Below, in pieces: positions 1-56,491 of a stretch of 56,491 bases of DNA (positions are counted from its first letter, which is position 1; each line of letters opens with the position of its first letter). The translations under genes were made by a program, and so were the position numbers. The notes under the pieces are model-generated. The model was not told where the DNA came from, did no database searches, and saw nothing but the letters and a program-made list of their open reading frames with translations. The stretch lies in NCBI GenBank assembly GCA_018240435.1, contig JAFEFT010000023.1, forward strand, positions 1-56,491, read 5' to 3'. The stretch is from Pseudomonadota bacterium (GTDB lineage: Bacteria; Pseudomonadota; Gammaproteobacteria; Xanthomonadales; Xanthomonadaceae).

Positions 1-640
1 CGTCGTGGGCGCTGACGTCCACCGGCACTGCATCGCTCGCAGGCCGCCTGCCGCGCCCCGAGGGCGTCAGCTGCGCGCGCAGATTCGCGTTCGGGGCGAA
101 TACGCCGTGGAAGCGGGTGAGATGCGCGCGTGGCGGCGGGACCAGTGCCGCCAGCTTGGCGATGAAGTCCACCGCATCCCATTCGACATGCGTGGTCCCA
201 TTGCGCCACGGCGTCTTGAGCTGATACCGCACCCTACCCTGCGATGAGATCGATAGCCGCTGCTCGCTGATCGCCGGGCGCGTGATGTAGCGGCACAGCT
301 TTTCGAGCTTGTGGCTCTCGTGTGCTTCCGCGGCCACGCCGGCATGCAGCGAGAAGCCGCCGACCTTGCCGGCGTCGCCCTCCAGCGAGCCTGCGTCACC
401 GGGCAATGTTTGCAGCGTGACGGCCTTGCGGCCAGCGTCGCGACCGGTGGCGATGCGGTAGGTGATCGAACTCATCCGCAGCGCGTCCATGCCGTCGTCG
501 CTACCCGCGCTGTCGGACAGAAACACGGATTCGTCCTCGCCTTCCAGCCAGCCTTTGCGCGTCAGGTGCCGGCACACGCGATGCGCGATGGTGCCGGCCA
601 GTTCCGTCAGTTGCGCCGATGTGGGCCGCTGACCATCCCC
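1..640 (-). pseudogene. IS91-family (Y2) transposase fragment
   Basis: The minus strand is open from about 640 to the window edge and reads as the middle to C-terminal part of an IS91-like transposase. Recognisable stretches are CRYITRPAISEQRLS, LKTPWRNGTTHVEWDA, DFIAKLAALVPPPRAHLTRF and HGVFAPN, all typical of this family. The family moves by rolling-circle transposition using a two-tyrosine nuclease. The N-terminal zinc-binding and HUH parts should lie at higher coordinates but are absent: upstream of about 640 the reading loses similarity and no credible start is seen. The C-terminus runs off the window. It is therefore 5'-truncated and probably inactive, and it marks the boundary between mobile DNA and the phage. 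Confidence 0.8.
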
Positions 641-651
641 CTGTCCCCAAG

Positions 652-676
652 AACGGCGAGCCGCGTGCTCGCCGTT
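652..676. terminator. Hairpin at the left edge of the phage block
   Basis: A perfect 10-bp stem (AACGGCGAGC / GCTCGCCGTT) with a 5-base loop at 662-666 is followed by TTGG on the plus strand and CTTGG on the minus strand. There is no long T-run on either side, so it is a weak terminator at best, or a structured boundary between the transposase remnant and the first phage gene. Confidence 0.35.
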
Positions 677-803
677 TTGGCATGGACGCGTGCGGATTGG
701 CGAACCCGAAGTTTGCGCGTGGTTCGCCATTGCGTCCCTCGTATGTTCGCCACCCGAAGCCTGCAATGACACCTGTTCCTCAACAGCGTCATAGGAGGCT
801 TCC

Positions 804-1067
804 ATGCCGACAACGGCAAGCACCATCACCCGGTCGCCGGTCGATGCGATCAACGGTCTGTCTCCCGGCGATCGTCGGGTCCTCAACGAGAACGAGCTCG
901 CGCAGCGCTGGGGCCTGAGCCCCAAGACCCTGCAGCGCTGGCGCAGCGAAGGGCGTGGCCCGCGCTACCTGAAGCTGTCCAAGCGCGTCAGCTACCCCCT
1001 GGAGTCGGTCATCGAGTTCGAGCGTGGTGCCCTGCACGACTCGACCTCCGAGCGCGCGGCGCGCTGA
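804..1067 (+). CDS. Small phage helix-turn-helix DNA-binding protein
   Basis: An 87-aa protein. Residues about 27-75 (LNENELAQRWGLSP, TLQRWRSEGRGP, Y-L-K) form the MerR/AlpA-like winged helix found in excisionases and small phage regulators. The ATG at 804 is preceded by a strong AGGAGG (793-798). It is the first gene of the rightward early block, 11 bp before the next, so it may control early transcription or act as an excisionase-like architectural protein. No integrase is beside it, so an excision role is unsupported. Confidence 0.75.
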   Translation: MPTTASTITRSPVDAINGLSPGDRRVLNENELAQRWGLSPKTLQRWRSEGRGPRYLKLSKRVSYPLESVIEFERGALHDSTSERAAR

Positions 1068-1078
1068 AGGGGGATGCG

Positions 1079-1558
1079 ATGAGCGATTTGACCCTCTACC
1101 CCGCCGACATCGCCGCGATGTCCGTCGGCCAGCTGGCCGCGCTGCCGCCCGCCCAGAAGGCGGAGATCAGCCGCAACCTCGACGAAGCGCTCGCCTGGCT
1201 CAAGCAGGCCCGCGCGAAGTTCGACGCCGCGCTGGAGGCCGCCTACGGCGAGCAGGCCCGCGCTGCACGCCTCGAGGCCGGCAAGGACTTCGGCGTCGTG
1301 CACCTGAACGACGGACCGCTGCGCGTGACGGTCGATGTCCCGAAGCGCGTGTCCTGGGACCAGGTGCAACTGGCGGCGATTGCCCGGCGCATCGCCGCCG
1401 CCGGCGAGCGCGTCGAGGACTACCTCGATGTCGAGTACTCGGTGTCCGAGTCCCGCTTCAACCACTGGCCCGCGGCGCTGCGCGCGCAGTTCGAGCCGGC
1501 GCGCACCGTCAAGCCCGGCAAGCCGACGTTTCGGCTGACCTTGACCTCGGAGGACTGA
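1079..1558 (+). CDS. Conserved phage protein of unknown function
   Basis: A 159-aa acidic protein. The first 70 residues are helical and rich in Ala, Glu and Lys; the C-terminal half is more mixed, with a V-T-V-D-V-P-K-R-V-S-W segment. No catalytic motif, signal peptide or membrane segment is seen. It starts at ATG 1079 directly after the GGGG-rich end of the preceding gene and sits in the early operon upstream of the recombination genes. Its position suggests a DNA-metabolism accessory role, which is inference only. Confidence 0.7.
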   Translation: MSDLTLYPADIAAMSVGQLAALPPAQKAEISRNLDEALAWLKQARAKFDAALEAAYGEQARAARLEAGKDFGVVHLNDGPLRVTVDVPKRVSWDQVQLAAIARRIAAAGERVEDYLDVEYSVSESRFNHWPAALRAQFEPARTVKPGKPTFRLTLTSED

Positions 1559-1561
1559 ACC

Positions 1562-1645
1562 ATGCCCACCGAACTGAAAGTGAAAGAGAAGGGCCGGAAT
1601 TCGATTCCGCCCCGTGTCGCCGAGCGGCTGAAGGAGGTGGCGTGA
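1562..1645 (+). CDS. Very short phage ORF (27 aa)
   Basis: ATG 1562 follows GGAGGA at 1549-1554 with good spacing and encodes 27 residues beginning MPTELKVKEKGRNSIP and ending RLKEVA. A basic, helical micro-protein is plausible, and the ribosome-binding site is better than chance. It ends just before the GGC-rich repeat tract. No family is recognised, and it could be a leader peptide rather than a functional protein. Confidence 0.4.
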   Translation: MPTELKVKEKGRNSIPPRVAERLKEVA

Positions 1646-1679
1646 TGACGCCCCTTCATCCTCGTGACGTCCTTGATCT

Positions 1680-1812
1680 TGGCAAGCCAATGGCCGGGTT
1701 GTGCTCGGCGCGCTGTGGCATGGCATGGCGGGGCAAGCCGCGGCAAGGCCCAAGCGAACTGTGACTGGGCTCGGTTCGGACTGGCTTGGCGTGGCTAGGC
1801 AAGGCTGGGCCC
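1680..1812. repeat. Degenerate GGCNN short-repeat tract
   Basis: Two clusters, about 1716-1750 and 1781-1810, are built from overlapping GGC(A/T)(T/A)-type pentamers (tggcatggcatggc, ggcaaggc, tggcttggcgtggc, taggcaaggc). The tract lies in the gap before the gene at 1851 and is much more repetitive than its surroundings. It could be a protein-binding array, a recombination-prone leader or a replication/regulatory element. No open frame crosses it convincingly. Confidence 0.6.
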
Positions 1813-1850
1813 GATGTGGCAAGGAACTTTCGATTTCTGGAGATTCGACG

Positions 1851-2456
1851 ATGAAAACCCTTTTGAGAAACGAGGATGCGCTCGGCAACGGTGCCGAGTC
1901 GGCGGTCCTGACGGGGGCGCCGTACAGCGTCCGTGTCGTCATCGAAGGCGTGGCGGACTTGTTGTTCCACCGCTGGAACTGCGAGGCCGTCGACGCCAAG
2001 GCCAAGGCCACCAAGAACAGCGCCGCCAAAAAAACCGACGACATCGAGAGCTACGTCTATCGCGACAACCAGGGCCAGTTGTGCCTGCCCGGGGAGTATC
2101 TGCGACAGGCGCTGATCGGTGCGGCCAAGTTCAAGCAGGACCCCAGGAGTCCACGCAAATCGGCGCAGGACATCACCAAGGCCGGCGTGGTTTCGCTCAC
2201 CCACCTGGCCAGCCTGGGGACCGACCGCTGGGATTACGAAGACCGCCGCCGCGTGGTGGTGCAACGCGCGGGCGTCAATCGGGTGCGGCCTGCCATGCGT
2301 GCGGGTTGGCGCGCCGAGTTCGATCTGATGGTGGTGCTGCCCGAATACCTCGACCGTGCCTGGATCAAGGACAGCCTGGACATGGCAGGCCGACTCATCG
2401 GCGTGGGTGACTTCCGTCCCACCTTCGGCCGCTTCACGGTCGTCTCGTTCGAATGA
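1851..2456 (+). CDS. Phage protein with a RAMP-like glycine-loop end
   Basis: A 201-aa protein. The start is set at ATG 1851 (MKTLLRNEDALG) because TGGAG lies about 8 bases upstream and the repeat tract ends just before; an upstream in-frame ATG at 1701 would translate the repeats. The N-terminal strand VRVVIEGVADLLFHRW and the C-terminal IGVGDFRPTFGRFTV recall a ferredoxin-like fold ending in a G-x-G-x-x-R-x-x-x-G loop, as in RAMP proteins, but that is only pattern resemblance. It lies 10 bp upstream of the RecA-like ATPase, so a role in the phage recombination module is likely. Function unknown. Confidence 0.7.
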   Translation: MKTLLRNEDALGNGAESAVLTGAPYSVRVVIEGVADLLFHRWNCEAVDAKAKATKNSAAKKTDDIESYVYRDNQGQLCLPGEYLRQALIGAAKFKQDPRSPRKSAQDITKAGVVSLTHLASLGTDRWDYEDRRRVVVQRAGVNRVRPAMRAGWRAEFDLMVVLPEYLDRAWIKDSLDMAGRLIGVGDFRPTFGRFTVVSFE

Positions 2457-2466
2457 GGAGTCGGCC

Positions 2467-3321
2467 ATGCCATTGCCTATCGTGACGGCCAACGAAAGAC
2501 TCGTCGAAAAACGCTGCGCCAAGGTCGCCCTCGTCGGTGCGCCCGGGGTGGGCAAGACCTCCCAGATCCGCACGCTCGATGCCGAACGCACCTTACTGGT
2601 GGACACCGAGGCCGGCGATCTGTCCATCCTCGACTGGGGCGGTGACACCCTGCGCCCGCGCACCTGGCCGGAGTTCAAGGACCTGGTGGTGTTCCTGGCA
2701 GGACCCAGCCCGAGCGCCACACCCGAGCAGGCCTTCTCGCAGGCCCACTTTGATCACGTCTGCCAGAAGTACGGCGACCCGGCGCAGCTGGCCAAGTACG
2801 ACACCTACTTCGTCGATTCCTTGACCGTGCTCTCGCGGATGTGCCTGGCCTGGTGCAAGACCCAGCCGGCCGCATTCTCCGAGAAGACCGGCAAGCCCGA
2901 CACCCGGGGCGCTTATGGCTTGCTCGGCACCGAGATGATCGGCGCCCTCACGCACCTGCAGCACGTGAGGGACAAGCACGTCATCTACGTCTGCATCCTG
3001 GAAGAGAAGCTGGACGATTTCAACCGCCGCATCTACCAGCTGCAGCTCGAAGGCGCCAAGACCTCGGCCGAGCTGCCTGGTGTGCTCGATGAAGTCATCA
3101 CGCTGGCCATCTTGAAGGCCGACGACGGCACGCCATACCGCGCGTTCGTCACCGGCGCGGACAACCCCTGGGGCTTCCCGAGCAAGGACCGCTCGGGACG
3201 GCTTGCCCCCATCGAAGAACCCCACCTCGGAAAGCTCATTGCCAAGTGCCTCGGCCGCACTGCCGCAGCACACGCCAGCGCTTTGTCGCATTCAACCGAC
3301 CTCAACGCATCCAAGGAGTGA
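2467..3321 (+). CDS. RecA-like ATPase, Sak4-type recombination protein
   Basis: A 284-aa P-loop ATPase. Walker A is GAPGVGKT (residues 24-31), a second acidic strand is LLVDTEAG (44-50) and the Walker B-like strand is TYFVDS (113-118). Size, motif layout and the single-strand-binding-like partner 3 bp downstream match the Sak4 group of phage single-strand annealing proteins, which pair complementary DNA during recombination-dependent replication. The start is ATG 2467 with a GGAG site just upstream; the longer upstream reading belongs to a shadow of the preceding gene. The general ATPase call is firm, the Sak4 assignment likely. Confidence 0.8.
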   Translation: MPLPIVTANERLVEKRCAKVALVGAPGVGKTSQIRTLDAERTLLVDTEAGDLSILDWGGDTLRPRTWPEFKDLVVFLAGPSPSATPEQAFSQAHFDHVCQKYGDPAQLAKYDTYFVDSLTVLSRMCLAWCKTQPAAFSEKTGKPDTRGAYGLLGTEMIGALTHLQHVRDKHVIYVCILEEKLDDFNRRIYQLQLEGAKTSAELPGVLDEVITLAILKADDGTPYRAFVTGADNPWGFPSKDRSGRLAPIEEPHLGKLIAKCLGRTAAAHASALSHSTDLNASKE

Positions 3322-3324
3322 TCC

Positions 3325-3954
3325 ATGACCGCCTGGAACGACTTCAACGACGCCGAACAACAGACCAGCTTCGACCTCATCCCCAAGGGCACGCTCGCCC
3401 GCGTGCGCATGACCCTCAAGCCCGGGGGCTTTGATGACCCGGCGCAGGGCTGGACCGGGGGCTACGCCACGCAGAGCTTCGAGACCGGCTCGGTGTATCT
3501 GGCGGCCGAGTTCGTGGTGCTGGAGGGCGAGTACGCCCGGCGCAAGCTCTGGAGCAACATCGGCCTGCATTCCCCGAAGGGCCCGGCCTGGGGCCAGATG
3601 GGCCGCAGCTTCGTGCGCGCGATCCTCAACAGCGCCCGCAACGTCCATCCCCAGGACAACGGGCCGCAGGCCGCCGCCGCGCGGCGCATCCAGGGCTTCC
3701 ACGAGCTCGACGGCATCGAGTTCCTCGCCCGCATCGACGTCGAGAAGGACGGTCGCGGCGAGTTGAAGAACGTCGTCAAGAGCGCCGTCGAGCCCGACCA
3801 CCCGGAGTATGCCCGCCTGATGGGCGTGCCGCCGAAGAACCCTGGCAGCGGCTCCAGCGGTGCGCCGGCGGCGCTCACCCCGCCCCGTGCGATGTCTGCG
3901 CCAGCCGCCCCGCAACCCCCCGCCGTGCCGGGTAAGCCCGCCTGGGCGCAGTGA
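3325..3954 (+). CDS. Phage ssDNA-binding-like partner of the ATPase
   Basis: A 209-aa protein with a folded N-terminal part (about 1-165) and a Pro/Ala-rich disordered tail (170-209), the shape typical of phage SSB-like OB-fold proteins. FDLIPKGTLARVRMTLKPGG and EFVVLEGEYARRKLWSNIGL resemble DUF669-type strands. It is encoded 3 bp after the RecA-like ATPase, the usual Sak4-SSB pairing. It probably coats single-stranded DNA and loads or stimulates the annealing protein. The fold call rests on context and strand pattern. Confidence 0.65.
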   Translation: MTAWNDFNDAEQQTSFDLIPKGTLARVRMTLKPGGFDDPAQGWTGGYATQSFETGSVYLAAEFVVLEGEYARRKLWSNIGLHSPKGPAWGQMGRSFVRAILNSARNVHPQDNGPQAAAARRIQGFHELDGIEFLARIDVEKDGRGELKNVVKSAVEPDHPEYARLMGVPPKNPGSGSSGAPAALTPPRAMSAPAAPQPPAVPGKPAWAQ

Positions 3955-3965
3955 GAGGAGGGCCA

Positions 3966-4481
3966 GTGAAGTGCTGGGTCTGCAAACGACAGGCGCGCGG
4001 CTACGGCCACTCGGACCTTCGGCATCCGGTGGGCGATGCCCGGCGCTATCCGATCGACTGGGTGTTCTGCTCGCGGCGTTGCCAGCAGGCGTTTCACGCG
4101 CTCTACGGCCAGTGGCTGCGCGTGCAGGAAGGACGCACGTCCAAAACGGAGGTGGCCATGATCGATCCGTCTGACGTCGAACTGGCCGCGATGAGGAAGT
4201 GCCTCAAGGCCTTCGGCGCGGCGGCAGAAAGCATCGGCTTCGACAAGCCGCTGGGCGAGTATTCCGAGGCCGAGGCGCTCCAGGTGATCGACGCCATCGT
4301 CACCTGCTACACGGACGCGATGGTCGAGCACCACGAGGCGACCAAGTACCCGCCGGTGCGCGGGCTGAAGCGCCCGGTGTCCGATCCCTTCGCCGATCTG
4401 GAAGACGACCTGCCGTGGGAGGAGCCGAAGGCTCAAGCGCAGACGGCACGCACGGCAGCACCCAAGGAGGCGCGGCGATGA
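3966..4481 (+). CDS. Small zinc-finger-like phage protein
   Basis: A 171-aa protein. The N-terminus carries CWVCKRQARGYGHSD and then FCSRRC within 45 residues, four cysteines that could hold one zinc; the rest is acidic and helical. The start is GTG 3966 because AGAGGAGGG (3953-3961) sits just upstream; GTG 3951 overlapping the previous stop is the alternative. It overlaps the nuclease gene downstream by 4 bp, implying translational coupling. The arrangement resembles DUF6511-type phage proteins (family name from memory). Biochemical role unknown. Confidence 0.65.
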   Translation: MKCWVCKRQARGYGHSDLRHPVGDARRYPIDWVFCSRRCQQAFHALYGQWLRVQEGRTSKTEVAMIDPSDVELAAMRKCLKAFGAAAESIGFDKPLGEYSEAEALQVIDAIVTCYTDAMVEHHEATKYPPVRGLKRPVSDPFADLEDDLPWEEPKAQAQTARTAAPKEARR

Positions 4482-5224
4482 TGGACTTCAACGCCTCCAA
4501 GAGCCTGTCGGGTCAGATCACGGCGCTGATCGACGCCGGGCTGCAGCAGTCTCGCGCGGCGCAGCCTCGCCGCACCTACCTGGGCGCCTCGCGCCTCGGG
4601 GTCGCCTGCGAGCGCGCGCTGCAGTACGAGTTTGCCGACGCCCCGGTCGATCCGGGTCGCGAGACCGACGGCCGCATGCTGCGCGTCTTCGAGCGCGGCC
4701 ACGTCATCGAGGACTGCATGGTGACCTGGCTGCGTGCCGCGGGCTTCGATCTGCGCACGCGCACCGACGCGGGCGAGCCCTTCGGCTTCTCGGCGCTGGA
4801 CGGGCGCCTGCAGGGCCACGTCGATGGCGTCATCGTCGCCGGCCCCGACCTCGGCCACGACAGCGGCTATCCCGCGCTGTGGGAGAACAAGTGCCTGGGC
4901 GCCAAATCGTGGCGCGAGTTGGAGAGACATCGCCTCGCGGTCGCCAAGCCCGTCTACGCCGCCCAGGTCGCGCTCTACCAGGCCTATCTCGAACTGCACG
5001 CGCACCCGGCCCTGTTCACGGCGGTGAACGCCGACACCATGGAGATCCACGCCGAGCTGGTGCCGTTCGATGCGGCGTTGGCGCAGCGCATGTCCGACCG
5101 GGCGGTGAAGATCATCACGGCCACCGAGGCGGGCGAACTGCTGCCGCGCTCGTTCTCCGATCCCACCCATGTCGAGTGCCGGATGTGTCCGTGGCAGGAC
5201 CGGTGCTGGAGGGCCGCGGCATGA
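4478..5224 (+). CDS. Cas4/RecB-like PD-(D/E)XK exonuclease with Fe-S cysteines
   Basis: A 248-aa nuclease. The active site is visible as GHVDGVIV (Asp116) followed by LWENKCLG (Glu136-x-Lys138). One cysteine near the N-terminus (C44, GVACERAL) and three at the C-terminus (C234, C237, C243 in CRMCPWQDRCW) are the 1+3 arrangement that binds a 4Fe-4S cluster in Cas4 and AddB. It lies in the recombination operon with the RecA-like ATPase and SSB-like protein, so it likely resects DNA ends to give single-stranded tails for annealing. ATG 4478 overlaps the preceding stop (ATGA). Confidence 0.85.
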   Translation: MMDFNASKSLSGQITALIDAGLQQSRAAQPRRTYLGASRLGVACERALQYEFADAPVDPGRETDGRMLRVFERGHVIEDCMVTWLRAAGFDLRTRTDAGEPFGFSALDGRLQGHVDGVIVAGPDLGHDSGYPALWENKCLGAKSWRELERHRLAVAKPVYAAQVALYQAYLELHAHPALFTAVNADTMEIHAELVPFDAALAQRMSDRAVKIITATEAGELLPRSFSDPTHVECRMCPWQDRCWRAAA

Positions 5225-5475
5225 ACGAGACACCGCTGCACCCGGTGCTCGGGGAGCGCCTGATCGACGCACGCGAGGCGGCACTGGCGCTCAATCTGCC
5301 GCACTACTGGCTCACGCACGCGAAGGAGCGCCGGCGTCTGCGCCTGCCGCACTACCGGGTGGGCAAGCTGCTGCGTTTCAAGCTCTCCGAACTGATGGCG
5401 TGGATGGAGGAACGTCAAGCCCTGCTCACGGCCGACGCAGGGCACGAGGAGGAGTCGGATGCTGGACTTCAATGA
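5221..5475 (+). CDS. Small excisionase-like helix-turn-helix protein
   Basis: An 84-aa protein starting at ATG 5221, overlapping the nuclease stop by 4 bp. Residues 14-65 (LIDAREAALALNLPHYWL, RLPHYRVGKLLRFKLSELMAWM) form an HTH_17/excisionase-like winged helix, with the usual Y-R-V-G-K-L-L-R-F strand and the closing helix that packs on DNA. The 3' end overlaps the primase-helicase start by 17 bp. It is likely a DNA-binding accessory of replication or a regulator. Confidence 0.7.
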   Translation: MNETPLHPVLGERLIDAREAALALNLPHYWLTHAKERRRLRLPHYRVGKLLRFKLSELMAWMEERQALLTADAGHEEESDAGLQ

Positions 5476-7741
5476 CACCGCACCCGCGCCCGAGATCCCG
5501 GCGTCCGAACGCCGCGAGGCCGTGCGCGCCGCGCTGCTCGCGAGGCTGGAGTCGGTGCTGTTCACCCTGTTCCCCGCTGGAAAGAAGCGCCGCGGCAAGT
5601 TCGTCATCGGCGACGTGCTCGGCAGCCCGGGCGACAGCCTGGAAGTCGTGCTCGACGGCGACAAGGCGGGACTGTGGACCGACCGCGCCGAAGGCTCCGG
5701 CGGCGATGTGTTCCACCTGATCGGCGCCCACTTCGGCGTGGACGTGCACGGCGACTTCGCCCGCGTCCTCGACCTGGCCGAGGACCTCGTCGGCCGAGCG
5801 CCCACGGCGCCGCCGCGCAAGGCGGCCAAGAAGGCCTCGATCGACGACCTCGGCCCGGCCACCGCCAAGTGGGACTACCTCGACGCACAAGGGCGCCTCA
5901 TCGCCGTGGTCTACCGCTACGACCCGCCCGGGCGCAAGAAGGAGTTCCGGCCCTGGGACGCCAAACGGCGCAAGATGGCCCCGCCCGAGCCGCGGCCGCT
6001 CTACAACCAGCCGGGGATCCACAACGCCGCCCAGGTCGTGCTGGTCGAGGGCGAGAAGTGCGCCCAGGCCTTGATCGAGCTCGGGATCGTGGCCACCACC
6101 GCGATGCACGGGGCGAATGCGCCCGTGGACAAGACCGACTGGACGCCGCTGGCTGGCAAGGCCGTGCTGATCTGGCCCGACCGCGACAAGCCGGGCTGGG
6201 AGTACGCGGTGCAAGCGGCTCAGGCCATCCTGTCCGCCGGCGCGAAGTCCTGCCACATCCTCTACCCACCCGAGGAAGCCGCCGAGGGCTGGGACGCGGC
6301 GGACGCCGTGATGGAGGGCTTCGACGTCGCGGCCTTCCTCGCCCACGGCCCGCGTGTGCAGGTGCATGACATTGCGGACCCCGGCGAGCCGGTGATCGGC
6401 GCGGACGAATCGGTGTGGGGTACCGAAGATGCCCTGGCGCTGGCCTTCACCCGGCGCTACCACCGCGACTGGCGCTACGTGGCGGCCTGGGGCCGCTGGT
6501 TGGTGTGGGACGGTCGGCGCTGGCGCAACGAGGAGACGCTGGCGGCCACCGACTTGATCCGCGGTGTCTGCCGACACGCGGCCCTCCAGGCCGACAACCC
6601 CAAGCTGGCGGCCAAGCTGGCCACCTCCGGCACCGTCGGCGGCGTCGAACGCCTGGCTCGCGCAGACCGACGCCACGCCGCGACCACCGCCGAGTGGGAC
6701 GCCGATCCCTGGCTGCTCAACACCCCAGGCGGCGTGGTCGACCTCAGGACGGGGCGCCTGCGCGCACACGACCGCGCCGACCGCATGACCAAGATCACCA
6801 CCGCCACGCCGGCCGGCGACTGCCCGACCTGGCGGCGCTTCCTTGCCGAAGTCACCGGCGGCGACGCCGACCTGCAAGCCTATTTGCAGCGCGTCAGCGG
6901 CTACTGCTTGACCGGCTCGACCCGGGAGCATGCGCTGTTCTTCCTCTATGGCACCGGCGCCAACGGCAAATCGGTGTTCGTCAACACCTTGGCCACGATC
7001 CTCGGCGACTACGCCGCCAGCGCGCCGATGGACACCTTCATGGAGGCGCGCGGCGACCGCCATCCGACCGACATGGCGGGCCTGCGCGGGGCGCGCTTCG
7101 TCTCCTCCATCGAGACCGAGCAGGGCCGGCGCTGGAACGAGTCCAAGGTCAAGGCCATCACCGGCGGCGACAAGGTCTCGGCGCGCTTCATGCGCCAGGA
7201 CTTCTTCGAGTACACGCCCCAGTTCAAGCTGGTCATCGCCGGCAACCACAAGCCCGCGATCCGCAACGTGGACGAGGCGATGAAGCGCCGGCTGCACCTG
7301 ATCCCCTTCACGATCACCGTGCCGCCCGAGCGGCGCGACAAACACCTGCAGCAGAAGTTGCTGGCCGAGCGGGACGGCATCCTGGCCTGGGCGCTGGAAG
7401 GGTGCCTGGCCTGGCAGCGCCTGGGCCGGCTCGATCCGCCGCCGCAGGTCGTGGCCGCCACCGAGGAGTACTTCGAAGCCGAGGACGCGCTGGGCCGCTG
7501 GCTGGAGGAGCGCTGCGTGCGCGAGGCCAATGCCAAGTCACTGACCGCCGAACTGTTCACCGACTGGAAGCAGTGGGCGGAGGCCGCCGGCGAGTTCGTC
7601 GGCTCACAGCGCCGCTTCTCCGACCTCTTGATCACCCGCGGCGTCGAGAAATGGCGCAACGCCGCCGGCATCCGGGGCTTCCGTGGCGTGGGTCTCAAGC
7701 ACCCGATGCAGCCCGCCTACACCCCCTATGCCGACGACTGA
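5459..7741 (+). CDS. Phage primase-helicase (Toprim plus D5/SF3 helicase)
   Basis: A 760-aa replication protein. A Toprim-like primase segment is seen around LVEGEKCA (Glu197) and WPDRDKPG (Asp241). After a D5_N-like middle region comes the superfamily 3 helicase core, with Walker A GTGANGKS (about 498-505), the sensor-like RFVSSIETEQGRRW region and FKLVIAGNHKP. The family, found in P4-like elements and many siphophages, unwinds and primes DNA at the replication origin. No CHC2 zinc finger is evident. The gene overlaps the preceding HTH gene by 17 bp, and a candidate origin lies just downstream. Confidence 0.9.
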   Translation: MLDFNDTAPAPEIPASERREAVRAALLARLESVLFTLFPAGKKRRGKFVIGDVLGSPGDSLEVVLDGDKAGLWTDRAEGSGGDVFHLIGAHFGVDVHGDFARVLDLAEDLVGRAPTAPPRKAAKKASIDDLGPATAKWDYLDAQGRLIAVVYRYDPPGRKKEFRPWDAKRRKMAPPEPRPLYNQPGIHNAAQVVLVEGEKCAQALIELGIVATTAMHGANAPVDKTDWTPLAGKAVLIWPDRDKPGWEYAVQAAQAILSAGAKSCHILYPPEEAAEGWDAADAVMEGFDVAAFLAHGPRVQVHDIADPGEPVIGADESVWGTEDALALAFTRRYHRDWRYVAAWGRWLVWDGRRWRNEETLAATDLIRGVCRHAALQADNPKLAAKLATSGTVGGVERLARADRRHAATTAEWDADPWLLNTPGGVVDLRTGRLRAHDRADRMTKITTATPAGDCPTWRRFLAEVTGGDADLQAYLQRVSGYCLTGSTREHALFFLYGTGANGKSVFVNTLATILGDYAASAPMDTFMEARGDRHPTDMAGLRGARFVSSIETEQGRRWNESKVKAITGGDKVSARFMRQDFFEYTPQFKLVIAGNHKPAIRNVDEAMKRRLHLIPFTITVPPERRDKHLQQKLLAERDGILAWALEGCLAWQRLGRLDPPPQVVAATEEYFEAEDALGRWLEERCVREANAKSLTAELFTDWKQWAEAAGEFVGSQRRFSDLLITRGVEKWRNAAGIRGFRGVGLKHPMQPAYTPYADD

Positions 7742-7760
7742 ACACCCGTGACCACCGACA

Positions 7761-7861
7761 GGACTGACGCATCTGACGCTGTCCATCGTAAGTCTCTACG
7801 CGCGCGCGCGTGCGCGCGCCTCACGGGAACTATCGATATCGTGCGTCGGATGCGTCAGTCC
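7761..7861. other. Candidate replication origin: 18-bp inverted repeat around a (CG)n tract
   Basis: GGACTGACGCATCTGACG (7761-7778) and CGTCGGATGCGTCAGTCC (7844-7861) are inverted copies with one mismatch. Between them lies an alternating purine-pyrimidine run (about 7799-7819, ACGCGCGCGCGCG then TGCGCGCGC), capable of Z-DNA or cruciform formation, followed by GATATCG. The element sits right after the primase-helicase gene and before the resolvase. Origin function is inferred from position and symmetry; an operator for the resolvase gene is the alternative. Confidence 0.5.
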
Positions 7862-7883
7862 CCACCGAACGAGGACTGACACC

Positions 7884-8360
7884 ATGCACACCACGATCCT
7901 GGCCCTCGACCTGGGCACCACCACCGGCTGGGCGCTGCGCGACCGCACCGGCCGCATCACCAGCGGCAGCCAATCCTTCAAGCCCCGACGCTTCGAAGGC
8001 GGCGGCATGCGTTTCCTGCGCTTCAAGCGCTGGCTCACCGAGCTGAAGGCCCACGCCGACGGGATCGACGCGCTGGTCTTCGAGGAAGTGCGCCGCCACG
8101 TCTCGACCGACGCGGCGCACGTCTACGGCGGGTTCCTCGCCACGCTCACGGCCTGGTGCGAGCACCACGGCATTCCCTACCAGGGCGTGCCGGTGGGCAC
8201 GATCAAGAAGCACGCCACCGGCTCTGGCCGCGCCGGTAAGGACGCGGTGATGGCGGCCGTGCGTCGCCGGGGTCACGCCCCGGCGGACGACGACGAGGCC
8301 GACGCCTTGGCGCTGTTGCTCTGGGCCCTCCCGCTCCACGACGCGGCGCAGGAGGCGTGA
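7884..8360 (+). CDS. RuvC-like Holliday junction resolvase
   Basis: A 158-aa RNase H-fold nuclease. It has the N-terminal acidic strand ILALDLGTTTGW (Asp9), the central DALVFEEV (Glu67/68) and the C-terminal DDDEADALALL cluster (Asp137-140), in the order of RuvC-type resolvases. The lysine-rich GTIKKHATGSGRAGKD segment before the last acids is typical of phage versions. It would resolve branched DNA made by recombination-dependent replication before packaging. The ATG at 7884 follows GAGGA (7870-7874). Confidence 0.88.
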   Translation: MHTTILALDLGTTTGWALRDRTGRITSGSQSFKPRRFEGGGMRFLRFKRWLTELKAHADGIDALVFEEVRRHVSTDAAHVYGGFLATLTAWCEHHGIPYQGVPVGTIKKHATGSGRAGKDAVMAAVRRRGHAPADDDEADALALLLWALPLHDAAQEA

Positions 8361-8361
8361 G

Positions 8362-8571
8362 ATGAACATCCCGACCCCTCGCTACCGCTGCCCGCTGGGG
8401 CGCCTGCAGCCCGAGCCGATGGACGTGGAGGCCGTCAAGCGCCGCGGCTGGCGCGAGCAACGCCTGCTCGTCGTCTCCCTCGAGGACGACCGGCTCGACT
8501 GGATGGAACGCGAGCTGATCCGCCGAATCGGCGAGCGGCTCTACGGTGCACGGGAGGCGCGCCATGGCTGA
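8362..8571 (+). CDS. Small phage protein, unknown
   Basis: A 69-aa basic and acidic mixed protein (MNIPTPRYRCPLGRLQ ... ERELIRRIGERLYG). It starts one base after the resolvase stop and overlaps the next gene by 8 bp, so it is part of the same operon. No motif or membrane segment is recognised. Confidence 0.55.
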   Translation: MNIPTPRYRCPLGRLQPEPMDVEAVKRRGWREQRLLVVSLEDDRLDWMERELIRRIGERLYGAREARHG

Positions 8572-8950
8572 GTGGACCGTCGAGCGTGTGGCCGAACGCT
8601 TCCGGGAGGCGGCCATCACCGCCCACCGCCTGCCGCCCGTGCGCGTGCAGGGCTACTTCAACACCTGGCCCGCGATCCGCCGCATGCCCTGGGAGACGCT
8701 GGGGGCCGAGCCGACGATCCGGCGCTTCCCGCCCAGCCCCGAGGCCATCGAGCGCATGCTCGAGACCATGCGCTGGGTCTTGTGGCTGGAGGAAGAGGAA
8801 CGCCACCTGGTATGGATGCGCGCCGAGCGCCACCGCTGGCGCGACATCTGCGCCCGCTTCGGCTGCGACCGGACCACGGCGTGGCGGCGGTGGCAGCGGG
8901 CGTTGCATTTGGTGGCCGATCACCTCAACGGCGTCGCCTTGACGGCGTAG
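8564..8950 (+). CDS. DUF6362-like phage protein with C-terminal HTH
   Basis: A 128-aa protein starting MAEWTVERVAERFREAA, with the conserved RLPPVRVQGYFNTWP near residue 30 and a C-terminal helix-turn-helix-like WRDICARFGCDRTTAWRRW. The ATG at 8564 has GGGAGG upstream (8552-8557); a longer upstream ATG lacks one. This family (DUF6362, name from memory) commonly sits just before methyltransferase or terminase genes in siphophages. It may be a late regulator or DNA-binding accessory; function unproven. Confidence 0.65.
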   Translation: MAEWTVERVAERFREAAITAHRLPPVRVQGYFNTWPAIRRMPWETLGAEPTIRRFPPSPEAIERMLETMRWVLWLEEEERHLVWMRAERHRWRDICARFGCDRTTAWRRWQRALHLVADHLNGVALTA

Positions 8951-9238
8951 TGTTTTGGCGTGATTTGGCGGGTGGGGTCGTGCATCCGCGTGCGTCTGCG
9001 GCGTGATGCGGCTTTGGCCGCTGCAACAGATCCACCGGTCCGGGGGTAGGATTGCAGCTATCTTCTGGACAGCGGTGACGATCGGGGAGGCCGCCCGGAC
9101 ATCCACGGGTCCTTCCTGGCCAATAGCCCATGCGGGGGGCGCGAGCGCGGCGCTTCGCCACCGTCAGGATGCAAACCGAGGTTTGCAGGGTTTGCGGTTT
9201 GCAGCCCTCCAGCCCGAGACCTTCTCCCCGACACCCCC
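8951..9238. other. Non-coding leader with GGTTTGC repeats
   Basis: No convincing gene lies between the DUF6362-like gene and the methyltransferase. The stretch contains a perfect palindrome GCAAACCGAGGTTTGC (9171-9186) overlapping three direct copies of GGTTTGC (9180, 9189, 9196). The cluster ends just before a strong hairpin at 9239. It is probably an operator or late-gene control region. Confidence 0.45.
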
Positions 9239-9277
9239 AGCCCGCCCACGGTCCACCGTCGGCGGGCTTCTTCGTTT
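9239..9277 (+). terminator. Strong intrinsic terminator before the methyltransferases
   Basis: AGCCCGCC (9239-9246) pairs with GGCGGGCT (9261-9268), and an inner ACGGT/ACCGT stem extends the hairpin to 13 pairs over a CC loop. TCTTCGTTT follows. The GCCCGCC/GGCGGGC core and TTCGTTT tail recur at two later phage terminators. Confidence 0.7.
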
Positions 9278-9297
9278 CCGAGGCACCGATTCTGGAC

Positions 9298-10713
9298 ATG
9301 CTTGCCGTCACGTACCGCAAGGTCGAGACGCTGATCCCCTACGCCCGCAATCCGCGCACGCACAGCGACGAGCAGATCGCGCGCATCGCCGCCAGCATCG
9401 CCGAGTTCGGCTGGACCAACCCGATCCTGGTCGACGGCGACCACGGCGTGATCGCCGGTCACGGCCGGCTGCTGGCCGCGCGCAAGCTGGGGCTCGCCGA
9501 GGTGCCGGTGATCGAGCTTGCGCACCTGACGCCTGCGCAGAAGCGCGCCTACGTGATCGCCGACAACCGGCTCGCGCTCGATGCCGGCTGGGACGAGGCG
9601 ATGTTGGCGCTGGAGTTCGCCGAACTGGCCGACGCCGGCTTCGATCTGGACCTGACCGGCTTCTCGGCCTCCGAGATCGAAGGCCTGCTCGACGCCATCG
9701 AGAAGACGGAACCGTCCGCCGAAGAGGACACGAGCGCTTTGGTCCGCGACCCGGACGAGGACGACGTCACACCGCCCACGGTGGCGGTCACGCGCCCCGG
9801 CGATCTGTGGCTGCTCGGTGAACATCGGCTGCTGTGCGCCGACAGCCGCGACGCGGCCGCCGTCGCGCGCCTCCTCGATGGCGAGCGGGCGCACCTGCTC
9901 TTCACCAGCCCGCCGTATGCCAACCAGCGCGACTACACCACCGGCGGGATCGAAGACTGGGACGCGTTGATGCAGGGCGTGTTCGGCGCTGCCCGAGCGG
10001 CGCTGCGCGAGGACGCGCAACTCCTGGTCAACCTCGGGCTCGTGCATCGCGACAACGAGTGGCAGCCGTACTGGGACGGCTGGATCGAGTGGATGCGCAC
10101 CCAGGGCTGGCGGCGCTTCGGCTGGTACGTCTGGGACCAGTCGGTGACCGTGCCCGGCGACTGGGCCGGTCGCCTCGCGCCGCGCCATGAGTTCGTGTTC
10201 CACTTCAACCGCCAGGCGCGCAAACCGAACAAGATCGTGCCCTGCAAATGGGCCGGCCACGAGACGCACCTGCGCGCCGACGGCTCGTCCACCGCGATGC
10301 GCGGCAAGGACGGCGCGGTCGGCGCCTGGTGCCACGCGGGGCTGCCGACGCAGGACTTCCGCATCCCGGACTCGGTCGTCGAGGTGACGCGCCAGCGCGG
10401 CCGCATCGGTGAAGGCATCGATCATCCGGCGGTGTTCCCGCTGGGCCTGCCGAAGTTCTTCATCGAGGCCTACACCGACGCGGGCGAGATCGTGTTCGAG
10501 CCGTTCGCGGGCTCGGGCACCACGCTGCTGGCCGGCCAACTCACCGGCCGCCCGGTACGCGCCATCGAACTCGCCCCCGAGTACGTGGACGTCGCGCTGC
10601 GCCGCTGGCTGCAGCACCACCCGGGCACGGTGCCGGTGCTGGAGGGCAGCGGCCGGACCTTCGCCGAAGTCGCCGCCGAGCGGCTGGGCGAGACGGCGGA
10701 GGTCACTGCATGA
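9298..10713 (+). CDS. ParB-domain DNA methyltransferase, TSPPY type
   Basis: A 471-aa fusion. The N-terminus (about 1-100) is ParB/Spo0J-nuclease-like (NPRTHSDEQIARIAASI, VIAGHGRLLAARKLG). The C-terminal methyltransferase has motif IV TSPPY at about 203 before the SAM-binding motif FAGSGTT at about 403, the beta-class order. TSPPY is usual for N4-cytosine enzymes, a prediction only. ATG 9298 is chosen because the terminator ends just upstream; an earlier ATG at 9130 would translate through that hairpin. It likely protects phage DNA from restriction. Confidence 0.85.
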   Translation: MLAVTYRKVETLIPYARNPRTHSDEQIARIAASIAEFGWTNPILVDGDHGVIAGHGRLLAARKLGLAEVPVIELAHLTPAQKRAYVIADNRLALDAGWDEAMLALEFAELADAGFDLDLTGFSASEIEGLLDAIEKTEPSAEEDTSALVRDPDEDDVTPPTVAVTRPGDLWLLGEHRLLCADSRDAAAVARLLDGERAHLLFTSPPYANQRDYTTGGIEDWDALMQGVFGAARAALREDAQLLVNLGLVHRDNEWQPYWDGWIEWMRTQGWRRFGWYVWDQSVTVPGDWAGRLAPRHEFVFHFNRQARKPNKIVPCKWAGHETHLRADGSSTAMRGKDGAVGAWCHAGLPTQDFRIPDSVVEVTRQRGRIGEGIDHPAVFPLGLPKFFIEAYTDAGEIVFEPFAGSGTTLLAGQLTGRPVRAIELAPEYVDVALRRWLQHHPGTVPVLEGSGRTFAEVAAERLGETAEVTA

Positions 10714-11975
10714 GCTGGCTGGCCGATCGCATCGAGCACTGGCCGATCGACAAGCTGCTGCCCTACGTGCGCAACGCCCGCCAGCACTCGGACGAGCAGA
10801 TCGCCCAGATCGCGGCCTCCATCGCGGAGTTCGGCTTCGTCAATCCCATTCTCACCGGCGCCGACGGTGTGCTGGTCGCGGGCCATGGGCGGCTTGCCGC
10901 GGCGCGTAAGCTGGGTCTGGCCACCGTGCCGGTGGTGGTGCTCGATCACCTGACGCCGACCCAGCGCCGCGCCCTGGTGCTCGCGGACAACCGGCTCGCG
11001 GAACTCGCGACCTGGGACGATGCCCTGCTGCGCATCGAACTGGAGGCGCTGCAGGACGATGGCTTCGATCTCGATCTCACCGGATTCGACGCCGATGCAC
11101 TGGCAGAACTGCTGGCCGATGAGGAACCACAGATCGAGGGCCGGACGGAGGACGACGCCGCGCCCGACGTGCCCGAGGAACCCGTCTCCCGGCCGGGCGA
11201 CGTCTGGCGGCTCGGGCCGCACCGCCTGGTCTGCGGGGACGCGACCACCGCCGAGGCCTACGCGCGCCTGTTTCCGGACGGCGAGCGGGCGGACATGGTC
11301 TTCACCGATCCGCCCTACAACGTGAACTACGCCAACAGCGCGAAGGACAAGCTGCGCGGCAAACACCGCCCCATCCTCAACGATGCGCTGGGCGAAGGCT
11401 TCTACGATTTCCTCTTTGATGCGCTGGCGCTGATCATGGCGCACACCCGAGGCGCGATCTACGTCGCCATGTCCTCCAGCGAACTGGACACGCTGCAAGC
11501 GGCCTTCCGCGCCGCCGGCGGGCACTGGTCGACCTTCATCATCTGGGCCAAGAACACCTTCACGCTGGGCCGCTCGGACTACCAGCGCCAGTACGAGCCG
11601 ATCCTCTACGGCTGGCCCGAAGGCGCGACGCGCCACTGGTGCGGCGACCGCGACCAGGGCGACGTCTGGCAGATCAAGAAGCCAGCGAAGAACGATCTGC
11701 ACCCGACCATGAAGCCGGTGGATCTGGTCGAGCGGGCCATCCGCAACTCCAGCCGCCCCGGCGACGTGGTGCTCGACCCCTTCGGCGGCTCGGGCACGAC
11801 CTTGATCGCCGCCGAGAAGGCCGGGCGCGTGGCGCGCCTGATCGAGCTCGACCCGAAGTATGCGGACGTGATCGTGCGGCGCTGGCAGGACTGGACGGGC
11901 CAGCAAGCCACCCGCGAGGCGGATGGCCTGGCCTTCGATCAGGCGGCGAGCGACTCGTCGGCGATCGCGCAGTGA
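10710..11975 (+). CDS. Second ParB-domain DNA methyltransferase, DPPY type
   Basis: A 421-aa paralogue of the preceding gene, with the same ParB-like front (NARQHSDEQIAQIAASIAEFG, LVAGHGRLAAARKLGL) and a beta-class methyltransferase half: FTDPPYNVNYAN at about 198-209 and FGGSGTT at about 358. DPPY suggests N6-adenine methylation. The ATG overlaps the upstream stop (ATGA), so the two are co-translated. Divergence in the catalytic motif suggests two modification specificities from one duplicated architecture. Confidence 0.87.
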   Translation: MSWLADRIEHWPIDKLLPYVRNARQHSDEQIAQIAASIAEFGFVNPILTGADGVLVAGHGRLAAARKLGLATVPVVVLDHLTPTQRRALVLADNRLAELATWDDALLRIELEALQDDGFDLDLTGFDADALAELLADEEPQIEGRTEDDAAPDVPEEPVSRPGDVWRLGPHRLVCGDATTAEAYARLFPDGERADMVFTDPPYNVNYANSAKDKLRGKHRPILNDALGEGFYDFLFDALALIMAHTRGAIYVAMSSSELDTLQAAFRAAGGHWSTFIIWAKNTFTLGRSDYQRQYEPILYGWPEGATRHWCGDRDQGDVWQIKKPAKNDLHPTMKPVDLVERAIRNSSRPGDVVLDPFGGSGTTLIAAEKAGRVARLIELDPKYADVIVRRWQDWTGQQATREADGLAFDQAASDSSAIAQ

Positions 11976-11995
11976 ATCACGAACCCGGTCAGATT

Positions 11996-12022
11996 GGGCA
12001 GCCCGCGCGGGATGTGCTGCCC
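11996..12022. terminator. Hairpin between convergent genes
   Basis: GGGCAGC (11996-12002) pairs with GCTGCCC (12016-12022) over a 13-base loop. It lies between the rightward methyltransferase and the leftward DUF3489 gene, where a bidirectional terminator would be expected. No T-run follows on either strand, so support is modest. Confidence 0.35.
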
Positions 12023-12031
12023 CATCGCGAC

Positions 12032-12619
12032 TCAGGCAAGCCGGTAGACGCGCTCGCCGCCCGGGGATCTCTCGGAGACGATCGTCAGGCCCAGTTTCTT
12101 CTTCAGCGCCCCGGCCAAGGTGCCGCGCACCGTGTGCGCCTGCCAGCCGGTGCTGTCCATGATCTGGCGGAGGGTGGCGCCTTCGGGACGCTGCAGCATC
12201 GCGATTACCTGCGCCTGCTTGCTGTCGGCGCGGGGGCGGCGCGGCTCGGCGCTGCGATGCGCATCCTGCGCCCAGGCCGCTTCGGCGGCGTTCACCGCCG
12301 CCTCCAGGTCGGCCTCGTCGCGCGCCGTCTGCGCCTGCTCGGCCCGGGCGATCACCGCATCGAGTTTCGCAACGAAGGACTGGCGCGGGGCGGTGCGGGC
12401 ACCCGGGCGCGGCACGCCCAAGGCCTCGTAGCCTGCGTCGGCAACGACCCAGACCTCGCCCTGGCGGGCGATCAGGGCGCGGTTGGCCAGGCCGTCGAGC
12501 ACCTTGCGGCGGGCACCGCCTTGGATGTGCTCGGGGAACCAGTCGATTCGGCCGTCGCTGTGCTCGAGCGCATGGGCCAGGATCGCGTGCTGGGCGGGGG
12601 TCAGGGTGATGGTGCTCAT
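12032..12619 (-). CDS. DUF3489 domain protein
   Basis: A 195-aa protein starting MSTITLTPAQ (ATG at 12619, preceded by AGGAGCAGACC). The C-terminal 75 residues (RPRADSKQAQVIAMLQRPEG, LRQIMDSTGWQAHTVRGTLA, KKKLGLTIVSER) match DUF3489, a winged-helix-like domain common in phages and mobile elements. The N-terminal half resembles a second small helical or HTH unit. It reads against the late genes together with two small genes, so it may be a regulator from a separate leftward unit. Confidence 0.8.
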   Translation of the reverse strand: MSTITLTPAQHAILAHALEHSDGRIDWFPEHIQGGARRKVLDGLANRALIARQGEVWVVADAGYEALGVPRPGARTAPRQSFVAKLDAVIARAEQAQTARDEADLEAAVNAAEAAWAQDAHRSAEPRRPRADSKQAQVIAMLQRPEGATLRQIMDSTGWQAHTVRGTLAGALKKKLGLTIVSERSPGGERVYRLA

Positions 12620-12653
12620 GGTCTGCTCCTGGATAGGGATGGATCGGCGCGAG

Positions 12654-12899
12654 TCAGTCTTCCCACAGGTGCTCGCCATCGAGGCTGATCCACAGGCGCG
12701 CATCGCGCGCGGTGGCCATCTCGCGCACCGCCAAGCCGGTTTTGAGGTGGGTGCCGGTCTTGCCGGTGAAGTCGTAACGCTGGCCGTCGTGCATCACGGT
12801 CGCTGGGCCTTGCTCGTCGAACTCGATTCGGATCAGGCGGGTGCCGAGGGCGTTTCCGTTGGTGTCGGTGACCTGGGGTTGGCGGATGCGCAGGGTCAT
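12654..12899 (-). CDS. Small conserved phage protein
   Basis: An 81-aa protein beginning MTLRIRQPQVTDTNGNALG, with beta-rich content (IRIEFDEQGPATVMHDGQRYDFTGKTG) and no catalytic motif. ATG 12899 has the same AGGAGCAGACC leader as the DUF3489 gene, suggesting duplication of the translation start region. Function unknown. Confidence 0.6.
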   Translation of the reverse strand: MTLRIRQPQVTDTNGNALGTRLIRIEFDEQGPATVMHDGQRYDFTGKTGTHLKTGLAVREMATARDARLWISLDGEHLWED

Positions 12900-12931
12900 G
12901 GTCTGCTCCTTGGTGCGTGGTGATTGGGTGA

Positions 12932-13329
12932 GGTGATGAACGCGCTGTTCGCGTGAGAAGCCAAGCGTTCTTGCTTGGCTTCGCATTGCTCGTCAGACCT
13001 TGCGCAACACCGAGATGCCGGCTTGCGCGAGATCCAGGGCAGCAGCGTGGAAGGCGGCTTCGGCCACCCAGGGTGCGGCGCGGGCGTCGTCGAGCAAGCG
13101 GTCGATGGCCGGGCGTGCCTGGGCGCGCATGGCGACGCAGGCGGCTTCGAGCTCGTCGCGGCTGGCGGCGGCCACCTCCTTGCGGCAAGTGCGCACCAGC
13201 ACGGTCAGGGCGGCCTCGGCGAGCTTGGTGGCGAGAAGGTCGGGGATGTGGGGGTTCATCGGGCGTCCTTTCGATCGGGTGGTTCGGGGTGACGTGATGA
13301 ACGCGCTGTTCGCCCGTGAAGCCAAGCGT
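12932..13329. repeat. Diverged direct repeat pair with a perfect hairpin
   Basis: A segment at about 12934-12969 (TGATGAACGCGCTGTTCGC then GAAGCCAAGCGTT) recurs at about 13295-13330 with small differences, flanking the gene at 12993-13259. The left copy also forms a perfect 10-bp hairpin, GAAGCCAAGC / GCTTGGCTTC (12957-12982), with a 6-base loop. In the right copy the sequence encodes MNALFAREAKRF; in the left copy that frame stops after MNALFA. The pair suggests a duplication that brackets a cassette. Confidence 0.5.
12993..13259 (-). CDS. Small helical phage protein, unknown
   Basis: An 88-aa, Ala-rich helical protein (MNPHIPDLLATKLAEAALTVL ... ISVLRKV) starting at ATG 13259 with GAAAGGA upstream. 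It is flanked by the two diverged copies of a 35-bp direct repeat. No family is recognised, and membrane segments are not convincing. Confidence 0.55.
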   Translation of the reverse strand: MNPHIPDLLATKLAEAALTVLVRTCRKEVAAASRDELEAACVAMRAQARPAIDRLLDDARAAPWVAEAAFHAAALDLAQAGISVLRKV

Positions 13330-13356
13330 TTTCTGCGGGTGTTGGCCAAGAACTGA
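13297..13356 (+). CDS. Possible 19-aa peptide before the small terminase
   Basis: ATG 13297 opens MNALFAREAKRFLRVLAKN and stops 3 bp before the small terminase start. It is amphipathic and basic. The ribosome-binding site is weak (GGGGTGACGTG). It may be a leader peptide coupling translation into the late operon, or chance. Confidence 0.25.
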   Translation: MNALFAREAKRFLRVLAKN

Positions 13357-13358
13357 CG

Positions 13359-13910
13359 ATGAATGGATCGAAGAGGGCCATGGGCATCTCGATTCGCGCC
13401 TACGCCCGCCACCGTGGGGTATCGGACACCGCCGTGCACAAGGCCATCCGCACCGGGCGCATCACGCCCGAGGCGGACGGCACCATCGACCCAGACCGGG
13501 CCGACCGCGACTGGACCCGGAACTCCGAGCCGCCGAAGGCGGGAACGGGCTCCCGGACCGTGAAGGTGCGGGTGGCGGAGGATCCGGCCCCCAACCTCGC
13601 CACCGGCCTGCCCGCAGGCGGCACCACGCTCGTGCAGGCGCGCACGGTCAACGAGGTGGTCAAGGCGCAGACCAACAAGGTGCGGCTGGCCCGCCTCAAG
13701 GGCGAACTGGTCGATCGCCACCAGGCCATCGCGCATGTGTTCAAGCTCGCCCGTACCGAGCGCGACGCTTGGCTCAACTGGCCGGCGCGGATCTCGGCGC
13801 AGATGGCGGCCCGGCTCGGCGTGGAGGCTCACACCCTGCACGTGGCCCTGGATGCCGCCGTGCGCGAGCACCTCGCCGAGATCGGGGAACTCAAGGTTCG
13901 GGTCGATTGA
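13359..13910 (+). CDS. Terminase small subunit
   Basis: A 183-aa protein just upstream of, and overlapping by 1 bp, the large terminase. It has an N-terminal winged-helix DNA-binding segment (ISIRAYARHRGVSDTAVHKAIRTGRI), a linker, and a helical oligomerisation part (RLARLKGELVDRHQAIAHVFKLARTERDAWL), as in Nu1-type small terminases. It would recognise the packaging site and recruit the motor. ATG 13380 (MGISIRAYAR), with AGAGGG upstream, is an equally good start. Confidence 0.8.
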   Translation: MNGSKRAMGISIRAYARHRGVSDTAVHKAIRTGRITPEADGTIDPDRADRDWTRNSEPPKAGTGSRTVKVRVAEDPAPNLATGLPAGGTTLVQARTVNEVVKAQTNKVRLARLKGELVDRHQAIAHVFKLARTERDAWLNWPARISAQMAARLGVEAHTLHVALDAAVREHLAEIGELKVRVD

Positions 13911-15883
13911 TGGACGAGTTCGCCTATGAGGGCTGGGACGTCATCGAGCGCGCTTGGCGCGAGGGCCTCACGCCGGACCCGCTGCTCACCGTCTCCGAAT
14001 GGGCCGACCGTCACCGGGTGCTGTCGAGCAAGGCCTCGAGCGAGCCGGGGCGCTGGCGCACCAGCCGCACGCCGTATCTGAAGGCGATCATGGACTGCCT
14101 GTCGCCGACCTCGCCCATCGAGCGCGTGGTGTTCATGAAGGGCGCGCAGGTGGGCGCGACCGAGACCGGCTCGAACTGGATCGGCTACGTGATCCACCAC
14201 GCGCCCGGGCCGATGATGGCGGTGTGGCCCACCGTGGAGATGGCCAAGCGCAACTCCAAGCAGCGCATCGACCCGCTGATCGAGGAGTCGCCGGTGCTCT
14301 GCGAACTCATCGCCCCGGCGCGTTCGCGCGACTCGGGCAACACCATCCTCGCCAAGGAGTTTCGTGGCGGCGTGCTGGTGATGACCGGCGCGAACAGCGC
14401 GGTGGGCCTGCGCTCGATGCCGGTGCGCTATCTCTTTCTCGACGAGGTGGACGCCTACCCGCTCGATGTCGAGGGGGAGGGCGATGCGATCTCGCTCGCT
14501 GAGGCGCGCACGCGCACCTTTGCGCGGCGCAAGATCTTCATCGTCTCGACGCCGACGATCGCGGGCGCCTCGGCCATCGAGCGTGAGTACGAGGCCAGCG
14601 ACCAGCGCCGCTACTTCGTGCCCTGCCCGCATTGCTCGCACCGGCAGTGGCTGCGCTTCGAGCAACTGCGTTGGGAGAAGGGCCGGCCCGAGACGGCGGC
14701 GTATGTGTGCGAATCATGCGAGACGGCGATCGCCGAGCACCACAAGACCTGGATGCTGGAGCACGGCGAGTGGCGCGCGACGGCGGAAGGCTCGGGCAAG
14801 ACGGCGGGGTTTCATCTGTCGTCGCTGTACAGCCCGCTGGGCTGGCGCGCCTGGTGCGAGATCGCCGCTGCGTGGGAAGCCGCCGTCAGTAAAGAGTCGG
14901 GATCGGCCGCTGCCATCAAGACTTTCAAGAACACCGAGCTCGGCGAGACCTGGGTCGAGGAGGGCGAAGCGCCCGACTGGCAACGCCTGCTGGAGCGGCG
15001 CGAGGATTACCCGATCGGCACCATTCCCGCCGGCGGGCTCTTGCTCACCGCCGGCGCCGACGTGCAGAAGGACCGCATCGAGGTCTCGGTCTGGGCCTTC
15101 GGGCGTGGCAAGGAGGCCTGGCTCATCGAGCACCGGGTGCTGATGGGCGACACCGCACGGGATGCGGTGTGGAAGGCGCTGGGTGGGATGCTCGCCGAGA
15201 CCTGGACCCATGCCTCGGGCGCGGCCATGCCGCTGGCCCGCTTGGCGCTGGACACCGGCTTTGCGACACAGGAGGCCTACGCCTTCGTGCGCGCCTGCCG
15301 CGACGCGCGGGTGATGGCGGTCAAGGGCGTGCGGACGGGTTCGATGGGGGGCGCGGCCCTGATCGGCACACCGACGGCGGTCGATGTCTCGCAGGCGGGC
15401 AAGAAGCTGCGCCGGGGCATCAAGGTGTATGCGGTCGCGGTGGGGCTCGCCAAACTCGAGTTCTACAACCACCTGCGCCAGAGCGCGGAGGTGGCCGACG
15501 ACGGCGTGACGGTGACCTACCCGGCCGGTTTCGTCCACCTGCCCAAGATCGACGCCGAGTTCATCCAGCAGCTCTGCGCCGAGCAACTGATCACCCGCCG
15601 CGACAGGAATGGTTTTCCGGTGCGGGAGTGGCAGAAGGTGCGTGAGCGCAACGAAGCGCTGGACTGCTACGTGTATGCCCGTGCTGCTGCTGCGGCCGCA
15701 GGGCTCGACCGCTTCGAGGAACGCCACTGGCGCGAACTGGAGCGGCAACTGGGGCTGGCCAGTCCGCCAGCCCTTGAAACACCTACTGAATCGATCACCG
15801 AGGCCACCCATCGAGGTGGCCTGGGTGTTTCTGGCAACCGCAACACCGGCCGGCGCGTGATCAAGAGCCGCTGGCTGTCCTGA
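13910..15883 (+). CDS. Terminase large subunit, lambda gpA family
   Basis: A 657-aa packaging motor and nuclease. The ATPase centre shows MKGAQVGATE (Walker A-like, about 76-85) and LFLDEVDAY (Walker B, 175-183). Two CxxC pairs (C239-C242, C267-C270) may bind zinc, as in gpA relatives. The C-terminal nuclease half carries GADVQKDRIEVSVWAFG and DTGFATQEAYAF acidic strands. The family cuts concatemers and pumps DNA into proheads. Length is standard. The ATG overlaps the small subunit stop. Confidence 0.93.
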   Translation: MDEFAYEGWDVIERAWREGLTPDPLLTVSEWADRHRVLSSKASSEPGRWRTSRTPYLKAIMDCLSPTSPIERVVFMKGAQVGATETGSNWIGYVIHHAPGPMMAVWPTVEMAKRNSKQRIDPLIEESPVLCELIAPARSRDSGNTILAKEFRGGVLVMTGANSAVGLRSMPVRYLFLDEVDAYPLDVEGEGDAISLAEARTRTFARRKIFIVSTPTIAGASAIEREYEASDQRRYFVPCPHCSHRQWLRFEQLRWEKGRPETAAYVCESCETAIAEHHKTWMLEHGEWRATAEGSGKTAGFHLSSLYSPLGWRAWCEIAAAWEAAVSKESGSAAAIKTFKNTELGETWVEEGEAPDWQRLLERREDYPIGTIPAGGLLLTAGADVQKDRIEVSVWAFGRGKEAWLIEHRVLMGDTARDAVWKALGGMLAETWTHASGAAMPLARLALDTGFATQEAYAFVRACRDARVMAVKGVRTGSMGGAALIGTPTAVDVSQAGKKLRRGIKVYAVAVGLAKLEFYNHLRQSAEVADDGVTVTYPAGFVHLPKIDAEFIQQLCAEQLITRRDRNGFPVREWQKVRERNEALDCYVYARAAAAAAGLDRFEERHWRELERQLGLASPPALETPTESITEATHRGGLGVSGNRNTGRRVIKSRWLS

Positions 15884-15895
15884 CGAGGAGACGCT

Positions 15896-16387
15896 ATGTC
15901 ACTGACCACCCGCATCGAGAGCCTGGTCATCCGCGTCGCGCAGGAGTTCAACGACGTCCGCGCGAAGGCCGGGAACCTCGCCCACCTCACCACCACCGAC
16001 AAGTCGAGCCTGGTGGCGGCCATCAACGAGCTGAAGGCCGCGGTGCAGGCCTCGGGCGCGATCGACGACGCCCAGGTCGCCACCACCAGCACCTACTCGT
16101 CGAGCAAGATCGTCACGCTGCTGGAGGTGCTCAAGGCCGAGATCCTGGGCGGGGCCGATGCCGCCTACGACACGCTGCTGGAGATCCAGCAGCTGCTGCA
16201 GGACGGCACCAGCGGCCTGGACGCGCTGCTCGCCGCGGTCAACCACCGCGTGCGCTTCGACGCGGCGCAGACCCTGACGGCTACCGAGCAGGCCCAGGCG
16301 CGCAGCAACATCGGCGCCGTGGCCGCCGCCGAGGTGGGCGACACCGACACCGACTTCGTTGCGATCTTCGAAGGGGCGCTGGTCTGA
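15896..16387 (+). CDS. Tail-fibre-like protein
   Basis: A 163-aa protein with two phage fibre signatures: NLAHLTTTDKSSLVAAINELK near the N-terminus and FDAAQTLTATEQAQARSNIG near the C-terminus, the short helical repeats seen in fibre shafts and chaperone-dependent tips. AGGAGA precedes the ATG. It lies between terminase and gpW, an unusual place for fibre genes, and overlaps the next gene by 1 bp. Confidence 0.6.
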   Translation: MSLTTRIESLVIRVAQEFNDVRAKAGNLAHLTTTDKSSLVAAINELKAAVQASGAIDDAQVATTSTYSSSKIVTLLEVLKAEILGGADAAYDTLLEIQQLLQDGTSGLDALLAAVNHRVRFDAAQTLTATEQAQARSNIGAVAAAEVGDTDTDFVAIFEGALV

Positions 16388-16779
16388 TGAGCCTGGTCTC
16401 GCGCATCGGCGTCTTGGTCGGCCGCATCGGGCGGGAGGTCAAGGTCAAGGTCGGCGCCGACCACCCGGGTCTGGCGCGCGCCTGGGTGTGCTTCGGGTTT
16501 GTGGGCAACCAGGTCGTCGTGCGCGCTGCGCACAACGTCGCCTCGGTCACGCGGCTCGCCCCAGGGCGCTACCGCGTGCACTTCGCCAGCCCGCTGCCGG
16601 ACGCGAACTATGCCTGGGTGGGCGTGGCCCGCAGCAGCACCAACAGCGGCACGCAGCGGCTGCTGATCGTGCGCGCGACCGCCGACGAGAAGGCGCCGAC
16701 GCACGTCGATGTGGGCTGCGCGACCACCGCCGCGTCCTTCGCCGACTCCCCCGAGATCAACCTCGTGGTCTACCGCTGA
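16387..16779 (+). CDS. Putative fibre-tip or receptor-binding domain protein
   Basis: A 130-aa beta-rich protein (WVCFGFVGNQVVVRAAHNVASV, LAPGRYRVHFASPLPDANYAWVGVA) resembling the C-terminal knob domains of phage fibres, in which NY.W and short strands recur. It opens with helical residues MSLVSRIGVLVGRIG similar to the start of its neighbour, so the two may form a split fibre. Inference from fold pattern and adjacency only. Confidence 0.5.
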   Translation: MSLVSRIGVLVGRIGREVKVKVGADHPGLARAWVCFGFVGNQVVVRAAHNVASVTRLAPGRYRVHFASPLPDANYAWVGVARSSTNSGTQRLLIVRATADEKAPTHVDVGCATTAASFADSPEINLVVYR

Positions 16780-17000
16780 TGGCCTACACCCAAGCCGACC
16801 TCGAGGCCCTGCAAGCCGCGCTCGCCAAGGGCGAGAAGCGCGTGAGCTTCGGCGACAAGACGGTCGAGTACCGCAGCGTGGAGGAACTGCAAGCTGCTAT
16901 TCGCCAGGTGAAACGCGACCTCTTCGAGCAGGCCGTGGCCACGGGGCTGTGGCCCGGCGCACCGCGGCAGATCCGGATTCATACCCGCAAAGCGACCTGA
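16779..17000 (+). CDS. Head-to-tail joining protein, gpW-like
   Basis: A 73-aa protein (MAYTQADLEALQAALAKGEK, VSFGDKTVEYRSVEELQAAI) matching the gpW family: a helix, a beta-hairpin reading DKTVEYRS and a second helix. In lambda, gpW closes the filled head and prepares the tail joint. Position before the portal gene agrees. The start overlaps the upstream stop. Confidence 0.85.
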   Translation: MAYTQADLEALQAALAKGEKRVSFGDKTVEYRSVEELQAAIRQVKRDLFEQAVATGLWPGAPRQIRIHTRKAT

Positions 17001-17009
17001 GGGTTCATC

Positions 17010-17417
17010 ATGCGTGAGACGACGCAAAGCGCGCTCGACTGGCGCCGCTATCCCAACTTTCGTCCCGAGGAGTTTCGCTGCCGGCACACTGGGCGGCTGC
17101 GCATGGATCCGGGGTTTATGGAGCGGCTGCAGCGGCTGCGCAGCGCCTATGGCCGCTCGATGGTGATCACCAGCGGTTACCGCGATCCGACCCACCCGGC
17201 CGAGGCGGCCAAGACGAGCAGCGGCGCCCACACCCTGGGGCGGGCCTGCGACGTGGCCGTGCACGGTCGCGATGCCCTCGATCTCGTCGTGCTCGCGGTG
17301 GCCCACGGCTTTACCGGCATCGGGGTGCAGCAGCGGGGACTGCGGCGTTTCATCCATCTGGACGACTTGGACGCCACGACGGACCGTCCGCGTCCGACCC
17401 TGTGGAGCTACGCGTGA
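17010..17417 (+). CDS. Peptidase M15-type D-Ala-D-Ala carboxypeptidase
   Basis: A 135-aa zinc peptidase. Conserved features are VITSGYRDPTHP, then SSGAHTLGRACDVAV (His74, Asp81) and FIHLDD (His116), the three metal ligands of the M15A family. It cleaves peptide cross-links of peptidoglycan. It sits between gpW and portal rather than in the lysis cassette, so it may be a virion-borne wall hydrolase or an endolysin accessory to the GH24 lysozyme. No signal peptide. Confidence 0.85.
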   Translation: MRETTQSALDWRRYPNFRPEEFRCRHTGRLRMDPGFMERLQRLRSAYGRSMVITSGYRDPTHPAEAAKTSSGAHTLGRACDVAVHGRDALDLVVLAVAHGFTGIGVQQRGLRRFIHLDDLDATTDRPRPTLWSYA

Positions 17418-18892
17418 GCTGGTGGAGCGGTCTCAAGCGCCGCATCTTCGGTGCGAGCCCGACCTACGACGGCGTGGGCGGCGGCCGTAGGGCCGTCGCC
17501 TGGCAGGTCGGCAATCCCGGGGCGGTCGCGGCGCTGGCTTTCACGCAGAACGAACTGCGCGCCAAGAGCCGCGATCTCGCCCGGCGCAACGCCTGGGCGG
17601 CCGCGGGCATCGAGGCCTTCGTGGCCAATGCCATCGGCACCGGCATCAAGCCGCAGAGCATGGTCGAGGACGCCGCGGTACGCGAGGCCATCCACGCGTT
17701 ATGGTGGGACTGGGTGGAGGAGGCCGACGCCGCAGGACTCACCGACTTCTACGGCCTGCAGGCGCTGGCCTGCCGCGCGATGCTCGAAGGCGGCGAGGCG
17801 CTGGTGCGCCTGCGCTGGCGCCGCCCGGAGGACGGTCTGCCGGTGGGCCTGCAGCTGCAGGTGCTGGAGCCCGAACACCTGCCGACGACGCTCAACCGCG
17901 ACCTGCCCTCGGGTCACGTCATCCGCGCCGGCATCGAGTTCGACCGGCTCGGGCGGCGCGTGGCCTATCACCTGACCCGCTCGCACCCTGGGGATGGAAG
18001 CCTGGCGCCGATGTCGGGCACGGGCGGCATGGAGACCGTGCGCGTGCCGGCGGACGAGGTCATCCACCTGTTCCGCCCGCTGCGCCCGGGGCAGATCCGC
18101 GGCGAGCCGTGGCTCGCCCGCGCCCTGGTGAAGCTGCACGAACTCGACCAGTACGACGACGCGGAACTGGTGCGCAAGAAGACCGCGGCGATGTTCGCCG
18201 GCTTCATCACGCGGCTCGCCCCCGAGGACACCCTGATGGGCGAAGGGCTGCCGGACGCCCAGGGCGCGGCGCTCGCCGGGCTGGAACCCGGCACCTTGCA
18301 GATCCTGGAGCCCGGCGAGGACATCAAGTTCTCGGCGCCGGCGGATGTGGGATCGAGCTACGGCGAGTTCATGCGCCAGCAGTTCCGGGCGGTGGCCGCC
18401 GCCATGGGCATCACCTACGAGATGCTCACCGGTGATCTCACCCAGGTGAACTACTCCAGCATCCGCGCCGGGCTGCTGGAGTTCCGCCGCCGCTGCGAGG
18501 CCATCCAGCACGGGGTGATCGTGCACCAGCTGTGCCGGCCCGTCTGGCGCGCCTGGATGGAGCAGGCGGTGCTGGAAGGCGCGCTGAACCTGCCCGGGTT
18601 CGCGCAACGCCCTCGCGCGTACCAGGCCGCCAAGTGGATCCCGCAGGGCTGGCAGTGGGTCGATCCGCTCAAGGAGTTCAACGCGCTCAAGCTCGCGATC
18701 CGCGCAGGGCTGATGAGCCGCTCGGAGGCGATCTCGGCCTACGGCTACGACGCCGAGGACATCGACCGCGAGATCGCGGCGGACAACGCCCGCGCCGATG
18801 AACTGGGGCTGGTCTTCGACTCGGATCCGCGGCACGACCAAGCATCGAGGCCGGTGCCGACACCTGCGCCCGACACCGAACTCCAGGACTGA
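17414..18892 (+). CDS. Portal protein, lambda gpB family
   Basis: A 492-aa portal. Recognisable parts are the N-terminal RRNAWAAAGIEAFVANAIGTGIKP, EGGEALVRLRWRRPED in the stem, and the C-terminal YGEFMRQQFRAVAAAMGITYEMLTGD with SSIRAGLLEFRRRCE. Portals form the dodecameric channel for DNA entry and exit. GTG 17414 overlaps the peptidase stop; GTG 17402 is possible. Confidence 0.92.
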   Translation: MSWWSGLKRRIFGASPTYDGVGGGRRAVAWQVGNPGAVAALAFTQNELRAKSRDLARRNAWAAAGIEAFVANAIGTGIKPQSMVEDAAVREAIHALWWDWVEEADAAGLTDFYGLQALACRAMLEGGEALVRLRWRRPEDGLPVGLQLQVLEPEHLPTTLNRDLPSGHVIRAGIEFDRLGRRVAYHLTRSHPGDGSLAPMSGTGGMETVRVPADEVIHLFRPLRPGQIRGEPWLARALVKLHELDQYDDAELVRKKTAAMFAGFITRLAPEDTLMGEGLPDAQGAALAGLEPGTLQILEPGEDIKFSAPADVGSSYGEFMRQQFRAVAAAMGITYEMLTGDLTQVNYSSIRAGLLEFRRRCEAIQHGVIVHQLCRPVWRAWMEQAVLEGALNLPGFAQRPRAYQAAKWIPQGWQWVDPLKEFNALKLAIRAGLMSRSEAISAYGYDAEDIDREIAADNARADELGLVFDSDPRHDQASRPVPTPAPDTELQD

Positions 18893-18897
18893 CACCG

Positions 18898-20121
18898 ATG
18901 CTGCCCCATCTCGCCTCCCGGCTCTTTGGCACGCCCTTGCTCGTCCAGCGCGCCAAGCTCGACGTGATCCTCGCGGTGCTCTCCGAGCGCCTGCATCTGG
19001 CCGCGCCGGACGTCGAACTCGCGCCGCCGCTGCCGAGGGCCCCGAACCCTGCGGCGTCTGCGTCAAGCTCGATCGCCGTCCTGCCGATCCACGGCACCCT
19101 GGTCAAGCGCACGCTGGGGCTGGAGGCGGCCTCGGGGCTGACGAGCTACGCCGAGATCGGCGCGCGGCTGGAGGCGGCCCTTGGCGACCCTCTGGTGGCA
19201 GGCATCGTCCTTGACATCGACTCGCCCGGCGGTGAGACCGGCGGCTGCTTCGAACTCGCCCGCCGCGTGCGCGAGGCGGCCGCCGTGAAGCCCGTCTGGG
19301 CCGTGGCCAACGACGCCGCCTTCTCCGCGGCCTACGCCATCGGCTGCGCCGCCGATCGGCTCTTCGTCACCGAGACCGGTGGCGTGGGCTCGATCGGGGT
19401 GATCGCGCTGCACGTCGACCAGTCGGTCAAGGACGCCCGGGACGGCTACCGCTACACCGCGGTCACCGCGGGCGAGCGCAAGAACGACTACTCGCCGCAC
19501 GAGCCGCTCGCGGACGCCGCCCGCGCGGCGCTGCAGGCCGAGGTGGACCGGCTGCACGCGCTCTTCGTCGCGCACGTGGCGGCGATGCGCAGCCTGTCCG
19601 AGGACGCGGTGCGCGCGAGCGAGGCCGCACTCTTCTTCGGCCCGCAGGCCGTGGAGACGGGGTTGGCCGATGGCGTGGCGACGCTGGCCGCGGTGCTCGC
19701 CGAGTTCGACCGACATCTTGCGGCCACGCGGCGTCCGTCTTCCCCGCCGCGCCAAGCCCCGACCGGGAAGGCGACCGTTCTCCGAGGAACCCCCACCATG
19801 ACCGACACCCCGCCCGAGACGCTCGGCGTGGATGAGGCCGCCGCCCTGGTGGCCGAGGCCCGCCGCGAAGTGGCGCAGTCCGCGCAAGCGATCGCGGAAC
19901 TGTGTCTGCTCGCCGGCTGCCCCGAGCGTGCCGCCGAGTTCATCGCCGCCGGCCGCACCGAAGCCGAGGTGCGCCGCGCCCTGATCGAGGCGCGCGCCGC
20001 CCACAGCATGGAGTCGGCCGTGCGCTCGACCCACGCGCCCCAGGACTGGGCCGCCCACGGCGCCGATCCGGCCGCCTCGCCCGTGGTCGCCGCCGTGAAG
20101 AAACTCGTGACCCGGGAGTGA
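18898..20121 (+). CDS. S49-family head maturation protease (lambda gpC-like)
   Basis: A 407-aa protein with a ClpP/SppA-type serine protease domain: LDIDSPGGETGG (oxyanion region, 106-116), NDAAFSAAYAIG (nucleophile Ser143) and GERKNDYSP (Lys195), the Ser-Lys dyad. The C-terminal 110 residues form a helical scaffold-like region that can also start independently at 19798, as in lambda C/Nu3. It matures the prohead. Confidence 0.9.
   Translation: MLPHLASRLFGTPLLVQRAKLDVILAVLSERLHLAAPDVELAPPLPRAPNPAASASSSIAVLPIHGTLVKRTLGLEAASGLTSYAEIGARLEAALGDPLVAGIVLDIDSPGGETGGCFELARRVREAAAVKPVWAVANDAAFSAAYAIGCAADRLFVTETGGVGSIGVIALHVDQSVKDARDGYRYTAVTAGERKNDYSPHEPLADAARAALQAEVDRLHALFVAHVAAMRSLSEDAVRASEAALFFGPQAVETGLADGVATLAAVLAEFDRHLAATRRPSSPPRQAPTGKATVLRGTPTMTDTPPETLGVDEAAALVAEARREVAQSAQAIAELCLLAGCPERAAEFIAAGRTEAEVRRALIEARAAHSMESAVRSTHAPQDWAAHGADPAASPVVAAVKKLVTRE
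19798..20121 (+). CDS. Nested in-frame scaffold (Nu3-like)
   Basis: ATG 19798 lies inside the protease gene in the same frame, preceded by GAGGA at 19784-19788 with 9-base spacing. It would give a 107-aa helical acidic protein (MTDTPPETLGVDEAAALVAE) equal to the protease C-terminus. Lambda makes its scaffold Nu3 in the same way from the end of gene C. The upstream linker is Pro/Arg-rich, as expected between two domains. Confidence 0.65.
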   Translation: MTDTPPETLGVDEAAALVAEARREVAQSAQAIAELCLLAGCPERAAEFIAAGRTEAEVRRALIEARAAHSMESAVRSTHAPQDWAAHGADPAASPVVAAVKKLVTRE

Positions 20122-20124
20122 ACC

Positions 20125-20502
20125 ATGCCCACGCTCACCCAAGCCCCCAACCTCGGCGACCTGCTGAAGTACGAGGCGCCGAACCTGTATTCGCGCGAGC
20201 AGGCGACCGTGGCCGCCGGGCAGAACCTGCCGCTCGGCGCCGTGGTCGGCCGCGAGACGGCCACCGGCAAGCTCAAGGCGCTCGATCCCAGTGCATCCGA
20301 CGGCACCGAGATCGCCGTTGGCGTCCTGGCCCAGGCGGTGGACGCGACTCTGATCGACCGGGAGGACGCGATCCTGATCGCCCGCCACGCCATCGTCGCG
20401 CGAGGCGCGCTCATCTGGCCCGCAGGCGTCACCACCGCGCAGCGCGCCGCGGCCATCGCCCAGTTGGAGGCGCGCGGCATCGTGGTGCGCGACAGCGCCT
20501 GA
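20125..20502 (+). CDS. Head decoration protein, gpD-like
   Basis: A 125-aa protein (MPTLTQAPNLGDLLKYEAP, YSREQATVAAGQNLPLGAVVGRET) with the conserved opening of lambda gpD-like decoration proteins: a flexible N-terminal arm then L-P-L-G-A-V-V/L-G. The family caps and stabilises the expanded capsid. It sits between protease and capsid genes, the lambda order, followed by a strong hairpin. Confidence 0.85.
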   Translation: MPTLTQAPNLGDLLKYEAPNLYSREQATVAAGQNLPLGAVVGRETATGKLKALDPSASDGTEIAVGVLAQAVDATLIDREDAILIARHAIVARGALIWPAGVTTAQRAAAIAQLEARGIVVRDSA

Positions 20503-20527
20503 TCGAGTACTCATCGAGCCCCCTGTT

Positions 20528-20558
20528 CAGAACCCGCCGCTGGCGGGTTCTGTCGTTT
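20528..20558 (+). terminator. Hairpin between decoration and capsid genes
   Basis: An 11-bp perfect stem CAGAACCCGCC / GGCGGGTTCTG (20528-20538 / 20542-20552) with a GCT loop is followed by TCGTTT. It closely resembles the hairpins at 9239 and 34325. Lying between two co-directional head genes, it is probably a partial terminator or RNA-stability element upstream of the highly expressed capsid gene. Confidence 0.65.
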
Positions 20559-20568
20559 GGAGACCCCC

Positions 20569-21570
20569 ATGCTCAACCCCTTCGACTCCCCCGGCTTCTC
20601 GATGGCGAGCCTGACCGCCGCCATCAACCTGATCCCCAACCGCTACGGGCGGCTGGAAGCCTTGAACCTGTTTCCGGCCAAGCCCGTGCGCACGCGCCAG
20701 GTCGTCATCGAGGAGTACGCCGGGCGCCTGAACCTGCTGCCCACCCGGCCGCCCGGCTCGCCTGGCACGGTCGGCGAGCGCGGCCAGCGCTCCTTGCGTT
20801 CCTTCGTCGTCCCGCACATCCCGCACGACGACGTGGTGCTGCCCGAGGAGGTCCAGGGCATCCGGGCCTTCGGCTCGGAGACCGAGATGGAGGCCGTCGC
20901 GGGCGTGCTGGCACGGCACCTGGAGACCATGCGCAACAAGCACGCGATCACCCTCGAACACCTGCGTATGGGCGCACTCAAGGGCCAGATCCTGGACGCC
21001 GACGGCAGCACGATCTACGACCTGTTCGACGAGTTCGATCTCCGGCCCACCACCATCGCCTTCGATCTGGCCAATGCCGCGAGCGACGTCAAGGGCCACT
21101 GCTACGAGGTGCTGGCCCACATCGAGGAGAACCTGAAGGGCGAGTTCATGACCGGCGTGCACGTCCTCTGTTCGCCCGAGTTCTTCCGTCAGCTCACCGG
21201 CCACAAGTCGGTCAAGGAGGCCTACGCGCAGTGGCAACAGGGCGCGATCCTGATCAACGACGTGCGCGCGGGCTTCGTCTTCGCCGGCATCACCTTCGAG
21301 GAGTACCGCGGCCAGGCCACCGACGCCAACGGCAACGCGCGCCGCTTCATCGCCGCGGGCGAGGCCCACGCCTTTCCGCTGGGGACGGTGGACACCTTCG
21401 CCACTTACTTCGCCCCGGCCGACTTCAACGAGACCGTGAACACCCTGGGCCAGCCGCTCTACGCCAAGCAGGAGCCGCGCAAGTTCGACCGCGGCACCGA
21501 TCTGCACACCCAGAGCAACCCGCTGCCGATGTGCCACCGGCCCGGCGTGCTGGTGAAGCTCACCGTCTGA
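20569..21570 (+). CDS. Major capsid protein, lambda gpE family
   Basis: A 333-aa protein beginning MLNPFDSPGFSMASLTAAIN (ATG 20569 with GGAGA upstream). Signatures of the gpE family are NRYGRLEALNLFP, ITLEHLRMGALKGQILDADG and the C-terminal LYAKQEPRKFDRG followed by NPLPMCHRPGVLVKL. It forms the HK97-fold icosahedral shell. Length is normal. Confidence 0.93.
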   Translation: MLNPFDSPGFSMASLTAAINLIPNRYGRLEALNLFPAKPVRTRQVVIEEYAGRLNLLPTRPPGSPGTVGERGQRSLRSFVVPHIPHDDVVLPEEVQGIRAFGSETEMEAVAGVLARHLETMRNKHAITLEHLRMGALKGQILDADGSTIYDLFDEFDLRPTTIAFDLANAASDVKGHCYEVLAHIEENLKGEFMTGVHVLCSPEFFRQLTGHKSVKEAYAQWQQGAILINDVRAGFVFAGITFEEYRGQATDANGNARRFIAAGEAHAFPLGTVDTFATYFAPADFNETVNTLGQPLYAKQEPRKFDRGTDLHTQSNPLPMCHRPGVLVKLTV

Positions 21571-21583
21571 GGGTGCCTGTCCG

Positions 21584-21868
21584 ATGGTCCGTGTGGAGGA
21601 TCTGTACGACGCCGCCGAGCGCGCGGGACTCTTGACGCCCGTCGTGGTGGGCGCCGCCACCGTGCACTGCGCGTTCCGTGCGCCGGACGAGACGGTGCTC
21701 GACGGCCTGGCGCTCTCGCGCGACTTCGAGATCGAGTACGCGGCCTCGCGCCTGGCGCTCGCCCCGGGCGACGTGGTCACCATCGCCGGCGAGCCCTACC
21801 GCGTGCGCGAGGTGCGAGCGCTCGGCGACGGCCGCGAGTGCCGGGCCCAGCTTGCGAGGCTGCCATGA
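21584..21868 (+). CDS. Head-tail joining protein, gpFII-like
   Basis: A 94-aa protein (MVRVEDLYDAAERAGLLTPV, PGDVVTIAGEPYRVREVRALGDGRE) with the beta-barrel pattern of lambda gpFII, which binds the head after gpW and receives the tail. Position after the capsid gene fits. It overlaps the next gene by 4 bp. Confidence 0.7.
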   Translation: MVRVEDLYDAAERAGLLTPVVVGAATVHCAFRAPDETVLDGLALSRDFEIEYAASRLALAPGDVVTIAGEPYRVREVRALGDGRECRAQLARLP

Positions 21869-22290
21869 ACTCGGTGCGCGAGCGCCTGCTGCGCATCCTG
21901 ATCGATCGGCTCAGGGCGGCCCTGGCCCCGGCGCCCGTGCTGCGCCAGCCGGCCACACCGCTGCCCCGCGAGGCCGGCCCGGCCTTGCTCGTCTTCGTCG
22001 AGGGCGACGCCCTCACCGCGCACGCCAACCGGCTGGTGGACCGCTCGCTCACCGTGCGTCTGGTCGCGCTCGCGCGCGGCGCGGACGCCTTCGACGCGGC
22101 CGACCGGCTGATCGTCGCCGCCCACGCCGCCGTGCTCGCGGACCCGAACCTGGGCGGCCTGGCGCTCACGGTGCGCGAGCTCGACGCCGACTGGGACGCC
22201 GACGACCTCGATGCCGGCACGGTGACGCTGCCGGCGCGCTACGAGATCCGCTACCGCACCACGCTGACCGACCTCACGACCACGGGATGA
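21865..22290 (+). CDS. Tail terminator-like protein (gpU position)
   Basis: A 141-aa alpha/beta protein (MNSVRERLLRILIDRLRAAL, LLVFVEGDALT, LTVRLVALARGADAFDAADR, RYEIRYRTTLTDLT). Order and the ending strand pattern match tail terminators of the lambda gpU kind, hexameric rings that cap the tail tube and bind the head. Sequence identity to gpU is not evident, so the call is by context. Confidence 0.6.
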   Translation: MNSVRERLLRILIDRLRAALAPAPVLRQPATPLPREAGPALLVFVEGDALTAHANRLVDRSLTVRLVALARGADAFDAADRLIVAAHAAVLADPNLGGLALTVRELDADWDADDLDAGTVTLPARYEIRYRTTLTDLTTTG

Positions 22291-22520
22291 CCCATCCAAT
22301 GCACATCGAACTGCTCCAAGCCCACACCCACGCCGGTCGGCGCTTGAGCGCCGGCGCGCGGCTGGACCTGCCCGAGGCCAGCGCCCGCTGGCTGATCGCC
22401 CAGGGCGCGGCCCGGCTCGTCACGCCGGACTCCCCGGCGCCGGCCGCATCCCTCAAACCCTCGCGCCGTGACGGTCCCGCCGCCGCGGCCCCGTCCACGC
22501 CCACCCCCACGGGAGACTGA
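22287..22520 (+). CDS. Small phage protein (DUF7210-like)
   Basis: A 77-aa protein. The front (MHIELLQAHTHAGRRLSAGARLDLPEASARWLIAQGAA) is a compact SH3-like or KOW-like module seen in small phage proteins beside tail genes; the tail is Pro/Ala-rich and disordered. The ATG overlaps the previous stop. Function unknown. Confidence 0.55.
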   Translation: MTHPMHIELLQAHTHAGRRLSAGARLDLPEASARWLIAQGAARLVTPDSPAPAASLKPSRRDGPAAAAPSTPTPTGD

Positions 22521-22522
22521 CC

Positions 22523-23275
22523 ATGGCCTACTTCTCCGGACAAGGGCGCGTCTACATCGGCGCGCGCGATGCGGCCGGCAACCCCGCCGGCCTCACCTTC
22601 GTCGGCAACGTGCCGGAACTGAAGGTGTCGCTGTCGGTGGAGACGCTGGAACACCAGGAGGCGCAGTCCGGCCAGCGCCTGACCGACCTGCAGCTCATCA
22701 AGACCAAGAAGGGCGAGTTCGCCTGCACGCTGGAGGAGCTCAGCAGCGGCAACCTCGCGCTCGCCCTCTACGGCCACTCGACCACGGTGGCACCGGGCAC
22801 GGTCACGGGCGAGGCGCTGCCCAACCCGGTCACCGCGGGCAGCCTCTATCCGCTCGCACACCAGAACGTCTCGGCGGTGCAGATCCAGGATTCCGACAGC
22901 CCGCCCAAGCCCCTGCCGGCGGCGCAGTACCAGGTGCATGCCAAGCACGGCTCGGTGCTGATCCTCGACGCCACGACCGGCGGCCCCTATGTCGAGCCCT
23001 TCACCGTCGATTACGCCTATGGCGCCGCGCAGAGCACGGCGATGTTCACCCGGCCGCTGCCCGAGCGCTGGATCCGCTTCGAGGGCCTGAACACCGCCGA
23101 CGCCAACCGCGAGGTGGTGATCGACCTCTATCGCGTGGCGATCAACCCGGCCAAGGAGTTGTCGATCATCACCGACGAACTGCTGAAGTTCGAACTCTCC
23201 GGCCAGGTGCTGGCGGATCTCTCCAAACCCACCGACGGCGAACTGGGCCAGTTCGGCCGCCTGGTGCTCTTGTAA
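22523..23275 (+). CDS. Major tail tube protein
   Basis: A 250-aa beta-rich protein (MAYFSGQGRVYIGARD, VGNVPELKVSLSVETLEHQEAQSGQRL, KKGEFACTLEELSSGNLALAL) in the tail-tube position before the G/T chaperone pair. The VET.EH.E...G.R and TL.E pattern is typical of siphophage tube proteins. It polymerises around the tape measure. Confidence 0.82.
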   Translation: MAYFSGQGRVYIGARDAAGNPAGLTFVGNVPELKVSLSVETLEHQEAQSGQRLTDLQLIKTKKGEFACTLEELSSGNLALALYGHSTTVAPGTVTGEALPNPVTAGSLYPLAHQNVSAVQIQDSDSPPKPLPAAQYQVHAKHGSVLILDATTGGPYVEPFTVDYAYGAAQSTAMFTRPLPERWIRFEGLNTADANREVVIDLYRVAINPAKELSIITDELLKFELSGQVLADLSKPTDGELGQFGRLVLL

Positions 23276-23279
23276 GGGG

Positions 23280-23714
23280 ATGGCGATGACCGATAGCAAT
23301 ACCGACTTCCAGACCTTCCCGCCCGTGCCCCAGGTGGTCACGGTGGCCGGCACCGCGCTGGAACTCACGCCGATCCGGCTGGGCGAGTTACCCCGGATCC
23401 TCGCCGCGGTGCGGCCCATCGCAGCCGATCTCTCGGCCGAGCCGGATTGGCTCGCGCTGCTGGCCCGGCACGGCGAGGCGGTGCTGGAACTGCTCACGCT
23501 CGCCACCCGGCGCGACCGCGCCTGGATCGAAGGGCTGGCGCTCGACGAGGCCGTCACCTTGGCCTGCGCCGTGTTCGAGGTGAACGCGGATTTTTTCGTG
23601 CGGCAGGTGGCGCCGAGCATCGCGCGCTCGGGCGAGCGGCTGGCGCCGATCCTCTCGGCTGGGACGATGCCGTCGCCCGGCTCGTCGCCTGCGGCCACCG
23701 CCACACCGAGGTGA
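23280..23714 (+). CDS. Tail assembly chaperone, G-like
   Basis: A 144-aa protein between tail tube and tape measure. Up to residue about 105 it is well structured (TPIRLGELPRILAAVRPIA, DEAVTLACAVFEVNADFFV). After the T6C slip heptamer the zero frame becomes Pro/Ser/Ala-rich while the -1 frame carries structured coding, the hallmark of G/GT chaperones. ATG 23286 with AAGGGGA upstream is an alternative start. Confidence 0.75.
   Translation: MAMTDSNTDFQTFPPVPQVVTVAGTALELTPIRLGELPRILAAVRPIAADLSAEPDWLALLARHGEAVLELLTLATRRDRAWIEGLALDEAVTLACAVFEVNADFFVRQVAPSIARSGERLAPILSAGTMPSPGSSPAATATPR
23591..23597 (+). other. Candidate -1 ribosomal frameshift heptamer T TTT TTC
   Basis: In the G-like frame the codons read GAT TTT TTC, giving the canonical X-XXY-YYZ heptamer T-TTT-TTC. 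A -1 slip continues as RAAGGAEHRALGRAAGADPLGWDDAV in the overlapping open frame through 23878. Lambda uses the same mechanism for gpG-T. Confidence 0.65.
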
Positions 23715-23878
23715 TGGGCTACACGCTCGCGCAAGTGCGCGGCTTGCTGGCCGCCCACGGCCGGCTGGAACGCCGGCAGAACGCCTTGCGGCTGGCCTTG
23801 CACGCGGTGGCGGCCCAGGGCGACCGGGCGGCCATCGAGCGGCTGCAGCGCGAGTTGTGGGAGGACGTGCGGCCATGA
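23597..23878 (+). CDS. Tail assembly chaperone T-region (frameshift product)
   Basis: The -1 frame from 23597 to 23878 encodes about 93 residues after the slip. WDDAVARLVACGHRHTEV and GYTLAQVRGLLAAHGRL look like real protein and precede the only internal ATG (23714), which supports synthesis by frameshift as a G-T fusion. Independent initiation at 23714, overlapping the G stop, would give a 54-aa product. The stop overlaps the next ATG by 3 bp. Confidence 0.65.
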   Translation, partial: RAAGGAEHRALGRAAGADPLGWDDAVARLVACGHRHTEVMGYTLAQVRGLLAAHGRLERRQNALRLALHAVAAQGDRAAIERLQRELWEDVRP

Positions 23879-24516
23879 AACTGACGCTGGCCACCTCCGG
23901 ACTGCTCGATCCGAGGCGGCTCTCGGCCTGGAGCGTGGAGCGTCGGCGGGCGATCCATGCCGCCGTCGCCAAAGGGATGGTCTCGGGCGGCCGTGACGTG
24001 CGCGAGGCCGCCCGCGCCCAGATGCGCAGCGCCTTCCAGGTCCGGCGCGCGAGCTTCGTCGCCTCGCTGCAGGCCAAGGTGTTCGACCAGAAACCTGATC
24101 GCCTGCCCGCGCTGTGGGTGGGCAGCCGGATTCCGTGGCTGGGCATCCACACGCACGGCGGCACGGTGGCGGGCCGGATGCTGATCCCGCTGCTACCGGG
24201 ACGGATCGGCCCCAAGCGCTTCCGTCAGGTCATCGACGGCCTGATGCGCTCGGGCAACGCCTTCTTCGTCGAGAAGAACGGCCGCGTGCTGCTGATGGCC
24301 GAGAACATCCGCGAGAACGCCGCGCAGCTTGGCCGCTTCAAGCGTGCCGAGCGCGAGCGCAGCGGCGTCAAGCGCCTGCAGCGCGGCCAGGAGATTCCCA
24401 TCGCCGTGTTGGTGCGGCGGGTGGAGTTGAAGCGCCGGTTCGATCTCGCAGCAGGCGTGCAAGGCGCCTTGCCCAAGCTCGCTGCCGCGATCGGGCGTGA
24501 ATTGGACAAACTCTAA
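23875..24516 (+). CDS. DUF6441-like minor tail protein
   Basis: A 213-aa basic protein (MKLTLATSGLLDPRRLSAWS, RQVIDGLMRSGNAFFVEKNGRVLL, IPIAVLVRRVELKRRFDLA) between the chaperones and the tape measure. Phage proteins of this look (DUF6441, name from memory) are minor tail or tail-completion proteins. It overlaps both neighbours by 1-4 bp, so it is tightly coupled. Exact role unknown. Confidence 0.6.
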   Translation: MKLTLATSGLLDPRRLSAWSVERRRAIHAAVAKGMVSGGRDVREAARAQMRSAFQVRRASFVASLQAKVFDQKPDRLPALWVGSRIPWLGIHTHGGTVAGRMLIPLLPGRIGPKRFRQVIDGLMRSGNAFFVEKNGRVLLMAENIRENAAQLGRFKRAERERSGVKRLQRGQEIPIAVLVRRVELKRRFDLAAGVQGALPKLAAAIGRELDKL

Positions 24517-27215
24517 TGGCAACCGAGCGAGCCCAGATCCTCATCCGCGCCGTCGACGAGACACGCGCGGCCTTCGGCTCGATCCAGCGCAACCTCGGCG
24601 GCCTGGCCGACGCCGCACGCCGGGTCAACGGCGTGCTGGCCGGGCTCGGCGTGGCCTTGTCGGCGGCGGGCTTGGCCGCGATGGTCAGGTCGGCGCTGGA
24701 GTCGGCCGATGCGCTCAACAAGCTCTCGCAGCGGGTGGGCATCACGGTGGAGGCTCTGTCCACCCTGGTGCCGGCGGCGGAACTGTCCGGGGTCTCGGCG
24801 CAGACCTTCGAGACCGGGCTCAAGAAGCTCGCCACCACGATGTTCGAGGCGGCCACGGGCTCGGAGGAGTCCGCCCGGCGCCTCAAAGCGCTGGGCGTGG
24901 AGTTCAAGAACCAGGACGGCACGCTGCGCGCGACCGATGCGGTGCTGCTCGATCTGGCCGACCGTTTCCAGGCCATGCCCGACGGGGCGCAGAAGTCGGC
25001 GCTGGCGGTGCAGCTCTTCGGCAAGAGCGGCGCGGAGCTCATCCCCTTCCTGAACCAGGGACGCGAAGGCATCGCGGCATTGACCGGCGAGATGGAAGCG
25101 CTCGGCGTGCAGATCGGCGGCGACACCGCGGCGCAGGCCGAGGTGTTCAACGACTCGCTGGCCAAGCTGCGGCTGGCTGCGACGAGTCTGGCCAACCGGG
25201 TGATCGAGGCCTTCCTGCCGGCCCTGAACGAGATGGCCGGCGGCATGGTCGAGTCGGCCAAGCAGGGCGGCACGCTGCGCGCGATCCTGGACGGCGTGGT
25301 GCTGGTGCTCAAGACCCTGGCGCTGGGGGCCGCCACGGTCGGCAAGGCCTTCGTCGCCCTGGGCGAGGCGATCGGCGCCGGCGTGGCCGCGGCCGTGCAG
25401 GCCCTGCAAGGCAACACCGCCGGGGCCAAGGCCATCATCGCCGAACTCAAGGGCAGCCTCGTGCGGCGGCTGGACGAACTGGCCGAGTTCCGGGACAGCC
25501 TGTTCGACCCCAAGCCCATCGAGGTCCAGGCGCCGCGCATCCAGGCCGACCCGGCGCTGCTGCAACGGCTCACGGCTCCGGGCCAGGCCCGCGAGGCCGC
25601 CAGCGCCCTGGCGGCCCTGCGCAAGGCGCAGATGGACGCCGAGTTCGCCCTGCTCAAAGACGGCCTCGAGCGCCAACAGCGCGCGGTCGATCAAGCACTG
25701 GAAGACCGGCTGCTGTCGGTGCGCGACTACCACGGCCGCAAGACTGCGCTGGAGCAGCGCGAACTCGACGCCGAGATCGCCCGTCGCCGGCTGGCACTCG
25801 CAGCTAGCCAAGCCGTCGCGACCAACCCGCGCGCATCAGAATCGGACCGCCTGCGAGCCAAAGCGGAGATCGCCAAGCTCGAGGCCGACCTCATCGTCCT
25901 CAGCGACCGCCGCGCCGACATCGAACAGGCCAACGCCCGCGCCGCCGCCCGGGCCGAGCGGGAACTGGCCGAGGCCCTGGCCCAGGCGCGCGAGGAACTC
26001 GCCCAGCTCACCGGCACCGACACGGCGCAAGACCGGCGTGCCGCGATCGAGCGCAGCTACCGGGATCTGCGCGCGCGCCTGGCGGCCGAGAACGACGCCG
26101 CGGGCGTGGCGCTGATCGACCGGCTCATCGACGTCAAGGCCGCGCAGGCCAACCTCGCCCGGCTGGAACAGGAGTGGCGGCTCGTCACCGAGCGGCTGCG
26201 CAATGCCCAGGAGGCGATCCAGATCCAGCAGCAGGCCGGGCTGCTCACCGAAGCCCAGGCGCGCAGGCAGATCGTCGCCTTGCAGCAGCAATCTGCGGCC
26301 GAGATGCAGCGCCTGCTGCCCGCGATGCAGCAGGCCGCGCAGGCGATCGGGCCGGAGGCGGTCAACCGCGTGGCCGCCTGGCGCAACGAACTGGAGCGCA
26401 CGCGGCTGGTCACCGACGAACTCGCGCCGCTGTGGAACCGCATCGGCGAAGGCTTCGGCAACGCCCTGCAGGGCATGGTCACCGGCGCGCAGAGCTTGCG
26501 CGAGGCGCTGTCGAACCTGTTCCGCCAAGTGGCCGACGCCTTCCTGCAGCAGATGGTCATCCAGCCCTTCCAGCAGTGGGTGGCGATGCAGGCGAGGATG
26601 CTCGCCATGAAGCTGGGCTTCACCCAGCAGGAAGCCGCCATCGAGCAGGCGGCGGCCGCCCAGTCGGTGGCCACCAAGCAGGCCGAGACGGCGGCCAAGG
26701 TCAGCGCCAACGCCGCCGAGGCGGGCTCGGGCGCGGCGGTCTCCCAGGCCTCCATCCCCATCGCCGGGCCCGCGCTGGCCATCGCCGCGATGGCGGCGAT
26801 GGTGGCCGCCGTCATGGCCTTGCTGGGCGGGATCAAGAAGTTCGCGGCCGGCGGCTTCGTCACGGGTCCCGGCACGGCGACCTCGGATTCGATCCCGGCG
26901 CGGCTGTCGGCCGGCGAATACGTGGTGCGTGCGGCGGCGGTCCGGCGTGTCGGCGTGGCCTTCCTCGATGCCCTCAACGGCCTGCACGCCCCTCCGGTGT
27001 GGGACGGACGGCGTCTGGCCTTCGCCGCCGGGGGGCTCGTGCCCCAGGTCCAGGTGCAGCCGGCCGCGCCGCCGGTCAGCCAGGCCGTGCGCATCGTCAA
27101 CGCCATCGACCCGGGCGTCACCCACGACCACCTGCAGACCCCCGCCGGCGAGCGGGTGATCCTCAACATCATCGGGCGCAACGCGCGCGCGGTGCGCGCG
27201 GCGCTCCAGGGGTAA
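24516..27215 (+). CDS. Tail tape measure protein
   Basis: An 899-aa protein, the largest of the tail operon. It has long Ala/Glu/Arg-rich coiled-coil stretches (about 340-700), hydrophobic segments near 40-60 and 740-775 (SQASIPIAGPALAIAAMAAMVAAVMALLGG), and a C-terminal FAAGGFVTGPGTATSDSIPARLSAGEYVVRA motif typical of tape measure ends. It sets tail length and is expelled through the envelope at infection. Confidence 0.92.
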   Translation: MATERAQILIRAVDETRAAFGSIQRNLGGLADAARRVNGVLAGLGVALSAAGLAAMVRSALESADALNKLSQRVGITVEALSTLVPAAELSGVSAQTFETGLKKLATTMFEAATGSEESARRLKALGVEFKNQDGTLRATDAVLLDLADRFQAMPDGAQKSALAVQLFGKSGAELIPFLNQGREGIAALTGEMEALGVQIGGDTAAQAEVFNDSLAKLRLAATSLANRVIEAFLPALNEMAGGMVESAKQGGTLRAILDGVVLVLKTLALGAATVGKAFVALGEAIGAGVAAAVQALQGNTAGAKAIIAELKGSLVRRLDELAEFRDSLFDPKPIEVQAPRIQADPALLQRLTAPGQAREAASALAALRKAQMDAEFALLKDGLERQQRAVDQALEDRLLSVRDYHGRKTALEQRELDAEIARRRLALAASQAVATNPRASESDRLRAKAEIAKLEADLIVLSDRRADIEQANARAAARAERELAEALAQAREELAQLTGTDTAQDRRAAIERSYRDLRARLAAENDAAGVALIDRLIDVKAAQANLARLEQEWRLVTERLRNAQEAIQIQQQAGLLTEAQARRQIVALQQQSAAEMQRLLPAMQQAAQAIGPEAVNRVAAWRNELERTRLVTDELAPLWNRIGEGFGNALQGMVTGAQSLREALSNLFRQVADAFLQQMVIQPFQQWVAMQARMLAMKLGFTQQEAAIEQAAAAQSVATKQAETAAKVSANAAEAGSGAAVSQASIPIAGPALAIAAMAAMVAAVMALLGGIKKFAAGGFVTGPGTATSDSIPARLSAGEYVVRAAAVRRVGVAFLDALNGLHAPPVWDGRRLAFAAGGLVPQVQVQPAAPPVSQAVRIVNAIDPGVTHDHLQTPAGERVILNIIGRNARAVRAALQG

Positions 27216-27218
27216 GCC

Positions 27219-28286
27219 ATGGCCTTGCTCTTCATCGACGGCTTCGACCACTACGACCCGCAGGCACTCGACCTCTTCGGCGACCCGTGGCTCGCGCGCG
27301 GCAAGGCGGCGTACCTGTCGCCTCAGGCCACGCGCATCCAGGGCCGGCGACCCTCGTCCTACGCCTTGCGCCTGCCCGCAGGCGCCGGCGGCGGGTATGT
27401 GAAGAACCTGGAGGCCGGGCGCACCAGCCTCATCGTGGGCGCGGCACTGCGCGTGGCGTCGTTCGATAACACCGGCGAGGAGCCGGTGCTGCTGGGCGTG
27501 CGCGACACCACCGCGCAGGTGGCGCACCTCGTGCGCATCGGCGAGGACGGCCGGCTCAAGCTCTACCGGCGGACGGGATCGGGAACGAGCAGCTGGGACC
27601 AGTGGATCTCGACCTCGGTCGCGACGGCGGCCGTGCGGGGGTGGCACTACGTCGAACTGCAGGTCGTGCAGGGCACGAGCAACGGCACGTTGAACGTGCG
27701 CCTCAACGGCGTGCTCGCGATCACCCTGTTGGCGCAGAACACCACCCAGGGCGGCGGGCCGCTGCTGACGGCTTTCGTGGGCGCGGTGCCGGGTCAGCCC
27801 TGCCCGGCCACGGTCGATGTGGACGACCTGTACCTCGCCGACACCTCGGGCACGATCAACAACACCTTCCTCGGCGACGTGCGGGTCGATGCGCTTCAAG
27901 CCCAGGCCAACGGCGCACAGAACCAGTGGACGGTCGAGGGCGCGGCATCCGCCTGGGAGGCGGTGAGCGACGGCGACGAAGCCACTGCCATCCGCGCGGC
28001 CACCGCCGGCCTGCGCCAGACCTTCGACGTCGAGGCGCTGCCCGCAATGACCACCCCGGCGATCCACGGCGTGCAGGTGACCCTGCTCGCGCGCAAGACC
28101 GATGCGGGCACCGGCCGCGTGCGCGCGCTGGTGGCGAGCGGCGCGCAGATGGCGGTCAGCAGCGACATCAACTTGCAAGAGCAACTGGCCTGGCACACGG
28201 CGCTGTTCGAGCGCAACCCGAACGGCAACGTGCCGTGGACGGAAGGCGCCTTCAACGCCGCCGAGTTCGGGCTGGAGTCGGCATGA
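27219..28286 (+). CDS. Minor tail protein with lectin-like fold
   Basis: A 355-aa beta-rich protein opening MALLFIDGFDHYDP, a motif common in phage tail proteins with a concanavalin A-like jelly roll (RGWHYVELQVVQGTSNGTLNVRLNGV is a typical LamG/ConA strand pair). C-terminal residues form further strands. It follows the tape measure, so it probably sits at the tail tip and may bind sugars. Confidence 0.6.
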   Translation: MALLFIDGFDHYDPQALDLFGDPWLARGKAAYLSPQATRIQGRRPSSYALRLPAGAGGGYVKNLEAGRTSLIVGAALRVASFDNTGEEPVLLGVRDTTAQVAHLVRIGEDGRLKLYRRTGSGTSSWDQWISTSVATAAVRGWHYVELQVVQGTSNGTLNVRLNGVLAITLLAQNTTQGGGPLLTAFVGAVPGQPCPATVDVDDLYLADTSGTINNTFLGDVRVDALQAQANGAQNQWTVEGAASAWEAVSDGDEATAIRAATAGLRQTFDVEALPAMTTPAIHGVQVTLLARKTDAGTGRVRALVASGAQMAVSSDINLQEQLAWHTALFERNPNGNVPWTEGAFNAAEFGLESA

Positions 28287-29836
28287 CCGAGCGTGTGTTG
28301 ACCGAGGCTCTGGCAGAGGCCGCCGCCCAACCCGCTGCGATGGCGCAGGTGGTCGAACAGCGTGCCGAGTCGATCTCGCGCGCGGCCTTCGGGGCGCTCG
28401 CCGTCACCGCCTTCGCCGAGACCTCGGCCCAGCCGCTGCCGACCCCCCATCTCTCGACGCTATGGGCCGAGACGTTGGCCGAGCCCGCGCCGCCGCTGCG
28501 CGCCGCCGCCTTGCTCGTCGAGGTGTTGCGCCGCGACACCGCCGCGGCGGCGATGGTCGCAGAAGCGATGGAGGCCTTCGGCGAGACGCCCTGGCCCGAG
28601 GCTCCACGCGGGGTCTTCGCCTTCCGTCACGACTGGGCCGAGCCCCTGGTCGAGCGCCTGCAATGGGCCACCGGCGTGGTGCGGCTTGCCTCGGGCAACG
28701 AGGCACGGCAGGGACAGCGGCGCGTGCCGCGGCGCTTCCTGACCTACCACGTGGGCCACGGGCGCGCGAGCGACGCGCTGGTGGCCGAGTGGCTGGCCGA
28801 CCATCTGGGCAGGACTGCGTGGTGGCCGCTGCCGCAACATGCGGTGCGGCTGGGTGCTGCCGCTGAGACCGGGGCCTTCGCGCTGGACATCCTTGCACCA
28901 GCCGGCCACGGTTTCGCGCCTGCTTCCTACCGGCTGGAAGAGGGCGGGCTGCAGCGCGAGGACGCGCCGTTGCGCGCCATCGTGTTCACGCAGACGGGCT
29001 GGCAGGCGCTGGCGCTCACCGAGGTGGAGCCGGATCGCCTGTGGCTCACCGAGCCCTTGGCGCGGGCCGTCCCCGCGGGCGCGACCGTCGCTCCCCTGGT
29101 CGAGGGCCTCGCGGTGGAGCCGGCCGAGTTCGCGCAAGTCGTGCCGGGCCTCGATGCGGGCAGCGTCACCGCGCAGGTGGCCTTCGAGCCGCTGCCGGAC
29201 GAAGGGCGGCTCGACGATCCCTGGCTCGACGGCCTGCCCGTCTGGCCCGATGGCAACTGGCGCGACGACCCCACCCATACGGCGGATGGCGTGGTCACGC
29301 GGCAGGACCTCTCCCCGGCCGACCCCTGGGTCCGCCGTGACGACCCGTGGCCGACGACGACCTTCCAGCGCCGGTTTCTGGCGGCCGGGCGTGAAGACAT
29401 CGCCCGCTGGCGCGCGCGGCTGTACCGCGCCCAAGGGCGGCTCGGCGCCTGTTGGCTGCCCGACGGGTTGGCCCCGGTGCTGCGCGTGCAGGCCGAGGCC
29501 GAGGTCGAGGCCGGGTACCTGCGCGTGGACGCCCAGGCCGGAGCCGCCTTCTGGCACCGCCCGGCCGCCGCGCTGATCCTGCACTCCGACGGCACGCGCC
29601 AGGCCGTCCTCACCGGCGCGTTCCATCGAGACGCCGGCGGCGTGCTCGTCTTGCGCTCGGGCCTCGATGCCGCGGTGCCCGCCGGCAGCCGCGTCCTGCG
29701 TCTGGCCCGCTGCCGGCTCGACCACGACGCCGTCGATCTGTACTGGCACACCCCCGAGCTGGTCGAGATCCCCCTGACCCTGCGCCGGCTGCCCGAGCCG
29801 CGCGGCAACGACCGCATCGATTACACCCCGTCCTGA
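28283..29836 (+). CDS. Distal tail protein, unknown family
   Basis: A 517-aa protein starting MTERVLTEALAEAAAQP at ATG 28283, overlapping the previous stop. An Ala-rich N-terminus (1-100) is followed by beta-rich domains with many tryptophans (PWLDGLPVWPDGNWRDDP, TTTFQRRFLAAGREDIARWRARLYRAQG). Near the end it reads LYWHTPELVEIPLTLRRLPEPRG. Context places it at the tail tip. The long upstream extension of this frame is a shadow. Confidence 0.6.
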   Translation: MTERVLTEALAEAAAQPAAMAQVVEQRAESISRAAFGALAVTAFAETSAQPLPTPHLSTLWAETLAEPAPPLRAAALLVEVLRRDTAAAAMVAEAMEAFGETPWPEAPRGVFAFRHDWAEPLVERLQWATGVVRLASGNEARQGQRRVPRRFLTYHVGHGRASDALVAEWLADHLGRTAWWPLPQHAVRLGAAAETGAFALDILAPAGHGFAPASYRLEEGGLQREDAPLRAIVFTQTGWQALALTEVEPDRLWLTEPLARAVPAGATVAPLVEGLAVEPAEFAQVVPGLDAGSVTAQVAFEPLPDEGRLDDPWLDGLPVWPDGNWRDDPTHTADGVVTRQDLSPADPWVRRDDPWPTTTFQRRFLAAGREDIARWRARLYRAQGRLGACWLPDGLAPVLRVQAEAEVEAGYLRVDAQAGAAFWHRPAAALILHSDGTRQAVLTGAFHRDAGGVLVLRSGLDAAVPAGSRVLRLARCRLDHDAVDLYWHTPELVEIPLTLRRLPEPRGNDRIDYTPS

Positions 29837-29838
29837 CC

Positions 29839-30624
29839 ATGAGCGAGGGCCCACTGTTCGAGGTCGAGCTCTACGCCTTCGAGGGCACGAGCGGCAGCTT
29901 CCGGCTCACCCCGCACGAGTTCGACGTGGAGATCGGCGGCCAGCGCTACGAGCGCTGCCCCCTCGAGCGCAGCGCGCTCGCGCTCGGCGCCGAGGCGGCC
30001 AAGTCAGCGCTGGAGTTGAGGCTGCCGCCCGACCACGCCCTCGTGCGGCATCTGCTGCAGGCGACCCTCACCGGCGAGGCGACCGCGGTGCGGTTGGCGG
30101 TCGCCCGACGTGACGCCTGGGGCGACTATTGGTGGCTGTCCGGCACGCGCTGGATGGGCCGCGTGCTCGGGGTGGAGGTGGCCGATGACTCTGCGCGCAT
30201 CCGCTGCGAGTCCGCCCAGGTGAGCTTGAAGCGCATCGGCCTGCGGCGCCTGTACAGCCGTGCCTGCTCGCACGTGCTGTATTCGGCGGCGTGCGGGGCG
30301 ACGCCGATTCTGGCCACCGCCGAAGTGATCCGCTCCGAAGGCCGCCAGGTGGAACTGGCGAGCCTCCCGCCCGAGGTGGCCGGCATGCTCGCCGGCGGCT
30401 GGTTGCAGACGCCGGCAGGCGCGCGCCACATGATCGTGAGCGAATCGACCGCGGGCGTGGAACTGCTCTACCCGGTGCCGCTTGCGCCGCAGACGCCGGT
30501 CGAGCTCGTGGCCGGCTGCGATCACAGCATGCCCACCTGCGCCGCGCGCTTCGACAACCTCGCCAACTACGGCGGCTTCCCCTTCATTCCGACGAAGAAC
30601 CCGTTCTCGACGGGCGTCTTCTGA
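29839..30624 (+). CDS. DUF2163/BR0599-type tail tip protein
   Basis: A 261-aa protein ending DHSMPTCAARFDNLANYGGFPFIPTKNPF, the signature of the phage BR0599/DUF2163 family. Conserved cysteines include RACSHVLYSAACG and the late MPTC. In gene transfer agents and related siphophages this protein forms part of the baseplate hub above the receptor-binding tip. Here it precedes the J-like protein, as expected. Confidence 0.82.
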   Translation: MSEGPLFEVELYAFEGTSGSFRLTPHEFDVEIGGQRYERCPLERSALALGAEAAKSALELRLPPDHALVRHLLQATLTGEATAVRLAVARRDAWGDYWWLSGTRWMGRVLGVEVADDSARIRCESAQVSLKRIGLRRLYSRACSHVLYSAACGATPILATAEVIRSEGRQVELASLPPEVAGMLAGGWLQTPAGARHMIVSESTAGVELLYPVPLAPQTPVELVAGCDHSMPTCAARFDNLANYGGFPFIPTKNPFSTGVF

Positions 30625-30640
30625 ACGCACAGATCCTCCC

Positions 30641-30868
30641 ATGTGGTACCTGGTCGTCATCGTCGTGGCGGCGCTGGTCTCGGCGGCGCTGGCGCCCAAG
30701 CCGCCCGCCCCGAAACCCGCCGAACTCTCCGACCTCGACGCGCCCACGGCCGAGGAGGGCCGACCGATCCCGGTCGTCTTCGGCGCAGTGCTGCTGCGCG
30801 GGGCGAACGTCGTGTGGTACGGCGACCTGGAGGCCGAACCGATCAAGAAGAAGGGCGGCAAGAAATGA
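30641..30868 (+). CDS. Small tail-tip protein with N-terminal hydrophobic helix
   Basis: A 75-aa protein beginning MWYLVVIVVAALVSAALAPKPPAPKP, a hydrophobic helix then a proline linker, followed by GRPIPVVFGAVLLRGANVVWYGD, resembling the first strands of tip-attachment proteins, and a Lys-rich tail. It may be an assembly or anchoring partner of the J-like protein downstream. Confidence 0.6.
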   Translation: MWYLVVIVVAALVSAALAPKPPAPKPAELSDLDAPTAEEGRPIPVVFGAVLLRGANVVWYGDLEAEPIKKKGGKK

Positions 30869-31074
30869 GCACCGACATCCTCGTCACCATCGCCCACGTG
30901 CGCGCCGCGGGGCTGTGCGTGCATGGCACGCGCACCTGGTTCGCGCGCCAAGGCCTGGACTTCCGCGCCTTCCTCGCCCGGGGGCTGCCCGCCTCGAGCT
31001 TGCTCGCCACCGGCGACGCGATGGCGCAGCGCGTGGTCGAGGTCGCGCAGGCCTGCCATGAGGAGCCGCGCTGA
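30865..31074 (+). CDS. Small tail-region protein, unknown
   Basis: A 69-aa protein (MSTDILVTIAHVRAAGLCVHG, WFARQGLDFRAFLARGLPASSLLATGD). The RQGLDFRAFLARGLP pattern recurs in small phage proteins beside tip genes. It overlaps both neighbours by 1-4 bp. No catalytic motif; role unknown. Confidence 0.6.
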   Translation: MSTDILVTIAHVRAAGLCVHGTRTWFARQGLDFRAFLARGLPASSLLATGDAMAQRVVEVAQACHEEPR

Positions 31075-33347
31075 TGGGCGGTAGCCGCAAGAAGCAGACC
31101 GTCGGCTACCGCTACCGGATCGGCATGCACCTGGTGCTGTGCCAGGGGCCGGTGGATGCAGTGCAGGAGATCCAGATCGGCGATCGCACCGCCTGGGGCG
31201 ATGCCAGCCGCGCGCCGCTGGCGATCGGCCATGGGCTGGGGCGGCTCTCGATCCACAAGCCCACGCTCTTCGGCGGCGACGAACGCGAAGGCGGCGTGGT
31301 GGGTGAGGTGGATGTGCTCAGCGGCGATGCGACGCAAGGCCGCAACGACTACCTGATGAGCCGCCTGGGAGCGGCCATCCCGGCGTTTCGCGGGGTGCTG
31401 TCGCTCGTGGCGCGCAAGATCCTGTTCGCCGCGAACAACCCCTACCTCAAGCCCTGGGCGGTGCGGGTGCGGCGCTTCACGGCGGGCTGGCACGACGAAC
31501 CCTGGATGCCCTGGAACGCCGAGGTGCGGACCTGGGATGCCGACACCGGCACCTCTCTCACCGTCGGCATGAACCCGGCCCACATCCTGGTGCAGTGCCT
31601 CACCGACCCGCACTGGGGGATGGGCTATCCGCCATCCACCCTCGGCGCAAGCTTCTGGAACGCGGCCTGGGCGCTCGAAGCCGAAGGCTTCGGCCTGAAC
31701 CTCCTCTGGACGCGCCAGCAGCCGATCGAGGCCTTCATCGGCCAGGTGCTCGACCACGTCGGCGGCATCCTCTACCTCGACCCAGAGCAGGGCACCTTCG
31801 AGCTCAAGCTCCTGCGCGACGATTACTGGATCGAGGGCCTGCCGCTTCTGGGCCCCGACGAGATCGTGCGCGTGGAGCGCTTCGAGCGCGCGCAGTGGGG
31901 GGAACTGCCCAACGAGATCACCGTGGTCTACACCGACTGGGCGACGGCCAAGGAGTCCACCGTCACGGTGGAGAACCTCGCCGCGATCCAACTGCAAGGC
32001 GGGGTGATCAACCAGCGGCGCGACTATCCGGGCGTGAACTTTGGTCCGCTGGCCGCGCGGCTGGCGCTGCGCGACCTGCGCGCACTCGGCTCGCCCCTGG
32101 CGCGCATGACCTTGACCCTCGCCCCCGGCGCCCTGGAGCGTCCGCCCCTGCCGGGGGACGTGTTCCTGCTGCATTGGCCACGCCTGGGCATCGAGCGCAT
32201 GGTGGTGCGCGTCACCGGCATCGACACCGGCACGCTGGGCGCCACCGAATGGCGCATCGAGGCCGTGGAGGACGTCTTCGGCATGGGCCAGACCGTGCTC
32301 ACGCCCACCCCGCCGCGCCTCGAGGAGCCGCCGCTGGAGGCGCTGCCGCCGACCCTGGTTCTGGCGGTCGAGGTGCCGTACTGGGAACTCGCGCGGCGCC
32401 TGAGCCGGGCCGACCTCGCCACCCTCACCGACACCGACACCTACGTCGGGGCCCTGGCCTGTGCGGGCGGCACGGGGCAGTTGAACTGGCAGCTCGCCAC
32501 CGGGCCCACGAGCGCCGATCTCGAGGCGGTGGCCCCGGAAGACTACGCACCCCTGCTCACGCTCGGCCAGGCGCTGCCGGCCACCGAAGCCGATGCCGTG
32601 GCCGTACCGGTGACGGCGCTGGCCCAGCCCGAGCGCCTGGCGGTCGGCGACTACGCCTACCTGGTCGATGCGGCCGGCGCCCCGCGCGAAGCGGTGGCGA
32701 TCCTCGCCTTCGATGCCACCGCGGGCACGGTGGATCTCGCCCGCGGGGTGCTCGACACCACGCCGCAGGCCCACGCGGCCGGCACCCGGCTGGTGGGCGT
32801 AGGCGAGTGGCTGGCAACAGAGACCGTCGAGCGCGCGCCGGGCGAGTCGGTCTTCGTCGCCGCCGTTCCGCGCACGACCGGCGCCGAAGGTGCGGCCGTG
32901 CTCGCCGTCAACGGCGCGCCCCTCGTGCTCGCCGGCCGCCAGGCGCGGCCGTACCCACCGGGGCGAGTGCGGCTCAACGGCCAGCGCGAGCCGGCCGTGG
33001 TCGCCGGCGACATCACCATCACCTGGGCGCACCGCGACCGCACCCTGCAGACCGCCTACCTCGTGCGGCAGGACGAGGGCGACATCGGCCCCGAACCCGG
33101 AACCGCCTACACCGTGCGCATCAGAGACCGCGACGGCGCGCTGGTGCGCACCGAGGCCGGCCTCACCGGCCACGCCTGGACCTGGGACGTGACCAGCGCC
33201 GCCCTGGACGCCGGCGTCGCGGGCGATCGCGTCACCGTCGAGATCGAGGCCGAACGGGAGGGGCTTTCGAGCTGGCAGGCGCAGGTGCGCACGGTCGATC
33301 GTGCCGGCTACGGTCTGCGCTGGGGGCAGTACTGGGGTGGCGTGTGA
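31074..33347 (+). CDS. Tip attachment protein J-like (host specificity)
   Basis: A 757-aa protein starting MGGSRKKQTVGYRYRIGMHLVLCQGPVDAV, the standard opening of J-like/GTA-type tail tip proteins, with later LRDDYWIEGLPLLGPDEIVRVERF and LPNEITVVYTDW (beta-barrel hub). The C-terminal 250 residues are fibronectin-like. It ends the tail and determines host contact. Confidence 0.85.
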   Translation: MGGSRKKQTVGYRYRIGMHLVLCQGPVDAVQEIQIGDRTAWGDASRAPLAIGHGLGRLSIHKPTLFGGDEREGGVVGEVDVLSGDATQGRNDYLMSRLGAAIPAFRGVLSLVARKILFAANNPYLKPWAVRVRRFTAGWHDEPWMPWNAEVRTWDADTGTSLTVGMNPAHILVQCLTDPHWGMGYPPSTLGASFWNAAWALEAEGFGLNLLWTRQQPIEAFIGQVLDHVGGILYLDPEQGTFELKLLRDDYWIEGLPLLGPDEIVRVERFERAQWGELPNEITVVYTDWATAKESTVTVENLAAIQLQGGVINQRRDYPGVNFGPLAARLALRDLRALGSPLARMTLTLAPGALERPPLPGDVFLLHWPRLGIERMVVRVTGIDTGTLGATEWRIEAVEDVFGMGQTVLTPTPPRLEEPPLEALPPTLVLAVEVPYWELARRLSRADLATLTDTDTYVGALACAGGTGQLNWQLATGPTSADLEAVAPEDYAPLLTLGQALPATEADAVAVPVTALAQPERLAVGDYAYLVDAAGAPREAVAILAFDATAGTVDLARGVLDTTPQAHAAGTRLVGVGEWLATETVERAPGESVFVAAVPRTTGAEGAAVLAVNGAPLVLAGRQARPYPPGRVRLNGQREPAVVAGDITITWAHRDRTLQTAYLVRQDEGDIGPEPGTAYTVRIRDRDGALVRTEAGLTGHAWTWDVTSAALDAGVAGDRVTVEIEAEREGLSSWQAQVRTVDRAGYGLRWGQYWGGV

Positions 33348-33937
33348 TGGAACCCAGGATCGACGTGCACCTGCTCACCCTCGACGAGCCCGGGCACTGG
33401 CGCGAGGAATGCCTCGCGAGCCTCGCCGGCGCGCCGATCCGCCTGCATCTGCTGCCAGGCATCCCGGGGCGTGTGGGGCAGGCCCGCGCGGCAGGCTTCG
33501 CGCGAGGGGCCTTGCCGCTCGTGTCCTTCGTCGATCCCGACGACCGCTATGAGGCTGCGGCCTTCGCGGCCCTGGCCGATGCGCTCGATGCCTGTCCCTC
33601 CGCGGTGCTCGCCTACACCGACGAGGCACTGATCGACGAGCACGGCCGAGTCATCGGCGTGCGGCGACTGGCCTACAGCGCCTTCCAACACGCCCATTCG
33701 GCCAGCCACGTCCACGGCCTGATCGTGATGCGCCGCAGCGCCGTCGAGCTGGTGCTTCCCCGCATCGCCGATCTCGACGCCGGCACCGACTGGCTGCTCA
33801 CCCGCCTCGTGGCCCGGCAGGGCAGCGTGTTGCACCTGCCCCTCGTCGGCCGCCACTGGCGGCAGCACCCGAACCAGCACCACCGCCGCGCGCGCAGCAC
33901 GGCTTTGGGGTCACTGCCGAGTCTTGCGATACCGTGA
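33347..33937 (+). CDS. Glycosyltransferase-like (GT-A) protein
   Basis: A 196-aa protein: PRIDVHLLTLDEP, then GRVGQARAAGFARGALPLVSFVDPDDRYEAAAF with the DPDD metal motif of GT2-type enzymes, and LAYTDEALIDEHG. Shorter than cellular GT2 enzymes. It overlaps the J-like gene by 1 bp, so it is made with the tail tip. It may modify host surface sugars or act as a sugar-binding fold; activity is unproven. Confidence 0.65.
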   Translation: MEPRIDVHLLTLDEPGHWREECLASLAGAPIRLHLLPGIPGRVGQARAAGFARGALPLVSFVDPDDRYEAAAFAALADALDACPSAVLAYTDEALIDEHGRVIGVRRLAYSAFQHAHSASHVHGLIVMRRSAVELVLPRIADLDAGTDWLLTRLVARQGSVLHLPLVGRHWRQHPNQHHRRARSTALGSLPSLAIP

Positions 33938-33949
33938 GGAGATGAACTG

Positions 33950-34300
33950 ATGCCATTGACCGATCCGAACCTGGGCCTCGTCTACGGCTGGACGCTGGGC
34001 GAGTCCGGCTGGCACACCGAGATGGACGCGAACCTGAAGCGCCTGGGCGCCATCGTGGGCCTGTCGGTGACGAGCCGCACTACGGCCGCGCCGCCCGCCA
34101 GCCCCACCGAGGGCGATCGCTACATCGTGCCGGCTGGTGCCACCGGCGCCTGGGCCGGCAGGACCGACCAGATTGCAGTGTGGGTCAATGGTGCCTGGGA
34201 GTACCACGCCCCGAAGGTCGGCTGGCTGGCCTTTATTGCCGCCGAGGACAGGCTCGCCGTCTACAAATCCTCTGGCTGGAGCGCCGGCGTTCCCGTCTGA
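33950..34300 (+). CDS. DUF2793-type tail protein
   Basis: A 116-aa protein (PASPTEGDRYIVPAGATGAWAG, IAVWVNGAWEYHAPKVGWLAF), the DUF2793 pattern of phage and GTA fibre or carbohydrate-binding domains. It starts at ATG 33950 after GAGGAGAT and is followed by a terminator hairpin, closing the tail operon. Confidence 0.75.
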   Translation: MPLTDPNLGLVYGWTLGESGWHTEMDANLKRLGAIVGLSVTSRTTAAPPASPTEGDRYIVPAGATGAWAGRTDQIAVWVNGAWEYHAPKVGWLAFIAAEDRLAVYKSSGWSAGVPV

Positions 34301-34324
34301 CCCCGCACCCCGTCCGTCACCCCC

Positions 34325-34356
34325 GAACCCGCCCGCGTGGCGGGTTCGTCGTTTTT
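34325..34356 (+). terminator. Intrinsic terminator after the tail operon
   Basis: GAACCCGCC (34325-34333) pairs with GGCGGGTTC (34339-34347) over CGCGT, followed by GTCGTTTTT. It shares the AACCCGCC core and TCGTTT tail with the hairpin at 20528. Confidence 0.75.
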
Positions 34357-34367
34357 GGAGACCGCCC

Positions 34368-34670
34368 ATGACTGAACCGACCCAAGCCCCCGCCCTCGTC
34401 GAGAACATGCTGCTCCTGCGCCGCGAGGACTTCGAAGACCTGCTCGACCGTGCCGCCGAGCGCGGAGCCGAGCGGGTGCTCGCGCACCTCGGCCTCGAGA
34501 ACGGCCACGCCGCCCGCGACCTCCGCGAGCTGCGCGATCTGCTGGAAGCGTGGCGCGACGCGCGCCGCACCGCGTGGCAGACCACCATCAAGTTGCTGAC
34601 GACCGCCATCCTCGCCGCACTGCTGGTCGGGGCCGCCATCAAGCTGAAGCTGATGGGAGGTGGCCAATGA
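34368..34670 (+). CDS. Small membrane protein of the lysis cassette (DUF6127-like)
   Basis: A 100-aa protein: an acidic helical N-terminus (LLLRREDFEDLLDRAAERGAERV), then one membrane helix near the C-terminus (LLTTAILAALLVGAAIKLKL). TTGGAGA precedes ATG 34368. It overlaps the holin-like gene by 4 bp, so it is probably a holin, antiholin or regulatory membrane partner. The family name is from memory. Confidence 0.55.
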   Translation: MTEPTQAPALVENMLLLRREDFEDLLDRAAERGAERVLAHLGLENGHAARDLRELRDLLEAWRDARRTAWQTTIKLLTTAILAALLVGAAIKLKLMGGGQ

Positions 34671-35143
34671 TCGAGACCCTGCTCGGCGGCCTCCTCGGCG
34701 GGGCCTTCCGTCTCGCGCCGGAGATCCTCAAGTGGCTGGACCGCAAGGGCGAGCGCAGTCACGAACTCGCCATGCAGGACAAGGCGCTGGAGTTCGAGAA
34801 GCTGCGCGGCGCCCAGCGCATGGCCGAGATCGGCGCGAGTGCAGATGCCGCGTGGAACACCGGGGCCATCGAGGCCTTGCGCGAAGCGGTCGCGGCGCAG
34901 GGGCGGCCCTCGGGCGTGAAGTGGGCCGATGCGCTGTCCAGCAGCGTCCGTCCGGTGATCACCTACTGGTTCATGGCGCTGTACTGCGCGGCCAAGACTG
35001 CCGCCTTCGTGGGTGCCATCGAGGCCGGGGCGGACTGGATCCCCGCCATCCAGGCGGCCTGGACCGAGGCCGACCAGGCCCTGTGGGCCGGGGTGCTGAA
35101 CTTCTGGTTCCTCGGCCGCGTGTTCGACCGGGTGCGGCCGTGA
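34667..35143 (+). CDS. Putative holin
   Basis: A 158-aa protein (MIETLLGGLLGGAFRLAPEILKW, RSHELAMQDKALEFEKLR). Hydrophobic segments at about 5-20, 95-120 (PVITYWFMALYCAAKTAAFVG) and 135-150 suit a phage holin of the T7-superfamily/DUF3154-like kind, which makes the inner-membrane hole for the lysozyme encoded next. The 4-bp overlap with the lysozyme supports a lysis cassette. Confidence 0.65.
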   Translation: MIETLLGGLLGGAFRLAPEILKWLDRKGERSHELAMQDKALEFEKLRGAQRMAEIGASADAAWNTGAIEALREAVAAQGRPSGVKWADALSSSVRPVITYWFMALYCAAKTAAFVGAIEAGADWIPAIQAAWTEADQALWAGVLNFWFLGRVFDRVRP

Positions 35144-35595
35144 TTGCGGTACCCCAAGCGGCCATCGAGCTGGCCAAACGCTTTGAGGGCTTCCACCGCG
35201 TGCCCAAGCACGATCCCAACCGCGCCTATCCGTACATCTGTCCGGCCGGCTATCCGACGATCGGCTATGGTCACCTCTGCGATCCGAAGCACCCGCCGAT
35301 CACCGAAGCAGAGGCCGAGGCCTACCTCGCCCAGGATCTGAAGGTGGCGCTCGCCGCCACGCTGCGCTACTGCCCTGTGCTGGCGACCGAGCCGGAAGGG
35401 CGGCTCGCCGCCATCGTCGACTTCACCTTCAACCTCGGCGCCGGGCGGCTGCAGACCTCGACGCTGCGGCGGCGGGTCAATCAGCGGGACTGGCCCGCAG
35501 TTGCAATGGAACTACGTCGATGGGTCTACGGCGGCGGTAAGATGCTCCCAGGGCTCGTAGCACGTCGTGATCTCGAGGCTCGATTGGTTCAGTGA
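35140..35595 (+). CDS. Endolysin, GH24 lysozyme
   Basis: A 151-aa lysozyme: ELAKRFEGFHRVP (catalytic Glu16) and ICPAGYPTIGYGHLCDP (the T-I-G-Y-G-H signature) of the T4-type GH24 family, with FTFNLGAGRLQTSTLRRRVNQ and RRWVYGGGKMLPGLVARRDLE in the C-terminal lobe. No signal peptide, so it relies on the holin. GTG 35140 overlaps the holin stop. It is the last rightward phage gene. Confidence 0.92.
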   Translation: MIAVPQAAIELAKRFEGFHRVPKHDPNRAYPYICPAGYPTIGYGHLCDPKHPPITEAEAEAYLAQDLKVALAATLRYCPVLATEPEGRLAAIVDFTFNLGAGRLQTSTLRRRVNQRDWPAVAMELRRWVYGGGKMLPGLVARRDLEARLVQ

Positions 35596-35644
35596 GTGTT
35601 GACCTCCGAACTCCTTGAGGCAGATGCGCTTGCAAACGACGAAG

Positions 35645-37774
35645 TCAGCGAAGCCAAGCGGGAAGCTGAACAGGGGCCGAGGCTGCGAAGCGTTCCTGGA
35701 TGGTGAAGAAGAGCTTCCCGGCCCTTTCCAGCACGGGATCGGGAAGCACGACGCCCCGCTGCGACCACGACGAAACCAGTTGAAGAGCGACCGTGGTCTT
35801 CCAGCCATCGGGCAAGTCGATGCCCTTCTCTTTAGCGGAAGCCTTGATTCGATCGGGAAGACTGCGGGACCTACCGTCGTCTTCTGGCAGGCGAAGCGGC
35901 TCTGACAAGAGAGGATTGAGGACTGGTAGGATGACGTCCTCTCCAAGGATGTCTTCAATCTCGACGGTAGCTCCTGGCTGTTGTAAGGCCTCGTCGAGCA
36001 TGACGATGTTGCTGTCTTTCCCGAGATACAACTCCTTGAGAAGTGCATCGCGCCTGACTCGACCAGCCTCGTCGGAATCGAGAAGGATCAGGGGCCGAAC
36101 GTCCTGCCCGAGGAACAAGGCCGCTATGTGACCGACGAGCTTAGTCCCGCCGCACGGCGTGATGTAGATGTCCTCCGAAAGCACGGGAAGACCCTTCGCA
36201 CGGCACTGCTGGTTAAGTGCGTGAAGGTAGTAGTAATCGCTCATGCCCTCGACGAGCACATTCTTCTTGTGCTGGAAGAGGCCGCGCAACATGGCGTAGC
36301 CAGCGGCGGCTTGCAGCGGAAAGATGGTCTCGCGGTCTCTGGGCCATGTATCGGCACTGATCCGCGAGTGGCCCGTGTTGTCCTCCGTGACAGGGCGGAC
36401 GCGATAGATGTGCTCGCCGTCCACGAGGAACGGCGAGTGGGTCGTATATACGAGCTGGTTCTTCTCGGCCAGGCGCTCGAAGAAGACCAGAAGCTCCTGC
36501 TGAGCCGTTGGATGTAGGTTCATCCCCGGCTCGTCGAGAAGAAGGATTGCGTCCTTGTGCCCCTCTTCGGACTCTACGAGGAACACCAGGTAGAAGGAGA
36601 AGAACCACTGGAAGCCCTTGCTTCGGGCTTCCAGCTCGATTTCCACATCCGGCCTTCGGTCGTCAGCGACCCAGATTCGGAAATAGTCGCCGTCAGCGTG
36701 ATAGCGTATCTTGTGCCGGCGCTGCGACCACCAGTCAGAGAACCGGGTGCTTATGTCGTTCGACGCAGAGTTGAGGCGGATCGCGCGCTCCTCTTTTCGC
36801 CGTTGATCCTTGGCAACGGTCTCGGCGTTTGGCTGTTGGCCGTTCTGACGTTGCGCCCTAGCTTCTTCCGCACCTAGGTCAGCTATGTCCTTCGCGTCGA
36901 GCGCGACATGCTTGAACATCGCATTGATCGTGCGTACGCGAGGATTGTTTCGATCACGTTGAAGGTCTTCGAGGAACCGCGGCAGATAAATCGCACTGTC
37001 AAGGACACCGTAGTTCTCGAAGTAGATCAGAACGGGAAGCGCGTCTTCGATCAAGCTGTCGAGCTTGGGCAGGACTGGTCCTTCCTTGGCTGCTTCGAGA
37101 ATCGGATCAACTGCCTCGTGGAGCGCTTCGATAAGATCGGCGGTCTGTGGGCTGCTCTTGGTCTCTGCCTCAGCCTTTAGCTTGGCGAGCGTCTTGGCCC
37201 CGGCGTCACCGCGAAGGTCTGCGGAACCCTTGAGCTTGTCCTGCCACTGAGTCGCCCACTGTGCGAGCGCGTTCCTTGTCTCGGCAGTTGCCTCTTCCTG
37301 CTCGGGCGTTGGTGCTCGGAGGCGACGCGCGCCGCTGGCAAAAGCCTTCAGTCCAGCAAGTATGGGCTCTGGCGAAAGGGGTTGCTCGGCGATATCAGGT
37401 TCGTATTCGAACGTGATGGAGCCGTCGTAGTAGCGCGTCGCAATCACTTCGGTTGGCGGGATCTGATCGGGTGGCAGCAGATCCGCCATATCTGCTTTCA
37501 GTGCATCGTCAACCGCAAAGGCGACGGAGCAGACAGGCCAGTCACTACCCTTCGAGCCACCGCCGACGAAATCCCGCATGTAGCGGTCGCGCGGAAACTC
37601 GCGCATTGGGTCGTATGGCTCCGGGGACGCCGGATTGAACTTGTGCAAGGCCTTTAGGAGCGCGGTCTTTCCAGATTCGTTACGCCCAACAAATGCCGTC
37701 ACTTGGTCAAGCAAGATCCAACCACTGTCATCGATGTTTCTGAAGTTCTGGATTCTGAACCGCTTAGCCTTCAT
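35645..37774 (-). CDS. OLD-family ATP-dependent nuclease
   Basis: A 709-aa ATPase-Toprim nuclease. Walker A is GRNESGKTALLKAL (30-43), the ABC-type LLLDEPGMNLHP lies near 410, and a C-terminal Toprim domain shows VLVEGMSDYYYL (near 506) and LILLDSDEAG (near 563). OLD nucleases (P2 Old, Gabija GajA relatives) degrade or nick phage DNA. It reads against the phage late genes, from 50 bp after the lysozyme, with lower GC than the phage, so it belongs to the island. It lies 64 bp beyond the DUF499 gene and may be co-transcribed. No UvrD-type partner is seen, so it is not a complete Gabija. Confidence 0.85.
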   Translation of the reverse strand: MKAKRFRIQNFRNIDDSGWILLDQVTAFVGRNESGKTALLKALHKFNPASPEPYDPMREFPRDRYMRDFVGGGSKGSDWPVCSVAFAVDDALKADMADLLPPDQIPPTEVIATRYYDGSITFEYEPDIAEQPLSPEPILAGLKAFASGARRLRAPTPEQEEATAETRNALAQWATQWQDKLKGSADLRGDAGAKTLAKLKAEAETKSSPQTADLIEALHEAVDPILEAAKEGPVLPKLDSLIEDALPVLIYFENYGVLDSAIYLPRFLEDLQRDRNNPRVRTINAMFKHVALDAKDIADLGAEEARAQRQNGQQPNAETVAKDQRRKEERAIRLNSASNDISTRFSDWWSQRRHKIRYHADGDYFRIWVADDRRPDVEIELEARSKGFQWFFSFYLVFLVESEEGHKDAILLLDEPGMNLHPTAQQELLVFFERLAEKNQLVYTTHSPFLVDGEHIYRVRPVTEDNTGHSRISADTWPRDRETIFPLQAAAGYAMLRGLFQHKKNVLVEGMSDYYYLHALNQQCRAKGLPVLSEDIYITPCGGTKLVGHIAALFLGQDVRPLILLDSDEAGRVRRDALLKELYLGKDSNIVMLDEALQQPGATVEIEDILGEDVILPVLNPLLSEPLRLPEDDGRSRSLPDRIKASAKEKGIDLPDGWKTTVALQLVSSWSQRGVVLPDPVLERAGKLFFTIQERFAASAPVQLPAWLR

Positions 37775-37838
37775 GGCATTTCCCCTTGCTTGTCTGATCC
37801 TGTCGGTGGCCTTTGGATGATCCCCGCGGTCGGCCTCG

Positions 37839-40706
37839 CTACTCGCCCACCTCGAACTCCGCGTTCTTGAACTTGAGCACGTTGCAGTTCTCCTTCACCA
37901 CGCGCTGCAGGCCGTCATCGAATCCGGAGGGAGACTCGGCCTGGATCTCGATGGCGATCTTCACCTTGACGCCGGGGCGCATGGTGAACTGCTGAACGAC
38001 CTCGTCGACCAGATCGGCGAACTGCTTCTTCGCCAGGAACGGGTCGAGCTCGATGCTGCCGTAGAACTGCTTCTTGACGATCTGGCCGGCGGTCGCGCCA
38101 CCGGCTTGGTAGCCCCCTTTGGCCGAGTCTTCGACGTGCGAGGTTTCGCCGCCGCCAGCCGGAGCCGTTGCGGTGCTTGCGCCCGTTCCGGCTTCAGCGG
38201 TCTTGGCACGCGAGGCCTCTTCAGACGCGCGCAGGGCTTCCATGTACGCGGCGGCCGTCAGCGGCTCGATCAGCAGCAGCGACGAATCCATGATGAGCGA
38301 CGTGCGCTTGCTGTAGCTGAAGCCGATGTAGCGACCATCTTCCTTGCCCTGCGCGAAGCCGAAGAACTCACGGCTCTCGGCGCCCGCTGCCATCGTGTTC
38401 TGGAACACGGTGTCGTCTTTCAGGCGGGGCAGGTAGAGCTGCTGGCAGCTCTGCTGCCAGACGGTAAGCGCCGGAACGTCCTTGACGTCATCCTTCCAGA
38501 ACCAGTCCTTCAGCACCTTGGCCAGGTGGATCGGCGCCCACTCGGTGATGAGCAGCTCGTTCTCCTTGAGGACGCGTTCGATCTCCTGCGACCAGTTCTG
38601 CGCGCCCGGGTTGAGCGGAAAGTGCTCCCACATCACCTCAGACAGCCCTTTGCCCGGCCGCGCCTCTTGCACCGGGGCCAGCAGCCACTTATAGGTCTCA
38701 CGAATCATCCGCCGCACAGTCTCCTCGGCCTGCTCCAGGCTGGCTTGCGCCTGCTTGGCCATCAGGTTGTCGAGGACGATGCGGTTGTCTTTGTAGTCGC
38801 CGACGATGCTGCGCCATGCCAGGAACGAGCGCACGTGGTCCTTCAGGCGGCTGACGCTGTCGTAGTCCGCTGCCACGAAGATCAGGCGATTCTGCTTGAA
38901 GCGGGGCTGGTCACCACGCTTCTTCAGGATCTCGGTGGCGCGCTCCACTGCCAGGCTCTGGCCGCTTTTACTGAAGGCCGCATCTGGCGGCAGCACCACC
39001 AGCCGCAATGCCCAGTCGTCCGGCACGTCGCCGCTGCCGGTGAAGATGTGGATGCCGCCGAAGACGCCGCTGGCAAAGCTGCGCTGCACGCGCTCTCGGA
39101 TCGTGGGGAACACGTCCTCCTTGTCCTGGAAGCGGCGCTTGCGCTCTTCCATCTCGCGCCGCAGGTTCGGGCGCGTGTCCAGCCAGAAGCGGTTGTTGGC
39201 GTGGTTCAGGTAGTGCAGCCGGTCGGAGAGGCGCCTCAGCGCATCCTTGTAAAGATTGACCTGCTGGCCGGGCTGGGCGACACCCAGCAGCACGCGCTCC
39301 AGCTCCAACCCCCGCACCAGCTGGTTGGACGCGATCTGGACGGAATGCGGAGCGCTGCCCAGGAAGATCGCGCGGGCAGTGCGGCGGCAGGCCTGCACAC
39401 TACCGAAACGGGTGTCCTTGTTTTCGATCTCCCAGGTTTCGGAGCGCTCGCCATCCACGTCGCGCTCGATCACCGGGTCCCAGCCCTGCGGCAGGTAGTA
39501 GATGGCCTCGTTGCGCGTGTCGGCATCCATCAGCGGGATGCTGCCGGGCATGATCAACGGGTCGTTGTTGCCGTCCTTCCACAGGCGATGGATAACCTTG
39601 GCCATCAGCTTCAGCACGCCGCGGGTGCGCTGGAAGTTGTCCAGCGTGGACCAGTCCTCGTACAGGCGGTCGAACACCTCGGGGTGGATGGGATAGGCGT
39701 GGACCAGGCGCTCGAAGTACTTGCTGTCCTGCGTCTCCTGGGGAAAGTCCTCGCGGTTGGCGATGTAGTAGTCCGCGAACGCGCGGCAGACCGACTCCAT
39801 CGCCAGCTTGTCGTTGATGTTGGTAAAAAGGCGGCGGCGGACGATCTCGAACGCTTCCTCGGTGGCCACCGGCTTCCACAGTGCCTGCACGCGGCCGAAG
39901 TAGTGTTCGAGCGCACGCAGGGCCTTCACGCCTTGCTGGCTGCCGGCCTCGCGATCCGAGAACGGCAGCGAGGCGAGCAGCACCGCAGTCGGCACCGCCT
40001 TCAGGGCCTCGGTGAGTGCCTGCACGAAGGAGAGTTGGGTGTCGTAAGTGCCGCCCGAGAGCGTCTTACCCTCCTCGAACTGCGACACGTAGCGCACCAG
40101 CTCGTCCATCAGGATCACGCACGGAGCGCTGGCCGCCAGCATGTCCGCGAGCTCCTTCTTGCCCGGAGCGGTGCCGGTCAGGTCCGCTTCTTTCACGAAC
40201 TCGTAGCTGGCCTCGCCGCCCAGCTGCCAGGCCAGTTCACCCCAGAGCGTACGCACTGTGCAGCCGTCATGGATGCGCGGCTTGCTGGCCAGGCTCAGCA
40301 GATCCACGCCGTCGAGCACAGCGATACGGGCCTTGGGCAACTCCGTCACGCCGGCTGCATCCAGAATCGGGGGCACGCCCTGAAGCTCGCTCGCCGGCGC
40401 CGCCCCCTTGGCGAGGTGGTAGACCGCCAGCATCGTGTGCGTCTTACCGCCGCCGAATGCGGTCTGAAGCTGGATGACCGGATCGCCGCCTTTGCCGGCC
40501 AGGCGCTTGACCACCGAGTCCAGCAGCAGGCGCATGCCCTCGGTAATGAAGGTGCGCTGGAAGAACAGCACCGGGTTCTGGTACTCCTCGTTGGCCGTAC
40601 GCGCATGCACCCGCGACAGGTCCGCCGCGAACTCGGCCTGCTGGAACTTGCCCTCCCGCACATCGGAATGCGGCTCTGCGATCTCGCGCCAGGGTTTCAG
40701 TGTCAT
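37839..40706 (-). CDS. DUF499 ATPase of the defence locus
   Basis: A 955-aa ATPase. Walker A is [11 protein letters not shown] (83-93) and Walker [13 protein letters not shown] (196-207), typical of DUF499 proteins. A low-complexity linker (about 835-885, Ala/Thr/Gly) separates a C-terminal domain ([23 protein letters not shown]). ATG 40706 (MTLKPWRE) is chosen for its GGGGA site; an upstream TTG at 40718 abuts the methyltransferase stop. DUF499 and DUF1156 genes are commonly paired in helicase-methylase-ATPase loci; the ATPase may couple recognition to helicase or nuclease action. Confidence 0.87.
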
Positions 40707-40718
40707 GATCTTCCCCAA

Positions 40719-43604
<2,886 letters not shown>

Positions 43605-44657
43605 TCAGTCGTCCTTCTCCCAGCCGGCCTTGCCATCGCAATGGCTACAACCGGCCCAGAAACTGTGTTCCATGTCGCCAGTGTTGAATTCGTTGCACCA
43701 CTGACACTGTTCAATGTGGTCCGAGATGTCGAAGCAGCTCGCACAGAAATAGTGATCGCCCCGCCTGACCACGGTGTGGTAGCCCTCGCATGCACCGCAG
43801 TTGGCAGGCTCCCAGCCGTCGTCACCATCCTTGATGCCGATGTGCGCGGCGACGTGATCCGTCAGCGCATCCACCAGATGCTCAGGTTCGATACCTTCCT
43901 CGCAGTGCTCGCAAGTCGAGTAGCCCACGTTCGCAATGACGATGGGTTCGCCGCAGTGCGGGCACTCGAGTTCGACCTGGATTTCGGTGTGATCACACAC
44001 CAGGCAGCGCAGCGATGCGATCTGGTCGTCGAGGTTGTTCGGCACGGCCGCCTTGAACCCGCAGGCACTGCACGCTTTCGGCGTATTGCCTGCCTTGCGC
44101 GCAACCTCCAGTTCGGTCTTGAGCGCCTTGAACTTGGCGCTCAAGTACTTCCGGTGCCCCTTCATCGCACGATCAGCGCGTGCGATCTCGCCGCCGAAGT
44201 CGTGGAAGTATCGGTCCCATCGGATCAACAGGCGATGCAGATGGAACCACGAGCGGCAATGCTCGGCGACGATCTGTTCCTTCGCCTTCTCATCGCTGTC
44301 CATCTCGGGGTGGAAGAAGTGAACCAGCTTGTTGCGATGGTTCGCCAGCGCACGAAAGCTGCCGTAGGCGTCGTCGCTGATGTCTTCGCCTGCAATATCA
44401 CGAATTCGTGCTCGGATCTCTTCCAGGGTGACCGAGATGAAGTCCCCGGCCATGAACTTGGCCAGGTTGGCCTGTTCCGGCCTGGAAACGATCAGCGACC
44501 AATGCTCCTTCATCAGCCGCGCTTTGAGCAGCATCTCCACCGCGGCGCAGAAATGGATGACAGAGTACTTGGGCGCCTTGTCGAATTCCTCGATGCCGCG
44601 CTCCAGGAAGTCGAAGGCATTGCGGGTCAGTGAATCAAAGATGTGGTGGTGGGTCAT
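43605..44657 (-). CDS. HEPN-like protein with C-terminal zinc ribbons
   Basis: A 350-aa protein. The helical N-terminus contains ANHRNKLVHFFH, giving the R-x4-H motif (R108, H113) characteristic of HEPN ribonucleases. From about residue 195 there are many CxxC pairs (CSACG, CLVCD, CPHCG, CEHCEE, CGACEG, CASCF, CQWCN, CSHCDG), forming several zinc ribbons. HEPN domains often act as RNases in abortive infection and toxin-antitoxin systems. It sits between the NYN gene (9 bp) and the methyltransferase (0 bp), so it is in the same operon. Function inferred from the motif. Confidence 0.7.
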   Translation of the reverse strand: MTHHHIFDSLTRNAFDFLERGIEEFDKAPKYSVIHFCAAVEMLLKARLMKEHWSLIVSRPEQANLAKFMAGDFISVTLEEIRARIRDIAGEDISDDAYGSFRALANHRNKLVHFFHPEMDSDEKAKEQIVAEHCRSWFHLHRLLIRWDRYFHDFGGEIARADRAMKGHRKYLSAKFKALKTELEVARKAGNTPKACSACGFKAAVPNNLDDQIASLRCLVCDHTEIQVELECPHCGEPIVIANVGYSTCEHCEEGIEPEHLVDALTDHVAAHIGIKDGDDGWEPANCGACEGYHTVVRRGDHYFCASCFDISDHIEQCQWCNEFNTGDMEHSFWAGCSHCDGKAGWEKDD

Positions 44658-44666
44658 GACATTCCC

Positions 44667-45287
44667 TTATCGCCAATGCACCGGGCGATTGATCACGTAC
44701 CCGCTGGCCGTGGTTACTGCTGCAGGCAATTGGTTCTGTCGTACCTTGGTTTCGCTGATGGTGAAAGCTGCTGTTGCAGCAGTGGCAAGCTGCACGGAAT
44801 TACGCCCCGGAGGTTGGGCCACGATGACGCGCTTGGCCGGGAACCGGGCGCGCACTTGCTGTACCGGCGTGGTCAGATCGCTGTCGGCCGAAATCAGCAG
44901 TGCGGTGTCGAAACGGTCATCGAAGGCGTCGGCGAGTAGCTGGACCGCGATGTTGACGTCGGTCATCTTCTCTTCGTAGTCGGTCCACGTGTTGCCGCAG
45001 CGCCGACATTGGCGGCCCTTGGGCAGGTAGTGGCCGAATTGGATCGTCAGCAGTGGTGAGGTGGCCAGCGCATCCAGATAATCAGCCTGCCGCTGCATGT
45101 CGGCGTGGTTGTTGCCCGTCAGGCTGATGCGCGCCGTGAAGTAGTGAGCCGCCTGCAGCGTTTGCCCCGGTTTGAGCAGGGAGCGTGACAAGCCCACCAC
45201 ATCGAGCCAATAGTGGCGCTTCCACCCCTTGCTCTTGAGGCCGAAGTAGAGGTTGAATCCATCGATGTAGGCGATTACGCGCGACAT
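44667..45287 (-). CDS. NYN-domain (PIN-like) nuclease
   Basis: A 206-aa protein. It has the NYN signature IAYIDGFNLYFGLKS (Asp9), a mid-protein EKMTDVNIAVQLLADAF and ALLISADSDLTTPVQQV, the acidic residues that bind metal in this PIN-like fold. A CRRCGNTW motif just before EKMTD may bind zinc. NYN proteins cut RNA or act in RNA decay. It is the first gene after the tandem hairpins and the start of a tight four-gene run. Confidence 0.87.
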   Translation of the reverse strand: MSRVIAYIDGFNLYFGLKSKGWKRHYWLDVVGLSRSLLKPGQTLQAAHYFTARISLTGNNHADMQRQADYLDALATSPLLTIQFGHYLPKGRQCRRCGNTWTDYEEKMTDVNIAVQLLADAFDDRFDTALLISADSDLTTPVQQVRARFPAKRVIVAQPPGRNSVQLATAATAAFTISETKVRQNQLPAAVTTASGYVINRPVHWR

Positions 45288-45367
45288 CGCTCGCCCCCTG
45301 CAAAACGCGGGTCACGGTGCGGTGTCTTGACAGCGCAGGCCCGCGTCGCCATAATTGCCCCACTTAA

Positions 45368-45487
45368 CCCCGCTGTCGAGAGCATCGACAGCCCGACGCC
45401 CTCCCCGTGAGGGCGTTTCTCTTTGTGCCCCGCCGCAGATAGCATCTGCGGCCCGACGCCCTCCCCGTGAGGGCGTCTCTGTTTCTG
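45368..45487. repeat. Two 60-bp tandem structured repeats
   Basis: The 60-bp unit occurs twice with exact 60-bp register. Each unit has hairpin 1 (45372-45392; 45432-45452) and hairpin 2 (ACGCCCTC/GAGGGCGT at 45396-45416; 45456-45476). Hairpin 2 is identical. Hairpin 1 differs at three base pairs, all compensated (T74-A90 to C134-G150, T76-A88 to C136-G148, C77-G87 to A137-T147; numbers are the last digits of 45374 etc.). Each unit ends TTCTCTTT or CTCTGTTT on the plus strand. Such covariation points to selected RNA or DNA structure. Confidence 0.8.
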
Positions 45488-45501
45488 GGCGCAGCCCAGG
45501 C

Positions 45502-49032
<3,531 letters not shown>

Positions 49033-49061
49033 GGTGCGCCCCCTTGTTATTGCTTCCCGCC

Positions 49062-49268
49062 TCAGGGCTTGCGCCTGTTGTAGGGCGACTGGTTGGTAGG
49101 CTTGAGGGAGATGTTGTTCTCGCCCGCCTTTGCACGCACCGCGTCCTCCGTGCGGCCCAGCTTCAGGCCGATAACCCGGGTGGGCGTGTTCTCTTGGGCG
49201 AGCTGCTTGAGCTGCTTGACCTCGGCAGGCGTCCATTGCTTGCCGTGGTTGGCGGGAGGCTTAGCCAT
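49062..49268 (-). CDS. Small SANT/Myb-like DNA-binding protein
   Basis: A 68-aa protein ([42 protein letters not shown]). The W-T-x-x-E-x-x-x-L opening and L-G-R-T-x-x-A-V helix are a SANT/Myb-like fold. It is 30 bp before the helicase start, after AGGAGCC at its own start, so it is a likely operon member and possibly a DNA-binding subunit or regulator. Confidence 0.7.
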
Positions 49269-49334
49269 GATGGGGCTCCTTTCGGCGGTGACGGTCGACG
49301 GGATTGCAGGTGGGGGTGATCGTCATGGTCACCC

Positions 49335-50225
49335 CTACTTGCTGGACTCGCTATAGCCCGGCGCGAGCACCAAGTTGGTGACGCCATAGAGGGCCTGGCG
49401 ATTGCGCAGCCACAGGTGGTACTCGCCACCCTTGAGGCTGTGATCTTCGGTGCAGTCCACGTTCCAGCGGCGCAACAGGTAGCCGGCCATCGCCGCACGG
49501 GCCCGCACCTTGAGCACGCCGCCCTCCATGCCGTACTCGGCCTCGATGGTGTCGGGGTGCTGCACGTTGGCCGGATGCGGCACGAGCTCGAGCTCGGTGA
49601 TCCGGTTCCACTGGATGTCCTGATCGGGCTTCTCGTGGTCGGCCACAGGGCCGGGCAGGATGCGGGCGGCGTCGAGGCGGCCCAACACGAAGTCGCGGAA
49701 CTCACCGCTGCGCCGGTCGAAGGCGCGGACGTGCCAACGAAGGCCGCTGTCGGCCAGTGCGAACGGGACGATCTCCCGGGTCGTCAGCCCGCTCGACAGT
49801 GCGCGATAGGCGACCTCAACAGCGGCGCCTTGGTGAATGGCGCGGGTCAGGACGGACAGCAGATCCAGATCAATCTTGCCCGGCAGGCTGGTGCCCTCCT
49901 GTGCCACGACACCCTTCCAGCGGATGGGCTCGCCGTCACCGTAGCCCTGGGACAACCAAGTGAGGATCCGCTCGGCGGGGAAGTCAAACAGGGGGCGGAA
50001 CCAAGCGGCACGGACGTAGACCTTGCCCTTGGTGTCGTACTCCATATTGCCTGGGGCCAGCTCCTTGTACTGGGCGATGTCCCGCGTGGCCGCCGCAGCC
50101 TGGATGCCGAAGCGCGTCACCAAGTCCTGGCGGCGGATCTCGCCAACAAACCGCAGGCGCAACTCGACGAACGCGAGCCGGTCGCGTTGCGCCTGGGTCA
50201 TCTCCGGGAGTCGGTCGCTGGACAT
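49335..50225 (-). CDS. WYL-domain transcriptional regulator
   Basis: A 296-aa protein. N-terminal winged helix (RDRLAFVELRLRFVGEIRRQDLVTRFG ... ATRDIAQY) and a central WYL-type sheet (AVEVAYRALSSGLTTREIVPFALADSGLRWHVRAFDRRSGEFRDFVLGRL) followed by a C-terminal extension. It resembles BrxR/CapW-type regulators of defence loci, which repress until a ligand or phage signal is sensed. It is the first gene of the minus-strand locus and is preceded by a near-consensus promoter overlapped by a short inverted repeat. Confidence 0.85.
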   Translation of the reverse strand: MSSDRLPEMTQAQRDRLAFVELRLRFVGEIRRQDLVTRFGIQAAAATRDIAQYKELAPGNMEYDTKGKVYVRAAWFRPLFDFPAERILTWLSQGYGDGEPIRWKGVVAQEGTSLPGKIDLDLLSVLTRAIHQGAAVEVAYRALSSGLTTREIVPFALADSGLRWHVRAFDRRSGEFRDFVLGRLDAARILPGPVADHEKPDQDIQWNRITELELVPHPANVQHPDTIEAEYGMEGGVLKVRARAAMAGYLLRRWNVDCTEDHSLKGGEYHLWLRNRQALYGVTNLVLAPGYSESSK

Positions 50226-50257
50226 GTTTGCGCGTTGGCTTCAGTATTGTTTCGTGC

Positions 50258-50286
50258 ATCATACACTCATCCAAACAGAACGTCAA
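50258..50286 (-). promoter_or_regulatory. Sigma70-type promoter of the WYL gene with overlapping inverted repeat
   Basis: On the minus strand TTGACG (50286-50281) and TATGAT (50263-50258) are separated by 17 bases, near the sigma70 consensus, about 33 bp before the WYL start codon. TGTTT and AAACA arms (50248-50252, 50273-50277) flank the -10, a plausible operator for autorepression. The DNA is AT-rich compared with surrounding coding DNA. Confidence 0.6.
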
Positions 50287-50399
50287 TTAGATTGAAAAAG
50301 CTACTATATGAATCGCAAAATGATTACTACTGTCGTCGAGCGGGAGGTCTTGCGGGCCAGTTGCGCGCGGGAGAGGCTGCGGATTTCTCTGGCCACAGC

Positions 50400-50440
50400 G
50401 TCAACCAAGGTGTAAACTGACAACTGGACTGTCAACCAAG
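50400..50440 (+). repeat. Direct and inverted repeats before the three-gene module
   Basis: GTCAACCAAG occurs at 50400-50409 and 50431-50440, period 31. Between and overlapping them is TGACA-N7-TGTCA (50418-50434), an inverted repeat. The cluster ends 20 bp before the GTG start at 50460, so it is a candidate operator of the module, perhaps bound by the helix-turn-helix protein at 51280. Confidence 0.45.
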
Positions 50441-50459
50441 AGAAGATCGGAGCCTACCA

Positions 50460-51260
50460 GTGAGCGAGAGGATGTCGAACGCGCCGGTGTATTACGCGCT
50501 CGCGCAGGCGCACTTCAATCCTGTCGCCGCGATGTCCAAGTACGTGGATCAGATCCAGGATCGTCTGCGGCGCGAGGGATATCCATTGTTCGAGCCGCAA
50601 CAGGTCACGCACCTGGTTGTGCCGGCTCCAGGCCAGGCGCAGCAAGCAGAGCCGCAGATTACGCATACGGTCTCTTGGCTCATCACGCGCAGCGACCGTA
50701 CGGCTGGGTTCATCCTGGCGCCGTCGGCCATCACGTACCACACGACCCACTACGACACGCACAACGAGTTCATCCCGGAGCTGCTGCGCGGTTTGGCGGC
50801 CGTGCACGAGGTGGCAACCCTCGACCACGTCAGTCGGTTGGGTCTTCGCTACCTGGATGCCGTGTTGCCTCGCGCCGGTGAGAGCGTGGAGCAGTACCTC
50901 GTCGGCGGACTGCACGGCATTGAGTTCAATGCCACGCCGCGGTACAGGCTGACGGAATCGGTCTTTGGGACGGACACCGGCCCACTGGTGCCGACGGGGA
51001 CGCTCGTGACCCGGGTGCATAGGATGACCGCGCCGCTGGGGTTTCCGCCAGATATGCAGCCCAACGGCTTGATGATCAATCCGAAATTCGAGGTGAGGGA
51101 GCCACGGGCGCATGCGGTCATCGATACGGACCACTTTGTCGAAGGTCGCATGCCGATCGACATGGACAAGCTGGGTGAGCAGGTGCTCTCGCTGCATGCG
51201 ACCATTAAGTCTGTCTTCGGAGCAACGACGACGGATCATGCGCGCGACGCGTGGGCCTGA
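50460..51260 (+). CDS. TIGR04255-family protein
   Basis: A 266-aa protein (YYALAQAHFNPVAAMSKYVDQIQDRLRREGYP, LDHVSRLGLRYLDAVLPRAGESVEQYL, KFEVREPRAHAVIDTDHFVEG) that fits the TIGR04255 group of sporadic bacterial proteins, beta-alpha mixed and often next to regulators or toxin-like genes. GTG 50460 has GGAG upstream; ATG 50472 lacks one. First gene of a three-gene rightward module. Function unknown. Confidence 0.75.
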   Translation: MSERMSNAPVYYALAQAHFNPVAAMSKYVDQIQDRLRREGYPLFEPQQVTHLVVPAPGQAQQAEPQITHTVSWLITRSDRTAGFILAPSAITYHTTHYDTHNEFIPELLRGLAAVHEVATLDHVSRLGLRYLDAVLPRAGESVEQYLVGGLHGIEFNATPRYRLTESVFGTDTGPLVPTGTLVTRVHRMTAPLGFPPDMQPNGLMINPKFEVREPRAHAVIDTDHFVEGRMPIDMDKLGEQVLSLHATIKSVFGATTTDHARDAWA

Positions 51261-51279
51261 ACCGGAAAAACCAGACGCC

Positions 51280-51927
51280 ATGTACACCGCGACCCTACCT
51301 ACTTATCGATCGATGCCGTTCGCCGCGCCGATTGGAGCTGCCGCCACCGCAGCCTTTGCGCTGCTTGGCTCGGCCCTTGCGGTCGGTGGCACCGGCAGCG
51401 TTTTCGACATTTCCCGCGCCGGAGACTGGCGCAGGATGTTGGAGGCGCGAGTTCCATTCCACGTCGACGTGGGGATGGCAGACGACAGCCAGGAGCAACG
51501 CCCTGATCTGCGATCTGCATCTGACCACCTCGGCAATATCCGCCAGGTGTTGAATCCGGCTATCGCCGATCTGGCCACGGTGTTCGGCGTCTCCAGGCAG
51601 GCGATCTACAAGTGGATCGGCGGAGAGGCCACGCCCGAGCCTGACAAGTTCGAGCGGATTCGCGCCCTCAGCCATGCAGCCGACGCTTTCCGAGACGCTG
51701 GCATCACGCGTGCGTCTTCCATGCTGAAGATGAAGGCATTTGACGGCCGGTCCTTGATGGACCTCGCTGCTGCCGGTCAGCTCTTGCCGTCGCACATCCG
51801 GTCGCTGATCGCCGAAGCCCAGGCGATGGATGCGGCTTACGACCGATCAGGCTTGGCGAAGTCGAAAGCGAAGGCTTCGGACGATTGGCGTACCGAGATG
51901 TCCATTCCCGGGTTCCCCGAGCGATAG
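51280..51927 (+). CDS. Helix-turn-helix protein of the three-gene module
   Basis: A 215-aa protein. An N-terminal hydrophobic stretch (PIGAAATAAFALLGSALAVGG) is followed by a helix-turn-helix (NPAIADLATVFGVSRQAIYKWIGGEATPEPDKFERI, about residues 90-125). The C-terminal part is helical. It starts 19 bp after the TIGR04255-like gene and ends 15 bp before the next. It may be a regulator or a DNA-binding component; membrane association of the N-terminus is possible. Confidence 0.7.
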   Translation: MYTATLPTYRSMPFAAPIGAAATAAFALLGSALAVGGTGSVFDISRAGDWRRMLEARVPFHVDVGMADDSQEQRPDLRSASDHLGNIRQVLNPAIADLATVFGVSRQAIYKWIGGEATPEPDKFERIRALSHAADAFRDAGITRASSMLKMKAFDGRSLMDLAAAGQLLPSHIRSLIAEAQAMDAAYDRSGLAKSKAKASDDWRTEMSIPGFPER

Positions 51928-51942
51928 GTCGGGGGGCGATGG

Positions 51943-52800
51943 ATGCTGGCGCGCGATACGGACTGGCGACAGGGTGATCTTCTAACTTGCGAGGCCGCTG
52001 CTGCATTGGGTTTGGTCGGTGCGGCCGACCAAGAGCGCCGCGTCATCGTCATCACCCATGACTGCGACCTGCCGCATGACAGCGAGCTATGCGTCGAGGT
52101 CATCGTCGCCGAGCTGGTCGTCAAGGACCCCAAGCCGGACCCGCAGCTCTCATACGCCAAGAACCCACGACGACTCCACCTCGCCTACGAGGGCACCGAC
52201 GCTGCGCCTTTGATTCTTGAGCTCCGCCACGGTGATCGCCGCAGCGTACCGAAAGGCGACTTCGCCGAGCGCGCAGTCAAAGACAACAGCCACGCGCTGC
52301 CGGTTGACGCCAAGCGTGCGCTGAAGCAATGGCTCGCCGCACGATACGGCCGACCGGCATTTCCCAATGAGTTCGAAGAGCGGCTGCGCAAGCGCTCTGG
52401 CAAGCGCACGGTCGAGCAGCAGATCGCCAAGATTCTGGAGGCCGATGCGAAATACCTGGTCGGGCTGTTCTTCGATCTGGGTGAGCAGCGAGGCGCAGAA
52501 GCGGTCAAAGGGGAGCCCTACGCCCTGTCAGTGTCGGTTGTCTACGATGCCGCCGAGGGAGGCAGCGAAGCGAGAGGGGCGGCGGAGCGTGTCGCCGCGA
52601 AGCTCCGCGAGCTGTTCGAAACGGCCTACGGCAAGCCCGACATTGCCACTGAGATCGCGCTCGACGCCTGCGAAGCCGTGGCAGACACACGCTTGACGCT
52701 GGCTGATCTGCGCCGGGTGGATCAGTGGCGCCTGGAGTACATCAGCCTGCGCGATGACGAGCAGGGCGACTTCCTTCCAGTTGGCGAGATTCCGGCGTAA
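51943..52800 (+). CDS. Unknown protein closing the three-gene module
   Basis: A 285-aa protein (MLARDTDWRQGDLLT, VIVITHDCDLPHD, GKRTVEQQIAKILEADAKYLVGLFF). The VITHDCDLPHD motif, with His, two Asp and Cys, may mark a metal or catalytic site near residue 35. No recognised family. Spacing of 15 bp and shared strand suggest co-transcription with the two upstream genes, and a strong terminator follows about 100 bp downstream. Confidence 0.65.
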   Translation: MLARDTDWRQGDLLTCEAAAALGLVGAADQERRVIVITHDCDLPHDSELCVEVIVAELVVKDPKPDPQLSYAKNPRRLHLAYEGTDAAPLILELRHGDRRSVPKGDFAERAVKDNSHALPVDAKRALKQWLAARYGRPAFPNEFEERLRKRSGKRTVEQQIAKILEADAKYLVGLFFDLGEQRGAEAVKGEPYALSVSVVYDAAEGGSEARGAAERVAAKLRELFETAYGKPDIATEIALDACEAVADTRLTLADLRRVDQWRLEYISLRDDEQGDFLPVGEIPA

Positions 52801-53144
52801 TCGGCGAGGGCTCCGCGCCAGCCCGCGGTTTTCCGCCCAAACGCGCCCTGATGGAGAAGTTGGGTTGTCTTTTCGAGTGAAGTCCACCACCAAATACGGG
52901 GGACAGACTTGTTCTGTCCCCCTTTCTTTTTGCCCAGAAACGCCAGTACTGGCGCGGGTTCGGGCCACCCTGCGACGGACGCCATCGCCCCGGACGACCC
53001 GGTTTCAGGCGATTTTCCGTTCTCAGTTCCCGCCTATTCTCTGTTTCTGCGAAGGAGGACTTCGCACCCGACCCAACACTGGCGCGGGTTTCCGGCGGCT
53101 TGTTCGTCAGGAAAACCGCCTACACGCGGGCGACCCGCCCCATC
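52801..53144. other. Intergenic region with terminator and a direct repeat
   Basis: No gene is seen. It contains the terminator at 52898-52931 and two copies of ACTGGCGCGGGTT (52948-52960 and 53078-53090), 130 bp apart, the first within a CGCCAGTACTGGCG palindrome. The repeats could be remnants of mobile or REP-like DNA. Confidence 0.45.
52898..52931 (+). terminator. Strong intrinsic terminator of the three-gene module
   Basis: GGGGGACAGA (52898-52907) pairs with TCTGTCCCCC (52913-52922) over CTTGT, followed by TTTCTTTTT. A 10-bp perfect GC-rich stem with a T-run is near ideal. The GGGGGACAGA core also resembles REP-like sequences of betaproteobacteria, an alternative reading. Confidence 0.8.
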
Positions 53145-53657
53145 TCAGCTTGTGGCCTCGAATGCCGGGTGGTAGGTGACGATGCCGCTCGGGGTCGTCG
53201 GGCTGAAGTACAACGCTTGGAAATACTCGGGCGGCACGCCCGGGAGAACCAGGTCTGGGCTGGCGCGAAAGCCAAAGCAGCCGTAATAACCCGGGTCACC
53301 CAGCAGCACGCACCCCTGGGCGTCCCGCTGTCGTAGGGATGCCAGTGCCGCCTCCATCAGCGCGGAGCCGACGCCACCGCGCTGGTGTGCGGGAAGCACC
53401 GAGATCGGGCCCAAACCAAACCAATGCGTGCTGCCGTCGCTGATGCTCACTGGCGACAGAGCTACGTGGCCGATCAGCACACCATCCATCTCGGCAACCA
53501 GAGAGATCGTCAACGCACCAGCGCGCCGCAGTGCATTCACGATGTACTGCTCGGTATGACTGGTGTGTGGCGCGTTCAAAAACGCCGCGACCGTGACGGC
53601 TTCAATGGCCGGGATATCCGCTGACACTTCCTCTCGGATTTTTGCTGGCAAGGTCAT
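53145..53657 (-). CDS. GNAT N-acetyltransferase
   Basis: A 170-aa enzyme. The acetyl-CoA loop is HQRGGVGSALMEAAL (Q92-x-x-G-x-G), with a following strand CVLLGDPGYYGCFGFRAS typical of YhbS-like GNAT proteins. ATG 53657 (MTLPAKIREE) has AGGGGA upstream. Possible substrates are small amines or peptides; resistance or detoxification is common for the family but unproven here. It is host-type and not linked to the phage. Confidence 0.85.
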   Translation of the reverse strand: MTLPAKIREEVSADIPAIEAVTVAAFLNAPHTSHTEQYIVNALRRAGALTISLVAEMDGVLIGHVALSPVSISDGSTHWFGLGPISVLPAHQRGGVGSALMEAALASLRQRDAQGCVLLGDPGYYGCFGFRASPDLVLPGVPPEYFQALYFSPTTPSGIVTYHPAFEATS

Positions 53658-53686
53658 TCCCCTGTGTTCAATGGCTCGATTCGAGG

Positions 53687-54958
53687 CTAGCCGTTCACGA
53701 TGGGCCGGACATCCCAAGTGATGGACATCCCGGGCCGGTAGGCCACCTCGTTACTGATCTTGATCGCGTCTTTGAGGTGCTCGGCCAGCGGCTTGTCGTA
53801 CTTCTCGATCTGCTTGATGGCACGGTCGACTGCGTTGCGGAAGGCGTCCCGGACGTTCTTGCGCTTGTCCCCGGCCTTGCGTTGTCGCCCGCCGATGCCT
53901 TTACCGCCTTCCATCGCTTTGGTCAGGAAGGCCATTTCCTCCTCGATCTCATCAACGCGGGCGTGGTCACCGGCATCGCGCGCCTCATCAATCTCGCCCA
54001 ACAGCTCGCGGGCGCGCTGTTGCCATTCACGGAGGGCTTGCCTGTCTGCGACGTCTCCGGCATCGCCCAGAGGGATTCCTTGGGTCACCTGGAAGCCGTC
54101 CTCGACGTCCTCCGGTGCCACCCCGGTGTTGGCCGGTAGGTCAATGGCGTTGGCAGCGCTTCCAACGGCGATTTCATAGATCGATGTCTCGCGATCTGGA
54201 AACGCCAACAAGAGGTTGATGTACTCCGCGCCCTTGTCTACGTTGAGCAGACAGATGGTGTTGCGGCCCTGGAATCGCGTCTCCCAGACCGCGCCGCGCT
54301 TGCGGAAGAAGTTCTCCGGGTGTTTTTCTGCCGAGACCACGGCGGGCATCGAGATCACGGAGCTCGCCTGATACGCCGTTTGAATCAGGCAGTCTCCGGG
54401 GAGCGTCCGCTCCCGGATCGCAGTGCGATGGCGGCTGAGCAACTCATCCAACGCCCCCATCACCTCGTCGGCATGGCGTTTATAGAGATCGAACACTCGC
54501 TGCGCGGCCTGCCCGGCGCTGTTGTAGTTCAAGAACTTGAACACTCGGCCCACGTCTGGGTAGCTGCTGACGAATTGCGCGACGTCTGTCAGTCCCTTCA
54601 CCTGATTGGCGCGTTCCAGATAGGCCGCCGCCATGATCTTGTCCACGTTCTTCTTCTGGTCTTGGGCATCGCGGCTCTGGGTGAACACGTCGAACTTGTA
54701 GTGTTCCACCGGATCGTGTTGATCAGCTTTTGCCGCGAGCACCGCGAAACGCCTGTCGATGCACTGCGAGCAGCCGCCGCAGTGTGTGTGCAGGTTCGTC
54801 ATCTCCCACGTGTGCGTGCAGGTCATCGAATGTTTGATCAGGTCGTGACAACCGGCATCCGTGATGACCTTGACAACGTCAGCCTTGGTTTTCCAGATAT
54901 ACGGGTTTTCGACCGTGAAAGGCTCGCCCGCCACCAGCGAGATGATGTCCTGATACCC
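53687..54958 (-). pseudogene. QueC-like protein, N-terminally truncated
   Basis: From about 54958 the frame reads ISLVAGEPFTVENPYIWKTKADVVKVI, then TCTHTWEMTNLHTHCGGCSQC, the four-cysteine zinc site of QueC (7-cyano-7-deazaguanine synthase) enzymes, followed by a long C-terminal extension of about 300 residues. QueC relatives with extensions occur in Qat and type IV CBASS defence systems. The N-terminal PP-loop (SGGxDS) half is missing: sequence upstream of the junction belongs to the DUF262 gene in another frame. Without the ATP-binding half it cannot be a normal QueC. Confidence 0.8.
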
Positions 54959-56394
54959 GGCACCTTCAGCCCATTGAACGCCATCTCGACGTGCTGGGTC
55001 AGTCGCGCGAGCAAGTAGCGTGTGCGGTACTGCTGCATCGAATGCAGAGTAAAGCGCTTGAGGGCGTCGGCCAGTTCCTGCGACTTGCCCGCCATGTTCT
55101 TTTCGAAGCGGTCGGCGACGAAGGCGTTGAGCTGCACCTTCTGCTTCACCGGATCGCTGGCCTCGGCGATTGCACGCAGCTCGTCGGCCCATTGCGAGAA
55201 GCTGCGTTCCAGATCCTTGGTCGGCGTCTTGGTGAAGATGTAGTAGAGGAGGAAGCTCTCCAGCTGCCCGACGAAGTGGTCGAACAACGGCTTTGGAAAG
55301 TTCGCCGCCGCCAGCAGCAAGACGTAGTGCAAGCTGAACGCGCCACCGGCCAGCCGCTTGAGACTGTCCATCGCCAGACTAGTCTTGCCGTCATTGCCCA
55401 GCCCGTTGGCAAAGGCCAGGTAGTGCTCGACGTTGCGGATCACCTTGCGAACGAACTCGAAGGGCTTGCCTTCGTAATCGCACAGCGCCGCGTTGCCCTT
55501 GGCGATGAACCAGTCGTAGATCTCGTCCTCGCGTACCACCGCGTCGCCGCGCTCGTTCTTGATCACGTAGTTGGCCATCAAGAAGTAGCGCAGGAAGCGC
55601 AGTGGCTTTTCCTTCTCCTTTTCCAGCGGCTTGGTGATCTTCTTCCACTCGTCCTTGAGCTGGGTGAACTGCGTTTGCTTGACCTGCGTGAACAGCAGGT
55701 TCTTGAGCAAGTCCATCGGGTTCAAGCCCACGCCGCGCTCATTGATGGTCTCGAAAATCTTCAGCGCGCTGCTGACGTCGGTGGAGATCTGGATGAACAC
55801 CACGTTGTTGGCCAGATAGCCCCAATACTTCTTCAGCTTGGCCGTGTCGTCGTAGTTGTCCTTCAGGTACCGATACAGCGTGCTGTAGGCATTGACCAGA
55901 TTCTCCAGCGAGCCAAAGCTCGTGATGCCAGCAGCCTGGATGCCTGCGCGCACGGCCATAGGTTCGGCGTCCAGCTCCACGAGCTTAGCCATCACTTCGC
56001 CCGCGCTCTCGTAACGCGGCTCCAGCTTCAGTGTGGTGCGCACCTCGCCGTCGCTGTCCACATAGCTGGTCGAGATCAGCCCGGCGATCATCTGCCGCTG
56101 CGGTTCACCCTGGAACAGATGCTTGAGCGCGCACAGCAGCAGGAAGAAGGTGGTCAGGCGCTGCTGGCCGTCGATGACCTCGTAGTGGTTCTTCTGATCG
56201 GTCGGTGACACCAGCACGGTGCCGATGAAATATTCTCGCGTGGTGCCCGCGTCGATTTGTTCGCCGATGTCCTCAAGCAGCTGATGCACCTCCTTGTCCG
56301 TCCAGACGTACTCGCGTTGGTAGTCGGGAACGATGTAGAAGCACTCCCTGAATGCTTCCTCGATGCTGTATTTGTGGTTTTCGATGCGGGCCAT
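54955..56394 (-). pseudogene. DUF262 protein lacking its C-terminal domain
   Basis: The frame from ATG 56394 gives a good DUF262 protein (GmrS-like): PDYQREYVW, YEVIDGQQRLTTF (72-84), FETINERGVGLNPMDLLKNLL. It is intact to about residue 480 (LARLTQHVEMAFNGLKVPG), where relatives continue into a DUF1524 HNH nuclease domain. Instead it runs into the QueC-like DNA in the wrong frame and ends after about 38 unrelated residues at 54838. It is thus fused by deletion, and nuclease function is probably lost. Confidence 0.85.
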
Positions 56395-56427
56395 ATTCGT
56401 TCCTCTGTGTTCTTCTGTCGCGTCGCC

Positions 56428-56490
56428 TCAATCTGGCTTTTGTTTGGACGACGTCGATTTGACGGCAGCGCGTTGAGCCGTCTCCAGATC
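56428..56490 (-). CDS. C-terminal end of a gene entering from the right edge
   Basis: The minus strand is open from the window edge to a TGA at 56428-56430 (DLETAQRAAVKSTSSKQKPD), 33 bp before the DUF262 start. A basic, disordered tail is typical of protein ends. The rest lies outside the window, so no family can be named. Confidence 0.4.
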   Translation of the reverse strand, partial: DLETAQRAAVKSTSSKQKPD

Positions 56491-56491
56491 C

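What the first reader, a model, noticed from the sequence alone, without database searches (positions are those of the whole stretch)
37839..50225. Minus-strand helicase-methylase-ATPase locus with two RNase-like partners
WYL regulator, SANT-like protein, SNF2 helicase-DUF3883, NYN, HEPN-Zn, DUF1156 methylase and DUF499 ATPase are ordered on one strand with near-zero gaps in the last four. The helicase, methylase and ATPase recall the Hma-type class (name from memory). Adding a NYN and a HEPN-like RNase in the same operon suggests a composite system in which DNA recognition triggers RNA cleavage. I know of no described type with this full set.
Basis: partly seen in the sequence, partly recalled or inferred. 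Interest (0 to 1): 0.92.

Follow-up and report, generated by a model that had tools for sequence, protein, structure and literature searches.

The report
RNA-paired RNase inside Hma defence operon
A prophage carries a known kind of phage-defence operon, and one of the two RNA-cutting enzymes lodged in it turns out to come with its own small structured RNA gene, which looks like a built-in off-switch and which some phages appear to copy.

Summary
Its two RNases are already catalogued as HEC-09 (NYN) and HEC-08 (HEPN-Zn), 'Hma-embedded candidates'. They are optional cargo of the HmaA-HmaB slot (NYN in 16, HEPN in 6, both in 4 of 80 related loci), so an undescribed composite system is mostly not supported. 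It holds two tandem copies of a double-hairpin RNA gene, divergent from NYN, with a TTGACA-17-CATAAT promoter and intrinsic terminators. Rfam lacks it. It covaries, accompanies NYN in 16 of 16 Hma loci (3 of 64 others), and is the only strong match found in this genome. Of 37 NYN relatives without detected Hma, 29 have a terminator-ended unit upstream, 22 of them co-directional; in all, 44 of 54 NYN genes against 30 of 363 control genes. The layout resembles type III toxin-antitoxin systems without meeting all criteria. Twenty-one phage sequences carry copies, 20 without the promoter and none with NYN in the stretch held: possible decoys. No expression, binding or toxicity was tested.

The parts
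49335..50225 (-). WYL-domain regulator
   Evidence: Pfam WYL 1.4e-10; found in 11 of 80 relatives
49062..49268 (-). small protein called SANT-like, 68 aa
   Evidence: ORF; found in 6 of 80 relatives; label not tested by profile
45502..49032 (-). HmaA: SNF2 helicase with C-terminal NOV_C/DUF3883 (PD-(D/E)XK-type) domain
   Evidence: PADLOC HmaA 2167 bits; NOV_C 3.3e-21; E-x-K pattern in 65 of 65 HmaA with a visible end; GTG start 49032
45327..45355 (+). sigma-70-type promoter of the ncRNA, TTGACA-17-CATAAT
   Evidence: 11 of 12 consensus positions; promoter score 9 or more in 22 of 24 NYN-adjacent copies against 1 of 24 other copies
45365..45419 (+). ncRNA unit 1 (NYN-proximal): 5' hairpin then terminator hairpin
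   Evidence: R1 75.6 bits; covariation
45395..45417 (+). intrinsic-terminator-like hairpin of unit 1
45425..45479 (+). ncRNA unit 2 (tandem copy)
   Evidence: R1 77.3 bits
45455..45477 (+). intrinsic-terminator-like hairpin of unit 2
44667..45287 (-). NYN RNase, HEC-09
   Evidence: PADLOC HEC-09 313 bits; four Asp invariant in 44 of 44
43605..44657 (-). HEPN (DUF3644-like) protein with conserved Cys pairs, HEC-08
   Evidence: PADLOC HEC-08 340 bits; RNxxVH motif in 9 of 9
40719..43604 (-). HmaB: DUF1156 DNA methylase (adenine type by PADLOC and PMC12839542; PMC8565338 called it m5C)
   Evidence: PADLOC HmaB 1814 bits; papers
37839..40718 (-). HmaC: DUF499 ATPase
   Evidence: PADLOC HmaC 1536 bits
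35645..37774 (-). OLD-like ATPase with TOPRIM; membership in the system uncertain
   Evidence: Pfam AAA_15 and OLD-like_TOPRIM; 98% identical downstream of HmaC in L035

Best explanation
This is a prophage-borne Hma / Type-1 BREX-related restriction locus with interchangeable cargo in the slot between HmaA and HmaB. The cargo here is a ncRNA, the NYN RNase (HEC-09) and the HEPN RNase (HEC-08). Shown by sequence: the ncRNA has the marks of its own transcription unit (promoter, 5' hairpin, intrinsic terminator, two tandem units), divergent from NYN, and is co-conserved with NYN rather than with HEPN. Inferred: products of about 60 nt, and about 120 nt by read-through; the ncRNA binds the NYN protein and holds the RNase inactive, as RNA antitoxins do in type III systems; phage takeover of host transcription lowers the RNA and frees NYN to cut RNA, while Hma acts separately on unmodified DNA and HEPN is a further RNase. 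Phages that carry the RNA may use it as a decoy.
For: Covariation of the double hairpin in 21 copies: 38 cells changed on both sides, shuffles 9.8, 0 of 500 as high; slid structures 0 to 6. RNA in 16 of 16 NYN-bearing Hma loci and 3 of 64 others; counting only loci with both HmaA and HmaB visible, 14 of 14 and 3 of 51; absent from the 2 HEPN-only loci (L040, L082). In its 3.18-Mb genome only the two window copies score above 23 bits (150 of 5091 first-look candidates were scored). Strand: wobble pairs favour the ncRNA strand 39 to 17 (10 to 3 in phage and other copies). Promoter in 22 of 24 NYN-adjacent copies, 1 of 24 elsewhere. NYN genes taken by protein alone: 44 of 54 have a sense or antisense terminator unit upstream, against 30 of 363 ORFs with at least 120 nt of upstream intergenic DNA; 31 of 38 NYN clusters at 70% identity. 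Second RNA class R2: 8 of 9 hits in 369 genomes lie 12-93 nt upstream of a NYN match. RNA class follows the NYN tree: 7 changes, shuffles 21.3, 0 of 200 as low. R2 covariation 21 cells against 6.9. NYN acidic residues invariant. Precedent for phage mimicry: ToxI copies in phage PhiTE (PMC3475682, abstract).
Against: No transcript, binding or toxicity was measured; no structure could be predicted. In the Hma clade the RNA is divergent, not in the RNA-terminator-toxin order of type III systems (PMC5086642, passages). Outside Hma the units seen are single, not tandem arrays. 10 of 54 NYN genes show no unit by my criterion. Two of the five covariation measures for R1 are modest: pairs with a double change 7 against 4.6 (24 of 500 shuffles as high), further pair types 15 against 13.2 (80 of 500). 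Class B promoters are weaker: 10 of 21 against 8% of shuffles. RNA copies without NYN exist in Hma slots (L047, L062, and L177, L180, L182), in 3 genome contexts (L175, L178, L179), in 21 phage sequences, and as one orphan R2 (G041). In Dolichospermum phage Dfl-JY45 the RNA strand is opposite to both annotated neighbours. The tree labels came partly from my own reading of the upstream regions, and near-copies favour low shuffle counts.
Confidence: 0.58

Rival explanations
1. The RNA is a cis-acting regulator: promoter plus terminator make an antisense transcript or insulator that limits read-through from HmaA into the cargo; it does not act on the NYN protein.
For: The RNA is antisense to the HmaA-NYN intergenic part of any polycistronic mRNA; RNA copies remain in two Hma slots that hold PtuA (L047, L062).
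Against: It follows NYN, not HEPN; 29 of 37 NYN relatives without detected Hma have a comparable unit, 22 of them co-directional and so not antisense; copies lie in phages.
Confidence: 0.2
2. The RNA is a guide, cofactor or dedicated substrate of NYN rather than an inhibitor.
For: Conserved structure and invariant stretches; an RNase gene coupled to one RNA.
Against: No variable spacer-like part seen in the alignment; the layout (own promoter, own terminator, RNase gene next) is that of RNA antitoxins.
Confidence: 0.13
3. One reading: DNA recognition by Hma switches on NYN and HEPN.
For: Near-zero gaps and, in 4 of 4 relatives with both, the order NYN-HEPN-HmaB; a published proposal that HEPN domains fused to DUF499 act as a last-resort effector (PMC12839542, section 29).
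Against: RNases missing from most of the 80 relatives; NYN and HEPN relatives occur without detected Hma; the slot also holds Septu.
Confidence: 0.1
4. The RNA is only a double-hairpin terminator, picked up by chance.
For: In phage and other contexts 18 of 24 copies follow a co-directional stop codon (ORFs of 60 aa or more, listed mechanically) within 150 nt.
Against: Promoter at nearly constant spacing beside NYN, 1 of 24 elsewhere; R1 hits of 50 bits or more in only 6 of 369 genomes (where 15 candidates per genome were scored as a rule); 8 of 9 R2 hits beside NYN.
Confidence: 0.07

Closest known systems
Hma / Type-1 BREX-related (BR) system
   Same: Helicase, DUF1156 methylase and DUF499 ATPase; HmaA with NOV_C end; matches PADLOC HmaA/B/C over nearly the full length (PMC8565338 passages; PMC12839542 section 29 and other passages)
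   Different: Carries NYN, HEPN-Zn and the ncRNA in the HmaA-HmaB slot; the HmaC profile match starts at residue 5, leaving no room for the N-terminal HEPN fusion that many Type-1 BR ATPases have
HEC-08 and HEC-09, Hma-embedded candidates (Payne et al. 2024 preprint, not read; known from PMC12988326, passages)
   Same: Both proteins match these models at 340 and 313 bits
   Different: The models are of proteins; the paired ncRNA has no Rfam match. Whether the preprint mentions an RNA is not known to me
Type III toxin-antitoxin systems (ToxIN, CptIN, TenpIN from PMC5086642 passages; AvcID from a search listing)
   Same: Small structured RNA, intrinsic terminator and (except AvcID, a deaminase) RNase gene; tandem units in Hma loci; possible phage mimics
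   Different: NYN domain instead of the MazF/Kid-like fold; divergent in Hma; double-hairpin units; inhibition not shown
HK022 put RNA
   Same: Two stem-loops, found in a phage (PMC9378689, passages)
   Different: HK022 bases 26000-40700 score at most 9.4 bits with R1

Membership tests
Hma system | HmaA, HmaB and HmaC together on one strand | tested here: met
Type-1 BREX-related system | active PD-(D/E)XK at the helicase C-terminus | tested here: inconclusive
   NOV_C domain and E-x-K pattern in 65 of 65 HmaA; activity untested
HEC-09 | PADLOC profile match | tested here: met
   313 bits over 203 of 203 positions
HEC-08 | PADLOC profile match | tested here: met
   340 bits over 14-357 of 358
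HEPN RNase | R-x4-6-H motif | tested here: met
   9 of 9 aligned sequences
NYN/PIN-like nuclease | acidic active-site residues | tested here: met
   4 Asp invariant in 44 of 44; that these are the active site is from knowledge of the fold
Type III toxin-antitoxin | RNA and toxin in one operon with a Rho-independent terminator between them (PMC5086642) | tested here: not met
   Window RNA is divergent; 22 class B-like relatives have the order
Type III toxin-antitoxin | tandem RNA repeats | tested here: met
   two units in the window; one to three in relatives; single in the class B sequences aligned
Type III toxin-antitoxin | toxin of ToxN/Kid-like fold (true of the three classic families, not of AvcID) | tested here: not met
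   Pfam NYN; fold not predicted
Type III toxin-antitoxin | RNA binds and neutralises the toxin | not testable with these tools
   -

The most novel reading that the evidence does not exclude
HEC-09-type NYN proteins are the toxins of an undescribed RNA-antitoxin family spread over several phyla and small plasmids, lodged in Hma operons as exchangeable cargo, and diverse phages carry copies of the antitoxin RNA at the 3' ends of their transcripts as decoys against it.
Probability: 0.35. Interest if true: 0.9.

Novelty: new variant of a known kind. Interest (0 to 1): 0.76.

Why it matters
PADLOC lists HEC-09 as a one-protein model. If it needs a partner RNA, cloning the gene alone would miss its function or be toxic, and the RNA would be the missing half. 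It would add a PIN-like nuclease to the RNA-antitoxin systems and give a ready test for phage RNA mimicry, since natural phage copies without the RNase in reach are at hand.

Tried and rejected
Rfam: no match for the RNA in the window at a relaxed threshold beyond chance scores (best 16.7 bits, gathering 58), nor in 6, 16 and 9 further loci. HK022 put antitermination RNA: rejected on the region fetched. First reading of the element as a sense-strand leader or ToxI-like array co-directional with NYN in the window: dropped after the promoter, terminator and wobble evidence pointed to the other strand. NYN query in viral contigs: 17 stretches, none a relative. Pattern scan of 398 genomes: most of the 19 genomes with a match look like chance; two beyond the window (G605, G620) show both hairpins by eye. 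Of the 15 new viral stretches, L228 gave no R1 match. R1 genome hits below 28 bits and one 22-bit hit in L080 were not followed. The fold of NYN could not be predicted; a PDB sequence search gave one weak match, 2qip, 6.4e-05. Papers: three searches with NYN terms (52, 83, 118; the first 20, 15 and 15 of 62, 35 and 197 papers seen as listings) showed no NYN-plus-RNA module in title or abstract; most subscription papers and the HEC preprint are not held, so this is weak evidence of absence.

Rows dropped before counts: of 78 NYN-profile hits, 54 were kept (profile start at most 3, E at most 1e-28, at least 150 nt upstream; L191, L212, L213, L214 left out as duplicates of other loci). The 54 still hold near-copies, hence the 38 clusters. 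The 31 of 38 count was made by hand and typed into. The tree used 50 of the 54. Of the 54, 17 have a HmaA, HmaB or HmaC match in the stretch held and 37 do not (L183, L184 and L189 judged from their annotation; L014, with a 32% HmaA-like match, counted among the 37).
Full report
Observation. The seven genes lie on the minus strand as described. PADLOC profiles identify the helicase, methylase and ATPase as HmaA, HmaB and HmaC, the NYN gene as HEC-09 and the HEPN-Zn gene as HEC-08, all nearly full length. Pfam supports NYN, WYL, NOV_C, DUF1156 and DUF499. HEC means Hma-embedded candidate (PMC12988326, passages; its reference 15 is the preprint 10.1101/2024.01.29.577857, which is not held and was not read). 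The same Hma core is called a Type-1 BREX-related system in PMC12839542 (section 29 read in full and other passages). The protein content is therefore catalogued.

Neighbourhoods. A genome scan with HmaB gave 446 relatives, of which the best 80 were returned and all 80 examined; some contigs are short. NYN is in 16, HEPN-Zn in 6, both in 4, WYL in 11, the SANT-like ORF in 6, and all seven families in 2. Of 65 loci in which HmaA and HmaB are both visible, 15 have under 300 nt between them. Ten other slot genes were scanned: 6 are PtuA (Septu), one is Argonaute-like, three gave no match at 1e-10. Three NYN genes (L038, L049, L068) have internal deletions. L033 and L035 are 97 to 100% identical to the window in WYL, SANT-like ORF and HmaA and 98% in HmaC, but 87 to 89% in HmaB, with a NYN of 62% identity and no HEPN; L034 has NYN at 97% and HEPN at 93% with HmaA at 90%. 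The cargo seems to be exchanged as a block. Outside Hma, HEPN-Zn and NYN relatives occur on plasmids.

The RNA gene. The 214-nt gap before NYN holds two tandem double-hairpin units. On the plus strand, divergent from NYN, a TTGACA-17-CATAAT promoter (45327-45355) is followed by unit 1 (45365-45419) and unit 2 (45425-45479), each ending in an intrinsic-terminator-like hairpin. A covariance model R1 was built from 21 copies, three of them from loci without an intact NYN (L036, L047, L062). The copies were found with patterns that fix much of hairpin 1, so hairpin 2 is the freer test: 5 of its 9 pairs change on both sides. Over the whole structure 38 cells change on both sides against 9.8 in shuffles (0 of 500 as high) and the covariation score is 0.320 against 0.127; the number of pairs with a double change (7 against 4.6, 24 of 500) and of further pair types (15 against 13.2, 80 of 500) stand out less. 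Wobble pairs favour the plus-strand RNA, 39 to 17. Rfam has no match. In the whole own genome only the window copies score above 23 bits (150 of 5091 first-look candidates scored).

Linkage to NYN. In the 80 Hma loci, R1 finds the RNA at 37 bits or more in 19: all 16 with NYN, plus L036 (NYN remnant), L047 and L062. In the 17 of these with both neighbours visible it lies between HmaA and HmaB. The two loci with HEPN but no NYN (L040, L082) lack it. For NYN genes collected by protein similarity alone, 22 of 54 have a co-directional terminator within 120 nt upstream and 24 of 54 a terminator on the other strand within 300 nt, 44 of 54 either; dinucleotide shuffles give 13 and 33 of 1080, other ORFs of such loci 16 and 44 of 683, ORFs with at least 120 nt of upstream intergenic DNA 11 and 20, either 30, of 363. 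At 70% identity the 54 fall into 38 clusters, 31 of them positive (hand count). Of the 37 without a HmaA, HmaB or HmaC match in reach, 29 are positive, 22 of them co-directional. One of these, from Streptomyces (L187), has an R1-type RNA (30.7 bits) in the co-directional arrangement, and one from Microbacterium (L190) an R1-type RNA (40.6 bits) in the divergent one.

Second RNA class. Nine co-directional RNAs gave the model R2 (covariation 21 cells against 6.9). In 369 genomes it hits 9 places (about 14 candidates per genome scored), 8 of them 12 to 93 nt upstream of a NYN match and co-directional with it. Six of the nine were in the model; of the other three, two lie beside NYN (one of these NYN genes broken, the other cut off by its contig end) and one is an orphan. 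A tree of 50 NYN proteins needs 7 changes of RNA class and orientation, against 21.3 in shuffles, 0 of 200 as low; the labels came partly from my reading, and near-copies help this result.

Copies elsewhere. R1-type copies occur in 21 phage sequences (20 IMG/VR contigs and Dolichospermum phage Dfl-JY45), which fall into 11 clusters by shared DNA, and in 3 genome contexts (L175, L178, L179). None of these 24 stretches encodes a NYN relative, but for most phages only part of the contig is held; 18 have a co-directional stop codon of a mechanically listed ORF within 150 nt before the RNA. In Dfl-JY45 the RNA strand is opposite to both annotated neighbours, which does not fit a 3' end. A promoter score of 9 or more precedes 22 of 24 NYN-adjacent copies, 4 of 4 beside NYN remnants, 2 of 5 in Hma slots without NYN, and 1 of 24 phage or other copies (L224, a phage). 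Beside NYN the RNA is thus likely an independent unit; in phages it mostly looks like a 3' end. Phage mimicry of an RNA antitoxin has a precedent (PMC3475682, abstract). That these phage copies are decoys is a guess.

Mechanism. The NYN keeps four invariant Asp and the HEPN its RNxxVH motif. The co-directional layout (RNA, terminator, RNase gene) resembles the criterion once used to find type III systems, which also asks for a tandem array (PMC5086642, passages); the Hma class has tandem units but is divergent. I therefore call it type III-like, not a member. Hma itself most likely works as a methylation-marked restriction system (PMC12839542, section 29); the RNases most likely act on their own. 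Both last points are inference.

Limits. Near-copies inflate counts of loci, which is why cluster counts are given. Class B promoters are weaker (10 of 21 against 8% of shuffles). The genome searches with R1 and R2 score only a limited number of candidates per genome, so absence elsewhere is not proven.

Noticed in passing
window 1-35600 and 35645-50225: The left part encodes phage functions (Sak4, primase, ParB/methylase, head protease, tape measure, tail, endolysin) and the Hma-OLD block follows right after the endolysin. Dyella L035 matches without a break from 33947 to 41909; Arenimonas L033 matches in pieces on both sides. The Hma island seems prophage-borne.
   Followed up: partly
window 41950-42255 (HmaB residues about 450-550): A hypervariable stretch of HmaB: 62 and 36% identity to L033 in two 50-residue blocks, against 76-100% in its other blocks. 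Probably an exchanged target-recognition part.
   Followed up: no
window 53687-56394 minus: A DUF262/GmrSD_N ORF overlaps an ORF with only the C-terminal part of a QueC-like domain; looks like a broken or fused gene pair. Described only.
   Followed up: no
L177 (G342): The RNA lies between an SNF2-helicase-like ORF and a PHP-like protein that resembles TrlF (labels recalled, not tested by profile).
   Followed up: no
L238 (G041): An orphan class B RNA with a long T-run after its terminator hairpin but no NYN match in the 3-kb stretch.
   Followed up: no
L183: A 3461-bp Serratia plasmid whose listed genes include an HTH protein and a NYN relative, as a plasmid addiction module might be; records of the same size in E. 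coli. No unit found upstream by my criterion.
   Followed up: no
L113: Stand-alone HEPN-Zn relative beside an integrase gene on an Enterobacter plasmid, annotated 'hsdR'.
   Followed up: no
G000:C29:48026-48751 (L002): A second, short DUF499-like match in the same genome, with a short HmaB-like match beside it.
   Followed up: no
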